Shown here one piece after another: positions 1 through 64,000 of a DNA stretch of 64,000 nt. The notes beneath the pieces were generated by a model. That model saw only the letters and a program-made list of their open reading frames with translations, was not told the origin of the DNA and made no database searches. The position numbers were made by a program, and so were the translations under genes. Every line of letters begins with the position of its first letter. Position 1 is the first letter of the stretch. Source of the DNA: Nocardia brasiliensis (GTDB taxonomy: Bacteria > Actinomycetota > Actinomycetes > Mycobacteriales > Mycobacteriaceae); assembly GCF_011801125.1 (NCBI RefSeq), contig NZ_CP046171.1, positions 6,448,001 to 6,512,000 on the forward strand. The letters run 5' to 3'.

Positions 1-850
1 GTGCGTCGCGCAGCGCGAGCCGCCACGGACGCAATGGCGTGAGCCCGGCATCGTGCCAGGCCCGCGGCGACAACACCGAATATGCCGGGCGCCGTGCGGG
101 TCTCGGATACCTCGACGAATCGCACGGGTGTACTCGCGCGGGATCGGCGCCCACCGCGGCGAACACCGCGCGCGCGAGTTCGAACCAGCTCGCCTGTCCG
201 GCGTTGGTGGCGTGCAGCAGGCGCGGGGCGTCCGGGCGAGCCGCGAGTTCGAGCAGCGCGGCGGCGAGATCGGCGGCGTAGGTGGGCGAACCGAGCTGGT
301 CGTCCACCACGTCGACGGTGTCACGCTCGCGTTCCAGCCGCAGCATGGTCGCGACGAAATCGCTTCCGGCGCCGGTATATACCCACGCGGTACGCACCAC
401 GTGCGCCTGCGGGGCCAGCGTCAGCACGGCCGTCTCCCCCGCGAGTTTGGACCGTCCGTAGACCGTGGCCGGCCCGGTCGGATCGGTCGTTTCATAGGGC
501 CGGACCGCCGTGCCCGCGAAGACGTAGTCGGTGGAGACGTGGATCAGCCGCGCCCGTGCCCTGGCACACGCGGCGGCGAGCACGGCAGGTCCGGTCTCGT
601 TGCCCGCGAACGCCGCGTCGCTGTCGGTCTCGGCCTGATCGACGGCGGTGTAGGCGGCGCAATTGAGCACCACCGTCCCCGGTCGCAGCACAGCGGCGAC
701 CGCGTCCGGATCGGTGATGTCCAGATCGGCGCGGCCGAATCCGTGCGCGTGCGGCGCGAGTCGCAGCAGTTCGCGCCCGAGCTGGCCGCGGGCGCCCGTC
801 ACGACCAGGTGCGCGGGCGCGCCGGGCCCGGACGGCGTCGAGGTTGTCAC
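1..850 (-). CDS. rmlD: dTDP-4-dehydrorhamnose reductase (RmlD), 3' end cut by window edge
   Basis: NADPH-dependent last step of dTDP-L-rhamnose synthesis; in mycolic-acid bacteria rhamnose forms the linker between arabinogalactan and peptidoglycan. The frame is open from a GTG at 850 to the window edge (283 codons), close to the family's usual 280-300, so only the extreme C-terminus is missing. The N-terminus carries the Rossmann motif TGARGQLG at about residues 18-25; the frame also contains TDYVF and the catalytic YxxxK as VYGRSKLAGE. It is divergent from the LytR-CpsA-Psr gene, the same arrangement as Rv3266c/Rv3267 in Mycobacterium tuberculosis. Seen: motifs and frame. Known: the pathway. 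Inferred: wbbL probably lies just beyond the left edge. Confidence 0.9.
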   Translation of the reverse strand, partial: MTTSTPSGPGAPAHLVVTGARGQLGRELLRLAPHAHGFGRADLDITDPDAVAAVLRPGTVVLNCAAYTAVDQAETDSDAAFAGNETGPAVLAAACARARARLIHVSTDYVFAGTAVRPYETTDPTGPATVYGRSKLAGETAVLTLAPQAHVVRTAWVYTGAGSDFVATMLRLERERDTVDVVDDQLGSPTYAADLAAALLELAARPDAPRLLHATNAGQASWFELARAVFAAVGADPARVHPCDSSRYPRPARRPAYSVLSPRAWHDAGLTPLRPWRLALRDA

Positions 851-1103
851 AGTTGTCAAGTCTGGCACGCCGTCCTTGGCACGCCGCCGCACCTGCGGAT
901 TGCCGGTCCGATCCGTGGCATTCGTTAGCCTTCGAGCAGGCGCCCTCGACGCGCGCGCACAACGCGGCGATGTTTGCCAAAGGGTTGCGGGGGTTATGGA
1001 AAGGTGGGGTGGTCGAGCACACCGCGCTGCGGAAGCAGACCCAGAGCGTGTCGAAAGGATGTCCAGGTGTCGAGAGGATGCAAGTTAGCCACGGAGGTGA
1101 CCG

Positions 1104-2579
1104 GTGACCCGGCCGCGCGGCGCTGACGCGCCGCTGCCCGCGGGCGGCCCGCTGCGCGTGTTCGCCGCGGCGCTCGCGGCCGTGGTGTTCGTCATCACCG
1201 GCTTCGCCTGGCACAGCGTCGACAGCCTGATCTCCAACATCGAGCGCATCGGTGGTCTCGGGCTCGGCGGCGGCCGAGACGGCGCCGTCGACATCCTGCT
1301 GGTCGGCGTGGACAGCCGCACCGACGCACACGGCAATCCGCTCAGCGATCGGGAACGCGCGATGCTGCACGCCGGCGACGAGGTCGGCACCAACACCGAC
1401 ACCATCGTGCTGATCCGGGTGCCCAACGACGGCCGGTCCGCGACCGCGATCTCCATCCCGCGCGACTCCTACGTCGACATCCCCGGCCTGGGCAAGGGCA
1501 AGATCAATTCGGCCTACGGCGCCACCAAGGAAACCCAGCGGCTGAAGCTGATCAATCAGGGCGTCGCCGAGGACGAGGCGGATAAGCAGTCCACCAAGGC
1601 GGGTCGCCAGGCGCTGATCAAGTCCGTCGGAGATCTCACCGGGATCAGCGTCGACCACTACGCCGAGGTGAGCCTGCTCGGCTTCGTGCTGCTCACCGAC
1701 GCGGTCGGCGGTGTCGAGGTGTGCCTGAACAACCCGGTCGACGAGTGGATGTCCGGCGCCGACTTCCCGGCGGGCCGCCAGCGCCTCGACGGGCCGTCGG
1801 CGCTGAGCTTCGTGCGCCAGCGGCATAATCTGCCGCGCGGAGACCTCGACCGCATCGTGCGCCAGCAGGTGTTCATGGCCCAGCTGGTCGGGCAGGTGCT
1901 CAGCGCCAAGACGCTCAGCAACCCGGCGCGGATGAAACAGCTCAGCGACGCGGTCGGGCGCACCGTGGTGCTCGACGAGGACTGGGACGTGCTCGCGTTC
2001 CTGCAACAGCTGCAGGATCTTTCGGGCGGTCAGGTGAAATTCGAGACCATTCCGGTCACCGATCTGAACTACATGACCTCCGACGGCGAGTCGGTGGTGC
2101 GGGTCGATCCCGGCGCGGTCAAGTCGTATGTGTCGTCGCTGGTGGACGGGAAGTCCGACGAGAAGGCCGCGCCACCGTCCGTCGATCCGGCCACGGTGAC
2201 CGTCAGCGTGTACAACGCCGGCGGCATCGGCGGGCTGGCGGGCAAGGTGGCGCAGGAGTTGACCGGCAAGGGCTTTCACGAGGGTCTGGTCGGCAACTAC
2301 ACCGGGCCGAGCGTGACGAGCAGCCGGGTGCTCGCCGCCGACACCGGCGACGCCAAGGCCAAGGCGGTGGCCAAGGCGCTCGGCGGGCTGCCGGTGCTCG
2401 CCGACACCACCCTGTCGCCGGATTCGGTGAGCGTCGTGCTGGCGAGCGACTATTCTGGTCCGGGCTCGGCGGCTGGGAGCATGTTCGACTTCTCCGGAAC
2501 GTCGAGCGCCACCGCGACGCCAGTCCCGCCCGCCCCACCGATCGACGCAGGCCAGAACGGACCGAAATGCGTGAACTAG
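1104..2579 (+). CDS. lcp1: LytR-CpsA-Psr family arabinogalactan-peptidoglycan ligase
   Basis: A 491-residue membrane-anchored enzyme, expected to transfer the lipid-linked arabinogalactan precursor onto peptidoglycan outside the membrane. Order: short basic N-terminus, one membrane helix at about residues 14-34, LCP catalytic domain starting at VDILLVGVDSRT (about residue 67) and containing the arginine-rich RGDLDRIVRQQ segment, then a C-terminal LytR_C domain (about 360-450, VSVYNAGGIGGLAGKVA) and a Ser/Thr/Pro-rich tail. The GTG start has a GGAGG 6 nt upstream (1093-1097). Divergent rmlD and the downstream TIGR03089 gene reproduce the Rv3266c-Rv3267-Rv3268 neighbourhood, which supports the Lcp1 rather than a capsule-ligase role. 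The exact acceptor is inferred. Confidence 0.88.
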   Translation: MTRPRGADAPLPAGGPLRVFAAALAAVVFVITGFAWHSVDSLISNIERIGGLGLGGGRDGAVDILLVGVDSRTDAHGNPLSDRERAMLHAGDEVGTNTDTIVLIRVPNDGRSATAISIPRDSYVDIPGLGKGKINSAYGATKETQRLKLINQGVAEDEADKQSTKAGRQALIKSVGDLTGISVDHYAEVSLLGFVLLTDAVGGVEVCLNNPVDEWMSGADFPAGRQRLDGPSALSFVRQRHNLPRGDLDRIVRQQVFMAQLVGQVLSAKTLSNPARMKQLSDAVGRTVVLDEDWDVLAFLQQLQDLSGGQVKFETIPVTDLNYMTSDGESVVRVDPGAVKSYVSSLVDGKSDEKAAPPSVDPATVTVSVYNAGGIGGLAGKVAQELTGKGFHEGLVGNYTGPSVTSSRVLAADTGDAKAKAVAKALGGLPVLADTTLSPDSVSVVLASDYSGPGSAAGSMFDFSGTSSATATPVPPAPPIDAGQNGPKCVN

Positions 2580-2585
2580 ACAGGC

Positions 2586-3320
2586 GTGAATCAGTCGATG
2601 CGTGAAATCCACGAGTCGCTCACCCTCACCGAGCGGGTGCTCGACCCGATTCTCGAACGTGAGCCGGCCGCCCCCCGTGTCACCTATTACGACGACGCCA
2701 CCGGCGCCAGGATCGAACTGTCCGGGCTGACCCTGGCGAACTGGGCGGCCAAGACGGCCAACCTGATCAGAGACGAATTCGGCCTCAGCCCCGGCGCCAG
2801 GATCGCGGTGCTGCTGCCCGCGCACTGGCAGAGCGCCGCCGTGCTGCTCGGGTGCTGGTGGGCGGGCACCGAGGTGGTGCTGCGCCCGGACGACGACGCC
2901 GAACTCGCCCTGGTGACACCCGACCGGCTCGACGACACCCAGCAGGTCGCCGAGGTCGCGGCGCTGTCGCTGGACGCGCTCGGCGCGCCGGTGCGCGACC
3001 TGCCGCTCGGCGTGACCGACTTCGCCACCTCGGTGCGTGTGCACGGCGACCAGTTCCGGCCCGCGGGCGCGGGCGCGGCACTGGACGGCATGCCCGTCGC
3101 GGAGGTGCTCGCCGAGGCGAAGAAGTCCGCGATGCGCCAGGGTATTTCCGAGGGCGACCGGGTGCTGTCCAGCACGCCGTGGGACACCCCGGCCGAGTTG
3201 ATCGACGGCTTCGTCGCCGTGCTGGCCGCGGGCGCGAGCCTGGTCCAGGTCGCGAACCCGGATCCGGCCCTGCGCGCACGACGCATCGAAACGGAGAAGG
3301 TCACCGCGCAGCGCGGGTGA
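2586..3320 (+). CDS. TIGR03089 family protein (acyl-CoA synthetase N-domain-like)
   Basis: A 244-residue protein resembling only the N-terminal half of AMP-forming acyl-CoA synthetases (TLANWAAKTANLIRDEFGL, then GARIAVLLPAHWQSA). It has no adenylation P-loop and no C-terminal domain, so it is unlikely to be a full ligase. This family is characteristic of Corynebacteriales and sits after lcp1 in mycobacteria (Rv3268). Here it starts 6 bp after lcp1, so the two are probably co-transcribed. GTG at 2586 gives the longest frame; an ATG at 2598 (MREIHESL) is an equally plausible start because neither has a strong ribosome-binding site. Function unknown. Confidence 0.8.
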   Translation: MNQSMREIHESLTLTERVLDPILEREPAAPRVTYYDDATGARIELSGLTLANWAAKTANLIRDEFGLSPGARIAVLLPAHWQSAAVLLGCWWAGTEVVLRPDDDAELALVTPDRLDDTQQVAEVAALSLDALGAPVRDLPLGVTDFATSVRVHGDQFRPAGAGAALDGMPVAEVLAEAKKSAMRQGISEGDRVLSSTPWDTPAELIDGFVAVLAAGASLVQVANPDPALRARRIETEKVTAQRG

Positions 3321-3322
3321 TC

Positions 3323-3340
3323 TCCTACCGCGGTATAGGA
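3323..3340. promoter_or_regulatory. Imperfect palindrome upstream of the P450 gene
   Basis: TCCTA and TAGGA arms flank a CCGCGG core in the 102-bp gap between the TIGR03089 gene and the P450. Position suggests an operator or promoter element for the P450. Only the inverted symmetry is seen; the role is inferred. Confidence 0.3.
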
Positions 3341-3422
3341 CAACCTCCGACTAGGGCACGTTCCACATCTCGACCCGGATCCGTACGGTGGACAGCAGGC
3401 ACAACGACGGAGTTGGTGAACT

Positions 3423-4733
3423 ATGAAGCCGCAGTATTGGTTCCGCTGGTTGTCCGTTCAGGGTGCGCCGCGCCTGGTGTTACGCAGGCAGGCCAAACGC
3501 GGGGAGCCGTTCGCCGAGTTGCTCGGCGGCCCCACCGGCATCGGCGATCCCTATCCGTTGATCGAGCGGTTGCGCGGCGAGGGCCGGATCATGCGCACCG
3601 CGCTGTCGTTGGCCAGCTTCGACTACGAGGTGTGCCGGACCATCCTGCGCGACAACCGATTCGGCGTACGCGCCACCGACAACTTCGACATCCCCGGTCC
3701 GATCCGGAAGCTGGGCAAGTATTTTCCGGTCCCGCCGAACCCGGTGGAGCCGCCCTCGATGCTGGTGATCGATCCGCCCGAGCACACCAGGATGCGCAGG
3801 CCGGTGGCTTCCGCGTTCACCCCGCGCGCGATCGGCAGGCTGCGCGAGCGCATCGAGATCGTCACCACCGAACTGCTCGCGACGCTGCCCTCCGGCGGGT
3901 CCGCCGATCTGATCGGCGCCTACGCGTCCCAGGTGCCGATCGCGATCATCTCCGAGATGCTCGGCTTCCCCGATCGGGACCGAGAACTGTTCCTGCGCTG
4001 GGGTGATCAGACCACGCCCCTGCTCGACCTCGGCATCTCCTGGCGCGCGCACCGGCGCGCGATGGCGGCGATGGAGGTGATGAACGACTACCTCGACGCG
4101 CACATCGCCCGGCTGCGCCGCGCGCCCGGCGACGACATCCTGAGCACCCTGGTCAGCACGGGCGAGCTGGACAACGTGGAACTCAAGGCCACCGCGAGCC
4201 TGCTGATGGGCGCCGGCTTCGAGACCACGGTCAACCTCATCGGCAACGGCGTCGTGCAACTGCTCACCCACCCCGATCAGCTGCACCGGCTGCGCGCGGA
4301 ACCGGAGCTGTGGCCGAACGCCGTCGAGGAGGTGCTGCGCTTCGACGCCCCCGTGCAGACCACCGCGCGCACCGCGGTGCGCGACGCCGAAATCGCCGGT
4401 GTGCCGATCCGTGCGGGCGAGACGGTGGTGCTGTCGCTGGCGGGCGCGAACCGCGATCCCGCGAAGTTCGCCGAGCCACAGCGCTTCGACGTCGGCAGGC
4501 CGAATGCCAAGGAGCACTTGACCTTCAGCAACGGCGTCCACGTCTGCCTCGGGGCGAGCCTGGCCAGGATGGAGGGCGTGCACGCGCTGCGCGCCCTGTT
4601 CGAACGCTTCCCCGACCTGCGCCTCGACGGCACGCCGCGGCGCAGGGAGCTGTTCACGCTGCACGGCTACGAGCAGCTGCCCGTGCGCCTCGGCCAGCGC
4701 GCGCAAGCACCCGAACCCAGCCCGATCAGCTGA
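3423..4733 (+). CDS. Cytochrome P450, CYP140-like
   Basis: A 436-residue soluble bacterial P450 that needs ferredoxin partners for substrate hydroxylation; the substrate is unknown. Visible: I-helix oxygen-activation motif GAGFETTVNLIGNG, K-helix ExxR in EEVLRF, and the heme loop FSNGVHVCLGA with the proximal ligand Cys375. The N-terminal KPQYWFRWLSVQG segment, the GIDWR-like region (LGISWRAHRRAM) and the SFDYEVCRTIL stretch resemble CYP140 of mycobacteria, recalled rather than aligned. ATG has GGAG about 9 nt upstream. The last 8 bp overlap the convergent carboxylesterase gene. No redox partner gene is adjacent. Confidence 0.9.
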   Translation: MKPQYWFRWLSVQGAPRLVLRRQAKRGEPFAELLGGPTGIGDPYPLIERLRGEGRIMRTALSLASFDYEVCRTILRDNRFGVRATDNFDIPGPIRKLGKYFPVPPNPVEPPSMLVIDPPEHTRMRRPVASAFTPRAIGRLRERIEIVTTELLATLPSGGSADLIGAYASQVPIAIISEMLGFPDRDRELFLRWGDQTTPLLDLGISWRAHRRAMAAMEVMNDYLDAHIARLRRAPGDDILSTLVSTGELDNVELKATASLLMGAGFETTVNLIGNGVVQLLTHPDQLHRLRAEPELWPNAVEEVLRFDAPVQTTARTAVRDAEIAGVPIRAGETVVLSLAGANRDPAKFAEPQRFDVGRPNAKEHLTFSNGVHVCLGASLARMEGVHALRALFERFPDLRLDGTPRRRELFTLHGYEQLPVRLGQRAQAPEPSPIS

Positions 4734-6324
4734 AGCCGACGGCCTGTTCGCCCCACGCGGTGTGCAGGTCGCGGTCCGGGTTGTCGACCACCCGATCGAT
4801 CGTATCGATCAGCAGCGTGGTCCGGGTGGACGGGCGATACGGCGGCCAGTGCTTCGAGCCGTCGAGCGCGGCGGGCACGCCGTGCGTGGCGAACGCGAGC
4901 CAGCGTCGCATCATTCGTCCCGACACCTCCATGGCCACCTTGCGGCCGCCGAGCCAGAACGTCGGATCGTGGTTGAACGTGCCGAAATTGCCGAACACAT
5001 ACGGCAATTCCGTGGCGTGCCCGGCGCCGACCCGGGCCGCGCGCAGCATCGGCGTCGCGTGGTCGAACCGATAGGTCCAGGTCGGCGAGTGCTGGGCGTG
5101 CCCGTCGGCGACCCAGAGCGCGGGCATCCGGAACGCGGCGTCGCCGGACATGGCCAGCGCGCCGCGAGTCTTGTCCAGATCCGGGTAGGCCGAGGTGATT
5201 TCGGCGATCCGCTCGTGTGACCATTCGGGATGGGCGGCGGCCACGTCGTTGAGCATCGCGTTCACCGCGTCCGGGGTCACCGGCATGATCGGTGAGCGGA
5301 AGACCCGGAACAGCGACGCCTCGTCCTTGTTGGCGCCGATCATCAGCGGCACCCGATGCGAGCGGCCGTGCTGGAAGCGGTCGATCGGATAGGTCGGCAG
5401 CAACTCACCGTCCACCACCGGCGCCGCGGCCAGACGGCCCGGCTCCTTCAGTGGGATCTCGTCCAGCAGGATCCCGGCGACCTCGACGATCTTCTCGATC
5501 GGCCAGTCGAGCAGTTCGATCGCCCGCGCGGCGGGCAGCTCCAGCAGTTCCAGGAAGCGCTGGGCCACCCCGGCCGCGCGGTCCCTGCCGAACACCGTGG
5601 TCGCGGGCGGGCTCTGCGCGATCGCCTTGTGGAACAGCCCGGCCGCGCTCGGCGAGGTGAGCAGCGCCGTGACGCAACCCGCGCCGGAGGATTCGCCGAA
5701 CAGCGTCACGTTGCCGGGGTCGCCACCGAAGGCGGCGATGTTGTCGCGCACCCAGGACAAGGCCGCGATCTGATCGTGCAGACCGAGATTGGGCGTGAAC
5801 GGCCCCGGCAGCGAGGACAAATCGAGGAAACCGAGCGCGCCGAGCCGGTAGTTCACCGTCACCACCACGACATCGCCCGCCTCGGCGAGCTTGCGGCCGT
5901 CGTAGATGCCCTGGGCCGCGGTACCGAGGCAGTAGGCGCCGCCGTGCAGCCAGACCAGCACCGGCCGCGGCTCACCGCGATCGAACGGCTCGATCGTCTC
6001 GCCGTCCGCGCGCCGGGGCGACCACACGTTGAGCCACAGACAGTCCTCGCCCATGCGCAGATCCGAATCGACCGGAACCATGTTGCCCATGGTCTGCGGC
6101 GCGATCTCACCGAACGTGGCGCAGTCGCGGATGCCGTCCCAACTCGGTGCCGGCAGCGGTGGCCGGAAGCGGCGCGCCCCGCTCGGTGCGGCCGCGTAGG
6201 GGACACTGCGCCACACCGCGACCGGTCCGTCCCAGCGTCCGCGCACTTTTCCCGAGGCCGTCGCGACCACCGGCTCCGCGCCGCGCACCGCCAAGTCCGC
6301 TGTCGTCTCGAACTGTGTGCCCAT
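4726..6324 (-). CDS. Type B carboxylesterase (para-nitrobenzyl esterase-like)
   Basis: A 532-residue alpha/beta-hydrolase that hydrolyses carboxylic esters. Visible: oxyanion-hole HGGAY (127-131), nucleophile elbow GESSGAG with Ser212, the catalytic-acid region GANKDEAS and the catalytic-His region GAGHATELPYVF. Length matches the family. The ATG at 6324 has a GGGAGG ribosome-binding site 6-7 nt upstream; longer in-frame extensions upstream have low-complexity basic sequence and are not credible. No signal peptide, so probably cytoplasmic. It converges on the P450, overlapping it by 8 bp. Confidence 0.88.
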   Translation of the reverse strand: MGTQFETTADLAVRGAEPVVATASGKVRGRWDGPVAVWRSVPYAAAPSGARRFRPPLPAPSWDGIRDCATFGEIAPQTMGNMVPVDSDLRMGEDCLWLNVWSPRRADGETIEPFDRGEPRPVLVWLHGGAYCLGTAAQGIYDGRKLAEAGDVVVVTVNYRLGALGFLDLSSLPGPFTPNLGLHDQIAALSWVRDNIAAFGGDPGNVTLFGESSGAGCVTALLTSPSAAGLFHKAIAQSPPATTVFGRDRAAGVAQRFLELLELPAARAIELLDWPIEKIVEVAGILLDEIPLKEPGRLAAAPVVDGELLPTYPIDRFQHGRSHRVPLMIGANKDEASLFRVFRSPIMPVTPDAVNAMLNDVAAAHPEWSHERIAEITSAYPDLDKTRGALAMSGDAAFRMPALWVADGHAQHSPTWTYRFDHATPMLRAARVGAGHATELPYVFGNFGTFNHDPTFWLGGRKVAMEVSGRMMRRWLAFATHGVPAALDGSKHWPPYRPSTRTTLLIDTIDRVVDNPDRDLHTAWGEQAVGFS

Positions 6325-6474
6325 GTTCGCACCTCCCGCCGGCGACCCGTTGGTGTGCTGCCGGTTTGCTCCAGCGGGTCGCGCACCTCGTGATCTCTCC
6401 TTCGAGGGTACGTCCATCCTGACGGTGTAAACGGGCGACGCACCATGCCGAGGCCGGGACGGTACCCTGTAGCG

Positions 6475-6699
6475 ATGCCGAGTTACAGCTATCGGTGCCG
6501 CAGTTGCGGGGACACCTTCGAGATGAACCGCCCGATGGCGGAGTCGTCCGCACCGGCGTCGTGCCCGAGCGGCCACGCCGACACAGTCAAGCTGCTGACC
6601 ACGTTCGGCACGGTCAGCCGGGGTAGCACGGCGCCTGCGCCGAGCCAGACCCCCGGCCCGTCCGGCGGTGGCTGCTGCGGCGGAGGCTGCTGCTCCTGA
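6475..6699 (+). CDS. FmdB family zinc-ribbon regulatory protein
   Basis: A 74-residue protein with the FmdB signature YSYRCRSCGDTFE, followed by CPSGH and a Gly/Cys-rich tail (GGGCCGGGCCS) common in actinobacterial members. CxxC plus CxxxH suggests zinc binding. No Shine-Dalgarno precedes the ATG; a TACCCT hexamer ends 6 nt before it, consistent with a leaderless transcript. FmdB proteins are widespread single-ribbon proteins of unproven function, named from a formamidase-linked member. A second FmdB lies at 24403. Confidence 0.85.
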   Translation: MPSYSYRCRSCGDTFEMNRPMAESSAPASCPSGHADTVKLLTTFGTVSRGSTAPAPSQTPGPSGGGCCGGGCCS

Positions 6700-6719
6700 G
6701 TTCCGCGCCCCGCGGCATC

Positions 6720-6782
6720 AATTCGCGCGAACGCGGTAGCAATTCGCGCGGACGCGGTGTCGATCAGCGCGGGCGCGGGATC
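6720..6782. repeat. Three degenerate 21-bp tandem repeats
   Basis: Three consecutive 21-bp units, AATTCGCGCGAACGCGGTAGC and two variants, fill the gap between the convergent FmdB and Rdx genes. Units 1 and 2 differ at 3 positions; unit 3 is more diverged. Being 7 codons long, they could be a remnant of coding repeats, or minisatellite-type expansion at a gene junction. Confidence 0.6.
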
Positions 6783-7056
6783 AATCGCGGCGGTCGGCGT
6801 GGCCGAGATCACGGTCGGGTGCGACGTGGTCGCGCACCCGCTGCTTGAGCACCGCGATCTCGGGAAAACCGCCGTCCGCCTTGCGTTCCCAGATCTGCGC
6901 ATCGTCGACGGTGATCCGGAAGACGCCGCCGGTGCCCGGAATCAGCGCCACCTCACCGAGTTCGGTCGCGAAGGTGCTCAACAACTCCTGAGCCATCCAG
7001 CTGGCGCGCAGCAGCCAGCGGCACTGGGTGCAGTACTCGATCGCGACGCGCGCCAT
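6781..7056 (-). CDS. Rdx family (SelT/SelW/SelH-like) thioredoxin-fold protein
   Basis: A 91-residue thioredoxin-like-fold protein with CTQC near the N-terminus (VAIEYCTQCRWLLRA), the Cys version of the CxxU selenoprotein W motif, and the family's GxF-x-I and FPE (GGFPEIAVLKQRVRD) signatures. It is presumed to act in redox or selenium-related chemistry; the exact role is unknown. ATG at 7056 is preferred over an upstream TTG. Downstream of the YchJ-like gene by 16 bp on the same strand, so likely co-transcribed. Confidence 0.8.
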   Translation of the reverse strand: MARVAIEYCTQCRWLLRASWMAQELLSTFATELGEVALIPGTGGVFRITVDDAQIWERKADGGFPEIAVLKQRVRDHVAPDRDLGHADRRD

Positions 7057-7072
7057 GCCGGTCAACCTACCC

Positions 7073-7462
7073 TCACGCCTCGATCTCGCCGTCCAGGTAG
7101 ACCCAGGCGCCGTCGGCGCGCAGGAACCGGCTCACCTCGTGCAGCGAACCGCGGGTGCCGTCGGCGCGATAGTGCGCGACGAACTCGACCAGCCCGGACT
7201 CGTCGAACAGCCCACCGTCCGCGGTGCGCAGGATCTCCAGGAACAGCCAGCGCTGTCCCGGATCGAGGTCGACCTCGGCGGGCCGGGTACGCGGATGCCA
7301 CGACTGCTTCAGATAGTCGGTGTCCCCCACCGCGAAAGCGGTGTAGCGCGAACGCATCAACGCCTCGGCCGTCGCCGCCGCACGCTTCCCGCTCAGCACC
7401 GGCCCGCAGCAGTCGTCGAAGGGTTCGCCCCGACCACACGGACACATCCGCGTCCCACTCAT
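7073..7462 (-). CDS. YchJ family protein (UPF0225) with SEC-C-type zinc motif
   Basis: A 129-residue protein beginning MSGTRMCPCGRGEPFDDCCGP, the N-terminal SEC-C cysteine motif that binds zinc in SecA and YchJ proteins, followed by the conserved LMRSRYTAFAVGD and LKQSWHPRTRP blocks and an NTF2-like C-terminal half (GLVEFVAHYRADG). ATG 7462 places the Cys motif where it lies in E. coli YchJ. A GTG at 7492 overlaps the upstream stop as GTGA and is an alternative giving 10 more residues. Function unknown. Confidence 0.85.
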   Translation of the reverse strand: MSGTRMCPCGRGEPFDDCCGPVLSGKRAAATAEALMRSRYTAFAVGDTDYLKQSWHPRTRPAEVDLDPGQRWLFLEILRTADGGLFDESGLVEFVAHYRADGTRGSLHEVSRFLRADGAWVYLDGEIEA

Positions 7463-7488
7463 CCCTTTATTCTCGCGCGTCACCCTGA

Positions 7489-7959
7489 TCACAATTCACC
7501 CCGGGGTCGCCTCGACCCCGACGCACCGGCCGCGGCGAGGTCCGCGACGAGCGCGACGGTCTGTTCGCGCCAACGACGCAGATCGGTGACGCTCGGCGCG
7601 AGTTCGTAATCGTGGTGGTGCGCGGCCCGCGAGAGCGCGGCCCACAGCACCCCGACCTGGGCCGCCACCTCCGGTCCCGCGAAGGTGCGCAACGCGATCA
7701 GCTGCGCGCGCATCGGACAGCGCATCAGGGCAGGGGCCACCCGGGTCCACAGCTCGTCGACGGACTGTTCCAGCGCGATCCGCAGAATCCACGCGGTGGC
7801 CCGCGACCACAGCCCGCCCGCGTCGGTGACCGCACCGGCGAGCAGCCGATCGACGGTGTCGAGCCGCTCGGCCACCGACGGTCGCGGCGTGCCGTGCCGG
7901 GGTTTGCCGTTGCGTCGCGGGCCGCGGCGCGGACCCCGCGGTGTGCGCCGCTCGGTCAT
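7489..7959 (-). CDS. Hypothetical partner protein of the SMC-like ATPase
   Basis: A 156-residue protein I do not recognise. It has a very basic N-terminus (about 12 Arg/Lys in the first 25 residues) followed by a helical, Ala/Leu-rich body (LDTVDRLLAGAVTDAGGLW, WRVAPALMRCPMRAQLIALRTF-like) with conserved-looking Trp residues. No membrane segment or signal peptide. ATG 7959 follows the ATPase stop by 13 bp with a GGGGG ribosome-binding site between them, so the two are almost certainly co-expressed. The basic tail would suit nucleic-acid contact; inferred only. Confidence 0.7.
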   Translation of the reverse strand: MTERRTPRGPRRGPRRNGKPRHGTPRPSVAERLDTVDRLLAGAVTDAGGLWSRATAWILRIALEQSVDELWTRVAPALMRCPMRAQLIALRTFAGPEVAAQVGVLWAALSRAAHHHDYELAPSVTDLRRWREQTVALVADLAAAGASGSRRPRGEL

Positions 7960-7972
7960 CGCGACCCCCGCC

Positions 7973-10390
7973 TCATCGAGCCAGCCAGGCGACGAATCGT
8001 TCGGTCTCGGTGATCAATTCGCGCATGCCGCGGCCGATCGGCACGTGCGCGCCCGCGGTCGCGTCGCGCAGCGCCTCGACGACCCACTTGCCCTCGCGCG
8101 CGATGAGGTGCTTGTTGAGGTCGTCCACCTTGCCGCCCACCCCCATCACGGCGAGCGCGACTTTCGCCCTGGTGGAGTGGGCAGCGTCGATGTGGCGCTC
8201 CACTTCTCGATGGTTCACCCCGGCGGCGAGCAGGGTGCGCCGGGCCCGGGACAGGCTGGCCGCCTCCACCGCCGACCGGCAGCAGGTCGCCACGAGTTCG
8301 TCGGCGATGGCCTGCGGTAGCTGCGGGGTGCGCACCAGCGCGCGGGCGTCGTCGAGGTAGCGGCGGACCGGATCGCTGGACACCCGCACCTCGACCACCG
8401 AACGGTCGCGGCGCTGCACCTCCAGCACGGTGGCGTCGAGCTCCATGCGGCGCACCGCCTCGGCGAGCCGCTCGTCGTGGGTGAACACCACCACCTGCCT
8501 GGTCCAGGCGACCGCGGCGAGCACCCTGGCCAGCCCGTCCACCTTGGCCGGGTCCATCGCCTGCACCGGATCGTCGATCATGACGAAGCGAAACGGGCTC
8601 TCCTCGACCGTGGCCCGCGGCAGGAACAGCGACAACCCGAGCGCGTGCAGCTCGCCCTGGCTCATCACGCCGAGCGCGGCGCCGTCCACCTCGTCCACCG
8701 TGACGTCGAGCAGCACCCGGCGCGCCGTTCCGGCATTGCCCTGCAAGCGAATCGCGCCGAGCTCCACATTGCTCTGCTGGCGCAGCGTCTGCCAGACCCA
8801 GCGGGCCGTGGTCTCCAACGGCGTCATGCGCTCCCCGCGCAGCCCCGCGGTGGCCGCCTTGAGCCATTCCTCGGCCTTCTTGGTGGTGCGCAGTTCCGCG
8901 GCGTGCGCCGCGACCTCGCGCGCGCCCTCCAGCCAGCTCACGATGCGCGGTACCAGCGGGGTCCACACCTCGTCGAGGCGATCGAGCTCCTTGCGGGTGC
9001 CCTGCTGCACCAGATCGAGTTCGTCGACCAACCTGGCGTGCGCGCCACGCAGCCGATCCGGCAGCTCGTCGCTGTAGTCGGCGGCGGTGAGCGCGGCCCA
9101 GTCGGCCCAGGCCCTGCGCACCGCGGTGGTGTCCACCGAGGGCGGGTTGCGCGGATCGAAATCCAGTTCCGGCGGCACCAGCTCGGGCAGCGACCGCGCG
9201 GCCCGCAACGCGTGCCCGAGTTCGGCGCGCGCCGTGGTCAACGCGTCGACCCGCGCGGCGAGCGTGGCGATCGACTCGTCGGCCTGGGTCAGCCACGCCT
9301 GGTCCAGCTCGCCGCGGCCGCACACCGGGCACGGGCACGCGCCGCTCGCCTCCTGGTGCGCGCGGGCCCGACGCAGCAGCTCGAGCACCCGCAGGTCGGC
9401 CTCGGCGTCGGCGGTGGTGCCCGCGCTCAGCGCGGTGCCGCACTCGGCGAGCCGGGTGGCCACCGCCGCCACCTCGGCCGCGCTCGGCAGGGTGAGCCGC
9501 ACGATCGCGCGCAGACCGGCCGGACCCGCGGGATCGTCGAAGGCGCCGATCACCTCGTTGCCCACGGCGGTGAGATCCGGTTGCGCGGGCCGCAGCAGCG
9601 CGCTGACCCGCACCGCGCGGTCGTCGGCCACGCCGTCCAGCGCTTCCAGCAGTTCCATGCGCTCTTGCCGGGAATCGCGCACGGCGCGTTCCAGTTCCAG
9701 CCTGCGCAGGCGAATCCGCTCCTGCGCCACCGTCAATTCGTCGAGGCCGAGCAGTTGATGCAGCGCGTCGAACAGATCGCTCGGTTTGCCGTCGACCAGC
9801 GCGCCGAGTTCGCTGTAGGACAGGAACGGGCGGTACAGCTCGAGCAGGCCGGCCCAGCGATCGATATCGAATTCCGTTGCCTCGGCAGGGGGATGGCGTT
9901 CGGTCCAGCGCGCGTCGGGCAGGTCGGCAGCGGCGGCCCATTCCTTGGCGATGGTCAGCCGCGGCTGTGTGCCCGCGCCGAGCAACTCGACCTCGATGCG
10001 CGCCGATTCACCCGCGTGCAGGTTGCGCCATCCCTCCCGCCAGGCCGCGGATCGACCGTCCCAGCGTCGATTCCCGCCGGTGAACACCAATTCCGCGGCC
10101 TCGGCGAAACTGGACTTACCGCTGCCGTTACGGCCGACGACCAGGGTGAGCCCGGGTCCGGGCGGCAACCGCAGTTCCGCCTCCTGGCCGATGCCGCGGA
10201 AACCGCGCACCCGGATGGTCTGCAGGAAGATCCCGTGGTCGTCGAATACCGGTGCGGGGTCGTCGTTTTCGTTACTACCAAGGGCGCGCAGGACGGTGCG
10301 TGCCACCGACGGAGTCACCGCGGGGTCCGCGGCGAGCCTGCGGGTGACCACCTCGCTCAGCCGCGGCACCGGATCGGCGTCGGGACGCAT
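7973..10390 (-). CDS. SMC/Rad50-like AAA ATPase with central CPVC zinc-hook-type motif
   Basis: About 805 residues from the ATG at 10390 (GGAGGGGG ends 11 nt upstream). Order: FRGIGQEAELRLPPG strand region typical of RecF/SMC heads, Walker A GRNGSGKSS with Lys92, long Ala/Glu/Arg-rich helical middle, CPCPVCG at 352-358 flanked by helices as in a Rad50 hook, second helical arm, ABC signature GVMSQGEL (575-582), Walker B FVMIDDPVQAMDP (603 onward), D/H-loop FTHDE, and a C-terminal helical domain. The frame stays open upstream to 10813, and a GTG at 10414 preceded by GGAGGA is an alternative start. It heads a two-gene unit with the 156-residue protein and is divergent from the SWIM/MoxR/DUF5682/VWA operon. 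DNA repair or defence is inferred. Confidence 0.82.
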   Translation of the reverse strand: MRPDADPVPRLSEVVTRRLAADPAVTPSVARTVLRALGSNENDDPAPVFDDHGIFLQTIRVRGFRGIGQEAELRLPPGPGLTLVVGRNGSGKSSFAEAAELVFTGGNRRWDGRSAAWREGWRNLHAGESARIEVELLGAGTQPRLTIAKEWAAAADLPDARWTERHPPAEATEFDIDRWAGLLELYRPFLSYSELGALVDGKPSDLFDALHQLLGLDELTVAQERIRLRRLELERAVRDSRQERMELLEALDGVADDRAVRVSALLRPAQPDLTAVGNEVIGAFDDPAGPAGLRAIVRLTLPSAAEVAAVATRLAECGTALSAGTTADAEADLRVLELLRRARAHQEASGACPCPVCGRGELDQAWLTQADESIATLAARVDALTTARAELGHALRAARSLPELVPPELDFDPRNPPSVDTTAVRRAWADWAALTAADYSDELPDRLRGAHARLVDELDLVQQGTRKELDRLDEVWTPLVPRIVSWLEGAREVAAHAAELRTTKKAEEWLKAATAGLRGERMTPLETTARWVWQTLRQQSNVELGAIRLQGNAGTARRVLLDVTVDEVDGAALGVMSQGELHALGLSLFLPRATVEESPFRFVMIDDPVQAMDPAKVDGLARVLAAVAWTRQVVVFTHDERLAEAVRRMELDATVLEVQRRDRSVVEVRVSSDPVRRYLDDARALVRTPQLPQAIADELVATCCRSAVEAASLSRARRTLLAAGVNHREVERHIDAAHSTRAKVALAVMGVGGKVDDLNKHLIAREGKWVVEALRDATAGAHVPIGRGMRELITETERFVAWLAR

Positions 10391-10862
10391 CTCGTCGAGA
10401 ACCCCCTCCACCACCGAGCCGCTACCGGTCCTCCGATCCCGTGCGCCTGCATGACGCGCAAGCGCTGCCCGCGGCGCACTGTCGAAGCTGAGCGAAACGC
10501 TACCCGATCGGGTCGCTTTCGCCCACCGGAGGCAGCGACCGGCGACGTCATGCGAATCTGCCCGCGGGGATGGATATGGCCATCGAATCGGCTGGGGCCG
10601 CGCTTCGATGTCCACCCCTCGCCAGCCCCGGCGGGCAGCTCGATGGTGTAACACCCGATTTGGGTGGCTCGGTCGAGCCGAACAGGACAGAATGCCAGAC
10701 AACCCGAACTCGTGCAAGATGTTTTCGGTATCGAATCCATCGACAGCACAGTATTTTCCGTACGATCGGCGGCGGCATGTGGGCGGCCACGCGACGACCG
10801 GGCGGCCGCGCACTTGTCGGTGGTCTGCGGTAGAAATCCGTCAACCGAGAAACGGGGGAACC
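10391..10862. other. Divergent intergenic region between the ATPase unit and the MoxR-VWA operon
   Basis: A 472-bp stretch with no convincing gene. It is less GC-biased than the surroundings around 10700-10780 and contains TACGAT near 10771, a possible -10 element for the rightward operon, although no matching -35 at 17-18 bp is clear. Open frames crossing it on either strand have atypical composition, apart from a possible N-terminal extension of the ATPase. It probably carries both divergent promoters. Confidence 0.45.
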
Positions 10863-13724
10863 ATGTCGCGCTGGAGCGAGGACCAGGTCACGGCGCTCGC
10901 GCCGGACGCGAGCTCGCTCTCGGCCGCGCGCAAGCTGGCCGGGCGCTGGCACGGCACCGGGCACCACGACACCGCGCTGTGGGGTAGCTGCCGCGGCAGC
11001 GGCGCCGAGCCGTATCGCACCGTGGTCGATCTCGGCGGCCCGGCCTACCAATGCTCCTGCCCCAGCCGGAAATTCCCGTGCAAGCACGCGCTGTCACTGT
11101 TGCTCGAATGGGCGGCGGGCCGGGTCGCGGACGCGCCGGAGACCGCCGACTTCGCGGCCACATGGCTCGCGGGCCGGGCCGCGCGCGCCGCGCGGTCCGC
11201 CCCGGCCGCCCGCACCGCGAACCCGGCGACGGCCGAACAGCGGCGGGTACGGGTCACCGCCGGACTGGAGGAACTCGAGGTCTGGCTCGGCGACCAGGTC
11301 CGCACCGGCCTGGCCCAGAGCGACCGCTCGTTCCGCGCGTTCGAGACGATCGCCGCCCGCATGGTCGACGCCCAGGCGCCCGGCGTCGCCGCCGCCTTGC
11401 GGCGACTGCCGATCACGATGGCGACCAGGCCCGATTGGCCGGCGGCGGTGCTGCGCGAGTACGCCAGGCTGCACCTGCTGATCGTCGCGCATCGCCGGTT
11501 GGACGAGCTCGCGCCCGCGCTGCGGGCCAGCGTCCGCACGCATATCGGCTATCCGAACCCGGCCGAGGCGGTGCGCACCGAGCCCGCGGTCCGCGATCTG
11601 TGGCAGGTGCTCGGCGTCCGCGTCACCGAGGAGCAACGCCTCCATACCCGGCGCACCTGGTTGTACGGCCGCGCGACCCGGCGCTGGGCGCTGCTGGTGG
11701 ACCACTCGTTCGGGTCCCCCACCTTTCCGGCCGACGTACCGACCCTCGGCTTGTGCGCCGACGCGGAGCTGCACTACTACCCGGGTGCGGCCCCGCTGCG
11801 CGCGCTATGGGGTGAACGGCACAGTGCCGCTGAACCTTTCACCACACTGCCGGTCGATCCGGAACGGCCGGGCACCATCGCGGCGGCGCTGGCCGAGCAC
11901 GCGGCGGCGCTCGGCGCCGACCCCTGGCTGCGCGGCTGGCCCGTGCTGCTCGTCGACGTCGTGCCGGTGTGCACCGAAAGTGGCTGCTGTCTGGTCGAAT
12001 CCGACGGTACCGCACTTCCCGTGGCCGATACCGAACAGCCATGGCGGCTGCTCGGCGTCTCCGGCGGCCACCCGGTGACTGTCGCCGCCGAGTGGACCGC
12101 GGCCGGTTTGCTGCCGATCTCGGTGTGCTGCGCGGGCGAGGTCATCGATCCGGCACCGGCCGATCCCGGCGGCGCGGCGAATCCCGGCGGCACACGGGGC
12201 GCCGACGGCGCCGACCTGACCTCCGCCGCCCTGCTCGGCACCGCCCGCCGCGCCCCCGACCTCGCCCGGCTCGCCGCGCCCGTCGCCGAGATCGCCGCGC
12301 ACCTGCCCGCCGACCCGGCCGTGCGCCTGCTCGAATCCGCCGCGCTACAGGATGTTTTCGTGCGCGGTGGCCATCTGGCGAGCACCGCGAGCGTGCCGGA
12401 GCCCGCCGCGGACGACCCCCGATCGCTGCTGCCCCGCGCCGCGGCGGACCGTCTCGCGCGCATGGTGCGGGAGCGCTCCCCCTTCCTGCCCGAGTGGTTC
12501 GCGGCGGCAACGCCGCACGACTACCGCGCGCCCGACGCGCTGTGCGCGCAGCTGCTGGAGCAGGCCGAGCGCAGCGCCGAGCACCGGGAGCCCCTGCTGC
12601 GCCTGGCGGGCACCCGGGGCCGGTGGCTCGCCGAGCGGCATCCACAATGGCGAAACCTGCTGCGCGAGCACGACTCCGTGACACCGGCCGCGCAGGTCTG
12701 GCAGTACGGCCGCGCCCCGGAGCGCGCGGCCTGGCTCACCGAACTCCGCCGCACCGACGCCGACGCCGCGCGCGAGGCGCTCGCCGCGGCCTGGCCCAAG
12801 GAATCCGGTCCGCTGAAGGCCGAACTGCTCGCGGTGCTCGCCGACGGGATCTCGCGTGCCGACGAGCCGCTGCTGGAGGCCGGGCTGGACGACCGGCGCG
12901 CCGACGTGCGCCGCACCGCCGCCGGCCTGCTCTCGCTGCTGCCCGAATCGGCCCTCGCCAAGCGCATGGCCCGGCGCGCGGGCACCTGGCTGCGGGTCGA
13001 GCACCGGCTGCTGCACACCGAACTCGTTGTCGCGCTGCCCGATACGCTCGACGACGCGGCGCGGCGCGACGGCATCAGCGACGGCGGTGTCGAGTTCGGC
13101 TATCGGTGGGGCGGGGCGCCCGACCGCACCGCGGGCAGGCTGCGCCAGCTCGTCGCCGCGACACCGCTGACGCACTGGACGCGCGTGCTCGGCGGACCCG
13201 GCAAGACCGTCAAGGCCAGGGTCGACGACCGCTTCCGCCAGCCGGTCTTCGACGGCTGGGTGGATGCCGCACTGGCACAGCGGGATTCGGCCTGGGCACG
13301 GGCGCTGTTCGACGCGGGCGTGCCCACCGACCTGGCCATGCTGCGCAGGCGCGAGCTGTTCGCGCTGCTGCCGCTGCCCGACCGGACCAGACACCTGCTC
13401 GGCCTCGACGGCGCCTGGCTCTCCGAGATCGAGGCGCTGCTGCCGGCGATGGGCCATCCGTGGCCGGAACCGTTGGCGCAGCACGTGATCCTGCTGCTGT
13501 TGGAGCGGGCCCGCGCGGCGGCGCGGCGACCGCAGACACACGGCACCGGCCCCAGCGCGCACCGTTCGCTGCTGGCCGCGGCGGCGACGCACCTGCCGGT
13601 CGGCGCGGCCGGGGCGGCAGGCGTCGCGGCCCGCCGCTGCGGCGACGCCGCCTGGGAGCGGGCCTTCGACCAACTCGCCCATGACCTCAACCACCGCTCG
13701 ATGATGCTCGAGGAGTTGCAGTGA
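10863..13724 (+). CDS. SWIM zinc-finger protein, YehQ-like (first gene of MoxR-VWA cassette)
   Basis: A 953-residue protein whose N-terminus holds a SWIM finger CxC-x6-CxH (Cys64, Cys66, Cys73, His75, in YQCSCPSRKFPCKH), a zinc fold that binds DNA or protein. The rest is large and helical with HEAT-like stretches (DDRRADVRRTAAGLLSLL); the second half is probably the DUF5691-type region. ATG has GGGGGAA 4 nt upstream. It overlaps the MoxR gene by GTGA. In E. coli the equivalent set is yehL (MoxR ATPase), yehM (DUF5682), yehP (VWA) and yehQ (SWIM). Role inferred: substrate or target recognition for the chaperone-like MoxR-VWA machine. Confidence 0.85.
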   Translation: MSRWSEDQVTALAPDASSLSAARKLAGRWHGTGHHDTALWGSCRGSGAEPYRTVVDLGGPAYQCSCPSRKFPCKHALSLLLEWAAGRVADAPETADFAATWLAGRAARAARSAPAARTANPATAEQRRVRVTAGLEELEVWLGDQVRTGLAQSDRSFRAFETIAARMVDAQAPGVAAALRRLPITMATRPDWPAAVLREYARLHLLIVAHRRLDELAPALRASVRTHIGYPNPAEAVRTEPAVRDLWQVLGVRVTEEQRLHTRRTWLYGRATRRWALLVDHSFGSPTFPADVPTLGLCADAELHYYPGAAPLRALWGERHSAAEPFTTLPVDPERPGTIAAALAEHAAALGADPWLRGWPVLLVDVVPVCTESGCCLVESDGTALPVADTEQPWRLLGVSGGHPVTVAAEWTAAGLLPISVCCAGEVIDPAPADPGGAANPGGTRGADGADLTSAALLGTARRAPDLARLAAPVAEIAAHLPADPAVRLLESAALQDVFVRGGHLASTASVPEPAADDPRSLLPRAAADRLARMVRERSPFLPEWFAAATPHDYRAPDALCAQLLEQAERSAEHREPLLRLAGTRGRWLAERHPQWRNLLREHDSVTPAAQVWQYGRAPERAAWLTELRRTDADAAREALAAAWPKESGPLKAELLAVLADGISRADEPLLEAGLDDRRADVRRTAAGLLSLLPESALAKRMARRAGTWLRVEHRLLHTELVVALPDTLDDAARRDGISDGGVEFGYRWGGAPDRTAGRLRQLVAATPLTHWTRVLGGPGKTVKARVDDRFRQPVFDGWVDAALAQRDSAWARALFDAGVPTDLAMLRRRELFALLPLPDRTRHLLGLDGAWLSEIEALLPAMGHPWPEPLAQHVILLLLERARAAARRPQTHGTGPSAHRSLLAAAATHLPVGAAGAAGVAARRCGDAAWERAFDQLAHDLNHRSMMLEELQ

Positions 13725-14821
13725 CCACCGACAACGTGACGCCCGATCTGCTGCGGCCGCACGCCGAACAGGCCTACGCCGCGGAACTGCGCGCCCTCGC
13801 GGCCGCCGACGAGCGCCCGCGTCCGCCGTCCTGGCTGCTCTCGCCGTGGGCCGTGCTCACCTATCTGCTCGGCGGCACCCTCGACGACGGCACGGTGATC
13901 AGCCCGAAGTACGTGGGGCCGCGCAGGCTCATGGAGGTCGCCGTCGCCACCCTGGCCACCGATCGCGCGCTGCTGCTGCTCGGCGTGCCCGGCACGGCCA
14001 AGACCTGGGTATCGGAACATCTTTCGGCCGCCATCTGCGGCGCGTCGACGCTGCTCGTCCAGGGCACCTCCGGCACCGCGGAGGAGGCGATCCGTTACGG
14101 CTGGAACTACGCGCGGTTGCTCGCCGAGGGCCCGAGCGCCGAAGCGCTCGTGCCGTCCCCGGTGCTGACCGCGATGCGGACCGGCGCCATCGCGCGCGTC
14201 GAGGAGCTCACCCGCATCCCCGCCGACGTGCAGGACGCGCTGATCACCATCCTGTCCGAAAAGACGCTGCCGATACCCGAGCTCGGCACCGAGGTGCAGG
14301 CGGCGAAGGGCTTCAACGTCATCGCCACGGCCAACGACCGCGATCGCGGCGTGAACGAGTTGTCCTCCGCGCTGCGCCGCCGCTTCAACACGGTGGTGCT
14401 GCCGCTGCCCGCGGACGAGGACGAAGAGGTCGAGATCGTCAGCCGCCGGGTGGCCCAGCTCGGCGCCGCGCTGGAGCTGCCGACGGTGCCCGCCGCGGCC
14501 GAGGAGGTGCGCCGAGTGGTGCGCGTCTTCCGCGAATTGCGTTCCGGGCATACCGCCGACGGCCGGACCAAGCTCAAGTCGCCCTCGGGCACCCTGTCCA
14601 CCGCCGAGGCGATCTCGGTGATCACCAACGGGATCGCGCTGTCGGCCCACTTCGGCGACGGCGTGCTGCGGGCCGCCGACATCGCGGGCGCGGTGCTCGG
14701 CTCGGTGATCAAGGACCCGGTCACCGATGCGGTCGTGTGGACCGAATACCTCGAAGCCGTGGTCCGCGAACGTCCGGAGTGGTCGGACTTCTACCGCGCC
14801 TGCCGCGAGATCAGCGGGTAG
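13721..14821 (+). CDS. MoxR-family AAA+ ATPase, YehL-like
   Basis: A 366-residue AAA+ ATPase. Walker A is GVPGTAKT with Lys94. The Walker B region reads ARVEELTRIPADVQDALI, so Asp of the usual DE pair is replaced (VEE). Sensor 1 is VIATANDRDRG and the arginine-finger region is SSALRRRFNTVVLPLP. MoxR proteins act with VWA partners as chaperone-like remodellers; the YehL type forms its own subfamily. The GTG start overlaps the SWIM gene stop, with AGGAG 5 nt upstream. Followed after 37 bp by the DUF5682 gene. Confidence 0.9.
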   Translation: MTTDNVTPDLLRPHAEQAYAAELRALAAADERPRPPSWLLSPWAVLTYLLGGTLDDGTVISPKYVGPRRLMEVAVATLATDRALLLLGVPGTAKTWVSEHLSAAICGASTLLVQGTSGTAEEAIRYGWNYARLLAEGPSAEALVPSPVLTAMRTGAIARVEELTRIPADVQDALITILSEKTLPIPELGTEVQAAKGFNVIATANDRDRGVNELSSALRRRFNTVVLPLPADEDEEVEIVSRRVAQLGAALELPTVPAAAEEVRRVVRVFRELRSGHTADGRTKLKSPSGTLSTAEAISVITNGIALSAHFGDGVLRAADIAGAVLGSVIKDPVTDAVVWTEYLEAVVRERPEWSDFYRACREISG

Positions 14822-14858
14822 GCGTGCGCGATCGATCGCCGTGGCCGGGGATGGCCGC

Positions 14859-17261
14859 ATGACCAGCGTCGAGGGTGCGCCCGCCGCGACGAACGGCGCC
14901 GCGAGCGCCCCACTCACCCGGGTGTTCGGCATCCGGCACCACGGGCCGGGCTCGGCCCGCTCGCTGCGCGCGGCGCTGACCGAGTTCCGGCCGGACACCA
15001 TCCTGATCGAGGGCCCGGCCGATGCCGATCCCCTGGTCGGCTACGTCGCCGCCGATGGTATGACGCCGCCGGTCGCGCTGCTCGCCTACGTGCCCGACGC
15101 TCCCGCGACGGCGGCGTTCTGGCCGTATGCGGTGTTCTCACCGGAATGGCAGGCGCTGTCTTACGCCGTGGCGCACGGGGTGCCCGTGCGGTTCTGCGAT
15201 CTGCCCGCGAGCACGGTACTGGCCGTCGACGACACACCGGGTGATCGGTTCGATCCGCTCGGCGCGCTGGCGGCGGCGGGCGGCTACGACGACGCCGAGC
15301 GCTGGTGGGACGCGGTGGTCGAATCCGCCCCGGACGCCGCCGCTTTCGACGCGATCACCGAGGCGATGGGCGCGCTGCGCGAGTCGGCACAGCACGAACC
15401 GGCACAGCGCGAATCGGCACAGCGCGGCGACGACCGGGCGCCCCGGCTCTCGACCGTGGAAACCGAACGCGCCGAGGCGGATTCGGTCGCCGAGGCGATC
15501 GACGACGAACCGGAGCCGGAGCCGACGCTGTTCGGACCGGCCCGGATCGACGCGCACACCCTGCGGCGCGAGGCCTATATGCGTCAGTGCATGCGCAAGG
15601 CGCTGAAGGACGGATCGCGGCGCCTCGCGGTGGTCTGCGGGGCGTGGCACGCGCCCGCGCTCGCGGGCAAGCTCGGCCCCGCCGCGCCGGATACCCGTCT
15701 GTTGAAAGGCATTCCGAAGACGAAGGCCACGGTGACCTGGGTGCCGTGGACGCATTCGCGCCTGTCCAGCCGGTCCGGTTATGGCGCGGGCATCACCTCG
15801 CCGGGCTGGTACCACCACCTGTTCACCGAAACCGAGCGCCCGATCGTGCGCTGGCTCACCAAGGTGGCCGGGGTGCTGCGCGCCCACGATCTGCCGGTCT
15901 CCAGCGCGCACATCATCGAGGCGGTCCGGCTCGCCGATACCCTCGCCGGCCTGCGCGGCCGGCCACTGGCCGGGTTGTCCGAGGTCACCGAGGCCACACG
16001 CGCGGTGATGTGCGCGGGTGAGGAGACGATGCTGCGCTTCGTCGTCGACGAACTGGTGGTCGGCGAGGCGCTGGGCACCGTGCCCGAAGGCACGCCCGCC
16101 GTCCCGCTGGACGCGGACCTGCGCGCCCGGATCCGGTCGCTGCGGATGAAACAGGAACCGACGGCCCGCACAATCGATCTCGATCTGCGCAAGCAGCGCG
16201 AGGTCGAGCGCTCCCGGCTGCTGCACCGGCTGCGCGTGCTCGGCATCGGGTGGGGCACCCTGACCACCAGCGAGGTGCGCGGCACCGGCACCTTCCGGGA
16301 GACCTGGACGCTGCGGTGGCGCCCGGACTACGCGATCTCGATCATCGAGGCCTCGCGCTGGGGCACCACCGTGCGCACCGCCGCCGAGGCGAAGATCCTC
16401 GACGCCGCGAACCGGGACGACAGCGGCGTCGGCGAGCTCACCGCCGCGCTCGAGGTCGCGCTGCTGGCCGATCTCGGCGGCGCCACCGACGGCCTGATCG
16501 CCCGGCTGGCCTCGGTGGCCGCGCTGGATCACGACATCACCCACCTGCTCGCGGCACTGCCCGGCTTGATCCGGACGCTGCGCTACGGGGATGTGCGCGG
16601 CACCGACGGCGCCGCGCTCACACACGTCGTGGACGGCCTGCTGGTCCGCGTCTGCGCCGGCCTGCCCGGCGCGGTGACCGGACTCGACACCGACGCGGCC
16701 ACCGAGTTCCGCACGCTGCTCGACGCGGCGCACACCGCGGTCAGCACCCGCGACGACGACTGGGCCACCGCGCAGTGGCTCGGCGCGCTGCATCGCCTCG
16801 CCGACCGCGACGACGTGCACGGCGCGCTCGTCGGCCGCGCGGTCCGGCTGCTCTGCGACGCGGGCCGCATCGATGACGCCGAATCCGCGCGCAGGCTCTC
16901 GGCCGCGCTCTCGGTCGGCAACACCGCCGCCGCCAAGGCCGCCTGGATCGACGGTTTCCTCGGTGGCCGCGGCCTGCTGCTGGTGCACGACCGAGAGTTG
17001 TTGCGCCGCATCGACGATTGGTTGCGTGAGCTGCGCGAGGATCAGTTCGTGGCGACCCTGCCGCTGCTGCGCCGCACCTTCGCCGCGTTCGAGTCCGGCG
17101 AGCGGCGCGCCATCGGTCAGGCGGTACGCGACGGCGGTCCGGTCACCGGCGGCGCCGGGCACGGCGGCGATTTCGATGTCGCACGCGGCCGCCACGCGCT
17201 GCGCACCGCCGCACAGATCTTGGGTGTCTCGATCCCCCACCGGCAAGGAGCACGGCCATGA
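14859..17261 (+). CDS. DUF5682 family protein, YehM-like
   Basis: An 800-residue soluble protein. The N-terminal block GIRHHGPGSARSL (24-36), followed by PDTILIEGPADAD (Glu51), and a second His block VVCGAWHAPAL (His264) give two GxxH-type motifs separated by about 235 residues. That layout, and the helix between the first motif and the PDxxxxE strand, resembles the TraB/TIKI/EreA-ChaN metal-dependent hydrolase fold; this is my inference. The C-terminal half is helical repeats rich in Ala/Leu. ATG 14859 has GGGGATGG just upstream. It overlaps the VWA gene by ATGA. Confidence 0.82.
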   Translation: MTSVEGAPAATNGAASAPLTRVFGIRHHGPGSARSLRAALTEFRPDTILIEGPADADPLVGYVAADGMTPPVALLAYVPDAPATAAFWPYAVFSPEWQALSYAVAHGVPVRFCDLPASTVLAVDDTPGDRFDPLGALAAAGGYDDAERWWDAVVESAPDAAAFDAITEAMGALRESAQHEPAQRESAQRGDDRAPRLSTVETERAEADSVAEAIDDEPEPEPTLFGPARIDAHTLRREAYMRQCMRKALKDGSRRLAVVCGAWHAPALAGKLGPAAPDTRLLKGIPKTKATVTWVPWTHSRLSSRSGYGAGITSPGWYHHLFTETERPIVRWLTKVAGVLRAHDLPVSSAHIIEAVRLADTLAGLRGRPLAGLSEVTEATRAVMCAGEETMLRFVVDELVVGEALGTVPEGTPAVPLDADLRARIRSLRMKQEPTARTIDLDLRKQREVERSRLLHRLRVLGIGWGTLTTSEVRGTGTFRETWTLRWRPDYAISIIEASRWGTTVRTAAEAKILDAANRDDSGVGELTAALEVALLADLGGATDGLIARLASVAALDHDITHLLAALPGLIRTLRYGDVRGTDGAALTHVVDGLLVRVCAGLPGAVTGLDTDAATEFRTLLDAAHTAVSTRDDDWATAQWLGALHRLADRDDVHGALVGRAVRLLCDAGRIDDAESARRLSAALSVGNTAAAKAAWIDGFLGGRGLLLVHDRELLRRIDDWLRELREDQFVATLPLLRRTFAAFESGERRAIGQAVRDGGPVTGGAGHGGDFDVARGRHALRTAAQILGVSIPHRQGARP

Positions 17262-18421
17262 ACACCGACGAGGAAACCCGTTCGCGCCGTTGGCGTCTGG
17301 TGCTCGGCACCGCCGCCGAGGCCGACCTCGGCGCGCTGAGTTCCGCCGACGACCTCGCCATGGACCGCGCGCTGTCGGCGCTCTACAACGACGACGAGGA
17401 GCGGACCTCGGGCAAGCGGTCGGGCGGGCTCCAGGGCTCGGCGCCGCGCGTCGCCCGCTGGCTCGGCGACATCCGGAACTACTTTCCCTCGACCGTGGTC
17501 GAGGTACTGCAGCGCGACGCGGTGCAACGACTGAACCTCACCCAATTGCTGCTGGAGCCCGAACTGCTGGAGGCGGTGGAACCGGACGTGCACCTGGTCG
17601 GCACGCTGCTCGGCCTGAACCGGGTGATGCCCGAAACCACCAAGGCCACCGCACGTCTGGTGGTCGGCAAGGTAGTGCGCGAGATCGAGCGGCGCATTGC
17701 CGCGCGCACCGTCGCCGCCGTCGCGGGCGCGTTGAACCGGGCCGCGCGGGTCACCCGTCCCAGGCTGCGCGATATCGACTGGGACCGCACCATCCGCAAG
17801 AACCTGGCCAACTACCTGCCCGATCACCGGACGGTCGTGCCGCAGCGGCTGGTGGGCTACGGACGCAAAGCCCAAGCGGTGCAGCGCGATGTCGTGCTCG
17901 CCATCGACCAGTCCGGCTCGATGGCGTCGAGCGTGGTCTACGCCTCGGTGTTCGGCGCGGTGCTCGCATCGATACGCGCGCTGCGGACCTCCCTGGTGGT
18001 CTTCGACACCGAAATCGTCGATCTCACCGACAAACTCGACGATCCGGTCGAGGTCCTGTTCGGCACCCAGCTCGGCGGCGGCACCGATATCAACCGCGCC
18101 ATCGCCTACGCCCAGTCCTTGATCACCCGTCCCGCCGACACCCTCTTCGTCCTCATCTCCGACCTCTATGAGGGCGGTATCCGCGAGGAAATGCTGCGCC
18201 GGATCAACGCGATGAAGGACTCCGGCGTCCAGATCGTGGTCTTGCTCGCGCTTTCCGACGAGGGCGCGCCCGCCTTCGATCACGACAACGCCGCGGCCCT
18301 GGCCGCGCTGGGCGTCCCGGCGTTCGCCTGCACCCCGGACAGGTTCCCCGACCTGTTGGCCGTCGCGCTGGACCGCGGCGATCTGCGCGCGTGGGCCGAC
18401 GCCGAGGCCGGGCGGAGTTAG
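17258..18421 (+). CDS. VWA domain protein, YehP-like
   Basis: A 387-residue protein, last gene of the cassette. Its C-terminal von Willebrand A domain has the full metal-ion-dependent adhesion site: DQSGS (Asp217, Ser219, Ser221), the Thr of GGGTDINRA, and the Asp in LISDLYEGG. The N-terminal half is helical and contains the acidic NDDEERTSGKRSGG segment. No membrane helix or signal, so cytoplasmic. ATG overlaps the DUF5682 stop (ATGA) with AAGGAG upstream. VWA proteins are the usual partners of MoxR ATPases. Confidence 0.88.
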   Translation: MNTDEETRSRRWRLVLGTAAEADLGALSSADDLAMDRALSALYNDDEERTSGKRSGGLQGSAPRVARWLGDIRNYFPSTVVEVLQRDAVQRLNLTQLLLEPELLEAVEPDVHLVGTLLGLNRVMPETTKATARLVVGKVVREIERRIAARTVAAVAGALNRAARVTRPRLRDIDWDRTIRKNLANYLPDHRTVVPQRLVGYGRKAQAVQRDVVLAIDQSGSMASSVVYASVFGAVLASIRALRTSLVVFDTEIVDLTDKLDDPVEVLFGTQLGGGTDINRAIAYAQSLITRPADTLFVLISDLYEGGIREEMLRRINAMKDSGVQIVVLLALSDEGAPAFDHDNAAALAALGVPAFACTPDRFPDLLAVALDRGDLRAWADAEAGRS

Positions 18422-18489
18422 CGATGCCGGTCATGCATCCCCGTGCACATGACCGACATCGCCCGCCGGTACGAACGCGCGGCCGGAAC

Positions 18490-18579
18490 TCAGCCGGAAA
18501 GGGTGGAGATGCCTTGGAGCAGACCGATGAGATTGGCGGCGATACCGAGCAGAGTACTGAGAGCGCTGAGCAACTCCAT
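18490..18579 (-). CDS. 29-residue amphipathic small peptide (too short for usual annotation)
   Basis: ATG at 18579 opens a 29-codon frame, MELLSALSTLLGIAANLIGL and then LQGISTLSG, ending in TGA at 18490. It is preceded by AGGAG 4 nt upstream and by a TACGAT -10-like hexamer (18619-18624) about 35 nt further up. Leu/Ile/Ala recur every 3-4 residues and Ser/Asn/Gly lie on the other face, so it would be an amphipathic or membrane-lying helix. It converges with the VWA gene and lies in an otherwise non-coding stretch. Candidates are a small membrane regulator, a phenol-soluble-modulin-like peptide or a toxin; none is shown. Confidence 0.5.
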   Translation of the reverse strand: MELLSALSTLLGIAANLIGLLQGISTLSG

Positions 18580-18679
18580 GGAACTCCTATCTGAACGGGC
18601 GACCGGACAGCTCAGCAGATCGTACGACAGTGACGCGGCGTGGGAGATCGGTTCGGCGACACCGTTTCGCGGCGTGTTC

Positions 18680-19194
18680 TCAGCTGGTCATCACGGGTTT
18701 ACCGGAGACAGGGCCGATGCCGACCCGGGCCGTCGCCGCGGCGGGCACGAGCGCGGGACGCGGCAGCGCGGCCAGCACCAGCAAACCCACGGCGACGAGC
18801 ACATCGAGCCAGTAGCGGTTGCCGGTACCCACGACCACCACGGTGGTGAGCGCCGGATGGGCAAGGGCGAGCTGGCGCATGCGACCCGCGGCCACGCTCG
18901 TCGCGGCGGGCAGCAACACCCGGCCGACGTGCAGCGACGGATCGCGGCGAACTGATCGGACAGGCCACCGGATTCGGCCGGGCCGTAAACAGATGACCCG
19001 TAGCTCGCGGCCAGTCGACGCAGCCCTACTCGCCCATCATGCGCGGCGACGCGAGCGGCACCAGCATGTGCACGACGAGCGCGGCACCGGTCAAGGCCAC
19101 CATCAGGTTTCGAGTCCCGATGATGCTCGGGACGAAACACTCACAGCCACAACAGCACCGCGACCGCGACGGTGAAAAGCGCGGTGGCGTGCAC
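18680..19194 (-). pseudogene. Decayed PAP2 / inositolphosphotransferase-type membrane protein
   Basis: Fragments in different frames line up as one PAP2-superfamily (Aur1/Ipt1-like) protein: HATALFTVAVAVLLWL then TGA, VFRPEHHRDS, a frame change, MVALTGAALVVHMLVPLASPRMMGE then TAG, a one-base loss, LAASYGSSVYGPAESGGLSD and QFAAI. One base is then missing where the active-site PSLHVG should be read, and the sequence resumes as RVLLPAATSVAAGRMRQLAL through VVVVGTGNRYWLDVLVAV (second catalytic His region, here Asn-Arg-Tyr-Trp-Leu-Asp) to the stop. The N-terminal part is absent. At least three frameshifts and one stop rule out function. Confidence 0.75.
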
Positions 19195-19335
19195 CGCTTA
19201 GCCTTACGGTAACCGCCGGTCCGTCCACCCTTCTAGATCCCGGTGCCGAATCGCCCTCCGCGCAACCGATTTCGCGGTGGTGGCGAGACAGGACAACGGC
19301 GGGCCCGAGATTCGGGGCCGCCGTCGACACAGAAC

Positions 19336-21867
19336 CTAGAGGTCGGCGATCGCGGCCAGGGGTGGCGTGCGCGCGGCCCGCACGCCGGGCCAGAGCGCGG
19401 CGAGCACACCGACCACCGCGGAGCTGATCAGGACGAGCACCAACTGCGACCAGGGGATGGCGATCTGATCCAGCCCGAGATCGCGCAGCGTCCGCAGGAA
19501 ACCGACACCGAGGCCCAATCCCAGCAGCATGCCGACGATCGCGCCGAACACCGCGATCAACATCGATTCCAGGTAGATGGTCCGGCGCACCTGCGCCCGT
19601 TGCATGCCGACCGCGCGCAGCATGCCGATCTCCCGCCTGCGCTCCACCACCGACAATGCCAAGGTGTTGACGATGCCGAGGATGGCGATCACCACCGCGA
19701 GGGCGAGCAGACCGTACAGGATCGCCAGCAGGGTGTTGATCTGTTTACCTTGCGCGCCTTTGAATTCCTCGTGATCCTGCACCTGGACCACCGGGAACGG
19801 CTCGGCCGCCCGCTCCAGATCCGTGCGCAGCTGTGCCAGATCCGCCCCCGGTGCCGCGGTGACCAGCACGACCACGTTGCTCTGGAAGTTCACCGGCATC
19901 ACGTCCCGATAGATCTCGGGCGACACGACGAGCGAGCCGAGCAGCGGGGTCTTGCGATAGACGCCGGTCACCGTCAGCGGCACCTTCTTGCCGTCGAAGC
20001 TGGTCAGCGTGACCTCCTGGCCCACCTTCCAGCCGCGTTCGTCGGCCTCGTCCTGCGACACCAGCATGTCCCCGGCCCCGAGAGTGTCGGTGCCTCGCAG
20101 GATCTCGTAGTTCAGGGCCTGATCGAGCTTGCCGTTCGGCGAGGTTCCGCCGATCTGGTCGTCCGCGCCCAGCTTGAAGCCGACCCGCCGCAACTCGACC
20201 ACGTCCGCCACCTGGGGCACCGACTTGCGCACCGCGTCGGCGGCGCCGAAGGGCACGCCGATGAGCTGCTGACTGGACAGCACGTACTCGGACTTCACGC
20301 CCTTGTCCACCAGCACGCCGACGCTCGCCTTCGCCGAGGCGCCGAGCATGCCGATCGCGGTCACCAGCATCAGCCCCAGCGTGAGCGCGAAAGCCGTTGC
20401 GGCAGTACGGCGCGGATTGCGCGCGGCATTGTTGCGCGCCATCCGCCCGATCGGTCCGAACGGCCGCACCACGACGCCGAGCCCGCCCACCACCGGACGC
20501 GACAGCGCCGGTGCGCACAGCAACACCGCGAGGATCAGCGCGAGCGCGCCGATGCCGACGGTGAGCGCGGCGTTGCCGCCGGTGGACTGCGCGCCGAGCA
20601 CGACGAGCACGGTGCCCGCCACCGCGAGCAGCGCGCCGACCAGTGTGCGGACCCGCAACGAGTCGCCGGCGGCGGCGAACTCCTCGCGCATCGCCTCGAC
20701 CGGCGGAATCTTCGCGGCGCGCCGCGCCGGTGCGTAGGCACTGATCATCGTCACCGCGAGACCGACAAGCAGCCCGACGCCGATGGTGCGCGGCAGCACC
20801 GTCATCGAGCCGGTCGGCAGGCCGAGATCGAACGCGTTGAGCACCCCGGCCAGCCCGTAGGCCAGCCCGATGCCGCCGACCAAACCCACCGCGCTGCCGA
20901 CCAATCCGATGACGAACGCCTCCGCGACCACCGAGCTGCCCACCTGTCGCCTGCTGGCCCCGACGGCGCGCAGCAGCGCGAGTTCGCGCAAGCGCTGTGC
21001 GACGATCATGGAGAAGGTGTTGTAGATGATGAACGTGCCGACGATCAGCGCGATCGCGCCGAAGGCGAGCAGGAAGTAGTTGATGAAGTTGAGCGCGTCG
21101 GAGATCTGCTTCTTCATGTCCTCGCGCACCTGATCACCGTTTTGCACCTTGAAGCCGGGCAACGCCGCGGACAGGTTGTCGCGCAGTTCGTCGCCGGAGA
21201 TGCCGGTGGCCGCGAGATCGACGTAGGCCACGTGCAGCCCGTCGGTGAACAGCTTGCGCGCCTGGGCGTCGTCGAACAGCAGGCCGATCAATCCGCCGGT
21301 GTCCGAAGGCATCTGGTACAGGCCGGTGACCGTGACGTCGATCGGGTCGGGCGCGGACGGGACCAGGATCTTGGTGCGGTCACCGACCTTCAGCCCGGCT
21401 CGCTGGGCGCCGCCGGAGTTGATCGCGATCTCCCCCGGCCCGGTGGGCGGCACCCCCTCGACGAACTTGTTCGGCTCCGCGACGGCCCGCTCGGGCGGCA
21501 GGTAGGACTGGCCGAAGGTGGGCGCGCCGCCGGTCTGCACCGCCTTCTTGCCGTCGGGGGTGAGCAGCACCAGCACGCCGTTGACGCTCGGCGCGACCGT
21601 GCGCACGCCAGGGTACTTGGCCAGCTCGTCGACGATGTTGTTCGGAACGCCCAGCCCCTGTTGCTCTTTGGGGCTGATCCGCACGTCGACGCCCTTGGCC
21701 TGGCCCGCGAAGATGCCGTCGAAGGTGCGCTGCAGCGTGTCGGTGAACACGAACGACCCCGCGATGAACGCGGTCCCGAGCACCACCGACAACAGCGTGA
21801 GCGCGAGCCGCACCTTGTGCGCGGCCAGGTTGCGCAGCGCAACCTTGCGCATCGGATTCGCGGCCAT
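19336..21867 (-). CDS. ABC transporter permease, two FtsX domains (MacB/LolC-like)
   Basis: An 843-residue permease: N-terminal membrane helix (LALTLLSVVLGTAFIAGSFV), large extracytoplasmic domain, a three-helix FtsX block around residues 240-400, a second membrane anchor near 470-500, second extracytoplasmic domain and a C-terminal FtsX block (LAVVIAILGIVNTLALSVVERRREIGMLRAVG). Such permeases move lipids, lipoproteins or drugs or transmit mechanical force instead of importing solutes. ATG shares one base with the ATPase stop (TGATG). The substrate is unknown. Confidence 0.9.
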   Translation of the reverse strand: MAANPMRKVALRNLAAHKVRLALTLLSVVLGTAFIAGSFVFTDTLQRTFDGIFAGQAKGVDVRISPKEQQGLGVPNNIVDELAKYPGVRTVAPSVNGVLVLLTPDGKKAVQTGGAPTFGQSYLPPERAVAEPNKFVEGVPPTGPGEIAINSGGAQRAGLKVGDRTKILVPSAPDPIDVTVTGLYQMPSDTGGLIGLLFDDAQARKLFTDGLHVAYVDLAATGISGDELRDNLSAALPGFKVQNGDQVREDMKKQISDALNFINYFLLAFGAIALIVGTFIIYNTFSMIVAQRLRELALLRAVGASRRQVGSSVVAEAFVIGLVGSAVGLVGGIGLAYGLAGVLNAFDLGLPTGSMTVLPRTIGVGLLVGLAVTMISAYAPARRAAKIPPVEAMREEFAAAGDSLRVRTLVGALLAVAGTVLVVLGAQSTGGNAALTVGIGALALILAVLLCAPALSRPVVGGLGVVVRPFGPIGRMARNNAARNPRRTAATAFALTLGLMLVTAIGMLGASAKASVGVLVDKGVKSEYVLSSQQLIGVPFGAADAVRKSVPQVADVVELRRVGFKLGADDQIGGTSPNGKLDQALNYEILRGTDTLGAGDMLVSQDEADERGWKVGQEVTLTSFDGKKVPLTVTGVYRKTPLLGSLVVSPEIYRDVMPVNFQSNVVVLVTAAPGADLAQLRTDLERAAEPFPVVQVQDHEEFKGAQGKQINTLLAILYGLLALAVVIAILGIVNTLALSVVERRREIGMLRAVGMQRAQVRRTIYLESMLIAVFGAIVGMLLGLGLGVGFLRTLRDLGLDQIAIPWSQLVLVLISSAVVGVLAALWPGVRAARTPPLAAIADL

Positions 21868-22643
21868 CACGCCTGCTCCAGCGCCTTCATCCGATCGAGC
21901 ACGGTCTCGGAGGTCGGCTCGCGCAACTCGTCGACGATGCGACCGTCGGCGAGGAACACCACGCGATCGGCGTAGGCGGCAGCGTGCGGCTCGTGCGTCA
22001 CGATCACCACGGTCTGACCGAACTCGTCCACCGCGGCCCGCAGGATGGACAGCACCTCCCCCGAGGCGCGCGAGTCCAGGTTGCCGGTCGGCTCGTCGCC
22101 GAAGATGATCTCCGGCTTGCCCGCGAGCGCGCGGGCACAGGCCACCCGCTGCTGCTGCCCGCCGGACAGTTCGCTGGGCCGGTGGGTGAGCCGGTCGGTG
22201 AGGCCGAGCCGCTTCAGCACGGTGTCCAGCCACGCCTGATCCGGCTTGCGGCCCGCGATGTCGAGCGGCAGCGTGATGTTCTCCAGCGCGGTCAGCGTCG
22301 GCACCAGGTTGAACGCCTGGAAGACGAACCCGATCCGGTCCCTGCGCAGCCTGGTCATCTGCTTGTCGGACAGGCCGGCCAGGTCGGTGTCACCGATGCG
22401 CACGGTGCCGGTACTGGCACTGTCGAGCCCGGCCAGGCAGTGCATCAGCGTCGATTTGCCGGACCCGGACGGGCCCATGATCGCCGTGAATTCCCCCTTC
22501 GCGAACTCGGCCGACACCCCGTCCAGGGCGCGGACCTGCGTATCTCCTGACCCATAGACCTTGACCAGGTCGATAGCGCGGGCCGCGACCGAGGCCGGCG
22601 CCGCCACGTCGGCGGCCTCGGCGCCCAAAGCTTGCGAAGTCAT
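21867..22643 (-). CDS. ABC transporter ATP-binding protein (LolD/MacB type)
   Basis: A 258-residue ATPase: Walker A GPSGSGKST, Q-loop in FVFQAFNLVPTLTALEN, signature LSGGQQQRVACARAL, Walker B IIFGDEPTGNLDS and H-loop VIVTHEPHAA. The EPTGNLDS sequence is typical of the LolD/MacB/FtsE group that pairs with FtsX permeases. ATG 22643 is preferred over a GTG two codons upstream. Translationally coupled to the permease. Confidence 0.93.
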   Translation of the reverse strand: MTSQALGAEAADVAAPASVAARAIDLVKVYGSGDTQVRALDGVSAEFAKGEFTAIMGPSGSGKSTLMHCLAGLDSASTGTVRIGDTDLAGLSDKQMTRLRRDRIGFVFQAFNLVPTLTALENITLPLDIAGRKPDQAWLDTVLKRLGLTDRLTHRPSELSGGQQQRVACARALAGKPEIIFGDEPTGNLDSRASGEVLSILRAAVDEFGQTVVIVTHEPHAAAYADRVVFLADGRIVDELREPTSETVLDRMKALEQA

Positions 22644-22723
22644 GCACACCAGTCTTACCGGGTTCGGCCCACCGCGCCATCAGGGAATTCCCCGAATCCC
22701 CTGGTATCGATGCACCGGAGGTG

Positions 22724-23161
22724 TTATTGCACGACGGGTTGAGCGTTCAATTGACCGATCAGAGTGACCAGTGACTTGGCCAAACGCCCCTTGGCCGCGC
22801 CGAGGGTGTCCAGGCCGCCCTCGGCCAGCGCGCTGTTCATCGTCCGATAGGCGAGCAGTCCGCGCCGCGTCGGAAACACCAGCACCCGGCGCCGGTCCAC
22901 CTCGTCGACCTTGCGGTGCACGAGATTGTCGGCGATCATCCCGTCGATCAGACGGGTCAGGCTGGCACCGGTGAGCAGGGTGGCCTCGGCCAGGTGCGCC
23001 ATCGGATGACCGGCACCGTCGGCCACCGTCGCCAGCACGTGCCAGCGCGCGACCGAGGCTTCGCCGAGACAGCCCGCGATGGCCCGGTCCAACTCCTGTG
23101 ACGCCCTGCGCACGAGTCGCGCCAACTCCTCCAGCGCGGCGGGGGCGGTGCTATCGTCCAC
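22724..23161 (-). CDS. MarR family transcriptional regulator
   Basis: A 145-residue winged-helix protein: LDRAIAGCLGEASVARWHVLA dimer helix, HLAEATLLTGASLTRLIDGMI recognition helix, then wing HRKVDEVDRRRVLVFPTRRG with the conserved DxRxxxV/L pattern. GTG 23161 has no Shine-Dalgarno, but TATAGT ends 6 nt before it, which suggests a leaderless mRNA. It is divergent from the AmiC-like gene. A 16-bp motif between them recurs before the FmdB/formamidase unit, so this protein probably controls amide metabolism. That link is inferred. Confidence 0.85.
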   Translation of the reverse strand: MDDSTAPAALEELARLVRRASQELDRAIAGCLGEASVARWHVLATVADGAGHPMAHLAEATLLTGASLTRLIDGMIADNLVHRKVDEVDRRRVLVFPTRRGLLAYRTMNSALAEGGLDTLGAAKGRLAKSLVTLIGQLNAQPVVQ

Positions 23162-23192
23162 CGCAGCACTATATCCAACCCCGCGTGGTAAA

Positions 23193-23208
23193 TATTCAAG
23201 TGGAAATA
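23193..23208. promoter_or_regulatory. Candidate MarR operator, copy 1
   Basis: TATTCAAGTGGAAATA, with TTC/GAA arms and AT-rich flanks, lies between the divergent MarR and AmiC-like genes. It matches copy 2 at 24376-24391 in 14 of 16 positions and stands out from the GC-rich background. Confidence 0.6.
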
Positions 23209-23255
23209 TTCGGTGGTGATCGGCATTGCCGCTCTCGGGTTTTCGTCGCGCTACG

Positions 23256-24308
23256 GTGGACATCGCGCTCGTTGTGCCGTTGAGCGGGCCCGCGGGGATG
23301 TTCGGCCCCTCCTGTGAGGCCTGCGCCGCCCTCGCCGTCGCCGACATCAATGCCATGGGCGGGATTCTCGACCGGCCGGTGCGGCTGCATCCGGTGGACG
23401 CGGGCGCGCCGCTGCCGGTGCTCAGCGCGACGATCGATCGCATGGTCGGCGCGGGACTGGTCGACGGCGTCGTCGGCTGGCATCTGTCCAACGCGCGCAA
23501 GGTGATCACGCCGCGCACCGCGGGGCGGGTGCCCTACGTCTATACGACGTTCTACGAGGGCGGCGAGGATGCCGACGGCGTCTACATGGTGGGCGAGACA
23601 CCTGAGCAGCAGCTGTTCCCAGCGCTGCGCTGGCTGCGCACCGAGCACGGCATCCGCCGCTGGTGCGTGGTCGGCAACGACTATGTCTGGCCACGCGAAA
23701 CCGCCAGGGCAGCCAGGGAATTCGCGGCGTCCACCGATATCGACATTCTCGGCGAGACCTTCGTGCCGCTGGGCGGCCGCGACTTCCGGCAGGCCCTGTC
23801 ACTCGTGCGCACCGCCCCGGCGCAGGGCGTGCTGCTGTTCATGGTCGGCGCGGACTGCGCGGCGTTCAATCGCGCCTTCGCCAAGGCCGGGCTCGACGCG
23901 GACCTGGTGCGGCTGAGCATGATGATCGGCGAGGACGTGCTTTACGCGGGAGGCGCCGGCAGCACCCGCGGATTATTCACCGCCAGTGGCTATTTCGAGA
24001 GCGTGGTGTCGGCGGCGGGGATGGATTTCGGTGCCCGCTACCTGCGCGAGTTCGGGCCGGCCGCGCCCGCGCTGAACAACATCGGCGAATCCTGCTACGA
24101 GGGCCTGCTGTTGTTCGCGTCGCTGGCCGAGGCCGCCCGCAGTCTCGACCTGCGCGCCATCGAACGTCATGCGCCCCGGGTGAGTTACGGCGGCCCGCGC
24201 GGCGAGGTACGCGTGCGCGGCGCGCACACCACCCAGCCGGTCTATCTGGCCGATGCCGACGCGCTCGAGTTCAGCGTGCGGGCCGAGCTGAGCTCGTCGA
24301 ACTCGTAA
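23256..24308 (+). CDS. AmiC/UrtA-type amide or urea binding protein, cytosolic
   Basis: About 350 residues of periplasmic-binding-protein fold type I, branched-chain/amide subgroup: DIALVVPLSGPAGMFGPSCE, VADINAMGGILDRPVRL, TTFYEGGEDADGVYMVGETP, WRWCVVGNDYVWPRE-type block and NNIGESCYEGLLLFASLAEA. It has no signal peptide or lipobox and no permease or ATPase gene nearby, so it fits a cytoplasmic amide sensor like Pseudomonas AmiC better than a transport component. GTG 23256 starts right at the domain; a TTG at 23226 is possible. Divergent from marR and upstream of FmdB and formamidase. Confidence 0.75.
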   Translation: MDIALVVPLSGPAGMFGPSCEACAALAVADINAMGGILDRPVRLHPVDAGAPLPVLSATIDRMVGAGLVDGVVGWHLSNARKVITPRTAGRVPYVYTTFYEGGEDADGVYMVGETPEQQLFPALRWLRTEHGIRRWCVVGNDYVWPRETARAAREFAASTDIDILGETFVPLGGRDFRQALSLVRTAPAQGVLLFMVGADCAAFNRAFAKAGLDADLVRLSMMIGEDVLYAGGAGSTRGLFTASGYFESVVSAAGMDFGARYLREFGPAAPALNNIGESCYEGLLLFASLAEAARSLDLRAIERHAPRVSYGGPRGEVRVRGAHTTQPVYLADADALEFSVRAELSSSNS

Positions 24309-24375
24309 CACGAACTTCACCACCCGGTTTCGCCGCGGCGACCTGATCAGCTTTGTATCGTCGTCATACGAAAAA

Positions 24376-24391
24376 TATTCAAATGAAAATA
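24376..24391. promoter_or_regulatory. Candidate MarR operator, copy 2
   Basis: TATTCAAATGAAAATA, containing the perfect dyad TTCA-AA-TGAA, ends 11 bp before the FmdB start and directly abuts the AAAGAGG ribosome-binding site. It matches copy 1 in 14 of 16 bases. A protein bound here would block the leader of the FmdB-formamidase unit. Confidence 0.6.
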
Positions 24392-24402
24392 AAGAGGTAC
24401 CA

Positions 24403-24678
24403 GTGCCCCTCTATCGGTTCCACTGCATGGCGTGTGGCGGCTTCGATCTCGCGTTCCCCATGGCCGAGGTCCCCGGTGCCGCACCGTGCCCGGACTGCGC
24501 CGCGGACAGCAGACGACAGTTCGGCGGCGGCGCGCTGATCCGGCCCGGCGCGGCCGCAACCCGGCTGCTCGACGCCACCGGGCGCACCGCGACCGAGCCC
24601 GCGGTGGTCTCGGCACCGCCCCGGCGTTCAGCGCCAGTGACTCGAAATCCCCTGCACCGCAAGCTTCCCCGACCCTGA
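24403..24678 (+). CDS. fmdB: FmdB family zinc-ribbon protein linked to formamidase
   Basis: A 91-residue protein with the single zinc ribbon YRFHCMACGGFDL and CPDC, then a Pro/Arg-rich tail. GTG start with AAAGAGG 6 nt upstream. It sits 16 bp before formamidase, the context in which FmdB was first named (Methylophilus formamidase locus); proposed to regulate or assist amidase expression, unproven. Unlike the copy at 6475 it has no Gly/Cys tail. Confidence 0.85.
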   Translation: MPLYRFHCMACGGFDLAFPMAEVPGAAPCPDCAADSRRQFGGGALIRPGAAATRLLDATGRTATEPAVVSAPPRRSAPVTRNPLHRKLPRP

Positions 24679-24694
24679 ACTCGAAGGACAAACC

Positions 24695-25948
24695 GTGCCA
24701 GAACTGCTGTTTCCGCTCGACTCCACCAAACGATTCACCGACCAGCGGCTCGTCGGCCACAACCGCTGGCATCCCGACATCCCGGCCGCGGTGACCGTCA
24801 AACCAGGCGACGAGTTCCGGGTGCACGTGCGCGAATGGTTCGACGGAGCCATCCACAACGACGATTCCGCCGAAGACGTGCTCAACGCCCCGCTCAGCAC
24901 GGTGCACTGCCTGTCGGGTCCGTTCGCGATCGAGGGCGCGCGACCCGGCGACCTGCTCATCGTGGACATCCTGGACATCGGCCCCATCCCGCAGGAGGAT
25001 TCGGGGCCGCTGGCCGGACAGGGCTGGGGTTACACCGGCATCTTCCCCACCGACAACGGCGGCGGCTTCCTCACCGAGCACTTCCCCGACGCCTACAAGG
25101 CGATCTGGGACTTCAGCGGGCAGACCACCACCTCCCGGCACATCCCCGGGGTGAAGTTCACCGGCATGACCCACCCCGGCCTGATGGGCACCGCCCCGTC
25201 GGCCGCACTGCTGTCGACCTGGAACGCGCGTGAGGGCGCGCTGATCGCCACCGACCCGCAGCGGGTGCCGCCGCTGGCATTGCCACCCGAACCACGCGAC
25301 GCCGTCCTCGGCAGCCTGACCGGCGCCGAGTTCGACCGCGCCGCCGCCGAGGCCGCGCGCACCGCGCCGCCCCGGGAGAACGGCGGCAACCAGGACATCA
25401 AGAACTTCACCCGCGGCAGCAGGGTGTTCTATCCGGTGTTCGTGGAGGGAGCCAACCTCTCGGTCGGCGACCTGCACTTCTCCCAGGGCGACGGCGAGAT
25501 CACCTTCTGCGGCGCCATCGAGATGGGCGGCTTCATCGATCTGCGGGTCGATCTCATCAAGAACGGCATGCAGCTCTACGGCGTCGCCGAGAACGCCATC
25601 TTCGTTCCGGGCAATTCGGGCCCCACCTATTCGGAGTACCTCGCCTTCTCCGGCACCTCGGTCACCCTCGGCGGCGAGCAGCGCTACCTGGACGCGCAGC
25701 TGTCCTTCGAACGAGCCTGCCTGCACGCCATCGACTACCTCACCAAATTCGGTTACACCCCGGAACAGGCATATCTGCTGCTCGGCGCGGCCCCGATCGA
25801 GGGTCGATTCTCCGGTGTCGTCGACATTCCCAATTCCTGTGCCACGGTATATATCCCGACCGCGATCTTCGATTTCCCGGTACTGCCGACGGCGGCGGGA
25901 CCGCACCGGATCGACCCGGGCGCGGGAGCGCCGCACGCCGTGCGCTGA
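24695..25948 (+). CDS. fmdA: Formamidase (acetamidase/formamidase family)
   Basis: A 417-residue enzyme that hydrolyses formamide to formate and ammonia. Full family length. Visible blocks: VKPGDEFRVHVREWFDGAIH, GPFAIEGARPGDLLIVDILD, GGFLTEHFPD, GVKFTGMTHPGLMGTAPS, HFSQGDGEITFCGAIEMGGF and ERACLHAIDYLTKFGY with the stop after an Ala/Pro tail. GTG with AAGGA 6 nt upstream. Likely co-transcribed with FmdB from the motif-bearing promoter, and functionally linked to the AmiC-like sensor and MarR. Confidence 0.92.
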   Translation: MPELLFPLDSTKRFTDQRLVGHNRWHPDIPAAVTVKPGDEFRVHVREWFDGAIHNDDSAEDVLNAPLSTVHCLSGPFAIEGARPGDLLIVDILDIGPIPQEDSGPLAGQGWGYTGIFPTDNGGGFLTEHFPDAYKAIWDFSGQTTTSRHIPGVKFTGMTHPGLMGTAPSAALLSTWNAREGALIATDPQRVPPLALPPEPRDAVLGSLTGAEFDRAAAEAARTAPPRENGGNQDIKNFTRGSRVFYPVFVEGANLSVGDLHFSQGDGEITFCGAIEMGGFIDLRVDLIKNGMQLYGVAENAIFVPGNSGPTYSEYLAFSGTSVTLGGEQRYLDAQLSFERACLHAIDYLTKFGYTPEQAYLLLGAAPIEGRFSGVVDIPNSCATVYIPTAIFDFPVLPTAAGPHRIDPGAGAPHAVR

Positions 25949-26168
25949 GCAGGCCGGAAGCGTTGAGCCGGTTGCGTTTCACATCGGTACGCAACCGGTT
26001 TCGCGCTCGACCCCCACCCTTTTTGCCGAAGCATTGCCGAAAGGCACGCGCATATTCGGCGATAGTGGTCATCCGTCAAGTTATCGATTACGGTCCTGCA
26101 TCGATACCGTAGTGGTTCAATCAATCTGCGTGTGCTCTGAAGTAGCTAGTGCTAGCGAAAGGAGTTTC

Positions 26169-27389
26169 ATGGATCTGACCATCGCCGAACGGATCCAGCT
26201 GCGCGTCGAAAGATTTCATTCGGACAGAATCGGCCAGTGGGGCGGGCGGCACCTGCTGCACAGCCGCACCCCCAGGTACGGCGACATCGTGCTCCGCAGC
26301 AACGACTATCTGGCGCTCACCGGTGACCCCCGCATCGCGCACGCGGTACGGACCGCGTTGCGCTCGGCGCCGACCGGTGGCTCAACCCCGAGCGTCTACC
26401 TGCACGGCGCACACCCGCAGGTGGTGCTCGAACGCGCGCTCGCCGAGCATCTGCGTGCCCCCGCGGGCGTGCTCTGCCAATCCGGCTGGGCGGCAGGCGT
26501 CGGCCTGCTGCAATCGATCTCCGATGCCGAAACACCGGTGTACATCGACCAATTCGCGAACATGTCGCTCTGGCGCGGCGCCCGCGCCGCGGGGTCGCCG
26601 ACCTATTCGTTCCGGCACAACTTTCCCGGCCACCTCCGTGAGCTGATCCGCGCGCACGGGCCGGGCATCATCGCGGTGGACGCCATCTACGGCAACAACG
26701 GCAGCCGCTGCCCGCTCACCCAGTTCTGCGAGATCGCCGACGAAACCGACAGCGTGCTGGTGGTCGACGAATCACACGCGGCAGGCACCGACGGCCCCGC
26801 CGGCGCGGGCATGGTCGCCGCGCTCGGCCTCACCGAGCGGGTGCCGTACCGAATCATCAGCCTGTCCAAGGCCTTCGCGGGGCGGGCCGGTTTCGTCGCC
26901 GCGAACAGCACCGACTTCGTCGACTATTTCAAGATGGAGTCGCATCCATCGATGTTCTCCTCGACCCTGCTCCCGCACGAGATCGCCGGGCTGGCAGCGA
27001 CACTCGAGGTGATCCGGCTGGACAACTGGCGCAGGCAGCGGCTACGCGAGCTCGCCACCACCATCCGCCGGTCGCTGACCACCCTCGAATTCGACCTGGA
27101 AGGCTCGGCGAGCCACATCGTCGCGCTGCAGGCCGGGCCGGACCTGCGCGGCGCGGCAATCCGCGACTTCCTGGAGGCCCGTGGCATTTTCGCCGCGCTG
27201 CTGTGCCCGCCCGCGACCTCCCGCGACCGCGCACTGGTGCGGCTCGGCCTGCACGCGGGGCTCACCGATTCCCAGGTGGAGCGAATCATGGCGGCCTGCA
27301 CCGAGCTTCGCGCCCACTTCGGCCCGACCCCGCCCATGGCGTCCCGGCCGATCCCGACCGCGGCGGCGGGATCGACCGGTCGCCCATGA
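26169..27389 (+). CDS. CqsA-like alpha-oxoamine synthase (autoinducer-synthase-like)
   Basis: A 406-residue PLP enzyme of the alpha-oxoamine synthase family (BioF/KBL/CqsA). PLP lysine is Lys234 in SLSKAFAGRAG, preceded by VVDESHAAG. Stretches such as VLRSNDYLAL, VLCQSGWAAGVGLLQSI, VYIDQFANMSLWRGARAAG, FRHNFPGHL, SSTLLPHEIAGLAATLEVI and FAALLCPPATSRDRALVRLGLHAGLT resemble Vibrio CqsA, which makes alpha-hydroxyketone signals, more than BioF (resemblance recalled, not aligned). No bio genes and no CqsS-type sensor adjoin it. ATG has AAAGGAG 5 nt upstream and a GCTAG/CTAGC palindrome just before that. Product unknown. Confidence 0.8.
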   Translation: MDLTIAERIQLRVERFHSDRIGQWGGRHLLHSRTPRYGDIVLRSNDYLALTGDPRIAHAVRTALRSAPTGGSTPSVYLHGAHPQVVLERALAEHLRAPAGVLCQSGWAAGVGLLQSISDAETPVYIDQFANMSLWRGARAAGSPTYSFRHNFPGHLRELIRAHGPGIIAVDAIYGNNGSRCPLTQFCEIADETDSVLVVDESHAAGTDGPAGAGMVAALGLTERVPYRIISLSKAFAGRAGFVAANSTDFVDYFKMESHPSMFSSTLLPHEIAGLAATLEVIRLDNWRRQRLRELATTIRRSLTTLEFDLEGSASHIVALQAGPDLRGAAIRDFLEARGIFAALLCPPATSRDRALVRLGLHAGLTDSQVERIMAACTELRAHFGPTPPMASRPIPTAAAGSTGRP

Positions 27390-27396
27390 GCGCGAC

Positions 27397-27715
27397 CTAT
27401 CCGACGGTCAGCACGGTGCCCGCGCCGACGGTGCGGCCACCCTCACGGATCGCGAAGCCGAGGCCGGGCTCCAGCGGAACCGGGCGGCCAATGCGGACGG
27501 TCAACTCGACCGTGCAGCGCCCGTAGGCCCGACACCCGGACGACCGGCACCCGCGCGCCCGGATACCCCTGGGCCGTGAGCAGCTCACGGACCTCCAGCT
27601 CGATCAGGTCGAGCAGTTCGGGGTCACCCGCGTCGGCCTTGTTGAGGGCGACGACCACGTGTTCGACGCCGACCTGGCGGGCCAGCAGCACGTGCTCGGC
27701 GGTCTGCGGCAGCAC
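27397..27715 (-). pseudogene. EF-Tu (tuf) relic, internally deleted
   Basis: Two pieces of an elongation factor Tu in adjacent frames. The first is a G-domain segment, [20 protein letters not shown] and then [20 protein letters not shown] and [20 protein letters not shown], including the NKAD base-recognition motif. The second is the extreme C-terminus, [20 protein letters not shown] then [15 protein letters not shown]. The P-loop, all of domain 2 and most of domain 3 are missing. The sequence is diverged from a housekeeping EF-Tu, so it may come from a second, tuf3-like copy. It lies between the CqsA-like gene and HMG-CoA lyase, 8 bp beyond the former's stop. Confidence 0.8.
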
Positions 27716-27736
27716 GCCGCATTTTCCGGCCGCGAC

Positions 27737-28660
27737 CTACCCGGCCTGCGGGATGACCCAGGCGAACGCCTCGGCCTTGGAACGCGCTCCTTCCGCGGTC
27801 CGCGAGCGATTCGGCTCGCCGAGTTCGGCCAAGACGCCCTCGGCCAGCTCGACCAGCCCCGCGAGCGTGGCAGGGGTGAACCAGTCGGGACGGGTGGCGA
27901 AAAGGATGTCCTCGGTGGAGGTATTGCCGCTCGCGCCGGGCGCGAACGGGCAGCCGCCGAGCCCGCCGAGCGAGCCGTCGACCATCGTCGCGCCCGCGCC
28001 CACCGCGGCCAACGTGTTCGCGACGCCCATCCCCCAGGTGTCGTGGCCGTGGAAGACGATGCGGCGCCGCGGTGTTCGCGTGCGCACCGCGGTGATCAAC
28101 GCGGCCACCTCGGCCGGGCCTGCCTGCCCGAGCGTATCGGCGATCACGATGTCGGCCGCGCCCGCCGTGCGCGGATCGGCGGCGATCGCGAGCACCCGCT
28201 CCGGATCGACCGGTCCGTCGAACGGGCAGGTGAAGCTGGTCGCCAGGCACAGCTGGATCGAGCCGCCGACCGACTCGGCCAGGCGCACCGCGTCGGGCAT
28301 GGCCGCGACACTGTCCTCGGTGGTGCGGCCGATATTGGCCTTGTTGTGCGCGTCCGACACCGAGAAGCAGTACTGGAAGTTGCGCACCCCCGCCGCGGCC
28401 GCCTGCTCCACGTGCCGAGGCGTGGCCACCCACACCCAACAGCGTTGCAGCTCTTGCGGAGTCAGCGCGGCCACCAGCTCCATGGTGTTGGCCATCGGCG
28501 GCACCAGATCGGGTCGCGCCATGGAACCGATCTCCAGTTCCGGCACGCCGAGCGCGAGCAGCCGCCGCACCACCTCCACCTTGCGCCGCACCGGCAGCAC
28601 TTTGCCGGTGAGCTGTAAGCCGTCGCGCAGCGTCACGTCGCGCAGTACCGCGGCGCTCAT
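27737..28660 (-). CDS. Hydroxymethylglutaryl-CoA lyase family protein
   Basis: A 307-residue TIM-barrel lyase that cleaves HMG-CoA or a similar 3-hydroxyacyl-CoA to acetyl-CoA and an oxo-acid. Visible: RDVTLRDGLQ (DRE-type metal site), GSMARPDLVPPM, FHGHDTWGMGVAN (metal His pair) and the HMGL signature GLGGCPFAPGASGN with the active-site Cys. ATG 28660 overlaps the stop of a 52-residue ORF as ATGA. With the CoA-transferase upstream it forms a three-gene operon, probably for a branched or methylated dicarboxylic acid; the substrate is inferred. Confidence 0.88.
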   Translation of the reverse strand: MSAAVLRDVTLRDGLQLTGKVLPVRRKVEVVRRLLALGVPELEIGSMARPDLVPPMANTMELVAALTPQELQRCWVWVATPRHVEQAAAAGVRNFQYCFSVSDAHNKANIGRTTEDSVAAMPDAVRLAESVGGSIQLCLATSFTCPFDGPVDPERVLAIAADPRTAGAADIVIADTLGQAGPAEVAALITAVRTRTPRRRIVFHGHDTWGMGVANTLAAVGAGATMVDGSLGGLGGCPFAPGASGNTSTEDILFATRPDWFTPATLAGLVELAEGVLAELGEPNRSRTAEGARSKAEAFAWVIPQAG

Positions 28661-28815
28661 CGCTCGTCGCGTTCCTGCCGCGGCGCGCACATCACGCCGC
28701 CCCAAGGCTTTTCGTGCACACCCGCGGGATTCGGGTGCACCGTCGGCCGGGTGAATCCCGGCGAACGCAGATCACCGGGACCACGACCCGGCGGACGCCT
28801 GCGACCCTTCCTCAT
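28657..28815 (-). CDS. 52-residue protein between CoA-transferase and HMG-CoA lyase
   Basis: MRKGRRRPPGRGPGDLRSPG opens a 52-codon frame ending in APRQERDER. It overlaps the CoA-transferase stop by ATGA at 28812-28815 and the lyase start by ATGA at 28657-28660, so translation through all three is coupled. N-terminus strongly basic with Pro/Gly, then FTRPTVHPNPAGVHEKPWGG and one Cys. No known family recognised. Double 4-bp coupling is the main evidence that it is real. Confidence 0.6.
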   Translation of the reverse strand: MRKGRRRPPGRGPGDLRSPGFTRPTVHPNPAGVHEKPWGGVMCAPRQERDER

Positions 28816-30032
28816 GAGGCCTCCAACGCGTCGATCTCGGCCTCGCTCATGCCGAGCAGCCCGGACAGCACCTCGCGGGTGTGCTCGCCCAGGTCGGGAC
28901 CGACATTGCGGATGGGCAGGGACTGTTCGCCGATCACCGGAACGATACCGGTGAACCCGACCGTCTTCGGTTCCGGCGCACCGACATCCACCGAGAACGG
29001 TTGAATCATGTTGCGAGCCTTGTACTGTTCGTCGGCGACGATATCCGCCGCGGTGTAGATCGGGCCGCACGGAATGCCCGCGGCCTCCAGCAATTTCAGT
29101 GCGTCGGCGCGGGTGTGCCTGGCGGTCCATTCGGCGATCGCGGTGTCCAGACGTTCGTGGTTGCGCCAGCGCCCGGCGTTGTCCTGCAGTTCCGGGTCGG
29201 CGGCCAGGTCGGGCCTGCCGATCACCTGCATGTAGCGCTGGAAGATGGCGTCGCCGTTGCCGCCGATGATGATGCTGACGCCGTCGCCGCACGGGTAGGC
29301 GTTGCTCGGCGCGATGCCCTCCACCAGGCCGCCGACCCGCTCCCGCTGGATGCCGTAGGCCAGGTAGTCCGGCACCAGCGACTCCATCATCGACAGGATC
29401 GTCTCGTTCAGCGCGACGTCGATGATCCGCTCCCGCAACGGAATCGGGTCCGCGTCCGCGGGCACCCGCTCGCGCTGGAACAGCGCCATCACCGTGCCGA
29501 ACGCGGCGTACACCCCGGCGATCGAATCACCGATGGACACCCCGGTGCGCACCGGCGGCCGGTCCGGTTCACCCATCAGCTCGCGTAATCCGCCGACCGC
29601 CTCGGCCACGGCGGCGAATCCAGGACGGGACGCGTGCGGGCCGGTCTGCCCGTAGCCGGAGATCCGGGTGATCACCAGATTCGCATTGATGCGATCGAGC
29701 ACCTCCGGCCCGAGTCCCCACTTCTCCAGCATGCCGGGCCGGAAGTTCTCCAGCAGCACATCGGACTCGCGGAGCAGATCCAGCACCACGCCGCGACCGG
29801 CCTCGGTGCGCAGATCCAGCGTGATCGACTTCTTGTTCCGGTTCACCGTGCGGTACAGCATCGAGGTGTCGCCGCCGTAGAGCCGCCAGTTGCGCAGCTC
29901 GTCCCCGGCCTTGGGCCGCTCCACCTTGATCACCTCGGCGCCGAAGTCACCGAGGATCCGCCCGGCGGTCGGCGCGGCAATGTAATTGCCCAGCTCCAGG
30001 ACGCGAACCCCATCCAACGGCCGAATACTCAT
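28812..30032 (-). CDS. Family III CoA-transferase (CaiB/BaiF type)
   Basis: A 406-residue enzyme moving CoA between carboxylic acids through an aspartyl-CoA intermediate. N-terminal LDGVRVLELGNYIAAPTAGR and GRILGDFGAEVIKVERP, NRNKKSITLDLRTEAGR, and the catalytic Asp in VSIGDSIAGVYAA (about residue 167). First gene of the operon with the 52-residue ORF and HMG-CoA lyase, so it presumably activates the lyase's substrate from the free acid, as succinyl-CoA:glutarate-type transferases do. Exact substrate not determinable. Confidence 0.9.
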   Translation of the reverse strand: MSIRPLDGVRVLELGNYIAAPTAGRILGDFGAEVIKVERPKAGDELRNWRLYGGDTSMLYRTVNRNKKSITLDLRTEAGRGVVLDLLRESDVLLENFRPGMLEKWGLGPEVLDRINANLVITRISGYGQTGPHASRPGFAAVAEAVGGLRELMGEPDRPPVRTGVSIGDSIAGVYAAFGTVMALFQRERVPADADPIPLRERIIDVALNETILSMMESLVPDYLAYGIQRERVGGLVEGIAPSNAYPCGDGVSIIIGGNGDAIFQRYMQVIGRPDLAADPELQDNAGRWRNHERLDTAIAEWTARHTRADALKLLEAAGIPCGPIYTAADIVADEQYKARNMIQPFSVDVGAPEPKTVGFTGIVPVIGEQSLPIRNVGPDLGEHTREVLSGLLGMSEAEIDALEAS

Positions 30033-30113
30033 CGCACCAGTATGAAGGTCCCCTACGACACCGCTCAGCCCGCCGTACTCGCGTCCGTTCCCCGGTAGGG
30101 GTCCGTCGCGGGC

Positions 30114-31043
30114 TCAGGAGGCGAGGCGGGTCGGCCGGTCGATGACCGAGTAGTGCTCGGCGTTGCCCGCGATGATCTTGCTCGGCGTGCCGTCGACCGC
30201 CACCGGAATGTCACCGGCGAGGGTGATGCGGGTGAGTTTGCGCGGCTGGTCGTCGTAGTCGTCGATCGCGTAGTGCTGGGTGGCGCGGTTGTCCCAGATC
30301 GCGACATCGCCGGGAGCCCAGTTCCAGCGGGTGGTGTGCTCGAGGCGGGTGACCCGATCCTGGAACAGCCGCAACAGCGCCTGCGATTCGCCGGTGGACA
30401 GCCCCACGAAATGCTTCACGAAATGCCCGAGCAGCAGGGCCCGTTCACCGGTCTCCGGGTGCACCCGGACCACCGGATGCTCGGTCTCGTAGTAGCTGGA
30501 CTCGAATTCGGCGCGGTAAGCCTGCGTATTCGGCCGCGGCGGTTCGGCGCTGCGGGCCGCGTAGTCGTAGACGTTCGTGTGCACCGCGCGCAGGCTCTCC
30601 GCGAGCCGCCGCAGCGGTTCCGGCAGCGACTCGTAGGCCGCCACCGTGGAGGCCCACGTCGTCGATCCGCCGTAGCTCGGCAGGTGCACCGCCCGCAGGA
30701 TCGAGGCCTTCGGGATGCGGTCGACGAACGTCACATCGGTGTGCCAGCTGTTGGCCCGCCCGTGCTCGGAATCGATCGCCAGACTCTTGACGCCGTGCGA
30801 GGTGACCGTGGGGTGCGGCGTGGTCGGGCTGCCGAGCAGTCGCGCGAACTCGTACTGCCCGTCCTCGTCCAGGTGCCGCTGTTCACGAAAGAAGATCACC
30901 TTGTGCTCGACCAGCGCGCGCCGGATCACCGCGACGGTCGGCGCGTCCACCTCACCGCCGAGCCGAACATTGTCGACCCGCGCACCGATATGCGCGCCGA
31001 GCCGTGTCACCACGGCGGTGGAATGAGCAGCCGCGATCACCAT
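30114..31043 (-). CDS. TauD/TfdA family Fe(II)/2-oxoglutarate dioxygenase
   Basis: A 309-residue non-heme iron dioxygenase. Facial triad: His101 and Asp103 in SWHTDVTF, distal His in [12 protein letters not shown], with the 2-oxoglutarate-binding Arg in [11 protein letters not shown]. The family includes taurine and sulfonate dioxygenases, but no sulfur genes adjoin. ATG 31043 has AGGTGA 5 nt upstream; an in-frame GTG lies three codons earlier. The 140 bp upstream are exceptionally G-rich on the coding strand. Confidence 0.88.
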
Positions 31044-31084
31044 CGAAATCACCTACATCCTCGAGACCGAACCAACGCTCCCGA

Positions 31085-31180
31085 GCACACCACCCACCCC
31101 CGGCCCCAACCACCCTTTCCGTCGCCCTGATCCCAACCGACCCCCCGAAACGCCCCTCCCCCAACCACTCTCCCCGCGGC
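31085..31180 (-). promoter_or_regulatory. G-run-rich leader upstream of the TauD-family gene (potential G-quadruplex)
   Basis: The coding (minus) strand carries about ten runs of 3-6 G within roughly 95 nt (seen as CACCCACCCCCGGCCCC, CCCCCCG and GCCCCTCCCCC on the plus strand), with A/T interspersed. This is beyond the general GC bias. It spans the end of the endonuclease gene to the TauD start. Confidence 0.45.
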
Positions 31181-31185
31181 GGGCG

Positions 31186-31956
31186 CTACCCCACGTGCTC
31201 GCGGAGGTACGCCAGATCCTCGGCGACACCGTCGGCCGGGGTCTCCAGGATTATCGGGGCATCGGCGGTTTTGCAGACCTCGGCGAGCAGTTGCGGGTCG
31301 ATGGTGCCGTCGGCGAAGTTGGCGTGGCGGTCGGCGCCGGAGTTGAACTCGTCGCGGGAGGAATTCAGGTGCACCAGGTCGATGCGGCCGGTGATCGCCC
31401 TGATGCGCTCGACGATGCCGACGAGGTCTTCACCGCCCGCCCAGGCGTGACAGGTGTCGAGGCAGAAGCCCGCGCCGTAATCGCCCACCGCGTCCCACAA
31501 TCGGGCGATCGAGTCGAAATGCCGTGCCATGGCGTGATTACCGCCCGCGGTGTTCTCGATCAGGATCGGCACGGCGAAGCCGCCCTTGTCCTGCTGCCGC
31601 TCGAACAGCTTGCGCCAGTTGTCGATACCGGTGTCCAGCTCGGCGTCGGAGCGCACGTGCCCGCCGTGCACGACCAGACCGATGGCGCCGAGTTCGGCGG
31701 CGGCCTTGGCCTGCTGGGCGACGGCGTTGCGCGACGGCATCCGCAGCCGGTTGTTCAGGCTGGCCACATTGATCTGATAGGACGAGTGCACCACCACGTC
31801 GATCGGGCTCGCCACGATCTCTTCGGTGCGTGGGTGTGGCGTCGGCTTGTCCCAGCTCTGCGGATCGACGACGAACAACTGGATGACATCGGCGCCGAGC
31901 TTCTCGCCGAAGCCGATCGGGTCGCTGCCGAGCCGGACGTGTGCTCCAATGCGCAT
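31186..31956 (-). CDS. Endonuclease IV-like AP endonuclease / TIM-barrel (Nfo family)
   Basis: A 256-residue AP2Ec-type TIM barrel predicted to cleave DNA at abasic sites. Metal-binding blocks visible in order: AHVRLG, VHSSY, VVHGGHV, LIENTAGG, FCLDTCHAWAGG, HLNSSRDEFNSG, DRHANFADG and ILETPADG, all family hallmarks. Slightly shorter than E. coli Nfo (285). ATG 31956 starts at MRIGAHVRLGS; no clear Shine-Dalgarno. Divergent from the kinase array. Confidence 0.87.
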   Translation of the reverse strand: MRIGAHVRLGSDPIGFGEKLGADVIQLFVVDPQSWDKPTPHPRTEEIVASPIDVVVHSSYQINVASLNNRLRMPSRNAVAQQAKAAAELGAIGLVVHGGHVRSDAELDTGIDNWRKLFERQQDKGGFAVPILIENTAGGNHAMARHFDSIARLWDAVGDYGAGFCLDTCHAWAGGEDLVGIVERIRAITGRIDLVHLNSSRDEFNSGADRHANFADGTIDPQLLAEVCKTADAPIILETPADGVAEDLAYLREHVG

Positions 31957-32087
31957 AGGGGCCAGCTTAACGACCACTACCGACAGCATTCCGTGGATGC
32001 GCGGGCCCGCTCTGTTGCATCGTTGAGGTCCTGCGAGATACATCCGTAGTATCCGCGCGCTCGACCCGATCAGGGGGGTGAACACCC

Positions 32088-33479
32088 GTGTTGCAGACTG
32101 GCGACGTCTTCGCCGGCTATGTCATCGGACGCGTCCTCGGCCAGGGCGGTATGGGGACCGTGTACCTGGCGCGGCATCCGCGGCTACCTCGGCTGACCGC
32201 GCTCAAGCTCTTGCGGCGTGAGCTGTACACCGAGCTGGAGATCCGGCGGCGGTTCGAGCGCGAGGCCGACCTCGCGGCCGGGCTCGACCATGCGAACATC
32301 GTCACGGTCTTCGATCGCGGCGTCGAGGATCGGCAGCTGTGGATCTCGATGCAGTACGTGCCGGGCGCGGACGCCTCGTGCGCGGACGTGAACGTGCTCG
32401 CGCCGGAACGCGCCGTGCAGATCATCACCGACACCGCCGACGCCCTGGATTTCGCGCACGCCCATCAGGTACTGCACCGCGACGTGAAACCGGCCAACAT
32501 CCTGCTGGCCAAGGCGCCGATCGGCAGGCCGGAGCGGGTGCTGCTGACCGACTTCGGGATCGCGGGCATCCGGGGCAGCGACACCACGCTCGGCTCCTCG
32601 GGTTCGATCACCGCGACACTGGCGTTCGGTGCGCCGGAACAGCTGATCGGCAGGCCGCTCGACGACCGCGCCGATCAGTATTCGCTCGCGTGCACGCTGT
32701 TCTGGATGCTGACCGGCTCGCCGCCCTATCCCGGCGCCAACCCGGCCGCGGTGGTGAACAGTCACCTCTACGCACCGGTGCCGGTGTTGAGCCGGACGTT
32801 CCCCGGTCTGCCGCGCGCCCTGGACCAGGTGCTCGGCCGCGCCCTCGCCAAGCACCCCGCCGACCGCTTCCCGAGCTGCGCGGAGTTCGCCGCCGCGGCC
32901 AGGCATGCCCTCACCGACGCCGCCTCCCGCCCACACCTGATCCACCCGCGCCGCGCGCACCCGGTGGCTCCGACCCGGACCATGCCACCGCATCCCCAGC
33001 CCGGTCCGGCACCGCAGGGTGGCGAGCCGACGCACCCGGCGGCCGACGCGCAGGCACCGCACCGGAACGATCCCGGCGACCCGGCGCGATCCGCGACTCC
33101 GGATACGCCGCGCGCCGCGCAACCACATCCGGCACGTCCCGCGAGACCCTTTCCACCGCAGGCGTTTCCACCGCCGCGACGGCCGGTCCGGCGCGGCATG
33201 ATCGAGCTGCCCGACCTGCCGCGCCGACCCGGATCGGCGAGTCGGGACCAGGCTCCGCCACCGGACCCACAACCCCCGCCGATAGCTGCTCGCTATCGAA
33301 TGTCGCTGCCGCCGACCGGCTTTCGCCGCGCGGCCGACGGTCCTGCGGCAACTGCTATGGTTTCGATGTTTTCCGTGGTCCGGCCCGTGCCTGATCGCGC
33401 GTACTTATGCTGTACGCCTGTTCGCCGGTGGGTCCCGGCGCGCGGCGGGAAGTGGAGCAGACATGCTGGCCAGCGGTGA
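32088..33479 (+). CDS. Ser/Thr protein kinase 1, lacking membrane and sensor domain
   Basis: A 463-residue Hanks-type kinase: glycine loop LGQGGMGTVYLA, Lys40, catalytic HRDVKPANILL (Asp132) and DFGIAG (Gly rather than the Ala-Arg of the other two). After about residue 285 the chain is Pro/Arg-rich. Unlike its two neighbours it has no transmembrane helix and no extracellular domain; the last 60 residues look like translated promoter DNA of the next gene, with which it overlaps by 17 bp. GTG start with AGGGGGG upstream. Either a soluble kinase or a copy whose C-terminus was lost. Confidence 0.87.
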   Translation: MLQTGDVFAGYVIGRVLGQGGMGTVYLARHPRLPRLTALKLLRRELYTELEIRRRFEREADLAAGLDHANIVTVFDRGVEDRQLWISMQYVPGADASCADVNVLAPERAVQIITDTADALDFAHAHQVLHRDVKPANILLAKAPIGRPERVLLTDFGIAGIRGSDTTLGSSGSITATLAFGAPEQLIGRPLDDRADQYSLACTLFWMLTGSPPYPGANPAAVVNSHLYAPVPVLSRTFPGLPRALDQVLGRALAKHPADRFPSCAEFAAAARHALTDAASRPHLIHPRRAHPVAPTRTMPPHPQPGPAPQGGEPTHPAADAQAPHRNDPGDPARSATPDTPRAAQPHPARPARPFPPQAFPPPRRPVRRGMIELPDLPRRPGSASRDQAPPPDPQPPPIAARYRMSLPPTGFRRAADGPAATAMVSMFSVVRPVPDRAYLCCTPVRRWVPARGGKWSRHAGQR

Positions 33480-35244
33480 CGTCTTCGCCGGCTATGTCAT
33501 CGATCGGCAACTGGGTCGCGGTGGCATGGGTTCGGTCTACCTGGCGAAGCACCCTCGGCTACCGCGAATGACCGCGTTGAAGCTGCTGAACCGGGAGATG
33601 TTCTTCGACAAGGAGGTGCGGGCGCGGTTCGAACGGGAGGCGGACCTGGTCGCCCAGCTCGATCACCCGAACATCGTCACGGTGTACGACCGCGGCATCG
33701 AGGACGAGCAGCTGTGGATCTCGATGCAGTTCATCGACGGCATCGACGCCGCCTCGGTGCAGCCGCAGGCGCTGCCGCCCCAGCGCGCCGTGCAGATCAT
33801 CAAGGAAACCGCCGACGCGCTGGACTACGCGCACGGCATCGGCGTGCTGCACCGTGACGTGAAGCCGGCGAACATCCTGCTGGCCCGCTCCGGCGGTGGC
33901 CGCGGCGAGCGCGTCTACCTCACCGACTTCGGTATCGCCCGGTTCCGCGACGACACCGGCCATCTCACCCAGACCGGCACCTTCACCGCGACGCTGGCCT
34001 ACGCCTCACCCGAACAGCTCACCGGAGCGTCGCTGGATCACCGCTCCGATCAGTATTCGCTGGCGTGCTCGCTGTTCTGGTTGTTCACCGGTTCCGGTCC
34101 GTTCGCGGCGACCAATCCGGCGGCCGTCATCCAGGGTCACCTGCAGGGCACCGCACCCGCCCTGAGCACCCATCGGCAGGGTCTGCCGTTCGCCCTGGAC
34201 AGCGTGCTGGCCAAGGCGATGGCGAAGCGCCCGGAGGACCGGTTCGCCACCTGCGCTGATTTCGCGGCCGCCGCCAAGCAGGCGCTCAACGCACCGAGTA
34301 TGCCGTCCATGCCGCTGGCCGGCGGGCCACGCCCGTATACCGGTCCGCCGATCCCGACCACCGGCCCGCGCCCGACCACGGGACCGCGGCCGACCACCGG
34401 AGCGCCGATCCAGAGTCCGCCATACCAGCACGCCCGGGTCCCACCGACGAGCGGACCGAATAACCTTGCGGGCCAGGGTTTCCCGACACCACCGCCGACC
34501 GCGGTGGCGGCGCAGCCGCACAGCACCGGGCCCGCCGCGCAACCGAGCGCGCCGTACCAGGGACCGCAGTCGGCTTACCACTTCACCCCGCCGTCCGGGC
34601 CGCCGCTCGGCATCGCCGGGCACGGGCCCGCAGGCCCGCCGCGCAAGAAGTCCAACGCCGGGTTGATCATCGGGATCAGCGTGGGTGCGGTGGTGCTGCT
34701 CCTGGTGGTGCTCGCCATCATCGGCGCGGTCACCGACGACGGCACGTCCGCGGACCCCACACCGACCAGCACACCGAAATCCGCCACCGTCGTCGATGCC
34801 AAGGCGGAGTCGATCAGCGCCGAATTCCCGCGCATGGTGCCCGCGTCCAAGACCGAGGAGGTCGGCTACAACGGTGCGAAATGCTGGGAGACCGACACCA
34901 GTTACGTCCCCTCGCCCGGCGCGGGCGACCCGGACTTCGGCGCGTGGGCCTGGCAGTGGCGCTGCTACGGCGGCGGCGGCAATTCCGATCCGCTCTATCG
35001 CATCTACGTCTACAAGTCCGCGGCCGACGCGCAGGCGGTGATCTCCAAGCTGCCGTCCAACACCAAGTCGACCGACTCCAACGGCGGGCAGTCCTACACC
35101 AACTACAAGTTCGAATCCAGCGGTCCCAAGATCGTCACCGCCTTCACCGGCGACCCCGATCGCACCCAGTACCTGATGTTCACCGACGGATCCGGTTCCC
35201 TCGACGAGGTCTTGCGCTGGTGGCGCTCGGCGCCGCTGAACTGA
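33463..35244 (+). CDS. Ser/Thr protein kinase 2, transmembrane with extracellular sensor
   Basis: A 593-residue PknH-like receptor kinase. Kinase domain 1-275 (LGRGGMGSVYLAKH, HRDVKPANILL with Asp132, DFGIARF), long Pro/Gly/Thr linker with tandem GPRPTTGPRPTTG-type repeats, one membrane helix at about 400-424 (LIIGISVGAVVLLLVVLAII), then a 165-residue extracellular domain beginning AEFPRMVPASKTEEVGYN with two Cys (AKCWE, QWRCYG) likely in a disulfide and ending RWWRSAPLN. ATG with GGAG upstream. Ligand unknown. Confidence 0.9.
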   Translation: MLASGDVFAGYVIDRQLGRGGMGSVYLAKHPRLPRMTALKLLNREMFFDKEVRARFEREADLVAQLDHPNIVTVYDRGIEDEQLWISMQFIDGIDAASVQPQALPPQRAVQIIKETADALDYAHGIGVLHRDVKPANILLARSGGGRGERVYLTDFGIARFRDDTGHLTQTGTFTATLAYASPEQLTGASLDHRSDQYSLACSLFWLFTGSGPFAATNPAAVIQGHLQGTAPALSTHRQGLPFALDSVLAKAMAKRPEDRFATCADFAAAAKQALNAPSMPSMPLAGGPRPYTGPPIPTTGPRPTTGPRPTTGAPIQSPPYQHARVPPTSGPNNLAGQGFPTPPPTAVAAQPHSTGPAAQPSAPYQGPQSAYHFTPPSGPPLGIAGHGPAGPPRKKSNAGLIIGISVGAVVLLLVVLAIIGAVTDDGTSADPTPTSTPKSATVVDAKAESISAEFPRMVPASKTEEVGYNGAKCWETDTSYVPSPGAGDPDFGAWAWQWRCYGGGGNSDPLYRIYVYKSAADAQAVISKLPSNTKSTDSNGGQSYTNYKFESSGPKIVTAFTGDPDRTQYLMFTDGSGSLDEVLRWWRSAPLN

Positions 35245-35247
35245 GCC

Positions 35248-36870
35248 ATGCTACGTCCCGGAGAAGTATTCGCCGGGTACACCATCGAACGCCTGCTCGG
35301 CCGGGGCGGCATGGGATCGGTGTACCTGGCGCGGCACCCCCGCCTACCGCGATCGACGGCGATGAAGCTGTTGCACCCGGAGGTGTTCCACGACAAGGAG
35401 ATCCGGACCCGCTTCGAGCGGGAGGCGGATCTGGTCGCCCGGCTCGATCATCCGAACATCGTGACCGTCTTCGATCGCGGGGTCGAGGACGAGCAGCTGT
35501 GGATCTCGATGCGCTACATCGACGGCACCGACGCCGCCGCGGTGGACGCGGCGACCATGGCGCCGCAGCGCGCGGTGTGGATCGTCGCCGAGACCGCCAA
35601 GGCGCTCGACTTCGCGCACAGTCGCGGCGTGCTGCATCGAGATGTGAAGCCCGCCAACATCTTGCTGGAGCACACCGGCGACGCGCAGGACCGCGTGTTC
35701 CTCACCGATTTCGGCATCGCGCGGTTGCGTGACGACACCGGGCGGCTCACGCAAACCGGAACCTTCACCGCCACACTGGCTTACGCGGCGCCCGAACAGC
35801 TCGCCGGCGCGCCGCTCGATCACCGCGCTGACCAGTATTCGCTGGCCTGCACGCTGTTTCGACTGCTGACCGGCACGGTGCCGTTCGACGCCACCAATCC
35901 GGTCGCGGTGATCCAGGGGCATCTGCACGCGCCGCCACCGCCGGTCAGCCGGTTCCGTCCCGACCTGCCACAGGCACTGGACGCGGTGCTCGCTCGCGCA
36001 CTGGCCAAGCGCGCCGCGGACCGCTTCGGCTCGTGCGCCGAGTTCGCCGCCGCCGCTCGCCGTGCGCTCACCCCACCCGTACCGAACCTGCCTCCGCCAC
36101 AAGCATTCTCGCCGCCACCGCAGCCACCCGTACCCGCCCCGCCGCGGCAGCCGCTCGGCGAGCACGGCGCCGTCCCTGCGGCACCGCGACGCTCGCGCGC
36201 GCTCGGGGCGGGCATCGGCGCACTGCTCGCGCTCGGCCTGCTGGCCACGATCACCGTGGTCGCCCTCCGCGACGACGGCTCCGCCACCACCGCCACCCCC
36301 ACCTCGACGCACCCGGTAGAGCCCACCGCGCCGACGAAGCCGCCTGCCGTGCCCCCGCCGGGCACCACCACCGCGCCGAGCACGCCCGACCGCGCGCAGA
36401 TCGGCGCGTACGCCGCCACACTCAGCGACGCGTTCCCCGGCATGCTGCCCAAGACCAGCGCCGATCAACTCGTGCACGCCGGGTCCGGCTACAACAAGGC
36501 GGGCTGCTTCGCATCCGACCCCAGCGCCGAGCCCGCGGACGACGAGGATCCCTCGCTGGGCGCCTGGCTGGTGCAGTGGCGTTGCTTCGGCGGCCCGAAC
36601 AAGGCGATCTTCTCCTTCTTCCTGTACGCCTCGCCCGCCGATGTCCGTGCCGCGCTCGACGGGCTACCCGAGCACGAGCGCGCCACGGCGGTCAACCACG
36701 GCCGCGAATACACCAATTACACGCTGCGCCACAGCGGCGGTCAGCGGCAGCGCATGGTCACCGAGTTCGGCGCGGACCCGCGATGGGATTCGATGCTGAT
36801 GTACTGCACCGGTTTCATCGCCACCGACGCCGAATTCATGGACTGGTGGACCCGTGCGCCGTTGAGCTGA
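35248..36870 (+). CDS. Ser/Thr protein kinase 3, transmembrane with paralogous sensor
   Basis: A 540-residue receptor kinase, 3 bp after kinase 2. Kinase domain 1-275 (LGRGGMGSVYLARH, HRDVKPANILL, DFGIARL), shorter Pro linker, membrane helix about 318-340 (GAGIGALLALGLLATITVVA), and an extracellular domain clearly paralogous to that of kinase 2: DAFPGMLPKTSADQL, GCFASDP, WLVQWRCFGG, REYTNYTLRHSG, WWTRAPLS. The two conserved Cys are kept and a third (MYCTG) is added. The last 35 bp overlap the convergent GNAT gene. Confidence 0.9.
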   Translation: MLRPGEVFAGYTIERLLGRGGMGSVYLARHPRLPRSTAMKLLHPEVFHDKEIRTRFEREADLVARLDHPNIVTVFDRGVEDEQLWISMRYIDGTDAAAVDAATMAPQRAVWIVAETAKALDFAHSRGVLHRDVKPANILLEHTGDAQDRVFLTDFGIARLRDDTGRLTQTGTFTATLAYAAPEQLAGAPLDHRADQYSLACTLFRLLTGTVPFDATNPVAVIQGHLHAPPPPVSRFRPDLPQALDAVLARALAKRAADRFGSCAEFAAAARRALTPPVPNLPPPQAFSPPPQPPVPAPPRQPLGEHGAVPAAPRRSRALGAGIGALLALGLLATITVVALRDDGSATTATPTSTHPVEPTAPTKPPAVPPPGTTTAPSTPDRAQIGAYAATLSDAFPGMLPKTSADQLVHAGSGYNKAGCFASDPSAEPADDEDPSLGAWLVQWRCFGGPNKAIFSFFLYASPADVRAALDGLPEHERATAVNHGREYTNYTLRHSGGQRQRMVTEFGADPRWDSMLMYCTGFIATDAEFMDWWTRAPLS

Positions 36871-37714
36871 GCTCACCGGACCGATCGAAGCTGTGGTGCA
36901 CGAACTCATGGGTCGGATGGAAGCCGATCGCCTGATAGATCTTGCCCGCGGTGCGGTTTGCGACATCGGCGAACAGGCAGACATCGAGTCCGTCGGCGTG
37001 CAGGTCGTGCGCGAGGCCTGCGGTGACCGCACTCGCGTAGCCGCGGCCGCGGTGCGCGGGCGGGGTGTACACCAGGCCGATGCGCGACCAGTTGTAGACC
37101 GGGAGCTGGTGGGCGGCAAAGCTTACCGGTTGCCCGTCGCGCTCCCAGAACCAGAGCTGACCGGCCGTGACGCGGCGCCGGATGGTCTCGGACTCGGCGG
37201 GCTGCCAGGGGATCCCGGCGTCGGCGTACATCGCCTCGGACCATTCCATGCACAGCTCGGCATCGGATTCCGTGGCCCGGCGCAAAGCTCCCGGCACGTC
37301 GGGCACCCGCAGCGCCCCGAGCCGATAGAGCCGGGTGCGGTAGGTCTGATGGAAGCCGATGTCGAAACGCGCGCACCAGCGTTCGGCGAAATCGGTCGCG
37401 TCGGCGACAAGTCCCTCCACGCCCGCGGCTTCCGGCTCGAGCTCGGCCAGCGCGTCGGCCACCTCGCCCGCGCTCCGCTCGGGCAGCTCGCCCAGGTATA
37501 CGTCGCGATCCTGGACCCGCATGGCCACCCCGGCCACGGTGTCGTCGTCGGCGTGTAAGGAAAGGAATCTCGGCTTGGCCGAGCCGGCCGCGATACCGGC
37601 GATGTGGCTCGCGACGCTCGACGTGACCACGGTGTGCCGCAAGGGATCACGGAGCAGGAACGATTCGGTGCGCGCGCGGAACTCGGCCGCGTCCGTGGTG
37701 ATCTCGATCCGCAT
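36836..37714 (-). CDS. GNAT family N-acetyltransferase
   Basis: A 292-residue acetyltransferase whose C-terminal GNAT domain has the acetyl-CoA motif VYTPPAHRGRGYASAVTAGL (RxxGxA type). The N-terminal half (AEFRARTESFLLRDPLRHTV) is a family extension. ATG 37714 stands at the genuine domain start. It converges on kinase 3, overlapping 35 bp, and is preceded 15 bp upstream by a 22-bp palindrome that may control it. Substrate unknown. Confidence 0.87.
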   Translation of the reverse strand: MRIEITTDAAEFRARTESFLLRDPLRHTVVTSSVASHIAGIAAGSAKPRFLSLHADDDTVAGVAMRVQDRDVYLGELPERSAGEVADALAELEPEAAGVEGLVADATDFAERWCARFDIGFHQTYRTRLYRLGALRVPDVPGALRRATESDAELCMEWSEAMYADAGIPWQPAESETIRRRVTAGQLWFWERDGQPVSFAAHQLPVYNWSRIGLVYTPPAHRGRGYASAVTAGLAHDLHADGLDVCLFADVANRTAGKIYQAIGFHPTHEFVHHSFDRSGELSSTAHGSTSP

Positions 37715-37728
37715 AGATCACCACGGTA

Positions 37729-37750
37729 GGCGCCTAACGCGTTGGGCGCC
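37729..37750. promoter_or_regulatory. 22-bp near-perfect palindrome upstream of the GNAT gene
   Basis: GGCGCC-T-AACGCGTT-G-GGCGCC, symmetric apart from one T/G pair, 15 bp upstream of the GNAT start. On the plus strand it is followed by a TTTTT run at 37755-37759, but no plus-strand gene ends here, so an operator is more likely than a terminator. Confidence 0.5.
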
Positions 37751-37832
37751 CGCCTTTTTCGGTGACCAGCAGGTTACCGCCGAGCGTCCGGCCTGCCGGT
37801 CGCCCGGCCTGTGCGGCGCCGCGGCTCGGGTT

Positions 37833-38150
37833 TCAGTCGTTTTCGGCCGCGACCGGCCGCGCGGGCGCGGATTCGGGGTCGCCGCCATCGGCACGGAGTT
37901 TGAGCAGGACCAGCCCTGCGGTGCACGCGAGAATCAATCCGGCGACGGTGATTTCGACGTGTAGGCCGGCGATGCCGAGAACCGCCCCGACAAGTCCGCC
38001 GACGAAGATGAACCAGGCGACCACCCGCGAAACGATCGTGGACAGCGAGCGCGCTGGCTTGTCCGACACGAGATGCCGCGGAGTTGCCGACACCGCATTC
38101 TCGGCGGTTGCGGACGACTCCCGCTGCGACGTTGTCGAGTAAGCTCCCAT
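37833..38150 (-). CDS. Small membrane protein with two helices
   Basis: A 105-residue protein: polar Ser/Thr-rich N-terminus (about 35 residues), two predicted membrane helices (VVAWFIFVGGLVGAVLGIAG and VEITVAGLILACTAGLVLL) joined by a short turn, and a polar tail. Two adjacent ATG codons at 38153 and 38150; GGAG sits 6 nt before the second, which is preferred. No recognised family. Confidence 0.65.
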   Translation of the reverse strand: MGAYSTTSQRESSATAENAVSATPRHLVSDKPARSLSTIVSRVVAWFIFVGGLVGAVLGIAGLHVEITVAGLILACTAGLVLLKLRADGGDPESAPARPVAAEND

Positions 38151-38442
38151 CATCTACTCCTCGATGACGCCGATCAGAGAACCAATGCCGCGTTCATCAC
38201 ACAACGCTTCTCTCATCTGGGTACAGGCGTCTCACGCGTAACTTTGCTCACACGCTACGACCACAACGGGCCACAACACAGCGACACGTGCCCTCGACAC
38301 GCCGAAGTGACCATTTCGATATCTGAATGAGGACCGTTTGAACGCGCCGCCCCGGCGCGTCGTCAGCGACCGCTTCGCCTGGCCGGGCCGTGCCCGCTCG
38401 AGTAAGGTGAGGCCCACTCGAACCGCATCAGGAGTGTCACCG

Positions 38443-38973
38443 ATGGAGCGCAGCAGGACCAAGATCGCAGGTCCGGCGATTGCCGTAGGAGCGGTTTCTC
38501 TCGGACTCGTGCTCATCGGCGCCTGCGGAGTCGGCAAGCAGGACACCTACGTCGCGCCGCCCCCGCTGCGCTCGGACCCCGACGCCGTCGCACCCGCGGC
38601 GCGCCACGAGGGCCCGAGCGTGACCGCGCCGAAGATCTCGATCCCACCCTCACCGACCTGGCAGATCGCGCCGTACCAGGCCCCGCACGCGACGCCGTTC
38701 ACCGGTTTCGCCACCACGACCAGCGGCGAACCGACCCCGGAGGATCCGAGCCACCCCGCACGGGAGGGCGCGTCGAGCACCAGCTCGTCCGAGGAACCGT
38801 CAGCCACCGAAACCCCGACCACCCGCCCGACCCGGCCTGCCACCACGACCACCCCGTGGCCGAGCACGACGACCGAGGAGCCGGAGCCGACGACCATCCG
38901 GCCGCGCCCGACCCGCAACCCGGCCGCCGACCAGTCACCCGACGAATCCACCGGCCTGACCGACGACGAGTGA
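38443..38973 (+). CDS. Pro/Thr-rich lipoprotein
   Basis: A 176-residue secreted lipoprotein: KIAGPAIAVGAVSLGLVLIG hydrophobic signal ending in the lipobox LIGAC, then an entirely low-complexity Pro/Ser/Thr/Glu chain (TTTTPWPSTTTEEPEPTT). ATG 38443 has CAGGAG upstream; the longer frame starting at 38338 would bury the signal sequence and is rejected. Probably a surface-exposed, glycosylated spacer protein; function unknown. Confidence 0.7.
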   Translation: MERSRTKIAGPAIAVGAVSLGLVLIGACGVGKQDTYVAPPPLRSDPDAVAPAARHEGPSVTAPKISIPPSPTWQIAPYQAPHATPFTGFATTTSGEPTPEDPSHPAREGASSTSSSEEPSATETPTTRPTRPATTTTPWPSTTTEEPEPTTIRPRPTRNPAADQSPDESTGLTDDE

Positions 38974-39029
38974 GCCGGTGACCAGGCGGGCCGTGCGGTG
39001 ATGCGTGGATCACGCACCACCGCACGGTT

Positions 39030-40154
39030 TTACAGCTCTGGCTGGGAGTACTCGCCGACCTTGTCGCTCAGCAGCCGCAGGTGCTCGAGCGCGCCGCCGA
39101 GCGTGCGTTCGATCGCGGTCAGCCGCGCCACGTAGTGGCCGACCGGGTATTCCGCGGTGACGCCGATGCCGCCGTGCATCTGGATGGCTTCCTGACCGAT
39201 GTGCCGCGCCGAGCGGCTGACCTGCAGCCGCGCCCGCGAGGCGACGTGCGGATCGCTCTGTCCGTCGGCCAGCGCCGCGGTGGCGTAAAGGCTGATGCTG
39301 CGGGCCAGCTCCAGCGAGACGTACATGTTGGCGGCCCGCTGGGTGAGCGTCTGGAACTTCGACAGCGTGACCCCGAACTGCTTGCGCTGCTTCAGATAAT
39401 CGGTCGTGAGCCGCAGCGCCTCCTCCATCGCGCCCACCGATTCCGCGCACAGGCTCGCCTGCGCCGCGACGGTGACGGCCGAGATCGCGGCACCCGCGTC
39501 ACCCCCGCCGAGCAGTTCGGCGGGCGCCTGCGCGAACTCGATCTGCGCGCCGCGTTGGCCGTCGACCGTGCGGTAGGGCTTGCGGGTCACCCCGGCCGCG
39601 CCGGCCGCGACCAGGAACAGGGCGGTCTCGCCGCTCGGCAGCAGCGCGCTGACCACCAGCTCGTCCGCGCTGTCCCCGTGCGCGACGGGGTTCTTGACGC
39701 CGGTCAGGGTGTACGAATCACCCTGTGCCGCAGCCGAGGTGGTGAGTTCGGCGGATGGCCAGCGCACACCGGGCTCGGCGTGGGCGAAGGCGAGCAGCTT
39801 GTTGCCCGCGGCGACCTCGGGCAGCAGCCGTCGGCGCTGTTCGGTGCTGCCCGCGAGGGTGATCAGACCGCCTGGCACCAGCACGGCGTCCAGGATCGGC
39901 TCCGGTGCGAGCCTGCGGCCCACCTCCTCCAGCACGACCATGGTCTCCACCGGACCGGCGCCGACGCCGCCGTCCTCCTCGGCGAAACTCAGTCCGAGCA
40001 CGCCGAGTTCGGCCAGCTGGCGCCAGACCTCGCGGCTCCAGCCGAGTTCGGTATCGGTGACCTTGAGCCTGGTCTCCGGGTCGTAGCTGCGGGCGAGCAG
40101 TTCGCGCACGGTGTCGCGCAGCATGCCCTGTTCATCGGTGAGATCGAAATCCAT
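39030..40154 (-). CDS. Acyl-CoA dehydrogenase, second subunit of a likely heteromer
   Basis: A 374-residue FadE-type flavoprotein. FAD/acyl-CoA fold blocks: MDFDLTDEQGMLRDTVREL, GVLGLSFAEEDGG, YLKQRKQFGVTLSKFQTLTQ, IQMHGGIGVTAEYPVGHY. Its divergent middle and its position 9 bp after a second FadE gene match the alpha2beta2 acyl-CoA dehydrogenases of actinobacterial steroid and side-chain catabolism, where only one subunit carries a complete catalytic set. That heteromer is inferred. No steroid genes are adjacent. Confidence 0.85.
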   Translation of the reverse strand: MDFDLTDEQGMLRDTVRELLARSYDPETRLKVTDTELGWSREVWRQLAELGVLGLSFAEEDGGVGAGPVETMVVLEEVGRRLAPEPILDAVLVPGGLITLAGSTEQRRRLLPEVAAGNKLLAFAHAEPGVRWPSAELTTSAAAQGDSYTLTGVKNPVAHGDSADELVVSALLPSGETALFLVAAGAAGVTRKPYRTVDGQRGAQIEFAQAPAELLGGGDAGAAISAVTVAAQASLCAESVGAMEEALRLTTDYLKQRKQFGVTLSKFQTLTQRAANMYVSLELARSISLYATAALADGQSDPHVASRARLQVSRSARHIGQEAIQMHGGIGVTAEYPVGHYVARLTAIERTLGGALEHLRLLSDKVGEYSQPEL

Positions 40155-40163
40155 GTCGGCGCC

Positions 40164-41336
40164 TCACAATCCGAGGATCGTGGAGGCGATGATGGTGCGC
40201 TGCACCTCGCTGGAGCCTCCGTAGATGGTGGTCTTGCGGTAGTTCAGGTAGCCGGGGCCGCTGCGTTGCGCCCAAGCGGGCGAGGCGATCTCGTCCGCGT
40301 CGACCGGCAGCGCGTCCGGGCCCGCGATGTCGAGCAGCAGTTCGGTAGCCGCCTGCTGCAGCTCCGAGCCGCGCAGCTTCAACACCGACGACGCCGGATT
40401 CGGCTTGCCCTCCGACGAATTCGAGACCACGCGCAGCTGAGTGAGCTCCAGCGCGAGCAGCTCGTTCTCCAGCTCGGCGACCCTGGCCGCGAACAGCGGA
40501 TCCTCCAGCAAGGTCCCACTGCCCGTCTTGGTCTGCGCCGCATACTCTTTCGCCACACCGATCTTCACCTTGGTGCGGCCGACACCGGTGATGCCGGTGC
40601 GCTCGTTGCCGAGCAGGAACTTGGCGTAGGTCCAGCCCATGTTCTCCTCGCCGACCAGCTGATCGGCCGGGACACGGACGTTTTCGAAGAACACCTCGTT
40701 CACCTCGTAGCCGCCGTCGATCAGCTTGATCGGACGGATGGTGACACCGGGTGATTTCACATCGAAGAGCAGGAACGAGATGCCCGCCTGCTTCTTCGGG
40801 GCGTTCGGATCGGTCCGGACCAGGCAGAAGATCCAGTCGGCGTACTGCGCGAGCGTGGTCCAGATCTTCTGGCCGTTGACGATGTAGGAATCGCCGTCCC
40901 GCACCGCGGTGGTGCGCAGCGAGGCCAGGTCGGAACCGGCGTCGGGTTCGGAGAAGCCTTGGCACCACCAGATGTCGAGTGCCGCGGTGGCGGGCAGGAA
41001 CCGCTGCTTGAGTTCCTCGGAGCCGAAGTGCGCGATCACCGGGCCGACCATCTGAGCATTGAAGGTCAGCGGGTCCGGCACCGAGGCGAGCTGCATCTCG
41101 TCCTGCCAGAGGTGGCGCTGCATCGGGGTCCAGTCCTTGCCACCCCATTCGACCGGCCAGTTCGGCACCGCGAGACCGTGGTCGTTGAGGATCTTGTGCG
41201 AGCGCACGATGTCGCCGCGGGACAGCTCGCGTCCGTACTTGAACCGTTCGCGGATATCGGCGGGAATCTCGGTGCGGTAGAAGTTTCGCAGTTCGTCGCG
41301 GAAGGCGACCTCATCTGGGGACAGGCTTATTTTCAT
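40164..41336 (-). CDS. Acyl-CoA dehydrogenase, first subunit
   Basis: A 390-residue FadE-type flavoprotein: GLAVPNWPVEWGGKDWTPMQ, WWCQGFSEPDAGSDLASLRT (FAD-binding signature), NGQKIWTTLAQYADW, and C-terminal LNYRKTTIYGGSSEVQRTII. Resembles FadE26/FadE28-type long-side-chain dehydrogenases. ATG 41336 with GGAG about 6 nt upstream. Paired with the downstream FadE gene. Confidence 0.88.
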   Translation of the reverse strand: MKISLSPDEVAFRDELRNFYRTEIPADIRERFKYGRELSRGDIVRSHKILNDHGLAVPNWPVEWGGKDWTPMQRHLWQDEMQLASVPDPLTFNAQMVGPVIAHFGSEELKQRFLPATAALDIWWCQGFSEPDAGSDLASLRTTAVRDGDSYIVNGQKIWTTLAQYADWIFCLVRTDPNAPKKQAGISFLLFDVKSPGVTIRPIKLIDGGYEVNEVFFENVRVPADQLVGEENMGWTYAKFLLGNERTGITGVGRTKVKIGVAKEYAAQTKTGSGTLLEDPLFAARVAELENELLALELTQLRVVSNSSEGKPNPASSVLKLRGSELQQAATELLLDIAGPDALPVDADEIASPAWAQRSGPGYLNYRKTTIYGGSSEVQRTIIASTILGL

Positions 41337-41577
41337 ACGCAGCTCCGTCTGTGTCTCGTACGTCCGAGTCCAAACTACCCCTCGGTAATACTCGACTGTC
41401 AGGTGGATCACAGGCCTCGGACACGCTCGGCCACCTCCGGCTTTGCCGCCAACCCGTTACGCCCGCCGCTACCACGGCCGAGAAACAGTGGCACTACCTG
41501 GGCGGTATTTCCGACGAACTGGTACGTTGCTGCACGTGGGTTGGGGAACCCTGAGCCTTGGGGATCGAGGAGAACGA

Positions 41578-42465
41578 GTGAACGGCAGGACCATCGCACG
41601 CGCCGCAGCGGCTGTGACCACGCTCGGCATCGGCGCCGCGCTCACCGTCGGCGGCCCGGCCGCCGCCGAACCCGAACCGACGCCACTCGATGCCGGACTC
41701 ACCCACCTCACCGAGACCGCGGGCCCCGATCCGACCGTGCAGGCCGGCGTCGGCGCGATCACCCAGTACACCAAGCTCGTGGACGTGGCCGCGCTGCGCC
41801 ACATCACCAGCGCGTTCACTCCCTTCGCCTATGCCGCACCGACTTTCGGCTGCGGCAGCCTCGGCCCGATCACCACGATCATCGCGGCGGGCAGCACCGA
41901 CAGCGGCGACGGCCAGGACCTCAACGTCGCGCCGGGCGCCCTGCGCTTCAGCGCCACCCCAGCGCACTCGGGCATTCCGCTGGCCTCCGGCCTCGTCGTG
42001 GCCTGGGTGAACATCAACAACGGCGCCAGCGGCATCGATCCGCTCGACGACCTGACCGAGTACGGCCTGCCGTCGCTGTCCAAGACCGTGCACAGCGGTC
42101 CCGGCACGGTCATCGCCTCGATGTGGGGCATCATCGACTACCCCGGCGCGCACTGCGTGATGACGCCGACCGTCGGCACCTTCGTGGTGCCGGACCAGCC
42201 CGCGAGCCAACCGGCCCGCCCGGCCGACACGGACACCCCCGGCGTGGTCGCGCCGGGCCCGAACGGCACCGTGTTCGGTCCCGCGCCCGAGCCCGAGCCG
42301 ACCACGGTGCAGCGGCCCGCCCCCGCGCCGCTGCCCGCGGCTCCGGCGCCCGAACCCGCGCCCGCGCCCGCGCCGGCCCCCGCGCCCGCCGCGCCGACCA
42401 CGCACGCGACGCCGCCCGGCACCGCGGTGCACGGTGAGTTCAGCAAGCCCGAACCGGCCAACTGA
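41578..42465 (+). CDS. Secreted protein with Pro/Ala-rich C-terminus
   Basis: A 295-residue exported protein. Signal peptide: ARAAAAVTTLGIGAALTVGG ending AAAEP near residue 30. A globular domain of about 140 residues (FGCGSLGPITTIIAAGSTDS through GIIDYPGAHCVMTPTVGTFV) contains two Cys that could pair, then a long PAPAPEPAPAPAP tail to the C-terminus, as in cell-wall-spanning actinobacterial proteins. GTG 41578 has AGGAG 7 nt upstream. No assigned function. Confidence 0.75.
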   Translation: MNGRTIARAAAAVTTLGIGAALTVGGPAAAEPEPTPLDAGLTHLTETAGPDPTVQAGVGAITQYTKLVDVAALRHITSAFTPFAYAAPTFGCGSLGPITTIIAAGSTDSGDGQDLNVAPGALRFSATPAHSGIPLASGLVVAWVNINNGASGIDPLDDLTEYGLPSLSKTVHSGPGTVIASMWGIIDYPGAHCVMTPTVGTFVVPDQPASQPARPADTDTPGVVAPGPNGTVFGPAPEPEPTTVQRPAPAPLPAAPAPEPAPAPAPAPAPAAPTTHATPPGTAVHGEFSKPEPAN

Positions 42466-42477
42466 CCCACCGCGCCC

Positions 42478-43620
42478 TCAGCGCACCTTCGCGAAGAAGA
42501 CGCGGATGTCGGCCACGTGCATGTCCGGAAGTTCCATCGCGACAAAGTGATTGCCGGTGTTGCCCGTCGGCCAGTGCACGATGTCGTTGTCCCGCTCGGC
42601 AAGTCGCCGCATCAGTGCCGACCCGCCGCCGTAGACGCCGGTCGGCACCGCCCGCTGCCCCTTCGGCCACGCGAATCCGTGCTCGCCGAGGCCGTTGTAC
42701 ATCGGCCAGGACGAGGTGGCCGCGGTGTTGGTGAACCAGTAGAGGCTGACGTTGGTCAGCAGGTGATCGCGCTCGATGACGTCCTCCACCCGGTCGGCCA
42801 GCGGGGTGAACTCGGTGAACTTGTGCATCAGCCAGGCCAGCAATCCGACCGGTGAATCGGTCCACGCGTGCGCGAAGGTCTGCGGCGCGGCATGCAGCAG
42901 CACGTGGTGATTCACCCCGGTCATCCACTGCTGCATCAGATCCCACTCGGCCCGCTCGTCGGGTGTCATGGTCGGCACGTCCGCCGCGCTCGGCATGCCG
43001 ATGCCACCGTCGAGGTGCACGCCGATCACCCGCTCCGGTGCCGCGATGGCAAGTTCAGGGGCGACATACGCGCCGAGGTCGCCACCCTGCGCCCCGAATC
43101 GCGCATAGCCGAGCCGATCCATCAGCACCAGCCACATCCGCGCCACCCGCCGCGGCGTCATGCCGATGCGCGCGGGCGGGGAAGAGAAGGCGAAGCCGGG
43201 CACCGACGGCACGACGACGTGGAACGCCTGCGCCGGATCGAGGCCGTGCCCGCGCGGATCGGCGAGCATACCGATGGTCTTGCTGAATTCGACGAACGAA
43301 TTGGGCCAGCCGTGGGTCAGGATCAGCGGCACCGCGTGTGGCTCCGGCGAGCGCACATGAACAAAATGCACATCGAGACCGTCGATCTCGGTGACGAACT
43401 GCGGGAACTCGTTCAACGCCGCTTCCTGTGCGCGCCAGTCGAATTCGGTACGCCAGTATTCGGCGAGCGCCCGTAGGTAGTCGACGGGCACGCCGCGCGC
43501 CCAGTCCGTGCCCGGCAGCTGCGCCGACCAGCGGGCGCGGCCGAGCCGATCGTGCAGGTCGTCGAGGTCGGCCTGCGGGATCTCGATGCGAAACGGGCGG
43601 ACGGCGATGTCGTCGGTCAT
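42478..43620 (-). CDS. Epoxide hydrolase (EHN-type alpha/beta hydrolase)
   Basis: A 380-residue epoxide hydrolase of the microsomal/juvenile-hormone type: N-terminal EHN domain (FRIEIPQADLDDLHDRLGRA, WRAQEAALNEFPQF), oxyanion HGWP (103-106), nucleophile Asp181 in QGGDLGAYVAP, and a C-terminal Tyr/Glu/His region (MYNGLGEHGFAWPKG, HFVAMELPD). It opens epoxides to diols; physiological substrate unknown. ATG 43620 has AAGGAG upstream. Divergent from a WYL regulator across a 90-bp gap with an operator-like dyad. Confidence 0.9.
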   Translation of the reverse strand: MTDDIAVRPFRIEIPQADLDDLHDRLGRARWSAQLPGTDWARGVPVDYLRALAEYWRTEFDWRAQEAALNEFPQFVTEIDGLDVHFVHVRSPEPHAVPLILTHGWPNSFVEFSKTIGMLADPRGHGLDPAQAFHVVVPSVPGFAFSSPPARIGMTPRRVARMWLVLMDRLGYARFGAQGGDLGAYVAPELAIAAPERVIGVHLDGGIGMPSAADVPTMTPDERAEWDLMQQWMTGVNHHVLLHAAPQTFAHAWTDSPVGLLAWLMHKFTEFTPLADRVEDVIERDHLLTNVSLYWFTNTAATSSWPMYNGLGEHGFAWPKGQRAVPTGVYGGGSALMRRLAERDNDIVHWPTGNTGNHFVAMELPDMHVADIRVFFAKVR

Positions 43621-43669
43621 GGGGCGCTCCTTGTTGTCGTGTGAACCGAGGACAACCGTAGAAGTCATA

Positions 43670-43688
43670 TAGGACCGATCATGTCCTA
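43670..43688. promoter_or_regulatory. Inverted repeat between epoxide hydrolase and WYL regulator
   Basis: TAGGAC-cgatcat-GTCCTA: perfect 6-bp arms with a 7-bp spacer in the 90-bp divergent gap. A further GAGGACA half-site lies about 20 bp to the left. Position suits an operator for the adjacent YafY-type regulator controlling both genes. Confidence 0.6.
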
Positions 43689-43710
43689 GTTATCTGGAAT
43701 CCTGAAGGCT

Positions 43711-44679
43711 ATGAACGACACTCCGGCCCGACTGCTTCGCCTGCTGTCGCTGCTGCAAACCCCGCGCGAATGGCCGGGCAGCGAACTCGCCGAACGGCTC
43801 GGCGTCACCGATCGCACGGTGCGCCGCGATATCGACCGGCTGCGCGAACTCGGCTACCCGGTCGCGGCGACGATGGGCGCGACAGGGGGTTATCGCCTGG
43901 TCGCGGGCGCGGCCCTGCCGCCGTTGCTCATCGAGGACGACGAGGCGGTGGCCATCGCGGTGGGGCTGCGGGCCGCGGCCGGTTACGCGGTCGCGGGCAT
44001 CGAGGAGGCCTCGGTGCGCGCGCTGACCAAGCTGGAGCAGGTGCTGCCCGCGAAGCTGCGCCGTCGCGTGCGGGTGCTCGGCACCGCGCTCGCCGCACCG
44101 GCGGACGCGGGCCCTGCGGTCGATCCGGAGGTGCTGACCGCGTTGGCTGCGGCCGTGACCAACCGGGAGCGAGTGCGTTTCACCTATCGCGACGGCGCGG
44201 ACCGGGAAACCCGCAGGCACGCCGAACCGGTCGGACTGGCACCGTCGCGGCACCGCTGGTACCTCGTCGGATACGACCTCGATCGCGACGATTGGCGCGT
44301 CTACCGGGTCGACCGCATCGCGAACCCGCTGGCCACCGCCGTCCGCTACTCCCCGAGGGAGCTACCCGCCGCCGATCCCGCGGCGTACCTGGCGGGCCGC
44401 CGCACCGACTGGGGCACACCGACTTTCCGCCTGTCGGTCACGGTGCACGCGCCCGCGCGACAGGTCACGGGCAGGCTCGGCGACGAACCCGGTGAGGTGG
44501 TGGCCCTGGACGAGCACCGTTGCCGACTCGACGCGCTGCGCGACGATTCCCCGCAGTGGCTGGCGCACCGCTTGATCACGCTCGGCGTCGACTTCGAGGT
44601 GCACGGCCCACCGGAGCTGGCCGAACAGCTGCGCGCCGCCGCGGGGCGCATCAACCGAGCGGTCGGCACACGTTCCTGA
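43711..44679 (+). CDS. WYL-domain (YafY-type) transcriptional regulator
   Basis: A 322-residue regulator: N-terminal HTH_11 (RLLRLLSLLQTPREWPGSEL through GVTDRTVRRDIDRLRELGYP), AMGATGGYRLVAG wing, then a WYL ligand-binding domain (VRFTYRDGADRETRRHAEPV; the namesake triad is RWYLVGYDLDRDDWR) and a WCX C-terminal domain. Divergent from the epoxide hydrolase, so it likely represses or activates that gene through the intervening TAGGAC dyad. Ligand unknown. Confidence 0.9.
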   Translation: MNDTPARLLRLLSLLQTPREWPGSELAERLGVTDRTVRRDIDRLRELGYPVAATMGATGGYRLVAGAALPPLLIEDDEAVAIAVGLRAAAGYAVAGIEEASVRALTKLEQVLPAKLRRRVRVLGTALAAPADAGPAVDPEVLTALAAAVTNRERVRFTYRDGADRETRRHAEPVGLAPSRHRWYLVGYDLDRDDWRVYRVDRIANPLATAVRYSPRELPAADPAAYLAGRRTDWGTPTFRLSVTVHAPARQVTGRLGDEPGEVVALDEHRCRLDALRDDSPQWLAHRLITLGVDFEVHGPPELAEQLRAAAGRINRAVGTRS

Positions 44680-44717
44680 CCGATGACGAATCCCGCTCTT
44701 ACACAACGACTTCTGAC

Positions 44718-45647
44718 TCAGTCGGGCAGGTGGATGCGCAGCACCGCGCCGCGCTCGGTGCCCGCGATCAGCTCGCCGGGCGTGCCGGGGATGGCGGTCA
44801 CCGAGGTCAGGGGCTCACCGCTGAGCACAGCGCAGATGGCGCCGGTGCTCGGCACGACCCGGACCAGTTGGCCGCCGAGGGTGGTCACCAGCAGGCTGCC
44901 GTCCCGGTCGATCAGCAGATCGTCCACAAAATCCGGGATGGCGGGCAGCGGCGAGGACAGATCGGCGACGACCGACGAGTCGGCCGGGGCGTCGATCGGC
45001 ACCCGCTGAATGCGGCCGAGCGGCCCGCCGTTCGAGGTCACGTACAGCGTGCGGTCGTGCACGACGACGCCGTTGGCACTCGTCTTCGGGGCCTGTTCGG
45101 TCCATGCGGTGTCGATGCTGCCGTCCGGCCGGATGCGGATCACGCCCGACATCGACGCGCCGACATACAGGTAGCCCTGCGCGTCGAAGGCCGCGCCGTT
45201 CGGCATCGTGGTCAGACCCGAGACGAACACCTCCGGCTTCGGCGCCGCGGCCGTGGGATCGAAGCGCACCAGACCGCCGGGCCGGACCACGCTGGTCGGG
45301 CTGTCGCCGTAGACGACGTAGAGCAGGCCGTCGGGCCCGCTGCGCACGGCACCGGGGAACTCCACCGGTACGGTCGCGGTCAGCGCGCCGGTGTGGTCGT
45401 AGCGCTGCACCACGTTGCGGTACGGCCGCGAGACCCACAGGTTGCCCGCCGCGTCGTACCCGACGTTCTCCGACCAGTCGAGCATCGGCAGCCCGGCGGG
45501 CACCGCGGTCACGGCCGCGGCGGACGCGCACGCGGCGATCGGGTTCGCCGCGGCATCGGTGTCGGCGGCGGCGACGGGCATGCCACAGGCCATCGCGACC
45601 AGCACGGCGGGCCACAACAGCGCACCTGAACGACGTAGTTTTCGCAA
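44718..45647 (-). CDS. Secreted SMP-30/gluconolactonase-like beta-propeller protein
   Basis: A 309-residue exported beta-propeller. TTG 45647 (with GAGGTG upstream) gives a clean signal peptide: RKLRRSGALLWPAVLVAMAC through AAADTDA. Propeller blades are marked by NVGYDAAGNLWVSRPY, SGPDGLLYVVYGDSPTS, TTMPNGAAFDAQGYLYVG, TSANGVVVHDRTLYVTSN and DDLLIDRDGSLLVTTLGG, the SMP-30 family N/D metal pattern. Extracellular lactonase or sugar-binding role is inferred from family. Confidence 0.8.
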   Translation of the reverse strand: MRKLRRSGALLWPAVLVAMACGMPVAAADTDAAANPIAACASAAAVTAVPAGLPMLDWSENVGYDAAGNLWVSRPYRNVVQRYDHTGALTATVPVEFPGAVRSGPDGLLYVVYGDSPTSVVRPGGLVRFDPTAAAPKPEVFVSGLTTMPNGAAFDAQGYLYVGASMSGVIRIRPDGSIDTAWTEQAPKTSANGVVVHDRTLYVTSNGGPLGRIQRVPIDAPADSSVVADLSSPLPAIPDFVDDLLIDRDGSLLVTTLGGQLVRVVPSTGAICAVLSGEPLTSVTAIPGTPGELIAGTERGAVLRIHLPD

Positions 45648-45761
45648 CGAGCACCTCGGTTCTGTCCGCACCGACACAGCAATCGGCAGGCAGTCTAGCC
45701 CGCTCTCGGCCGATACCCCATGAACTCCGCTGGGCAGCACGATCTTTGGCAAGATCGACAT

Positions 45762-46487
45762 ATGCCCTTTTTCGACGGCGATCGTGGCCGGATGCACTAT
45801 CGGCGGTGGCCGGTCGGCGCGAGTGTCGCCACCGCGTTACTGCTCCCAGGAATGGGCCAGCACAGCGGTCACTACCACCGCTTCGCCCGCTCCCTCACCG
45901 CCGCCCGCATCGACCTGTGGGCGCTCGACACCGCCGGGCACGGGCTCAGCGAAGGCGATCCGCACGCGCCGGGCACCCTGACCGAGTTGGTCGCCGACGC
46001 GGTGCGACTGTTCGAGCTCGCACGCGCGGCCACCCCGGCCGGGCCGATGCTGCTGATGGGACATTCGCTCGGCGCGGTGACCGCGCTCGGCATGCTCGGC
46101 GCCGCGGTGCCGGATGCCGGTGACGCGACACCGAACTGGACCGTGGTCGAGCGCGCGCTGCCGCTGCGCCCCGCCGTGCCGCTGGACGCGCTGAGCGGCC
46201 TTGTGCTGTCCGGAACGCCGAAGCGGGCGCTCGGGGGCGGACGTCCCGGCGCGGTGGGAACCCCACTGCCGCGCACACTTCCGATTCTCGCGGTGCACGG
46301 CGAGGAGGATCGGCGGGCGCCGATTGATGCCGTAAGGGTATGGACTGCACGCCATGAGTCGGTAGATTTACGGGCGTACGCCGACGCTGGGCACGATCTC
46401 CTGCACGAACCGGTGCACGCGCGGGTCGCCGCCGACATCGCGGACTGGATGCGGGGAGTTGTCGCGGGGTTGGTGCGACGCCCGTGA
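45762..46487 (+). CDS. Alpha/beta hydrolase, lysophospholipase-like
   Basis: A 241-residue hydrolase: LLLPGMGQHSGHYHRFARSL (oxyanion region, as in monoglyceride lipase-like enzymes), nucleophile MGHSLGAV, acid in HGEEDRRAP and His in DAGHDLLHEP. ATG 45762 with no Shine-Dalgarno. Substrate probably a lipid ester; inferred. It precedes the ESX-type cassette by 38 bp on the same strand but is not an obvious part of it. Confidence 0.85.
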   Translation: MPFFDGDRGRMHYRRWPVGASVATALLLPGMGQHSGHYHRFARSLTAARIDLWALDTAGHGLSEGDPHAPGTLTELVADAVRLFELARAATPAGPMLLMGHSLGAVTALGMLGAAVPDAGDATPNWTVVERALPLRPAVPLDALSGLVLSGTPKRALGGGRPGAVGTPLPRTLPILAVHGEEDRRAPIDAVRVWTARHESVDLRAYADAGHDLLHEPVHARVAADIADWMRGVVAGLVRRP

Positions 46488-46525
46488 ACCGAGCACGCTC
46501 ATGAGATGAGGAAGGGGGACGCGAG

Positions 46526-46963
46526 GTGCCATCGAACGAGAACGCCAACGGCGTCGGGAGCCCGGACCGATCGGGATACACCGCGCCGGGCGTCACTGCC
46601 GCCGCACTGCATCGCGCGGTCGACGAGGGGGAACTGTGGATCGACGGCGTGCTCGTGGCCGACGGTGTGCATGAACGCTGCGCCCGCCGCTACGAGCAAC
46701 TCGCCAATCAGATCGAAGAGCAGATGCGGGTGCTCAGCGCGGCGTCGTCGCTGCCCGGGTTCGGCGGCTTCGCCTCCGGCGACGCGCTGCGCGGCGGCTT
46801 CGAGAACAAGGCGCACGGGGCGCTCACCCGGATGTGGGAATACGCCGAGGCCGCCAGGGAACTCGCGCTGACCTTCCGCGCGGCCGCGACCAAGTACCAG
46901 GGCGCCGACCACGCGCTCGCGGTGGCCGTCGACCGGATCGACGCGGGAGCGGCCCATGCGTAA
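46526..46963 (+). CDS. WXG100-superfamily-like helical protein
   Basis: A 145-residue helical protein: N-terminal polar segment, then two long amphipathic helices (RRYEQLANQIEEQMRVLSAA and AYAEAARELALTFRAAATKY-type) around a Gly-rich turn (SLPGFGGFASGDALRGG), the layout of ESX/WXG100 and LXG-type secreted partners, although no WxG is present. GTG has GAAGGGGG upstream. Overlaps the next gene by 8 bp. Confidence 0.6.
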   Translation: MPSNENANGVGSPDRSGYTAPGVTAAALHRAVDEGELWIDGVLVADGVHERCARRYEQLANQIEEQMRVLSAASSLPGFGGFASGDALRGGFENKAHGALTRMWEYAEAARELALTFRAAATKYQGADHALAVAVDRIDAGAAHA

Positions 46964-48281
46964 ATTGCCGCTCACCCCCGACCGTCCCGCCGTGCGGCGC
47001 ACCGATCCCCCGTACGCACCGACCGTCGAGATGTTCGACGCGCTGAGCCATCGCGAGATCCACGACAAGGTGGCGCTGCTCGAACCCGCCGTGCTCACCG
47101 GCGGCCAGCAGTCCTGGGGCGAGGCGGCGGCCGGGCTCGCCGACGCGGTCGCGCAGGCGCACACCGAGATTCGCGCGGCCATCGCCGACGGCTGGCGCGG
47201 CAGCGGCGCGCAGCGCGCGGCCGACGCGGTGCGCGCGTTCGAGCAGACCGGCCAGGATCTGGCGGACGTGCTCGCGGTGGTGTCGCAGCGACTCGGCCAG
47301 GCAGGCGATGCCGCGGAGGCATTACGCAAGGCCGTCGTCGCCCCCGCGGGCACCGCACCCGATCTCGGCGCGGCGCTGCTGGATCCGACCCAGGCCACGA
47401 CCAACGCCGCCGATCAGAAGGCGGCCGAGCACAGCCGCCAGGACATCGTGCGCGCGATGAACGACATCTACGTCGGCGCGCTGATCCCCACCGGCAATGA
47501 CGTGCCCGCCTTCCTGGACCAGCAGTCCAGCACGGCGGACCTGCCGGGCAGCTGGCCGTCCAGCAAGCTGACCGGAGCCGAACCCGACGCGCAACCGCCT
47601 GCGGCGCAACAGCTTCCGGCGGAGGAATCGGGCACCCCGGCGCGCCTAGGCATCGCGACGCCCGCGGCCGTGACGGCCGCGGCGCCCGATACCGGCGTGA
47701 CCGCGGGCGCGGCGCCCGAATCGACGACCGCCACGGCGGGCGCCACCACCGCACCGGCCACCACCGGCGCACCGGCGACGACACCGGCCGGGGTCACCAC
47801 CTCGCCCGCCGCGGCGGCGTCCCCGGTCGCGACGGCGCCGACCGCGGCCCACGTGCCGAGCCCGCCCGCCGCCGCGCCCGGCTCGCCCACCACGGTCGCG
47901 GCGTCGGCGCAGCCGGTATCGGTGCCCGCGGTACCGGGCAGCACCGGCTCGGCCGCCGCCGACGACCAGCGCAAGCGCGACGACCGCCGCAAGGACAGCG
48001 GCAGCGATACCGTCACCGGTCTCGGCGCGGGCGCGATGGGCGGGCTGATGGGTGGCGCGCTCGCCATGGGCGATACGCCGCGGCAAGGGACCAGCGTGGC
48101 CGCGAACGCGGCGACCACCGCCCGTGCCGTGCGCTTCGACGACGAAGACGACTACGAGGACGACTTCCACTTCGACGACCTGCCCACCTATCTCGAACCC
48201 GCCGACGAGGGCGGTGAACTGATCGGCTCGATCGATCCGACCACGCCGCCGGTACTCGGGGAGTGGACCGAACTGGAGTGA
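46956..48281 (+). CDS. WXG-domain protein with long Ala/Thr/Pro linker (PPE-like effector)
   Basis: A 441-residue protein. Residues 30-200 are helical with the hallmark W-x-G in AAIADGWRGSGAQRAADAVR, then low-complexity Ala/Thr/Pro sequence (200-345), a Gly/Met motif GAGAMGGLMGGALAMGD and a very acidic C-terminus (DDEDDYEDDFHFDDLPTYLE). Overlaps the preceding gene and is joined by GTGA to the EspG-like gene. Likely a type VII secretion substrate; inferred. Confidence 0.65.
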   Translation: MRKLPLTPDRPAVRRTDPPYAPTVEMFDALSHREIHDKVALLEPAVLTGGQQSWGEAAAGLADAVAQAHTEIRAAIADGWRGSGAQRAADAVRAFEQTGQDLADVLAVVSQRLGQAGDAAEALRKAVVAPAGTAPDLGAALLDPTQATTNAADQKAAEHSRQDIVRAMNDIYVGALIPTGNDVPAFLDQQSSTADLPGSWPSSKLTGAEPDAQPPAAQQLPAEESGTPARLGIATPAAVTAAAPDTGVTAGAAPESTTATAGATTAPATTGAPATTPAGVTTSPAAAASPVATAPTAAHVPSPPAAAPGSPTTVAASAQPVSVPAVPGSTGSAAADDQRKRDDRRKDSGSDTVTGLGAGAMGGLMGGALAMGDTPRQGTSVAANAATTARAVRFDDEDDYEDDFHFDDLPTYLEPADEGGELIGSIDPTTPPVLGEWTELE

Positions 48282-49057
48282 ACTGGACGCTGACCCCGGA
48301 CCAGTTCGCGCTGGCCTGGGAGCGCACCGACGGTGATCGGATGCCCTACCCACTGGCCGTTCGACTGTCCGCGCGCGACACCGACGAGCGCGCGGCGCAA
48401 CTACCCGAGCTGAACCGCTGGTGCGATCGCACGCTCGACGCCGACCTGGAGGCCGCGCTGCGCGTGCTCGGCGCGCCGGAGCTGCGGATCGAGGTCTTCG
48501 GCGAACGTGGCGGTGCGGCAACGGCCGCCGACCCGGACCCGCCCGCGGCCCGGCCGGTGCGGGTACTGGGCGCGGCGGCGGGCAATGTCGCGGTGGTCGC
48601 CGTGCAGCGGGCCGGGCCGCACCCCGATTACGGCGGCGAGATCCGGCTGTTCGCCGGCGCGGTGAAAAGCCTTCCGGCCCGGATCGTTTCGGTGCTGCCG
48701 GAAAACACCCCCGGCACTGTGCCCCGACTGACCGCGCCACTGGCCAGGGTCGGCGAAGACAGCCGGGACCTGGTCACCGTGCCGGTCGCCGGGCCGTCGG
48801 TGCCCACCCGCATCCGGCGCCTGCTGCGCCAACCCCGCGACGGCATCGGCCAGATCGTGGTCTCCGCCCGCGGCGAAGACGGCGAACTGCGCCCCTTCGG
48901 CGTGCTCTGCTGGATCGATGTCCGCGACGACGGCCGCTACTCCGTACGCACCGGCACCGACGTCGACGTGGTACCGGTAACCGCCCCCACCTTGACCGCC
49001 CAGCTCCGTCCCATGGTCGAAGCCGCCGCCCGCATCACCCAAACCCAACCCTGGTAA
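48278..49057 (+). CDS. ESX secretion-associated protein EspG family
   Basis: A 259-residue soluble protein starting WTLTPDQFALAWERTDGDRM, the N-terminal WxLTPxxF pattern of EspG chaperones, followed by YPLAVRLSARDTDER and later VRVLGAAAGNVAVVAVQRAG and RIRRLLRQPRDGIGQIVVSA. EspG proteins bind PE/PPE or WXG-type substrates and deliver them to ESX machines. GTG 48278 overlaps the preceding stop (GTGA). No EccABCDE core genes are in the window. Confidence 0.75.
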   Translation: MNWTLTPDQFALAWERTDGDRMPYPLAVRLSARDTDERAAQLPELNRWCDRTLDADLEAALRVLGAPELRIEVFGERGGAATAADPDPPAARPVRVLGAAAGNVAVVAVQRAGPHPDYGGEIRLFAGAVKSLPARIVSVLPENTPGTVPRLTAPLARVGEDSRDLVTVPVAGPSVPTRIRRLLRQPRDGIGQIVVSARGEDGELRPFGVLCWIDVRDDGRYSVRTGTDVDVVPVTAPTLTAQLRPMVEAAARITQTQPW

Positions 49058-49176
49058 TCCCTGCCCACGGTTCACCACCCCGCGCACGGTTCATCAACTC
49101 GCGTACAGGTTGTCAGCCCACGCCCGGGTCATCGCCTCGCGCACGTCCTGGTTGACGGGGCACGGGTGACGAGGGG

Positions 49177-49812
49177 TTATGGGTTGGGGTGGGTGAGTAA
49201 CTCGGTGACTTCAGCGTCGGCGAGTTGGTGGAAGTCCTTGTAGGCGGTGCCAACGCCGCCGAGGGTTTCCGGGACCAGGGGGCAGATCACCTGGTCGGCT
49301 TCGGCGGCGACCCGGCGCAGGGCCTCGGACGAGGAGACCGGCACGGCGACCACGAGCTGGGCGGGGTGATGCGAGCGGGCGACCCGGCAGGCGACCACCA
49401 CGGTCGCGCCGGTCGCCATGCCGTCGTCCACGATGACGACGGTGCGACCGGTCAGCGGTATCGGGTTCGCGTCACCACGCCACAGGGCGCGCCTGCGGTT
49501 CAACTCCGCGCGTTCGAACGCCTCGATCTCGGCGAACTCCTGCGGCGATATCTCTAGGTGGGCCAGCACATCCCCGTTGAGCACCCGCACACCGTCCTCG
49601 CCGATCGCACCCATCGCCAACTCCGGCTGCCACGGCACCCCCAGCTTGCGGACCAGCAGGATATCGAGATCACCGCCGATGACATCGCGCACCGCGGCCG
49701 CCACCGGGACACCGCCGCGCGGCAGACCGAGCAGCAGCGGGTCGGCCGCGCGCAGCCGCTCCAACCGAGTACCGAGCGCACGACCGGCCGATGTCCGATC
49801 CGCGTAGATCAT
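49177..49812 (-). CDS. Phosphoribosyltransferase
   Basis: A 211-residue type I phosphoribosyltransferase: GLPRGGVPVAAAVRDVIGGD, DILLVRKLGVPWQPELAMGA and the PRPP loop VVIVDDGMATGATVVVACRV. This group is related to the stress-region phosphoribosyltransferases of mycobacteria (Rv0571c-type). ATG 49812 is preferred over a GTG at 49833. Base substrate unknown. Confidence 0.87.
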   Translation of the reverse strand: MIYADRTSAGRALGTRLERLRAADPLLLGLPRGGVPVAAAVRDVIGGDLDILLVRKLGVPWQPELAMGAIGEDGVRVLNGDVLAHLEISPQEFAEIEAFERAELNRRRALWRGDANPIPLTGRTVVIVDDGMATGATVVVACRVARSHHPAQLVVAVPVSSSEALRRVAAEADQVICPLVPETLGGVGTAYKDFHQLADAEVTELLTHPNP

Positions 49813-49870
49813 CCATAAAAACGCTACGCCCACCTATTGCCCGACCACCACCCCCGCGGGAGCGCCTCCG

Positions 49871-50719
49871 TCAGTTGGGTTCGGCGATCGCGAATCGGCG
49901 CAGTGCGAGACTCGGGTTGGTTTTGCGCACCTCGGCCAGGTGGGTGCGGTCGATGGTGGCGGTGAGTACGCCGGTCTCCTCGCCGAGTTCGGCGAGCACC
50001 GCGCCGGTGGGGTCGACGATCATCGAGGCGCCCGCGCCGCGCGGGGCGGCCTGGTCGGCGGCGGCGACATAGACCGTGTTCTCGATGGCGCGGGCGCGCA
50101 GCAGTGTCGTCCATTGATCGACCTTGGCGGGACCGGGAATCCACTGTGCGGGCAGCAGCAGTACCTGCGCGCCCGCCGCGGCTACCCGGCGGATGCCTTC
50201 CGGGAAACGAAGATCGAAACAGGTCTGCATGCCGAATGTCACATCCGCCACAGTGAAAGTGGCGGGCGGGGCGATCGCGCCCGCCTCGACCACCTCCGAT
50301 TCGAGGAAGCCGAAGGCGTCGTAGAGATGTACCTTGCGGTACTGCGTGACGAGCGTTCCGTCGGGTCCGAGGACAACGAGCGTGTTGTAGATCCGGCCGC
50401 CCTCCGGCGCCACCTGCTCCACCATTCCGGCGACCAGATGCACCCCGAATTCGGCGGCGATGGCACCTAGTCCGGCGACGAACGGGCCGGTCAGGGGTTC
50501 GGCGACGGCGATGACCCGCTCGTCGAGCCGGGTGACGGCAAACATCGAGTATTCCGGCGCGAGCACCACGCGCGCGCCACGGTCGCGGGCGGCGCGCACA
50601 TGCGCGCGCAGCGCCGTGAGATTGGCCGACGGGTCGGTGCCGGGGGCGAACTGGACGACCGCAACGTCCAGCAGGTTCGGCCGTGTCGCTTGATTCGTAT
50701 CGGCGCTGTCCAGTTGCAT
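49871..50719 (-). CDS. Carbon-nitrogen hydrolase (nitrilase superfamily)
   Basis: A 282-residue nitrilase-fold amidase with the Glu-Lys-Cys triad: Glu56 in LAPEYSMF, Lys129 in YRKVHLYD and Cys167 in MQTCFDLRFPEG. Similar to Nit-type omega-amidases and predicted deaminated-glutathione amidases. ATG 50719; GTG at 50728 is possible. This is the last host gene before the prophage. Confidence 0.9.
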   Translation of the reverse strand: MQLDSADTNQATRPNLLDVAVVQFAPGTDPSANLTALRAHVRAARDRGARVVLAPEYSMFAVTRLDERVIAVAEPLTGPFVAGLGAIAAEFGVHLVAGMVEQVAPEGGRIYNTLVVLGPDGTLVTQYRKVHLYDAFGFLESEVVEAGAIAPPATFTVADVTFGMQTCFDLRFPEGIRRVAAAGAQVLLLPAQWIPGPAKVDQWTTLLRARAIENTVYVAAADQAAPRGAGASMIVDPTGAVLAELGEETGVLTATIDRTHLAEVRKTNPSLALRRFAIAEPN

Positions 50720-50852
50720 ACGTCTCACCGTATTGGGCCGGTGGCCGAGCAGACCAGTGCGAGGCAGTAAACTCCTGGATTAGATCCAGTGTGCCCTCGA
50801 CCAGCGATGACCTGGTGGATTCCCCCGCGCTCTACGATCCTTCTACGATTCC
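50720..50852. other. Probable left prophage junction (attL region)
   Basis: A 133-bp gap between the nitrilase-family gene and the integrase. It holds a palindrome CTGGAT-tag-ATCCAG (50775-50789) and an 11-bp tandem repeat TCTACGATCCT/TCTACGATTCC (50831-50852), possible integrase-binding sites. No tRNA cloverleaf is visible, so the core cannot be defined without the right end. Confidence 0.45.
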
Positions 50853-52109
50853 TCAGACAACCCGCAGGTTGAGGCGTTGTTTACGCAGCTCGCGCCGTCC
50901 GCGCTGCAACTCGTCACCGAGGTTGAACCGGCCGCGCGGCTGGTTGAGCAGGTGGGCGTACACGCCGTAGGTCACATCAGCTTTGGAGTGCCGCACGCGT
51001 TTGCACAGCTCTACGACGTCCATTCCGCCCGCGATCATCGTGGACACATACCAGTGCCGCAGGCTGTGGAAGTGGAACCCGTCGCGGCCGGTCGGCAAGC
51101 CTGCCCGCTTGGCCGCCTCGGTGATCCGGCGGTGGAACGTGGAGTAGGTCATGGGCTTGCCGTTCTCCAGCAGCATCAGGCCCTGCGTGCGCCCTTTCAG
51201 GGCCTCGATGAGGCTCTGAGCCACGTATGGGTCGACGGGGAACCTCCGCTTCGAGCCCCGGCTCTTCGGCAGCTCGTAGGGCTTCTCAGGGTCCTTTCGG
51301 TCCCGCTTCTGCATCCACTGTTGGGTCAGCTTGTAATCCGGCTCCGGTTTGTCCCAGCGACCGGTTTCGATGAGCGCCCCGCACGCTTCCTTGGCCCTCA
51401 GGCCCAGCCCCGCGCCCAGCCAGAAGGCCACGCGCAGGTCCTCGCTCAGTTCGTCGTAGAAGGCCCAGATCTGTTCCGTGTCGGGTACCCACGTGCTGGA
51501 CTCGTCGTCTTCGTCGTCCAGGTCTTCGATGTCTGCTTCGTCGTCCTTCAACAGCACGGGTCGCGCCCGCTTCGTGCAGGGCTGCCGGACGCGTAGCTCG
51601 GCTTCGATAGCCGCATCCATGATCCGTGTGAGCTGTTTGAAGATGTCCAAGCGAGTGGTGTGCCTCATGCCCTCGGCCTTCAGCTGAAGCATGAGCCGCT
51701 GCACGTGGTGTTCGAGGATTGCTGAGACATGTTGGTCGGCGATGTCGAACCGGGCAATGATGTTGTTGATCGACCTGTAGGTGTTTCGGCTGGATATCGC
51801 GACGTCTTGGAGGCTGAGCCATTCTGGCATCCACTCCCGCAACGTGATTCGTGCCTTGTCACGGGTGACATGGAGTCCTGTGGTGCGGATCGTCGCTACT
51901 TGGTTCTGTGCCCATTCGTCAGCGTCGGCTCGGAGGGTGAAGCTCTTCGTGTGGGGCCGGAATTGCAGACCGTCCTGATACGCGCCGCGCCACTGCTGAC
52001 CTTTGCCGTAGCTCTTGGACCTTAGGAATTTTCCACGGTCATCCTTCTTCTTGAGATGCCATGTGTCATAGGGACGTAGCGCTCTCAGTGGTGGGATCGG
52101 CTTGGTCAC
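50853..52109 (-). CDS. int: Phage tyrosine integrase
   Basis: A 418-residue tyrosine recombinase. N-terminal AP2-like arm-binding region (WRGAYQDGLQFRPHTKSFTL), SAM-like core-binding domain (LREWMPEWLSLQDVAISSRN), an acidic insert (DDEADIEDLDDEDDESS), and a catalytic domain with Arg238 (GLGLRAKEAC), His348-Leu-Leu/Arg351 (FHFHSLRHWY), His374 (VRHSKADVT) and nucleophile Tyr384 (YGVYAH). All active-site residues are present. GTG start; the excisionase gene lies 22 bp upstream. Confidence 0.92.
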   Translation of the reverse strand: MTKPIPPLRALRPYDTWHLKKKDDRGKFLRSKSYGKGQQWRGAYQDGLQFRPHTKSFTLRADADEWAQNQVATIRTTGLHVTRDKARITLREWMPEWLSLQDVAISSRNTYRSINNIIARFDIADQHVSAILEHHVQRLMLQLKAEGMRHTTRLDIFKQLTRIMDAAIEAELRVRQPCTKRARPVLLKDDEADIEDLDDEDDESSTWVPDTEQIWAFYDELSEDLRVAFWLGAGLGLRAKEACGALIETGRWDKPEPDYKLTQQWMQKRDRKDPEKPYELPKSRGSKRRFPVDPYVAQSLIEALKGRTQGLMLLENGKPMTYSTFHRRITEAAKRAGLPTGRDGFHFHSLRHWYVSTMIAGGMDVVELCKRVRHSKADVTYGVYAHLLNQPRGRFNLGDELQRGRRELRKQRLNLRVV

Positions 52110-52131
52110 GTGCGATAACTCCTGCTTGTGG

Positions 52132-52353
52132 TCAGCCTCCGAACTGGTCCTCCTCCCAAGCGATTACATCCACGAGCCGGTAGCGGCAGCGCCCACCGCC
52201 AGGCTTGGCGAATCGTGGACCGCGACCTTCCCAAGCCCAATTGGCAAGCGTCTGTACGGAGATCTTCAGTCGTGCGGAAACTTCGGCTCGAGTGAGCCAT
52301 TCACTGTTCTCGGACAGTTCGGAACCTTCCGTAAGGATTTCAGGGTTGTCCAT
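52132..52353 (-). CDS. xis: Excisionase (MerR-type helix-turn-helix)
   Basis: A 73-residue winged-helix protein: WLTRAEVSARLKISVQTLAN, GRGPRFAKPGGGRCRYRLVD and VIAWEEDQF, the BldC/Xis-type HTH_17 pattern. Small size and position just upstream of integrase on the same strand indicate recombination directionality factor, although it could also act as a repressor. ATG 52353 is chosen; the open frame further upstream has no phage-like composition. Confidence 0.82.
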   Translation of the reverse strand: MDNPEILTEGSELSENSEWLTRAEVSARLKISVQTLANWAWEGRGPRFAKPGGGRCRYRLVDVIAWEEDQFGG

Positions 52354-52417
52354 ACCCGAGCGGGTTGCCGTCGGGTAGCTGAGTTGAGAAGCCGTCTCGC
52401 GGCGAAACTTTCGTGCG

Positions 52418-52447
52418 TTGACGCTGAGGGTGGGGAGTCCATACGGT
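52418..52447 (+). promoter_or_regulatory. Sigma70-type promoter candidate for the DUF2637 gene
   Basis: TTGACG (52418-52423) and TACGGT (52442-52447) separated by 18 bp, in the gap between divergent xis and DUF2637 genes. Confidence 0.5.
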
Positions 52448-52505
52448 CGAGTCCGACAGACAAAGAGAGCCCCCCACCGGACTGGTACTCCGATGAGGGG
52501 CGGCA

Positions 52506-52524
52506 CACCAAGTGAAAGTTGGTG
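52506..52524 (+). promoter_or_regulatory. Hairpin over the DUF2637 leader
   Basis: CACCAA-gtgaaag-TTGGTG, perfect 6-bp arms, ending 7 nt before the ATG at 52532. In RNA it would sit where the ribosome-binding site should be, so it may dampen translation or bind a protein. Confidence 0.45.
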
Positions 52525-52531
52525 CAACACG

Positions 52532-52996
52532 ATGCTATCTCGTGCGTTCTCACGCGCCTCTGCGGTGACTCCGGTTCAGGCGGCGACGGCCGGGACCGTC
52601 GCGGTCGGCGGATTCTCGTTCCTGGTCTCCTACACCGAGTTGTCTTGGCTTGCAGCGCATTACCAGACCCCTCATCCGTGGTCGTTCCCATTGATCGTTG
52701 ACGGTCTGGTGATCGTGTCCACGATTGCGGCGACTGTGATGCGTCGGCACTCTTGGTATGCGTGGGCGCTGCTCGGTGTCGGCGCGCTCTTGTCGGTAGT
52801 GGGCAATGGTTTGGCCGCGTACCTGTCGACCGGTTCGTGGGTCGCGGTTGGTATCTCGGCTGTGCCGCCGTTCGTGCTGCTCGCTGTCACCCATCTGACG
52901 ATGGTGCTGCGCGATCAGGCCGACGCACACGCCGCCGCGGTCGAGCAGCCCACACAGGAGTTCGACATCTCTGAACTGGAGCTTGTCCCGGCTTAG
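52532..52996 (+). CDS. DUF2637 domain membrane protein
   Basis: A 154-residue protein with four predicted membrane helices (GTVAVGGFSFLVSYTEL, FPLIVDGLVIVSTIAATVM, WYAWALLGVGALLSVVGNGL, VAVGISAVPPFVLLAVTHLT) and a short acidic tail. DUF2637 occurs in actinobacterial integrative elements, plasmids and phages, often near replication or transfer genes; role unknown. It is the only rightward gene of the prophage seen here. Confidence 0.82.
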   Translation: MLSRAFSRASAVTPVQAATAGTVAVGGFSFLVSYTELSWLAAHYQTPHPWSFPLIVDGLVIVSTIAATVMRRHSWYAWALLGVGALLSVVGNGLAAYLSTGSWVAVGISAVPPFVLLAVTHLTMVLRDQADAHAAAVEQPTQEFDISELELVPA

Positions 52997-53176
52997 CTGC
53001 GCCCGGCCGGTACCCCCTGGACTCACCCCCGAGAGCTGGGCGCTCCGGAGGTTACCGGTCGTGCAGTGCTAACTTTGCCGCCGTCGCTGTGCCGTTCCTA
53101 CGTCGCGGCGATCGATGTCGGCGGTTTCCGCCTCCGGCAATCGTTCGAGACTGATAGTCGTCTCGGATACGTGGTT

Positions 53177-53204
53177 GCGAGGGTCCGGCACGACGGACCC
53201 TCGC
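53177..53204 (-). terminator. Hairpin terminator at the end of the leftward early operon
   Basis: GCGAGGGTCC and GGACCCTCGC form a perfect 10-bp stem with an 8-nt loop, 6 bp past the RNA ligase stop. No U-run follows on the leftward strand, so it may act as an intrinsic-like or RNA-stabilising end. Confidence 0.65.
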
Positions 53205-53210
53205 ATTCCG

Positions 53211-54473
53211 CTACGCAGCCTCCTGCATCGACTCGAGATCCGCGATCCCTTCATCGAGCATCCGTGACTCGTACTCGAAGAACTCGCTTGCCTTGGCCTT
53301 CAGCAAGGTTGGCCGTAGTCCGTCGACGCGGACCACCACGCCTTCGTCGACCGTCGTTCCGGGGTCGAGCGGGACCGCTCGACGGTGGCCTTCGTCGTGT
53401 AGTCGGCGGTTCATCCACCAGTCGATGTCGAGGTCTTCGGCGAAGCCTGCCCAGAGCAAGGGGACCGTGTTCAGACCGAGCCCGGCGCAGAACTCTTCGA
53501 CCTGCGGCCATGAGAGGTCGACGGTGACGCCGTCCGGGTTCACGGTGGTGACGCGGTAGATGTAGAGCTGGGCTGTGCCTGGCGGCACCTGGTAGGTGTA
53601 GCCCTGTTGGATGGGCTGCCCGGTCGGTGTCCAGCCGACGAGTTCGCCGTAAACCACGTAACCGGCCGGGATCAGGCCATCGAGGCGTGCGCCTTCAACG
53701 GTCCAGATGTCGGTGTCGTAGAAGTGATTCTGGTCCGGGTCGTTGGCGTCTTTGATGACGCGACGCGAGCCATAGACGTTGTCGTACTGGGTCTGTTGGA
53801 CCTGGATGCCGAGACGGCCGGCGAGCCGTTCGCGCCAGCTGAGCTTGCGCGCAACGAGGGTGTTACCGACCCTGATCGAGGTCCCGTGGAGCTTCTGCGT
53901 GCACCACACGTAGGCGTCTTCAGCGATGAGGTGATTGTGGCGCCAGTAGTTCGCGGTGTCGATGTGCTTGGGGAAGTGCCGCTCGGTGACTCGGCGCGGC
54001 TTAGGCGCAGCGTTTCCTTGTGTGCTGGTGGTCCGCGGTGGCCGGATCTCGTACTTGGAGCAAATCTCGATGGTGTTTAGGTGGTCGAAGGTGTCGCCTT
54101 CGCGGAGCTGACTGGTGTCGATTCCGGTGAACGCCAACGACTTCAACGGCATGAACAACGCATTCGACCGGTGCCCTGCGAATTTGATGGCTTTGACCCG
54201 CCGATTGTCCTCCAGGTAGCCGGTCTGGGTGGGGTCCTCGTTGAGATCGGCGTTGCGATAGAGGTTGTTTGCGGTGGCGTACTCATGGCTCAGTGCCGCC
54301 TCGGCCGGTATGAAGACACCGAGATCACCCGGTGCCCAGCCTTTCTGGGCGATGGCCTGATGCCCGAACATCGGCAGGCCGACGATTCGGTCACGGCCGG
54401 GCAGGGGAACGACCGTCTTCACCGACGTGATGACGGCCGCGTAGTTCGCGTTCTTGGGGGTGTCGAAACGCAA
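53211..54473 (-). CDS. RNA ligase
   Basis: A 420-residue nucleotidyltransferase-fold ligase. Motif I is KLHGTS with adenylated Lys194, preceded by a long N-terminal domain; then VVYGELVGW (motif III-like), DEGVVVRVDG (motif IV, Glu377) and LLKAKASE (motif V lysines 392/394). TTG start, 3 bp after the kinase/phosphatase stop, so the two form an RNA-end-healing and sealing pair like T4 Pnkp and Rnl. Such pairs repair tRNAs cut by host anticodon nucleases. Role inferred from family and pairing. Confidence 0.85.
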   Translation of the reverse strand: MRFDTPKNANYAAVITSVKTVVPLPGRDRIVGLPMFGHQAIAQKGWAPGDLGVFIPAEAALSHEYATANNLYRNADLNEDPTQTGYLEDNRRVKAIKFAGHRSNALFMPLKSLAFTGIDTSQLREGDTFDHLNTIEICSKYEIRPPRTTSTQGNAAPKPRRVTERHFPKHIDTANYWRHNHLIAEDAYVWCTQKLHGTSIRVGNTLVARKLSWRERLAGRLGIQVQQTQYDNVYGSRRVIKDANDPDQNHFYDTDIWTVEGARLDGLIPAGYVVYGELVGWTPTGQPIQQGYTYQVPPGTAQLYIYRVTTVNPDGVTVDLSWPQVEEFCAGLGLNTVPLLWAGFAEDLDIDWWMNRRLHDEGHRRAVPLDPGTTVDEGVVVRVDGLRPTLLKAKASEFFEYESRMLDEGIADLESMQEAA

Positions 54474-54476
54474 GAG

Positions 54477-55391
54477 TTAGAAGTTCCCTTCGGCTACGTG
54501 GAAGCATTTGAGGCCGAGCCGTCGCCACATGGCGACGACGCTGTTTCGGTCGTCGAAAACGCCGAGCACGTTGTAGTGGTGTCGGATGTATTCGTTGAAG
54601 ATTTCGAGCTTGACGACGTGGTCGGGCCGGTTGTCGTCGTCGGCCCGCATGTACATCTGGTCCGCATAGATCCAATGGCGGTGCAGCCACGCTTGGGTCA
54701 GGTCCATGCACATGGCTTTGCGGCCCGACACAACGATCATCACGGGTGCCCCTGACGGTGTTTCGTCCCTGGACAGCGTCTCGTAGACGTGGCGTACAAC
54801 GTGATCGACGTCGTCTTCGCCGACCCGGCTGAAGTCGTAGGGGTTCCGCGCGCGCATGTGCGCTAGCGTGCCGTCGAGGTCGAAAATCCACGCTTCAGGC
54901 TTGCTGATGTCAGGTACGTAGGGTTCGACTGCGGGCACGGTCCGGGCGGTGACCTCGGCCCATCGATCGAGCGGAAACCGGTTGGCGATGTCGAGGATTC
55001 GCCAGTGCGGAACATAGCGTTGCCCGGCGCGTTGCCGCGCGCGATTTCTTTCGATGCAGGTCTGTGCGTCGGTGTGGAAGTCCACGCACTGGAATGCAGC
55101 TCCGTGCTCGTGCGCGAGGTCCGCCCAGTTGCAGGCGACTCGTAGACGGAGGTTTGTGTCGTCGACGATGACCGAGGTCCCCTGGTCGAGAAGACTTGCC
55201 GCCATGGATTTTTGAGCTGCGGTGACGTCACACTCCTGCGCGTCTGTCAGGATGCCTTCGCCGTTGAACAACATCGCGCGGAGATCGTCACGATTGACCC
55301 GCGCCCGGCCCGATTGCGCTGCAACCCAATTGAGCGCATATGTGGTCTTACCGCAGCCCGGATATCCACGGGTGATGACGAGTTCGGTCAC
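54477..55391 (-). CDS. Polynucleotide 5'-kinase / 3'-phosphatase (T4 Pnkp-like)
   Basis: A 304-residue two-domain enzyme in the T4 order: N-terminal kinase with P-loop GYPGCGKTT (9-17), NRDDLRAM and IVDDTNL, then an HAD phosphatase with DLDGT (Asp171, Asp173) and SGRKAMCMDLTQAWL, GVFDDRNSVVAMWRRLG. Converts broken RNA 2',3'-P/5'-OH ends to ligatable ones. GTG start with GGGGG upstream; immediately upstream of the RNA ligase. Confidence 0.9.
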   Translation of the reverse strand: MTELVITRGYPGCGKTTYALNWVAAQSGRARVNRDDLRAMLFNGEGILTDAQECDVTAAQKSMAASLLDQGTSVIVDDTNLRLRVACNWADLAHEHGAAFQCVDFHTDAQTCIERNRARQRAGQRYVPHWRILDIANRFPLDRWAEVTARTVPAVEPYVPDISKPEAWIFDLDGTLAHMRARNPYDFSRVGEDDVDHVVRHVYETLSRDETPSGAPVMIVVSGRKAMCMDLTQAWLHRHWIYADQMYMRADDDNRPDHVVKLEIFNEYIRHHYNVLGVFDDRNSVVAMWRRLGLKCFHVAEGNF

Positions 55392-55413
55392 GCGTCAACC
55401 CCCGGCAGGTCGA

Positions 55414-56145
55414 TCAAACTCGCCACGCGAACTCCTCGTTGAGAGCTTCGGCCAAACGCTGCGCGTGGCCTTCGTAGACGTAGGCGTCGGTGTGGCGTCC
55501 GTCGAACAGGTACGCCCGCGCTTGGCGGGCGACGCCGAACCATGTGCGGTGGTTCTGGATCGACCACCACTGCTGAAATTGGTTTCGGGTCGCAACGTCG
55601 ATCAGGCTCTGACCCCATCGAATGAAGCCGTCCAGGCTCGACATGTTCCAGTACGCGGACAGGTCGGCGATCGAGCGAAGTGCGGAACCTTCGGGCAAGG
55701 CGGTGATGGGGTCGCCTTCAGCGGCGACGTGCCACGTCGGAATCCCGGTGATCCGACGTTGCCCAGTGATGCCGTAGCCGCCGGGATCCGGGCCGACCAG
55801 GTCGAGATCGGCCGGGCGGGCTGGGTCGGCGATGAGCGCTGCGCCGAGCACTTCCAGCTCGGGGTGCAGCCCGCGGCCGATCTCGTCGGCGACGTCTCCG
55901 GCGATGCCAGCGCCTTGGCTATAGCCCGCGAGGACAACGAGATTCGGCGTTGCCCGGATCGAGTTCAGCAGGGCTTCCCGGCCTGCGCGAACGGAATCGG
56001 CGTAGGTGACCCGCTGCCCGTAGTCGGCCGGATAGTTGACCCAGCGTGCCCGGAACTTCTCCGGGTCGAGGTGGGATGCGAACGTGTTGGTGACACCGTC
56101 CCCGTTCGGGTTCCAGGTGCCGCCCATGATCAGGATATCGATCAT
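55414..56145 (-). CDS. LysB/cutinase-like serine esterase
   Basis: A 243-residue alpha/beta hydrolase: GGTWNPNGDGVTNTFASHLD, RWVNYPADYG, nucleophile elbow GYSQGAGIA, the Asp in ADPARP and a C-terminal His region (EGHAQRLAEALNEEF). This is the pattern of mycobacteriophage lysin B, which cuts mycolic esters from arabinogalactan. Its place among replication genes, not lysis genes, is unusual. ATG 56145 overlaps the preceding small ORF as ATGA. Confidence 0.75.
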   Translation of the reverse strand: MIDILIMGGTWNPNGDGVTNTFASHLDPEKFRARWVNYPADYGQRVTYADSVRAGREALLNSIRATPNLVVLAGYSQGAGIAGDVADEIGRGLHPELEVLGAALIADPARPADLDLVGPDPGGYGITGQRRITGIPTWHVAAEGDPITALPEGSALRSIADLSAYWNMSSLDGFIRWGQSLIDVATRNQFQQWWSIQNHRTWFGVARQARAYLFDGRHTDAYVYEGHAQRLAEALNEEFAWRV

Positions 56146-56297
56146 TCGCACCCGCCCGAGTAACTGGAGGCCGAGGACGAATCACACGAATAGTTCGACG
56201 AATCCGACTGATAGGCCGCAGTTGTGGTGTCGTAACTGGTTGAACTCGCAGTGCTGGTCGTGTAGGTGGTGCGCTTCTTCTTGTTTCGGTAGGTCAT
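56142..56297 (-). CDS. 51-residue Ser/Thr/Tyr-rich phage protein
   Basis: MTYRNKKKRTTYTTSTASST continues for 51 codons (Ser/Thr/Tyr about 60%), ending CDSSSASSYSGGCE. ATG overlaps the upstream stop by ATGA (56294-56297) and its TGA overlaps the LysB-like start by ATGA (56142-56145). This double coupling supports translation. A basic start and two Cys are the only features; no family recognised. Confidence 0.6.
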   Translation of the reverse strand: MTYRNKKKRTTYTTSTASSTSYDTTTAAYQSDSSNYSCDSSSASSYSGGCE

Positions 56298-56629
56298 CGG
56301 CTGTCCTTGATGTTCTGGAGGGCTAGCTCGGTGTCTGCGAGTTGGCCGGTGAGGGTGTCTTTTTCGATGTCGAGCCGTTCGGATTCGTCGAGGGCTTCAC
56401 GGAACCGGCGGATCAGCGCCGGGAGTCCGGAGTGAACGACGGCGATGAATTCGGCGTCTGCTTGGCGGGAGAAGGACACGATGGGCGATCTGCGGTCTTG
56501 CCCTTCGACGGACCAGACCTCCCACACGCCGAGACCTTCGTCTTCAGAGGCCGCCCAGGCCGCTTGGTCGGCATCGGTGGTCTTGGACCAAGCCTGGTAG
56601 AGCCGATCCAGGAACTCGTCATCGTCCAC
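56294..56629 (-). CDS. Phage hypothetical protein, acidic with coiled-coil end
   Basis: A 111-residue acidic protein (DDDEFLDRLYQAWSKTTDAD, then WEVWSVEGQDRRSPIVSFSR) with a helical coiled-coil C-terminus (RRFREALDESERLDIEKDTL, QLADTELALQNI). GTG start overlaps the stop of the lipoprotein gene by 11 bp. No family recognised. Confidence 0.7.
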   Translation of the reverse strand: MDDDEFLDRLYQAWSKTTDADQAAWAASEDEGLGVWEVWSVEGQDRRSPIVSFSRQADAEFIAVVHSGLPALIRRFREALDESERLDIEKDTLTGQLADTELALQNIKDSR

Positions 56630-56822
56630 TGTCCTGCCAATCGCAATCGAGAGCGGCCGACTTCGCGCTGATGTTGGCGGCGACGACGCACACGACTGTC
56701 CTGCCGTCCGGGAGCCGAACGGTGCGTACGTCGGTACCGACCGTTTCTGCCCGTGATGGGTCGCAGGCTGACAGCAGTAGAGCGCCGCAAGCCAGGAGGC
56801 TCACAGCCACAATCATTTTCAT
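56619..56822 (-). CDS. Small phage lipoprotein
   Basis: A 67-residue lipoprotein: MKMIVAVSLLACGALLLSAC with lipobox LLSAC at Cys20, then a short domain VRTVRLPDGRTVVCVVAANI with two further Cys (VVCVV, LDCDW). ATG 56822 begins 2 bp after the DNA polymerase stop. Lipoproteins expressed from lysogens commonly block superinfection or coat the surface; inferred. Confidence 0.7.
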   Translation of the reverse strand: MKMIVAVSLLACGALLLSACDPSRAETVGTDVRTVRLPDGRTVVCVVAANISAKSAALDCDWQDSGR

Positions 56823-56824
56823 GT

Positions 56825-58636
56825 TCAAGCTGCTTTCATGTATCCGTGTCCCCAGCTGTCCCCGTAGACCTCTGGGTCGGTGTCGATGTCGACTCCGCGC
56901 AGGTCCATCCGCATGTGCCGGCCGATCTCGCGGGCGCCCCATTCGGCGTGCTCGATCGGTACTGAGGCCACCGCTTCGTCGTGGATGGGCAGGCGTATGT
57001 ACGGGGTCCAACCGGCCTCGTCGAGTGCGAGCAGCCCCCTGCACGTGACATCGCGCGATGTGCTTTGGATGACGTAGTTCAGCGCGGCGTACCAGCGGCC
57101 GGAGTCGACCGGCAGGCGTCGACCAACCGGCGTGGTGACGAATCCGTTTGCTTCGGCTTCCGCGGCGAGCCGCTTAGCGAGCAACGTCACCTTCGGGTAG
57201 GTGCGTTCGAACTTCGAGATGACCCTCCTCGCATCAGGGAAGGTGATGCCCGCCTTTTTGGCGAGCGTGCCGGCGCCGCCGCCGTAGACCTGTAGGAAGT
57301 TCGCCATCTTTCCGACCGAACGTGCGACGCCAGCGGCGTCAGCAGTGAGTTGATGCAGATCTGCGCCCTCAGCGAAAACGCGCCGCATCGTCGGATCTCC
57401 ACTCAATGCGGCCAGCACGCGAAGCTCTTGCGCCTTGTAGTCGACGCTGACTACGGCGTGGCCAGGGTCTGCCAGAAAGCATCGCCGGACAACCCAGTCG
57501 TTGGCCGGAAGGGTTTGGGCTGGAATGCCCGTGATGCTCATCCGGGCTGTTCGGGCACGCAGCGGATTGATGCTCGGATGCACCCGGTCGTTCGGGTCGG
57601 CTCCGTCGAGAAAGCCTTGTACCCAGGTCGTTCGCCACTTCCGGGCTCGTTTGGCTTCGGTGACCGCGGCGACTAGGTGTGCGACGCTGCCGACTGCGGG
57701 ATCGTTCTCGGCCAGTTGCTCTAGTAGCTCTTTGTCGACCTTGCGTTTCCCGGTCTCGGTGCGGCCTGTGATCCGAACTCCCAAGTCTTCCAACGCATCT
57801 GCGACCTGTTCGGTGCTGTTGACTGATTGGATACCGAAGAACGCCTCAGCGTGGAAGGACGCCTCGTGTTCATCCGCCGTCAAGCGCGCAGCGAGTTTTT
57901 CGGAGTACTCGACGTCGAGGAGAAACCCGGTCCGTTCCATCTCGGCACACACGCGGGCAAGGTTGTGCTCGTAGGCAATCAGATGTGTGGATTCGCCCGG
58001 TACGGCTGGTGCCAGCCTCGCGCGTAGCCGGTATGCCAGGACCGGGTCCATTCCGGCGTAGAACATGAAGTCCGGATCGTCGAGCAATTCCGGGACTTTC
58101 CAGACCAGGTCTTTGGTCGTGCGATACCGCCGGGCGAGGTTCGGCATGAGCCCTTTGACCTCGGCGGCGACGATGGGATCTATGTATGCGCGGGTCAGAT
58201 CCTCGAGACGGTGACCGGTTCCGCCTTCCTCCACACCGCGCGGGTCGACAAGGTGGGCAAGAATCTTGGTGTCAGTGGTCCTGGGCCATAGCTCCGACAT
58301 CGGTACCTCCAAATGCTTTTCGAGCACTTGAAGGTCGAACGATGCGTTGTGCATGATCAGCTGCCGCAGGCACGCGATAGCCAATCGTGCTGCGTGCCTG
58401 AACTTCTGGCCTCTTTCAATCGGGATAACCCATGCCTCGACGCCGTTGCCGAATTGGACCGTTCGAAGCTGGTAGTCCCCGGCGTAGATGTCGAGTCCGG
58501 TTGTCTCGGTGTCGAACCCGAGCGGGGTGTGTTTGTTCGCATCAATCCACAGTGCGAACTCGATGAGGTCGGCGTCGGTCTCGGCTACCCGAATCGTCAC
58601 CGGTTCGCCGTCGACCTTGTACTGAAATGCCCTCAC
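56825..58636 (-). CDS. Phage DNA polymerase, family A with 3'-5' exonuclease
   Basis: A 603-residue replicative polymerase. Exonuclease domain: FDTETTGLD (Asp42, Glu44), HNASFDLQ (Asp101) and FYAGMDPVLAYRL. Polymerase domain: motif A SVDYKAQELR (Asp399), motif B RSVGKMANFLQVYGG (Arg439, Lys443, Tyr451) and motif C LPIHDEAV (His552, Asp553, Glu554). All catalytic residues intact. GTG start overlaps the HTH gene stop (GTGA). Same type as the polymerase of L5-like mycobacteriophages. Confidence 0.93.
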   Translation of the reverse strand: MRAFQYKVDGEPVTIRVAETDADLIEFALWIDANKHTPLGFDTETTGLDIYAGDYQLRTVQFGNGVEAWVIPIERGQKFRHAARLAIACLRQLIMHNASFDLQVLEKHLEVPMSELWPRTTDTKILAHLVDPRGVEEGGTGHRLEDLTRAYIDPIVAAEVKGLMPNLARRYRTTKDLVWKVPELLDDPDFMFYAGMDPVLAYRLRARLAPAVPGESTHLIAYEHNLARVCAEMERTGFLLDVEYSEKLAARLTADEHEASFHAEAFFGIQSVNSTEQVADALEDLGVRITGRTETGKRKVDKELLEQLAENDPAVGSVAHLVAAVTEAKRARKWRTTWVQGFLDGADPNDRVHPSINPLRARTARMSITGIPAQTLPANDWVVRRCFLADPGHAVVSVDYKAQELRVLAALSGDPTMRRVFAEGADLHQLTADAAGVARSVGKMANFLQVYGGGAGTLAKKAGITFPDARRVISKFERTYPKVTLLAKRLAAEAEANGFVTTPVGRRLPVDSGRWYAALNYVIQSTSRDVTCRGLLALDEAGWTPYIRLPIHDEAVASVPIEHAEWGAREIGRHMRMDLRGVDIDTDPEVYGDSWGHGYMKAA

Positions 58637-58869
58637 GCCACCTCGGGGTAGTAGATCCGCCGGACGATGCGGCTGATGTTGGGTTCACCGACGCCGTACA
58701 TCTCGGCTAGCTCGGCGTGGCTGACCCTGGCGTTGGCAGCGAGACGCCGAATCCAGCGAACGTCGTTGTGCGTGAGCTTCTTCCGGTTGTCGGCCTTCTT
58801 CTTCAGCTCGGCGTTCTCTGCCTCCAACTCCTGGATTCGGTGGTGCAGTGCTGCTTCGTCTACGGACAT
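58633..58869 (-). CDS. Phage coiled-coil plus HTH DNA-binding protein
   Basis: A 78-residue protein: N-terminal coiled coil (LHHRIQELEAENAELKKKAD), basic linker, then an HTH of the HNH/RepL-associated type (NDVRWIRRLAANARVSHAEL, AEMYGVGEPNISRIVRRIYY). Probably a dimeric DNA-binding regulator. ATG 58869; overlaps the polymerase gene by GTGA. A strong hairpin lies just upstream, separating it from the preceding gene. Confidence 0.75.
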   Translation of the reverse strand: MSVDEAALHHRIQELEAENAELKKKADNRKKLTHNDVRWIRRLAANARVSHAELAEMYGVGEPNISRIVRRIYYPEVA

Positions 58870-58898
58870 GGTTGATCGCTTTCGGTGCGGCTACGAGA

Positions 58899-58926
58899 GA
58901 GGGCGGCCCATGGCCGGACCGCCCTC
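58899..58926 (-). terminator. Internal hairpin in the early operon
   Basis: GAGGGCGG and CCGCCCTC arms (8 bp, 12-nt loop containing CCATGG) lie 15 bp after the stop of the gene ending at 58941 and before the HTH-polymerase segment. Likely an attenuator or RNA-processing point that lowers downstream expression. Confidence 0.6.
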
Positions 58927-58940
58927 GGTACTAGTTCAGA

Positions 58941-59399
58941 TCAGCGAAGCCACTGCTTTTCGCACTGGTCGGGCGTGCCGGCCGGAGCAGGGCACATGAA
59001 CGCAGACCATGGCTTGCCGTCCTTCTTGGACACACCGGACTTGAAGACCATCTCGCCGTGCGGGCACTGACGCCCTTCCCCTCCCGGTGCCTGCTGATAC
59101 GCAGGCTTGGCCGCAGTGGAGGCATTCCGCGGAGTCGCCGGTGCGGACTTTGCTGGGCCGAGCCCGGCGAAATGCGTGGCCGCGTCTTGGGCCAGCTTCA
59201 TCAGCTGCCCCGATCCACGAACCATCTGTTCAGCTTCAGCGATGCTCGATGCGTGATGCACGATCCAGGGAGCGTCGAAGCCCGTGCCTCCCTTGAGCGT
59301 GACGGTGATCTTGTCCGGGGCGGAGGCAACGTCGGTGGCCACGGGCGCGTCGGCCGTGGTCTCGCCCTTCGGGGCATCGGCAAATGGGTTGGTGGTCAA
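58941..59399 (-). CDS. Phage protein with C-terminal Cys/His zinc-binding-like motif
   Basis: A 152-residue protein: Ala/Thr/Asp-rich N-terminus, central block KITVTLKGGTGFDAPWIVHH and SSIAEAEQMVRGS, Pro/Ala linker, and a C-terminal CPHGEMVFKSGVSKKDGKPW then FMCPAPAGTPDQCEKQW that could bind zinc. Such proteins occur near phage polymerases and may bind single-stranded DNA; inferred. TTG start with AGAGGG upstream and a TTGA overlap with the preceding small gene. Confidence 0.7.
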   Translation of the reverse strand: MTTNPFADAPKGETTADAPVATDVASAPDKITVTLKGGTGFDAPWIVHHASSIAEAEQMVRGSGQLMKLAQDAATHFAGLGPAKSAPATPRNASTAAKPAYQQAPGGEGRQCPHGEMVFKSGVSKKDGKPWSAFMCPAPAGTPDQCEKQWLR

Positions 59400-59557
59400 G
59401 CTGAATCCCTCTTTCCGCAGTACATTTCGATGTCGTCGTCAGACCAGTTGTCCAGCAACGCTGGCTTCTGGTCGAAATAGATGTCCGGATGCACCCAGCC
59501 CCGGTACATCTCGATGGACCCGTTGCCGTTCAGCTCGGGGTCCAGGATGTCTTTCAC
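59396..59557 (-). CDS. 53-residue acidic phage protein
   Basis: GTG at 59557 opens MKDILDPELNGNGSIEMYRG through DNWSDDDIEMYCGKRDSA (53 residues, acidic, two Trp). It overlaps the upstream stop by GTGA (59554-59557) and the downstream TTG start by TTGA (59396-59399), so it is a coupled operon member. No family recognised. Confidence 0.65.
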   Translation of the reverse strand: MKDILDPELNGNGSIEMYRGWVHPDIYFDQKPALLDNWSDDDIEMYCGKRDSA

Positions 59558-60111
59558 TCGTAGCCTTTCGATGCGACCTGCGCGGCTGCGTTGGAAACCA
59601 CGCGTCGCGCCCCCGGCCCGTTCTGGAACTCGGCGCGCTTCACTCGCGCTTGCCGGTTCATCTCGTCGGTGACCGCGATGACTCCACGTTTCACCGCGTT
59701 ATAGTCGACGCCTTTTTGCCTGTCCCCGAACCGCTTTCGAATCGCCTCGGCATACTGGGGGTGCTTGGCGCGTACCACCGACATTGCCGCGGTGAGGTCA
59801 TCGAGTAGCTCGGCCCACAGCGACTCACCTTCGAGTGCCTTCCGAACGTCCTCGGTGGAGTACTGCACGTTTCTCGCGAAGCGCACGTTCTTCTCCGCTT
59901 CGGCTGAGGCGATCTTGTGCCCGTGCTTCACCAGCAGCCGATACGACAGGTAATCGTCGGAAGCCGCGATTTTGGCTTGGACTGATTCGCTGGTCAGAAT
60001 CCACAGCCATAGCTCTTGTCCGAGGTCGCCGACGTCGATCACGCCGGGCCATTCCCTGACTACCGCGCTGGAGGCGCGAGCTATCAGCTTTTGTACCTTT
60101 CGGGTATCCAA
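59554..60111 (-). CDS. Sigma-factor-like phage protein
   Basis: A 185-residue helical protein. The segment IDVGDLGQELWLWIL resembles the DLxQExWLxxL core of sigma region 2, and the C-terminal half (YAEAIRKRFGDRQKGVDYNA, VKRGVIAVTDEMNRQARVKR) could be a region 4-like HTH. TTG 60111 with GGGGAG upstream is preferred to longer frames. Possibly a phage transcription factor; recognition is tentative. Confidence 0.6.
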   Translation of the reverse strand: MDTRKVQKLIARASSAVVREWPGVIDVGDLGQELWLWILTSESVQAKIAASDDYLSYRLLVKHGHKIASAEAEKNVRFARNVQYSTEDVRKALEGESLWAELLDDLTAAMSVVRAKHPQYAEAIRKRFGDRQKGVDYNAVKRGVIAVTDEMNRQARVKRAEFQNGPGARRVVSNAAAQVASKGYE

Positions 60112-60118
60112 TGCTCCC

Positions 60119-60886
60119 CTACACCTGCCACACGCGGCCGTCGACTGTGAACTTGTTTCCCTCGATCGGAATGTGTTCGGGCCGAACATGATTGCCGTCG
60201 ACAGTGAGAATCCCGAACCCGAGCTGCCAGTTCGGCGCTGCACCTTTGAGGTACCCGGCCTGCTTGGTGTCCATCAGGTGCCCGACTTCGAAACCGACGT
60301 AGGTCTGATCGACCCTTCCGTCGAAGCCTGTCGAGGCCGGCTGGATGCCCTGGCGGTGTGTGTGCCCCATGACGACGCTGCGGCCGAACTTTCTGGCCGC
60401 GTTGGCTGCGGTCTTGCCTGCGTCCTGGCTCAGTCGGATACCGCCCAGATGCCCGTGAGTCGAGATCCAGCCTGGCGCGATGTGATGGAAGGCCGGTAGC
60501 AGCTGCACACCAAACCCGTTGAAATCCAACAGCTCTGGCAAATCAAAAGCCCCGGACTCTGCGAGCGCCGGGGCGTATTTGCTCAGATATTCTCTTGGTC
60601 TCAGATCATGGTTTCCCTCGTGGACACCGATTGGCCCGGAGTAGACCTGCCGTAATGGTCCGAGGAAGCGACGTTTGGCCTGTTCGCAGTCTTCGAGGAC
60701 GCTGCCCTCGAACTCGCCGGCCGTGCCCTTGTTCCATCTGCTCGGCTGCGGGAAATCCATCAGATCACCGATGTGCACAACCGAATCCGGCTGCGTCTCC
60801 CCGATGTATCGGATCACCGCCTTGACCGCTTTTCGGTGGTCGTAGGGGATCTGAGTATCGGAGATGATGACGATGCGCCGCGTCAA
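60119..60886 (-). CDS. Calcineurin-like metallophosphoesterase
   Basis: A 255-residue phosphoesterase with all metal motifs: SDTQIP (Asp10), GDLMDF (Asp41), EGNHD, STHGH and GHTHR. Likely phosphodiesterase or phosphatase on nucleotides or DNA ends. The same gene type lies in the early arm of L5-like phages. TTG start overlapping the preceding gene as TTGA. Confidence 0.88.
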   Translation of the reverse strand: MTRRIVIISDTQIPYDHRKAVKAVIRYIGETQPDSVVHIGDLMDFPQPSRWNKGTAGEFEGSVLEDCEQAKRRFLGPLRQVYSGPIGVHEGNHDLRPREYLSKYAPALAESGAFDLPELLDFNGFGVQLLPAFHHIAPGWISTHGHLGGIRLSQDAGKTAANAARKFGRSVVMGHTHRQGIQPASTGFDGRVDQTYVGFEVGHLMDTKQAGYLKGAAPNWQLGFGILTVDGNHVRPEHIPIEGNKFTVDGRVWQV

Positions 60887-61323
60887 GCAATCACCTCGGT
60901 GAACGGCGCGTAGTCGTCGTCGTTGCCATCTGTCTCGAACCGCTCGCTAACCGGGCCGCTGGCTGCGTAGGAGGTCCGGAAGGTGGTTCCATCCACCTTC
61001 ACGATTCCGTCGCCTTCGATGTCGGCGACTTCCACGCGCTCGGGCACATCTTCCAAGCGGCCCCACACCCGTGGGAGACGGCGGGCCGAAGCCGGATTGT
61101 CGCTTCCGATTCGTCCCAATTCACGAGTGATGAACCACAGGGCTTTGTTCAAGTCCTCGGTGACATCGCCCTTGTTGTTGCCGTCCATGCGCGATGAACG
61201 CCCGATGTACTGAACAGCTTGTGCCGCATTGGGAGTCAGGTTCTCGGTGATGTCGATCATCTGGGCTCCGTTGCTGAAGCCTTGGTAGTACGACGGGTCG
61301 ATCTTGTCGTTCAAGTTGGTCAA
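60883..61323 (-). CDS. DUF3310 family phage protein
   Basis: A 146-residue protein. The block SYYQGFSNGAQMIDITENLT through GRSSRMDGNNKGDVTEDLNK and ALWFITREL is the DUF3310 signature (HYxxxxxE.. ID..e.l..n..a.kYi.R...K.n...DL.KA). The C-terminal 60 residues are unique. Proposed nucleotide-metabolism role in phages, unproven. TTG start with TTGA overlap. Confidence 0.8.
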   Translation of the reverse strand: MTNLNDKIDPSYYQGFSNGAQMIDITENLTPNAAQAVQYIGRSSRMDGNNKGDVTEDLNKALWFITRELGRIGSDNPASARRLPRVWGRLEDVPERVEVADIEGDGIVKVDGTTFRTSYAASGPVSERFETDGNDDDYAPFTEVIA

Positions 61324-61478
61324 ACGCCCTCCCCTGCTTCACTTTCCGAGTACAGAGGCCCGCATTGATCGCAGTACGGATCTCCACAGCCCCAGTCAGC
61401 TTCATACAGATAGCCGTAGTCGTCGTCCTCGTAGTAGTCGTCTTCGTAGTCGACTACGGCGTTATCCGGTCCGCCCAT
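61320..61478 (-). CDS. 52-residue acidic Tyr-rich phage protein with Cys cluster
   Basis: ATG 61478 (GGAG upstream) opens MGGPDNAVVDYEDDYYEDDD then YGYLYEADWGCGDPYCDQCG, 52 residues. The highly acidic, Tyr-rich first half suggests DNA mimicry; CxxxxCxxC may bind zinc. It overlaps the redoxin gene by 25 bp and the DUF3310 start by TTGA. No family recognised. Confidence 0.6.
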   Translation of the reverse strand: MGGPDNAVVDYEDDYYEDDDYGYLYEADWGCGDPYCDQCGPLYSESEAGEGV

Positions 61479-61708
61479 TCGCGGATCTTCTCCTCTCGTG
61501 CGCCCGTCCATACGTCGGCGCGCTTCATCACCACGACAACTGGAGCCTCTTGGGCTCCGAGCTGAAACTTCAGATAGTCGAATGCTTTTGGACTTTCGGT
61601 GATGTCGACTTGGGTGAAGTCGACTCCGCGTTTGGTCAGAGTTCGTTTGGTGTACGCGCACGGCTGGCAGTTCGGGCGGGTGTACACGGTGACCTCAATC
61701 GGTCGCAA
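61454..61708 (-). CDS. NrdH/glutaredoxin-like redoxin
   Basis: An 84-residue thioredoxin-fold protein: VTVYTRPNCQPCAYTKRTLT with CQPC active site, GVDFTQVDITESPKA, and VVVVMKRADVWTGAREEKI. NrdH proteins reduce ribonucleotide reductase; phages carry them for dNTP supply. TTG start overlapping the primase gene end by 14 bp. Confidence 0.85.
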   Translation of the reverse strand: MRPIEVTVYTRPNCQPCAYTKRTLTKRGVDFTQVDITESPKAFDYLKFQLGAQEAPVVVVMKRADVWTGAREEKIREWADRITP

Positions 61709-62366
61709 TCCCCAGTCTCTCTTTGAATGCCTCCGCGCCTTCGCTGGCGATGAGCGAGTTCACGTCTTCGCCGTTCGGGAGGTAGATGATCTTGGCGTTC
61801 GGAAGGTGTTTCGCGGTCGCGGCGGCGAACATGCGGCCAGCCTTGTCGCCATCAGCCGGGAAGATCACGGACTCATAGCCCAGGAACGGTTCCCGGAACC
61901 AGGGCCGCCATGCGGTCGAGCCAGGAACCCCTACAGCGGGTAGTCCGATTCGGTGGGCGGCGATGGCGTCGAGTTCCCCTTCGGTCAGTAGGACGAACCG
62001 AGAAGGGATCAGCAGATCGGCAGTGTTGTACAACCTCGGCCGGTCGCCGGGCAAAGTCAGATACTTGCCATGCCCGCTGTGGTCACAATCGGTTGAGCCG
62101 CAACGGAATCGGAGCGATACGACACCGAGCCTGCTGTCTGCACCGGTCCGCAGGTACGGGATTGCGAGGAATCCGCGGTAGTCCTCATGCCCAGGGAGCG
62201 GATCGTCGACGTACCCGAGCAGAAACGGGTCCAGGCCCTCTCGATCCAGATCTGTCAGGCCCCGGCCGGCCAAATATTCTTCTACTGGGCTGTTGCGGAA
62301 CGCTCTCGCGTACTGGGTCGTCGCCTCCTGGAGATAGCTCCGCTGCGAGGCGCTGAGCCGCTGCAA
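61695..62366 (-). CDS. DNA primase, Toprim part (second frame of split primase)
   Basis: Reads from the -1 frame of the N-terminal primase ORF. It starts with SYLQEATTQYARAFRNSPVE, YLAGRGLTDLDREGLDPFLL, and has the primase zinc-site-like CGSTDCDHSGHGKYLTLPGD and a Toprim core VLLTEGELDAIAAHRIGLPA (catalytic Glu), VIFPADGDKAG (DxD) and VNSLIASEGAEAFKERLG. A TGA lies two codons before its only early start (TTG 62366), so it is made either by frameshift from the upstream ORF or by re-initiation. Confidence 0.82.
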   Translation of the reverse strand: MQRLSASQRSYLQEATTQYARAFRNSPVEEYLAGRGLTDLDREGLDPFLLGYVDDPLPGHEDYRGFLAIPYLRTGADSRLGVVSLRFRCGSTDCDHSGHGKYLTLPGDRPRLYNTADLLIPSRFVLLTEGELDAIAAHRIGLPAVGVPGSTAWRPWFREPFLGYESVIFPADGDKAGRMFAAATAKHLPNAKIIYLPNGEDVNSLIASEGAEAFKERLGIATD

Positions 62367-62580
62367 ATGTCATGTCCTCCTGGCTTCGGATGATGTCGAT
62401 TGCATCACCGGAGACCCCGCACGCGAAGCAATGAAATCGGTTGTGCTCAAACGAAATGCTTGCGCTGGGCCGGGTTTCACCGTGAAACGGGCACAGGGTC
62501 TTGTTGTAGGTGTTCCAGTCCTCGGGCGGTTCCCAGCCCGGGAAGTAGCGCTGAATCGCGGCGGCAATCGACGCGCCCAT
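62185..62580 (-). CDS. DNA primase, CHC2 zinc-finger part (first frame of split primase)
   Basis: ATG 62580. Residues 1-75 form the CHC2 zinc domain: CPFHGETRPSASI then HRFHCFACGVSGDAIDIIRS (C-H-C-C ligands, RFHCFACG signature) and SQEDMTFAAAQRL. From about residue 80 the frame becomes Arg/Pro/Ser-rich (PSRRIFGRPGPDRSGSRGPG), unlike a protein domain, while the -1 frame continues the primase. The join is near 62330-62350. Either a programmed -1 frameshift or a disabling mutation. Confidence 0.78.
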   Translation of the reverse strand: MGASIAAAIQRYFPGWEPPEDWNTYNKTLCPFHGETRPSASISFEHNRFHCFACGVSGDAIDIIRSQEDMTFAAAQRLAAELSPGGDDPVRESVPQQPSRRIFGRPGPDRSGSRGPGPVSARVRRRSAPWA

Positions 62581-62582
62581 CG

Positions 62583-62954
62583 CTATGCGGCCGTCTGAGC
62601 GTGCTCGATTGCCCGTGTGAACGCCGCGTAGATCGAGGTCGGCTCGGCAACGCTGTCGTTGGTCAGGTAGACGTCGATGTGGCTGGAGCCTTCGAACGGC
62701 TCAGTGAGCAAACCCGTTTCGGCCATCGCCTGCCGAACTGCGTCGGACTCGGGGGTGTCAACGAACGCCTGCTGTTCGTGCCTGATCTCGTCGTAGGAGG
62801 TGACAGCCATTCCGCGCTTCCCGGTTCGGGCGGCGTAGATTGCCCCGACCGAGCAGTAGCAGCCGGTATAGGGGTCATACAGTGCGCTCTGACCGAGCCC
62901 GTGTGTTTGTAGCAGGTCAAGCGCGATCTTCAGATTCTCAACGACGGTTCGCAT
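62583..62954 (-). CDS. DUF6197-like phage protein
   Basis: A 123-residue protein: VVENLKIALDLLQTHGLGQS, YDPYTGCYCSVGAIYAARTG, and PTSIYAAFTRAIEHAQ. The GxxC-x-GAIxxA block resembles DUF6197, seen in actinophages; function unknown and recognition from memory. ATG 62954 with AAGGAG upstream. The frame after HNH endonuclease, with a hairpin 20 bp upstream. Confidence 0.6.
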   Translation of the reverse strand: MRTVVENLKIALDLLQTHGLGQSALYDPYTGCYCSVGAIYAARTGKRGMAVTSYDEIRHEQQAFVDTPESDAVRQAMAETGLLTEPFEGSSHIDVYLTNDSVAEPTSIYAAFTRAIEHAQTAA

Positions 62955-63394
62955 CGGACTCCTTGATGTCCGGGCACCACTCGGTGCCCGATGATTCTGC
63001 GTGCGGGCGGGTCGATGAGGTAAGCAACTACCCGCTGAGCGGCCTGGACGTCATCTCTCAAGTGCCCCAGCACATCTCGATTACATTTCTTGCAGAGCAA
63101 TCCCCGCACGACTCCGCTTATGTGGTCGTGATCGACCGCGAGGTTCTTTCTGGCACCGGTAGCTCGTCGGCAGATGTAGCAGGAACCGCCCTGATGGGCG
63201 AGAATCTGCCGGTACTCCTCGGCGGTGATGCCGTAGGTGGCTCCGATGTGCCGGCCGTGGTTGTCTTGGCGTTTCTGTTTACGGCGGTCCCGGTGATGTG
63301 TCGCGCACCGCGGCCCCGGATGAGGCGCAGGCCGGCGGGTGACGACCCCCTGCTCTGTGCAGTCCCGGCACACCTTGCGAGGTCTAGGTGGCAC
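62930..63394 (-). CDS. Recombination endonuclease VII (HNH)
   Basis: A 154-residue endonuclease VII-type HNH nuclease that resolves branched DNA: YGITAEEYRQILAHQGGSCY, zinc Cys72/Cys75 (CYIC), catalytic LAVDHDH (88-91), and Cys101/Cys104 (CKKCN). An extra N-terminal CRDC and CATHH pair may bind another metal. GTG start; overlaps the helicase gene end by 11 bp and extends 25 bp into the next gene. Confidence 0.87.
   Translation of the reverse strand: MPPRPRKVCRDCTEQGVVTRRPAPHPGPRCATHHRDRRKQKRQDNHGRHIGATYGITAEEYRQILAHQGGSCYICRRATGARKNLAVDHDHISGVVRGLLCKKCNRDVLGHLRDDVQAAQRVVAYLIDPPARRIIGHRVVPGHQGVRCEPSLRI
62971..62990 (-). promoter_or_regulatory. Perfect hairpin within the 3' end of the endonuclease VII gene
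   Basis: CGGGCACC-actc-GGTGCCCG, an 8-bp stem with a 4-nt loop, lies about 20 nt before the start codon of the DUF6197-like gene and inside the endonuclease C-terminal codons. It could separate expression of the two genes. Confidence 0.5.
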
Positions 63395-64000
63395 GCAGAT
63401 CGCGGATGGTCATGGTGTCGCCGATCCACTCCAGTTCGACGAAGTCCATGCCGGACGGATCGGCCCTGCCGTTGCGGTTCTTCACCGTCGAGACGCCGAG
63501 CACGTCAGGCCCGAACTCGTGCACCGGCTTGTGAAGTGTCAGCACGACTTCGGGAACACGAGTGATCTGTCCCTTCACTCCGCTGAGCGGGATGGGTTTA
63601 CCTGCGTCGTTGTACGGGCCGGTGACATGGTGCAGGCACACGACGCACGCACCGGTCTGACGTGCCATCCCATGTAGGTAGTCGGCGAGAGATTCCAGTC
63701 CGGCGAAGGGGTCATCGGCGCTGCCTGCCGTTGAGACGTTGGTGATGTTGTCGATGACGACGAGGGCTGGGAAATCTCCGTACACCTCGTCGTAGGCGAG
63801 CATCGCGCGCTCGATATCGTCAAGGTCCGGGGACGCTTCGTAGACGAACCTGATCGGAGCCTCCGCCAACTGCTCGTCGACGACGTAGAGATCCCCGGAG
63901 AGCACCCTCCGGGCCGCATCTTCATGTCGCCAGCCGGTCAGGATCGACACCGCCCTTGCCAGCTGGGTAAAAGCATCGGAGTCGGCGCTGAAGTACAAGC
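63384..64000 (-). CDS. RepA/DnaB-like replicative helicase ATPase, 5' end beyond window
   Basis: A C-terminal portion of at least 204 residues of a RecA-fold (AAA_25/DnaB-type) ATPase: ALVVIDNITNVSTAGSADDP (Walker B, VVIDN), RQTGACVVCLHHVTGPYNDA (H-loop-like), GQITRVPEVVLTLHK and LGVSTVKNRNGRADPSG (arginine finger region). The Walker A must lie upstream, outside the window; a TTG near 63998 is internal. Matches the position of the helicase in L5-like early arms. Confidence 0.75.
   Translation of the reverse strand, partial: LYFSADSDAFTQLARAVSILTGWRHEDAARRVLSGDLYVVDEQLAEAPIRFVYEASPDLDDIERAMLAYDEVYGDFPALVVIDNITNVSTAGSADDPFAGLESLADYLHGMARQTGACVVCLHHVTGPYNDAGKPIPLSGVKGQITRVPEVVLTLHKPVHEFGPDVLGVSTVKNRNGRADPSGMDFVELEWIGDTMTIRDLRAT

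Follow-up and report, generated by a model that had tools for sequence, protein, structure and literature searches.

What does a MoxR-type ATPase act on when it is encoded beside a VWA protein and two further conserved genes? MoxR-VWA cassettes are widespread and, to our knowledge, many have no known target. The Yeh genes, which include a cassette of this kind, have long been a gap in what is understood of the E. coli core genome. Here we analyze such a cassette in a stretch of 64,000 nucleotides of the Nocardia brasiliensis genome (contig NZ_CP046171.1; hereafter the window).

Gene content of the cassette

Open reading frame calls and Pfam matches define four neighboring plus-strand genes in the order SWIM/DUF5691-MoxR-DUF5682-VWA. 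The leading gene (10863..13724, +; ATG start, 953 aa) encodes a SWIM zinc-finger protein fused to DUF5691; the SWIM match (E = 2.6e-6) contains a CxCx6CxH finger near residues 56-83 (CSCPSRKFPCKH), and DUF5691 (E = 3.9e-134) spans residues 452-953. It is followed by a YehL-like MoxR-type AAA+ ATPase (13721..14821, +; GTG start, 366 aa; AAA_5, E = 3.2e-39), a DUF5682 protein (14859..17261, +; ATG start, 800 aa; PF18934, E = 6.4e-257) with a possible alternative in-frame GTG start at 14841, and a CoxE-type VWA protein (17258..18421, +; ATG start, 387 aa; VWA_CoxE, E = 2e-52). Two pairs of genes overlap by 4 bp, SWIM/MoxR at 13721-13724 and DUF5682/VWA at 17258-17261. The four genes, their overlaps and their SWIM, MoxR, DUF5682 and VWA identities agree with a first-pass annotation of this DNA, which overlooked DUF5691. 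DUF5691, probably a HEAT-like domain, is the fifth family of the cassette.

At least four cassette types (A to D) share the MoxR, DUF5682 and VWA genes; the window cassette belongs to type A and the E. coli Yeh genes to type B. The window MoxR protein has the Walker A motif GVPGTAKT and a Walker B motif with EE (RVEELTR), and its AAA_5 domain, EE Walker B and VWA partner gene together identify it as a YehL-like MoxR AAA+ ATPase. The Walker B motif had been singled out as non-canonical. The EE is indeed present, but it is a signature of the subfamily rather than an oddity of the window locus, because all 92 MoxR proteins compared read EE: 78 of type A (drawn from loci among the best 80 of 576), 7 of type B including E. 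coli YehL, 3 of type C and 4 of type D. The VWA protein has the MIDAS-like motifs DQSGS, GGGTD and ISD, and among the VWA frames of our named loci (again the best 80 of 576) DxSxS is found in 76/76 and GG[GT]T[DN] in 73/76.

Relation to the E. coli Yeh genes

The cassette is related to E. coli yehI-yehL-yehM-yehP-yehQ, as had been suggested: both have MoxR, DUF5682 and CoxE-type VWA genes with a SWIM-finger protein, both have the EE Walker B, and both occupy a chromosomal position common to nearly all strains. Identity is 42% between MoxR and YehL, 39% between VWA and YehP, and 29% between DUF5682 and YehM. The claim that all four proteins belong to the Yeh families is shown for these three only, since BLASTP aligns the SWIM protein with YehQ over just 21 residues around the zinc finger and nothing outside the finger is alignable. 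A profile of the N-terminal family of the window SWIM protein did not find YehQ, DUF5691 was not found in YehQ, and a control search found no DUF5691 in E. coli either. The Yeh cassette further differs in having its own gene order (L-M-P-Q, which the window cassette does not follow), an adjoining DUF4132 gene, no DUF5691 and a MoxR protein on a separate branch.

Is the window cassette then simply the actinobacterial version of Yeh, as the first-pass annotation had it? Homology to YehL, YehM and YehP favors this identity, but we consider it barely credible. E. coli-type sets occur in actinobacteria in their own right, in the order L-M-P-Q and, at L141, L146 and L148, preceded by DUF4132, and one Nocardia genome (G205) carries such a set (L149, without a DUF4132 match) in addition to the window type. 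In a MoxR tree built from 38 of the 78 type A sequences and all 14 others, the window type is split from types B, C and D at 100/100 (the tree is unrooted and has long branches), and its branch has members in four phyla. The window cassette also has no YehQ, and DUF5691 stands in its place.

Distribution and genomic neighborhood

Our contig scan kept the best 80 of 576 loci, so the sample leans to close relatives. Gene layout was counted in 69 of these 80 named loci, the 11 with short flanks being omitted. All five families occur together in 68 of the 69, the exception being an Acaryochloris locus (L102); because the five recur together so consistently, their grouping exceeds chance. Within this sample SWIM and DUF5691 are fused in 18 loci, split and collinear in 41, and divergent in 9. 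The fusion into a single open reading frame is seen in the Nocardia and Micromonosporaceae loci, and two genes are seen in the other taxa. Separately, one Nostocaceae metagenome-assembled locus that is short on one side (L090) has DUF5682 with neither MoxR nor VWA in reach. DUF5691 matches below the cut-off, with no DUF5682, were seen in 3 further genomes of the control search and in 1 genome of the same-genus set.

The window-type set is present in 58 of 59 genomes of the same genus. The sister type is widespread in E. coli, yehL-yehQ being found with at least 80% of length covered in 5162 of 5426 genomes. Upstream of the window cassette lies a divergent gene for an SMC/RecF-like ATPase (7973..10813, -; SMC_N, E = 2.7e-14; this is the longest open reading frame, and the true start may be further in). 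Of 15 named Nocardia loci, 13 were examined for this neighbor together with 11 other loci, and it was found in 11 of the 13 and in none of the 11. The SMC/RecF-like ATPase is probably outside the cassette, a neighbor in Nocardia only among the loci tested. Streptomycetaceae loci adjoin a gene with a B12-binding mutase domain and sucCD.

A predicted TIKI fold in DUF5682

DUF5682, DUF5691 and DUF5724 are unmentioned in the literature we searched. Predicted models of DUF5682 (AlphaFold, pLDDT 87 and 82) have an N-terminal domain at about residues 14-330, then a helical-repeat half. The best matches of the modeled N-terminal domain belong to the TIKI/TraB/Ere/ChaN superfamily (the first 15 entries by VIA and the first 5 by Foldseek, with a best Foldseek E of 0.08), and the domain is thus predicted to have a TIKI fold with a parallel beta-sheet core. 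The structure alignment covered the window protein, 45 of the 80 named loci and 12 of 120 YehM-type proteins; 48 loci had been picked for diversity, of which L066, L070 and L111 were then omitted. H27, E51, RExxM and GxxH (H264) are kept in every type A to D sequence compared, where type B is represented mostly by enterobacterial and other proteobacterial proteins. Set against the 2His/2Glu active site of TIKI, H27, E51 and H264 are invariant and R26 replaces the first Glu. The His, the Glu, the R[DE]xxM motif of Ere and the GxxH motif of TraB are in corresponding places. DUF5682 differs from the superfamily in this Arg, in its fusion to a helical-repeat half, in its placement with MoxR and VWA, and in having no significant sequence similarity to the TraB or Ere families, for which the alignments were thin.

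A probable counterpart in Streptomyces with effects on topA

The type A DUF5682 of Streptomyces is very probably SCO4804, whose length and mass, together with the gap upstream and the order of the genes, are matched by DUF5682 genes of near relatives; the downstream gap is 171 bp in SCO4804, and of several VWA starts possible in L215 one lies at 170 bp. Judged by where the genes lie, how long and heavy the products are and how the genes are spaced in near relatives, SCO4801-SCO4805 of Streptomyces coelicolor would be the same type A cassette, with SCO4803, SCO4804 and SCO4805 as MoxR, DUF5682 and VWA. It differs from the window cassette in that the near relatives L247 and L248 have SWIM and DUF5691 as separate, divergent genes. 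According to a published report (PMC8120823), SCO4804 was found in a screen for genes affecting DNA-coiling enzymes and is a positive influence on topA: the mutant has about 50% of TopA protein and 70% of topA transcript, and overexpression increases promoter activity. The main text of that report does not contain the words MoxR, VWA, DUF5682, ATPase or zinc finger, and the Streptomyces counterpart of the cassette was very probably met there unrecognised. The earlier statement that this gene set has no established role accordingly needs qualifying for its DUF5682 member.

Alternative explanations

The topA effects admit the reading, considered in the same report, that SCO4804-type DUF5682 proteins are DNA-binding transcription regulators of topA. 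The fall in TopA protein and transcript in the mutant and the rise in promoter activity on overexpression would fit, but PMC8120823 reports DNA binding that was non-specific only and favors an indirect effect, and the predicted TIKI-like domain with helical repeats argues against a DNA-binding regulator. We regard this as very unlikely.

A role in conflict was a lead of the first-pass annotation. A MoxR-VWA switch of the ternary-system kind (Kaur 2020) would free a toxin-like TIKI-fold effector on infection; MoxR-VWA pairs are described as switches in predicted conflict systems (PMC7159879), those systems likewise combine MoxR, VWA and a third component, and effectors exist among TIKI folds. 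We find this quite unlikely, because the cassette is near-universal in its genus (as the sister type is in E. coli), its neighbors are conserved, including the mutase-domain gene and sucCD of Streptomycetaceae, and none of the four proteins has a PADLOC match at E 0.01 or better. SWIM, DUF5682 and VWA matched no PADLOC model, and the sole matches of MoxR, with E values of 0.025 and 0.035, were to IetA; against the bpMoxR model the window MoxR scores 18.3 bits, below the cut-off of 27. A tblastn search of mobile records with all types (E 1e-5) hit 1 of 50,697 phage and 36 of 72,556 plasmid records, and no relative was found among the viral-contig candidates. Pfam, which may lack such models, gave no match to VMAP, iSTAND or another known third component in the four proteins. 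Cofactor insertion, modeled on CoxD-CoxE or magnesium chelatase, is possible although on balance improbable: MoxR-VWA would load or mature a metal or haem center, with the TIKI domain a ChaN-like carrier or client and no hydrolase. CoxD-CoxE, RavA-ViaA and other MoxR-VWA pairs do likewise cluster an AAA+ gene with a VWA partner, but the third component here is DUF5682, not the partners listed there. No neighboring metalloenzyme is conserved across taxa (the most widespread neighbor family reached 7 genus labels), the conserved DUF5682 residues fit a hydrolase too, and the topA phenotype offers no cofactor.

Proposed function

We put at about even the chance that the cassette encodes a machine that uses ATP to control a TIKI-fold hydrolase and that, in Streptomyces, is linked to supercoiling homeostasis; its activity and its target are both predictions. 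Within this protein-remodeling machine, a ring of MoxR AAA+ ATPases would join the CoxE-type VWA protein as an ATP-driven, metal-ion-dependent (MIDAS) regulatory pair in complex with DUF5682. DUF5682 would be the effector, its N-terminal domain probably hydrolysing a peptide or ester bond on a helical-repeat scaffold, and the SWIM finger and DUF5691 may bring in the target. The whole would serve housekeeping or the stress response from the chromosome and would not be a mobile defense system. In Streptomyces, excess negative supercoiling would turn the machine on and so indirectly sustain expression of topA (and gyrB), and we infer that the Nocardia set may do the same.

A bolder version, which we consider unlikely, is a regulated intracellular hydrolase of a new kind, in which a peptidase or esterase with the TIKI fold is gated by the MoxR-VWA motor and SWIM with a HEAT-like DUF5691 aims it at protein complexes on over-twisted DNA. 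The type A cassette would then be a supercoiling-stress machine, with E. coli Yeh and two further types as diversified versions carrying other aiming parts. If true, its logic would be analogous to that of AAA+ proteases, although the active site would be unrelated. That at least four types are built around the same triad hints at which parts are motor and effector and which do the aiming. If DUF5682 belongs to the TIKI superfamily, specific residues can be mutated to probe catalysis, and the probable link to SCO4804 offers a laboratory strain with a reported phenotype in which the window type may be tested.

Layout of a five-family cassette

Four plus-strand genes at 10863-18421 encode proteins whose Pfam families are SWIM plus DUF5691 (gene 1), AAA_5 (gene 2, the MoxR ATPase), DUF5682 (gene 3) and VWA_CoxE (gene 4), with 4-bp overlaps between genes 1 and 2 and between genes 3 and 4. 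The open reading frames, families and overlaps bear out the gene calls of the first-pass annotation, whose family list was right for SWIM, MoxR, DUF5682 and VWA but had overlooked DUF5691 in the SWIM protein. The window is G000:C1 6448001-6512000 of a 7.95 Mb genome, and the DUF5682 proteins nearest to the window's (86-87% identical), from N. brasiliensis and N. vulneris, mark that genome as a Nocardia.

Using a scan of named genomes, we kept the best 80 of 576 loci, which span Actinomycetota, Cyanobacteriota, Chloroflexota and Thiofilum (Pseudomonadota). Among the 69 of these best 80 with enough flank for layout counts, SWIM, DUF5691, MoxR, DUF5682 and VWA are all present at 68 and DUF5682 stands alone at 1; SWIM and DUF5691 are two collinear genes at 41, a fusion as in the window at 18, and a pair on the opposite strand at 9, in Streptomycetaceae. 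The fusion requires at least two changes on the MoxR tree. At two cyanobacterial loci (L090 and L102) DUF5682 is present, and MoxR and VWA are absent from the fetched stretch. Of 198 actinobacterial genomes drawn evenly, 17 have DUF5682, and the 16 with DUF5691 above cut-off all belong to these 17 (Fisher p 1.2e-22, a value that ignores kinship); three further genomes have sub-cut-off DUF5691 matches and no DUF5682. Across 99 relatives, DUF5691 is above cut-off in 62, every one among the 70 with DUF5682.

Relationship to the E. coli Yeh genes

The window proteins are 42%, 29% and 39% identical to E. coli YehL (MoxR), YehM (DUF5682) and YehP (VWA), and the cassette had been described at first pass as an actinobacterial version of Yeh. 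However, the SWIM protein shares only its zinc finger with YehQ, in which DUF5691 was not found, and a profile of the window-type N-terminal SWIM family does not retrieve YehQ. In E. coli, yehI (a DUF4132 gene) and then yehK lie upstream of the Yeh set, and 5162 of 5426 E. coli genomes have yehL-yehQ at 80% or more of full length. On a MoxR tree that is unrooted, has long branches and needs two changes for type B (the Yeh set), all 38 rows used of type A (the window type, with DUF5691) fall on one side of a 100/100 branch and YehL is placed with type B. Hence the window's set is a sister type to Yeh and not its actinobacterial version. The “non-canonical” Walker B also noted at first pass does carry EE, but so does every one of the 92 MoxR rows, whatever the type, and it is no peculiarity of the window.

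Counting type A, at least four arrangements are built around the same MoxR, DUF5682 and VWA triad. Type B occurs in G128 (inferred Streptomyces), G267, G286 and G205, a genome of the window's genus in which DUF5682 and VWA form a single ORF (L149 7312-11043) and a YehI match is absent from the fetched stretch; weaker sets are found in G124 (YehQ at 19 bits only) and G293 (YehQ match absent). Type C couples MoxR and VWA to a divergent form of DUF5682 and to a protein that matches nothing in Pfam; the genome of the window itself carries a second, paralogous cassette of this type (L030 5480-12090, about 6891979-6898589 of G000:C1), whose DUF5682 has the motifs LELC, RERYM and GAAH. Type D pairs MoxR with a one-ORF DUF5682-VWA protein and has a DUF4132 gene upstream (L142, L143, L150 and L154).

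Distribution and genomic setting

Of 59 same-genus genomes, 58 have long-type DUF5682 together with DUF5691. The exception, G202, has neither, and its sole DUF5682 match is weak and type C-like. None was found in the four genomes of another genus of the same family, and DUF5682 of some type occurs in 145 of 150 genomes of the genus of G128. Relatives occur in 1 of 50,697 phage records and 36 of 72,556 plasmid records, those with the three best matches being 2.7 to 11.9 Mb long, and 47 candidate stretches from viral contigs held none. In Nocardia the cassette keeps its neighbours: an FtsX-like transporter is close by at 13 of 13 loci and an SMC-like ATPase at 11 of 13. Together these observations point to a core locus of the genus rather than to a mobile island. 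In the window, the SMC/RecF-like ATPase (7973-10813, minus strand) is divergent from the cassette and weakly resembles several PADLOC ATPases.

The phage record, MT835988.1, is an unannotated 14.2 kb faecal “Bacteriophage sp.” entry with a 28% identical DUF5682 at 10638-12755; its sequence is possibly bacterial DNA. Elsewhere in the window, 50853-62366 has lower GC (0.61-0.63 from 52 kb) and encodes a phage-type integrase and an RNA ligase adjoining a PNKP-like kinase-phosphatase, as well as DNA polymerase A, a Toprim protein and a protein like mycobacteriophage Gp53. This region looks like a prophage or prophage remnant with an RNA-repair pair.

A very probable counterpart in Streptomyces coelicolor

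At nine Streptomycetaceae loci the cassette is flanked by a B12-binding mutase domain gene and sucCD. Published studies of S. coelicolor identify SCO4800 as an isobutyryl-CoA mutase (PMC6629963) and SCO4808 and SCO4809 as succinyl-CoA synthase subunits (PMC8981147), and describe SCO4804 as a Gly- and Pro-rich protein of 815 aa and 86.04 kDa, 103 and 171 bp from its neighbours, with SCO4806 secreted (PMC8120823). The DUF5682 protein of L215 (G405) has 815 aa and 86.12 kDa and starts 102 bp after MoxR; of several candidate VWA starts, one GTG lies 170 bp downstream of it. The VWA-sucC interval is about 1.86 kb, with space for two genes, and an ORF within it has a signal-like stretch at its start. 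Flanking genes, size, mass and upstream spacing match, so DUF5691, SWIM, MoxR, DUF5682 and VWA very probably correspond, in that order, to SCO4801 to SCO4805; we are highly confident that SCO4804 is the DUF5682 protein of a window-type cassette. The words MoxR, VWA, YehM, ATPase and zinc finger are absent from the main text of PMC8120823.

According to that report (PMC8120823), a sco4804 transposon mutant, with a polar effect on sco4805, has TopA at about 50%, topA transcript at about 70% and unaltered plasmid supercoiling. TopA depletion raises sco4804 and adjoining genes about eightfold, SCO4804 overexpression increases topA promoter activity and briefly topA and gyrB transcripts, and SCO4804 binds DNA non-specifically and does not bind TopA.

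A proposed mechanism

We propose a composite mechanism, which we consider about evenly poised between right and wrong, in which MoxR plus VWA would act as motor and switch and DUF5682 as a TIKI-fold effector, while SWIM and DUF5691 would do the aiming. A motor function is suggested by analogy with established MoxR-VWA pairs, as described in PMC3893208 and PMC7159879. The effector role is suggested by a structural model and conserved residues; the predicted DUF5682 N-domain best matches the TIKI/TraB/Ere/ChaN hydrolase superfamily, and a TIKI-like fold is very likely. DUF5691 may be HEAT-like, since a relative shows a single, weak match to HEAT_2 (E 0.015). For the biology of the cassette, the phenotype seen in Streptomyces suggests a link to supercoiling or to a stress that accompanies it.
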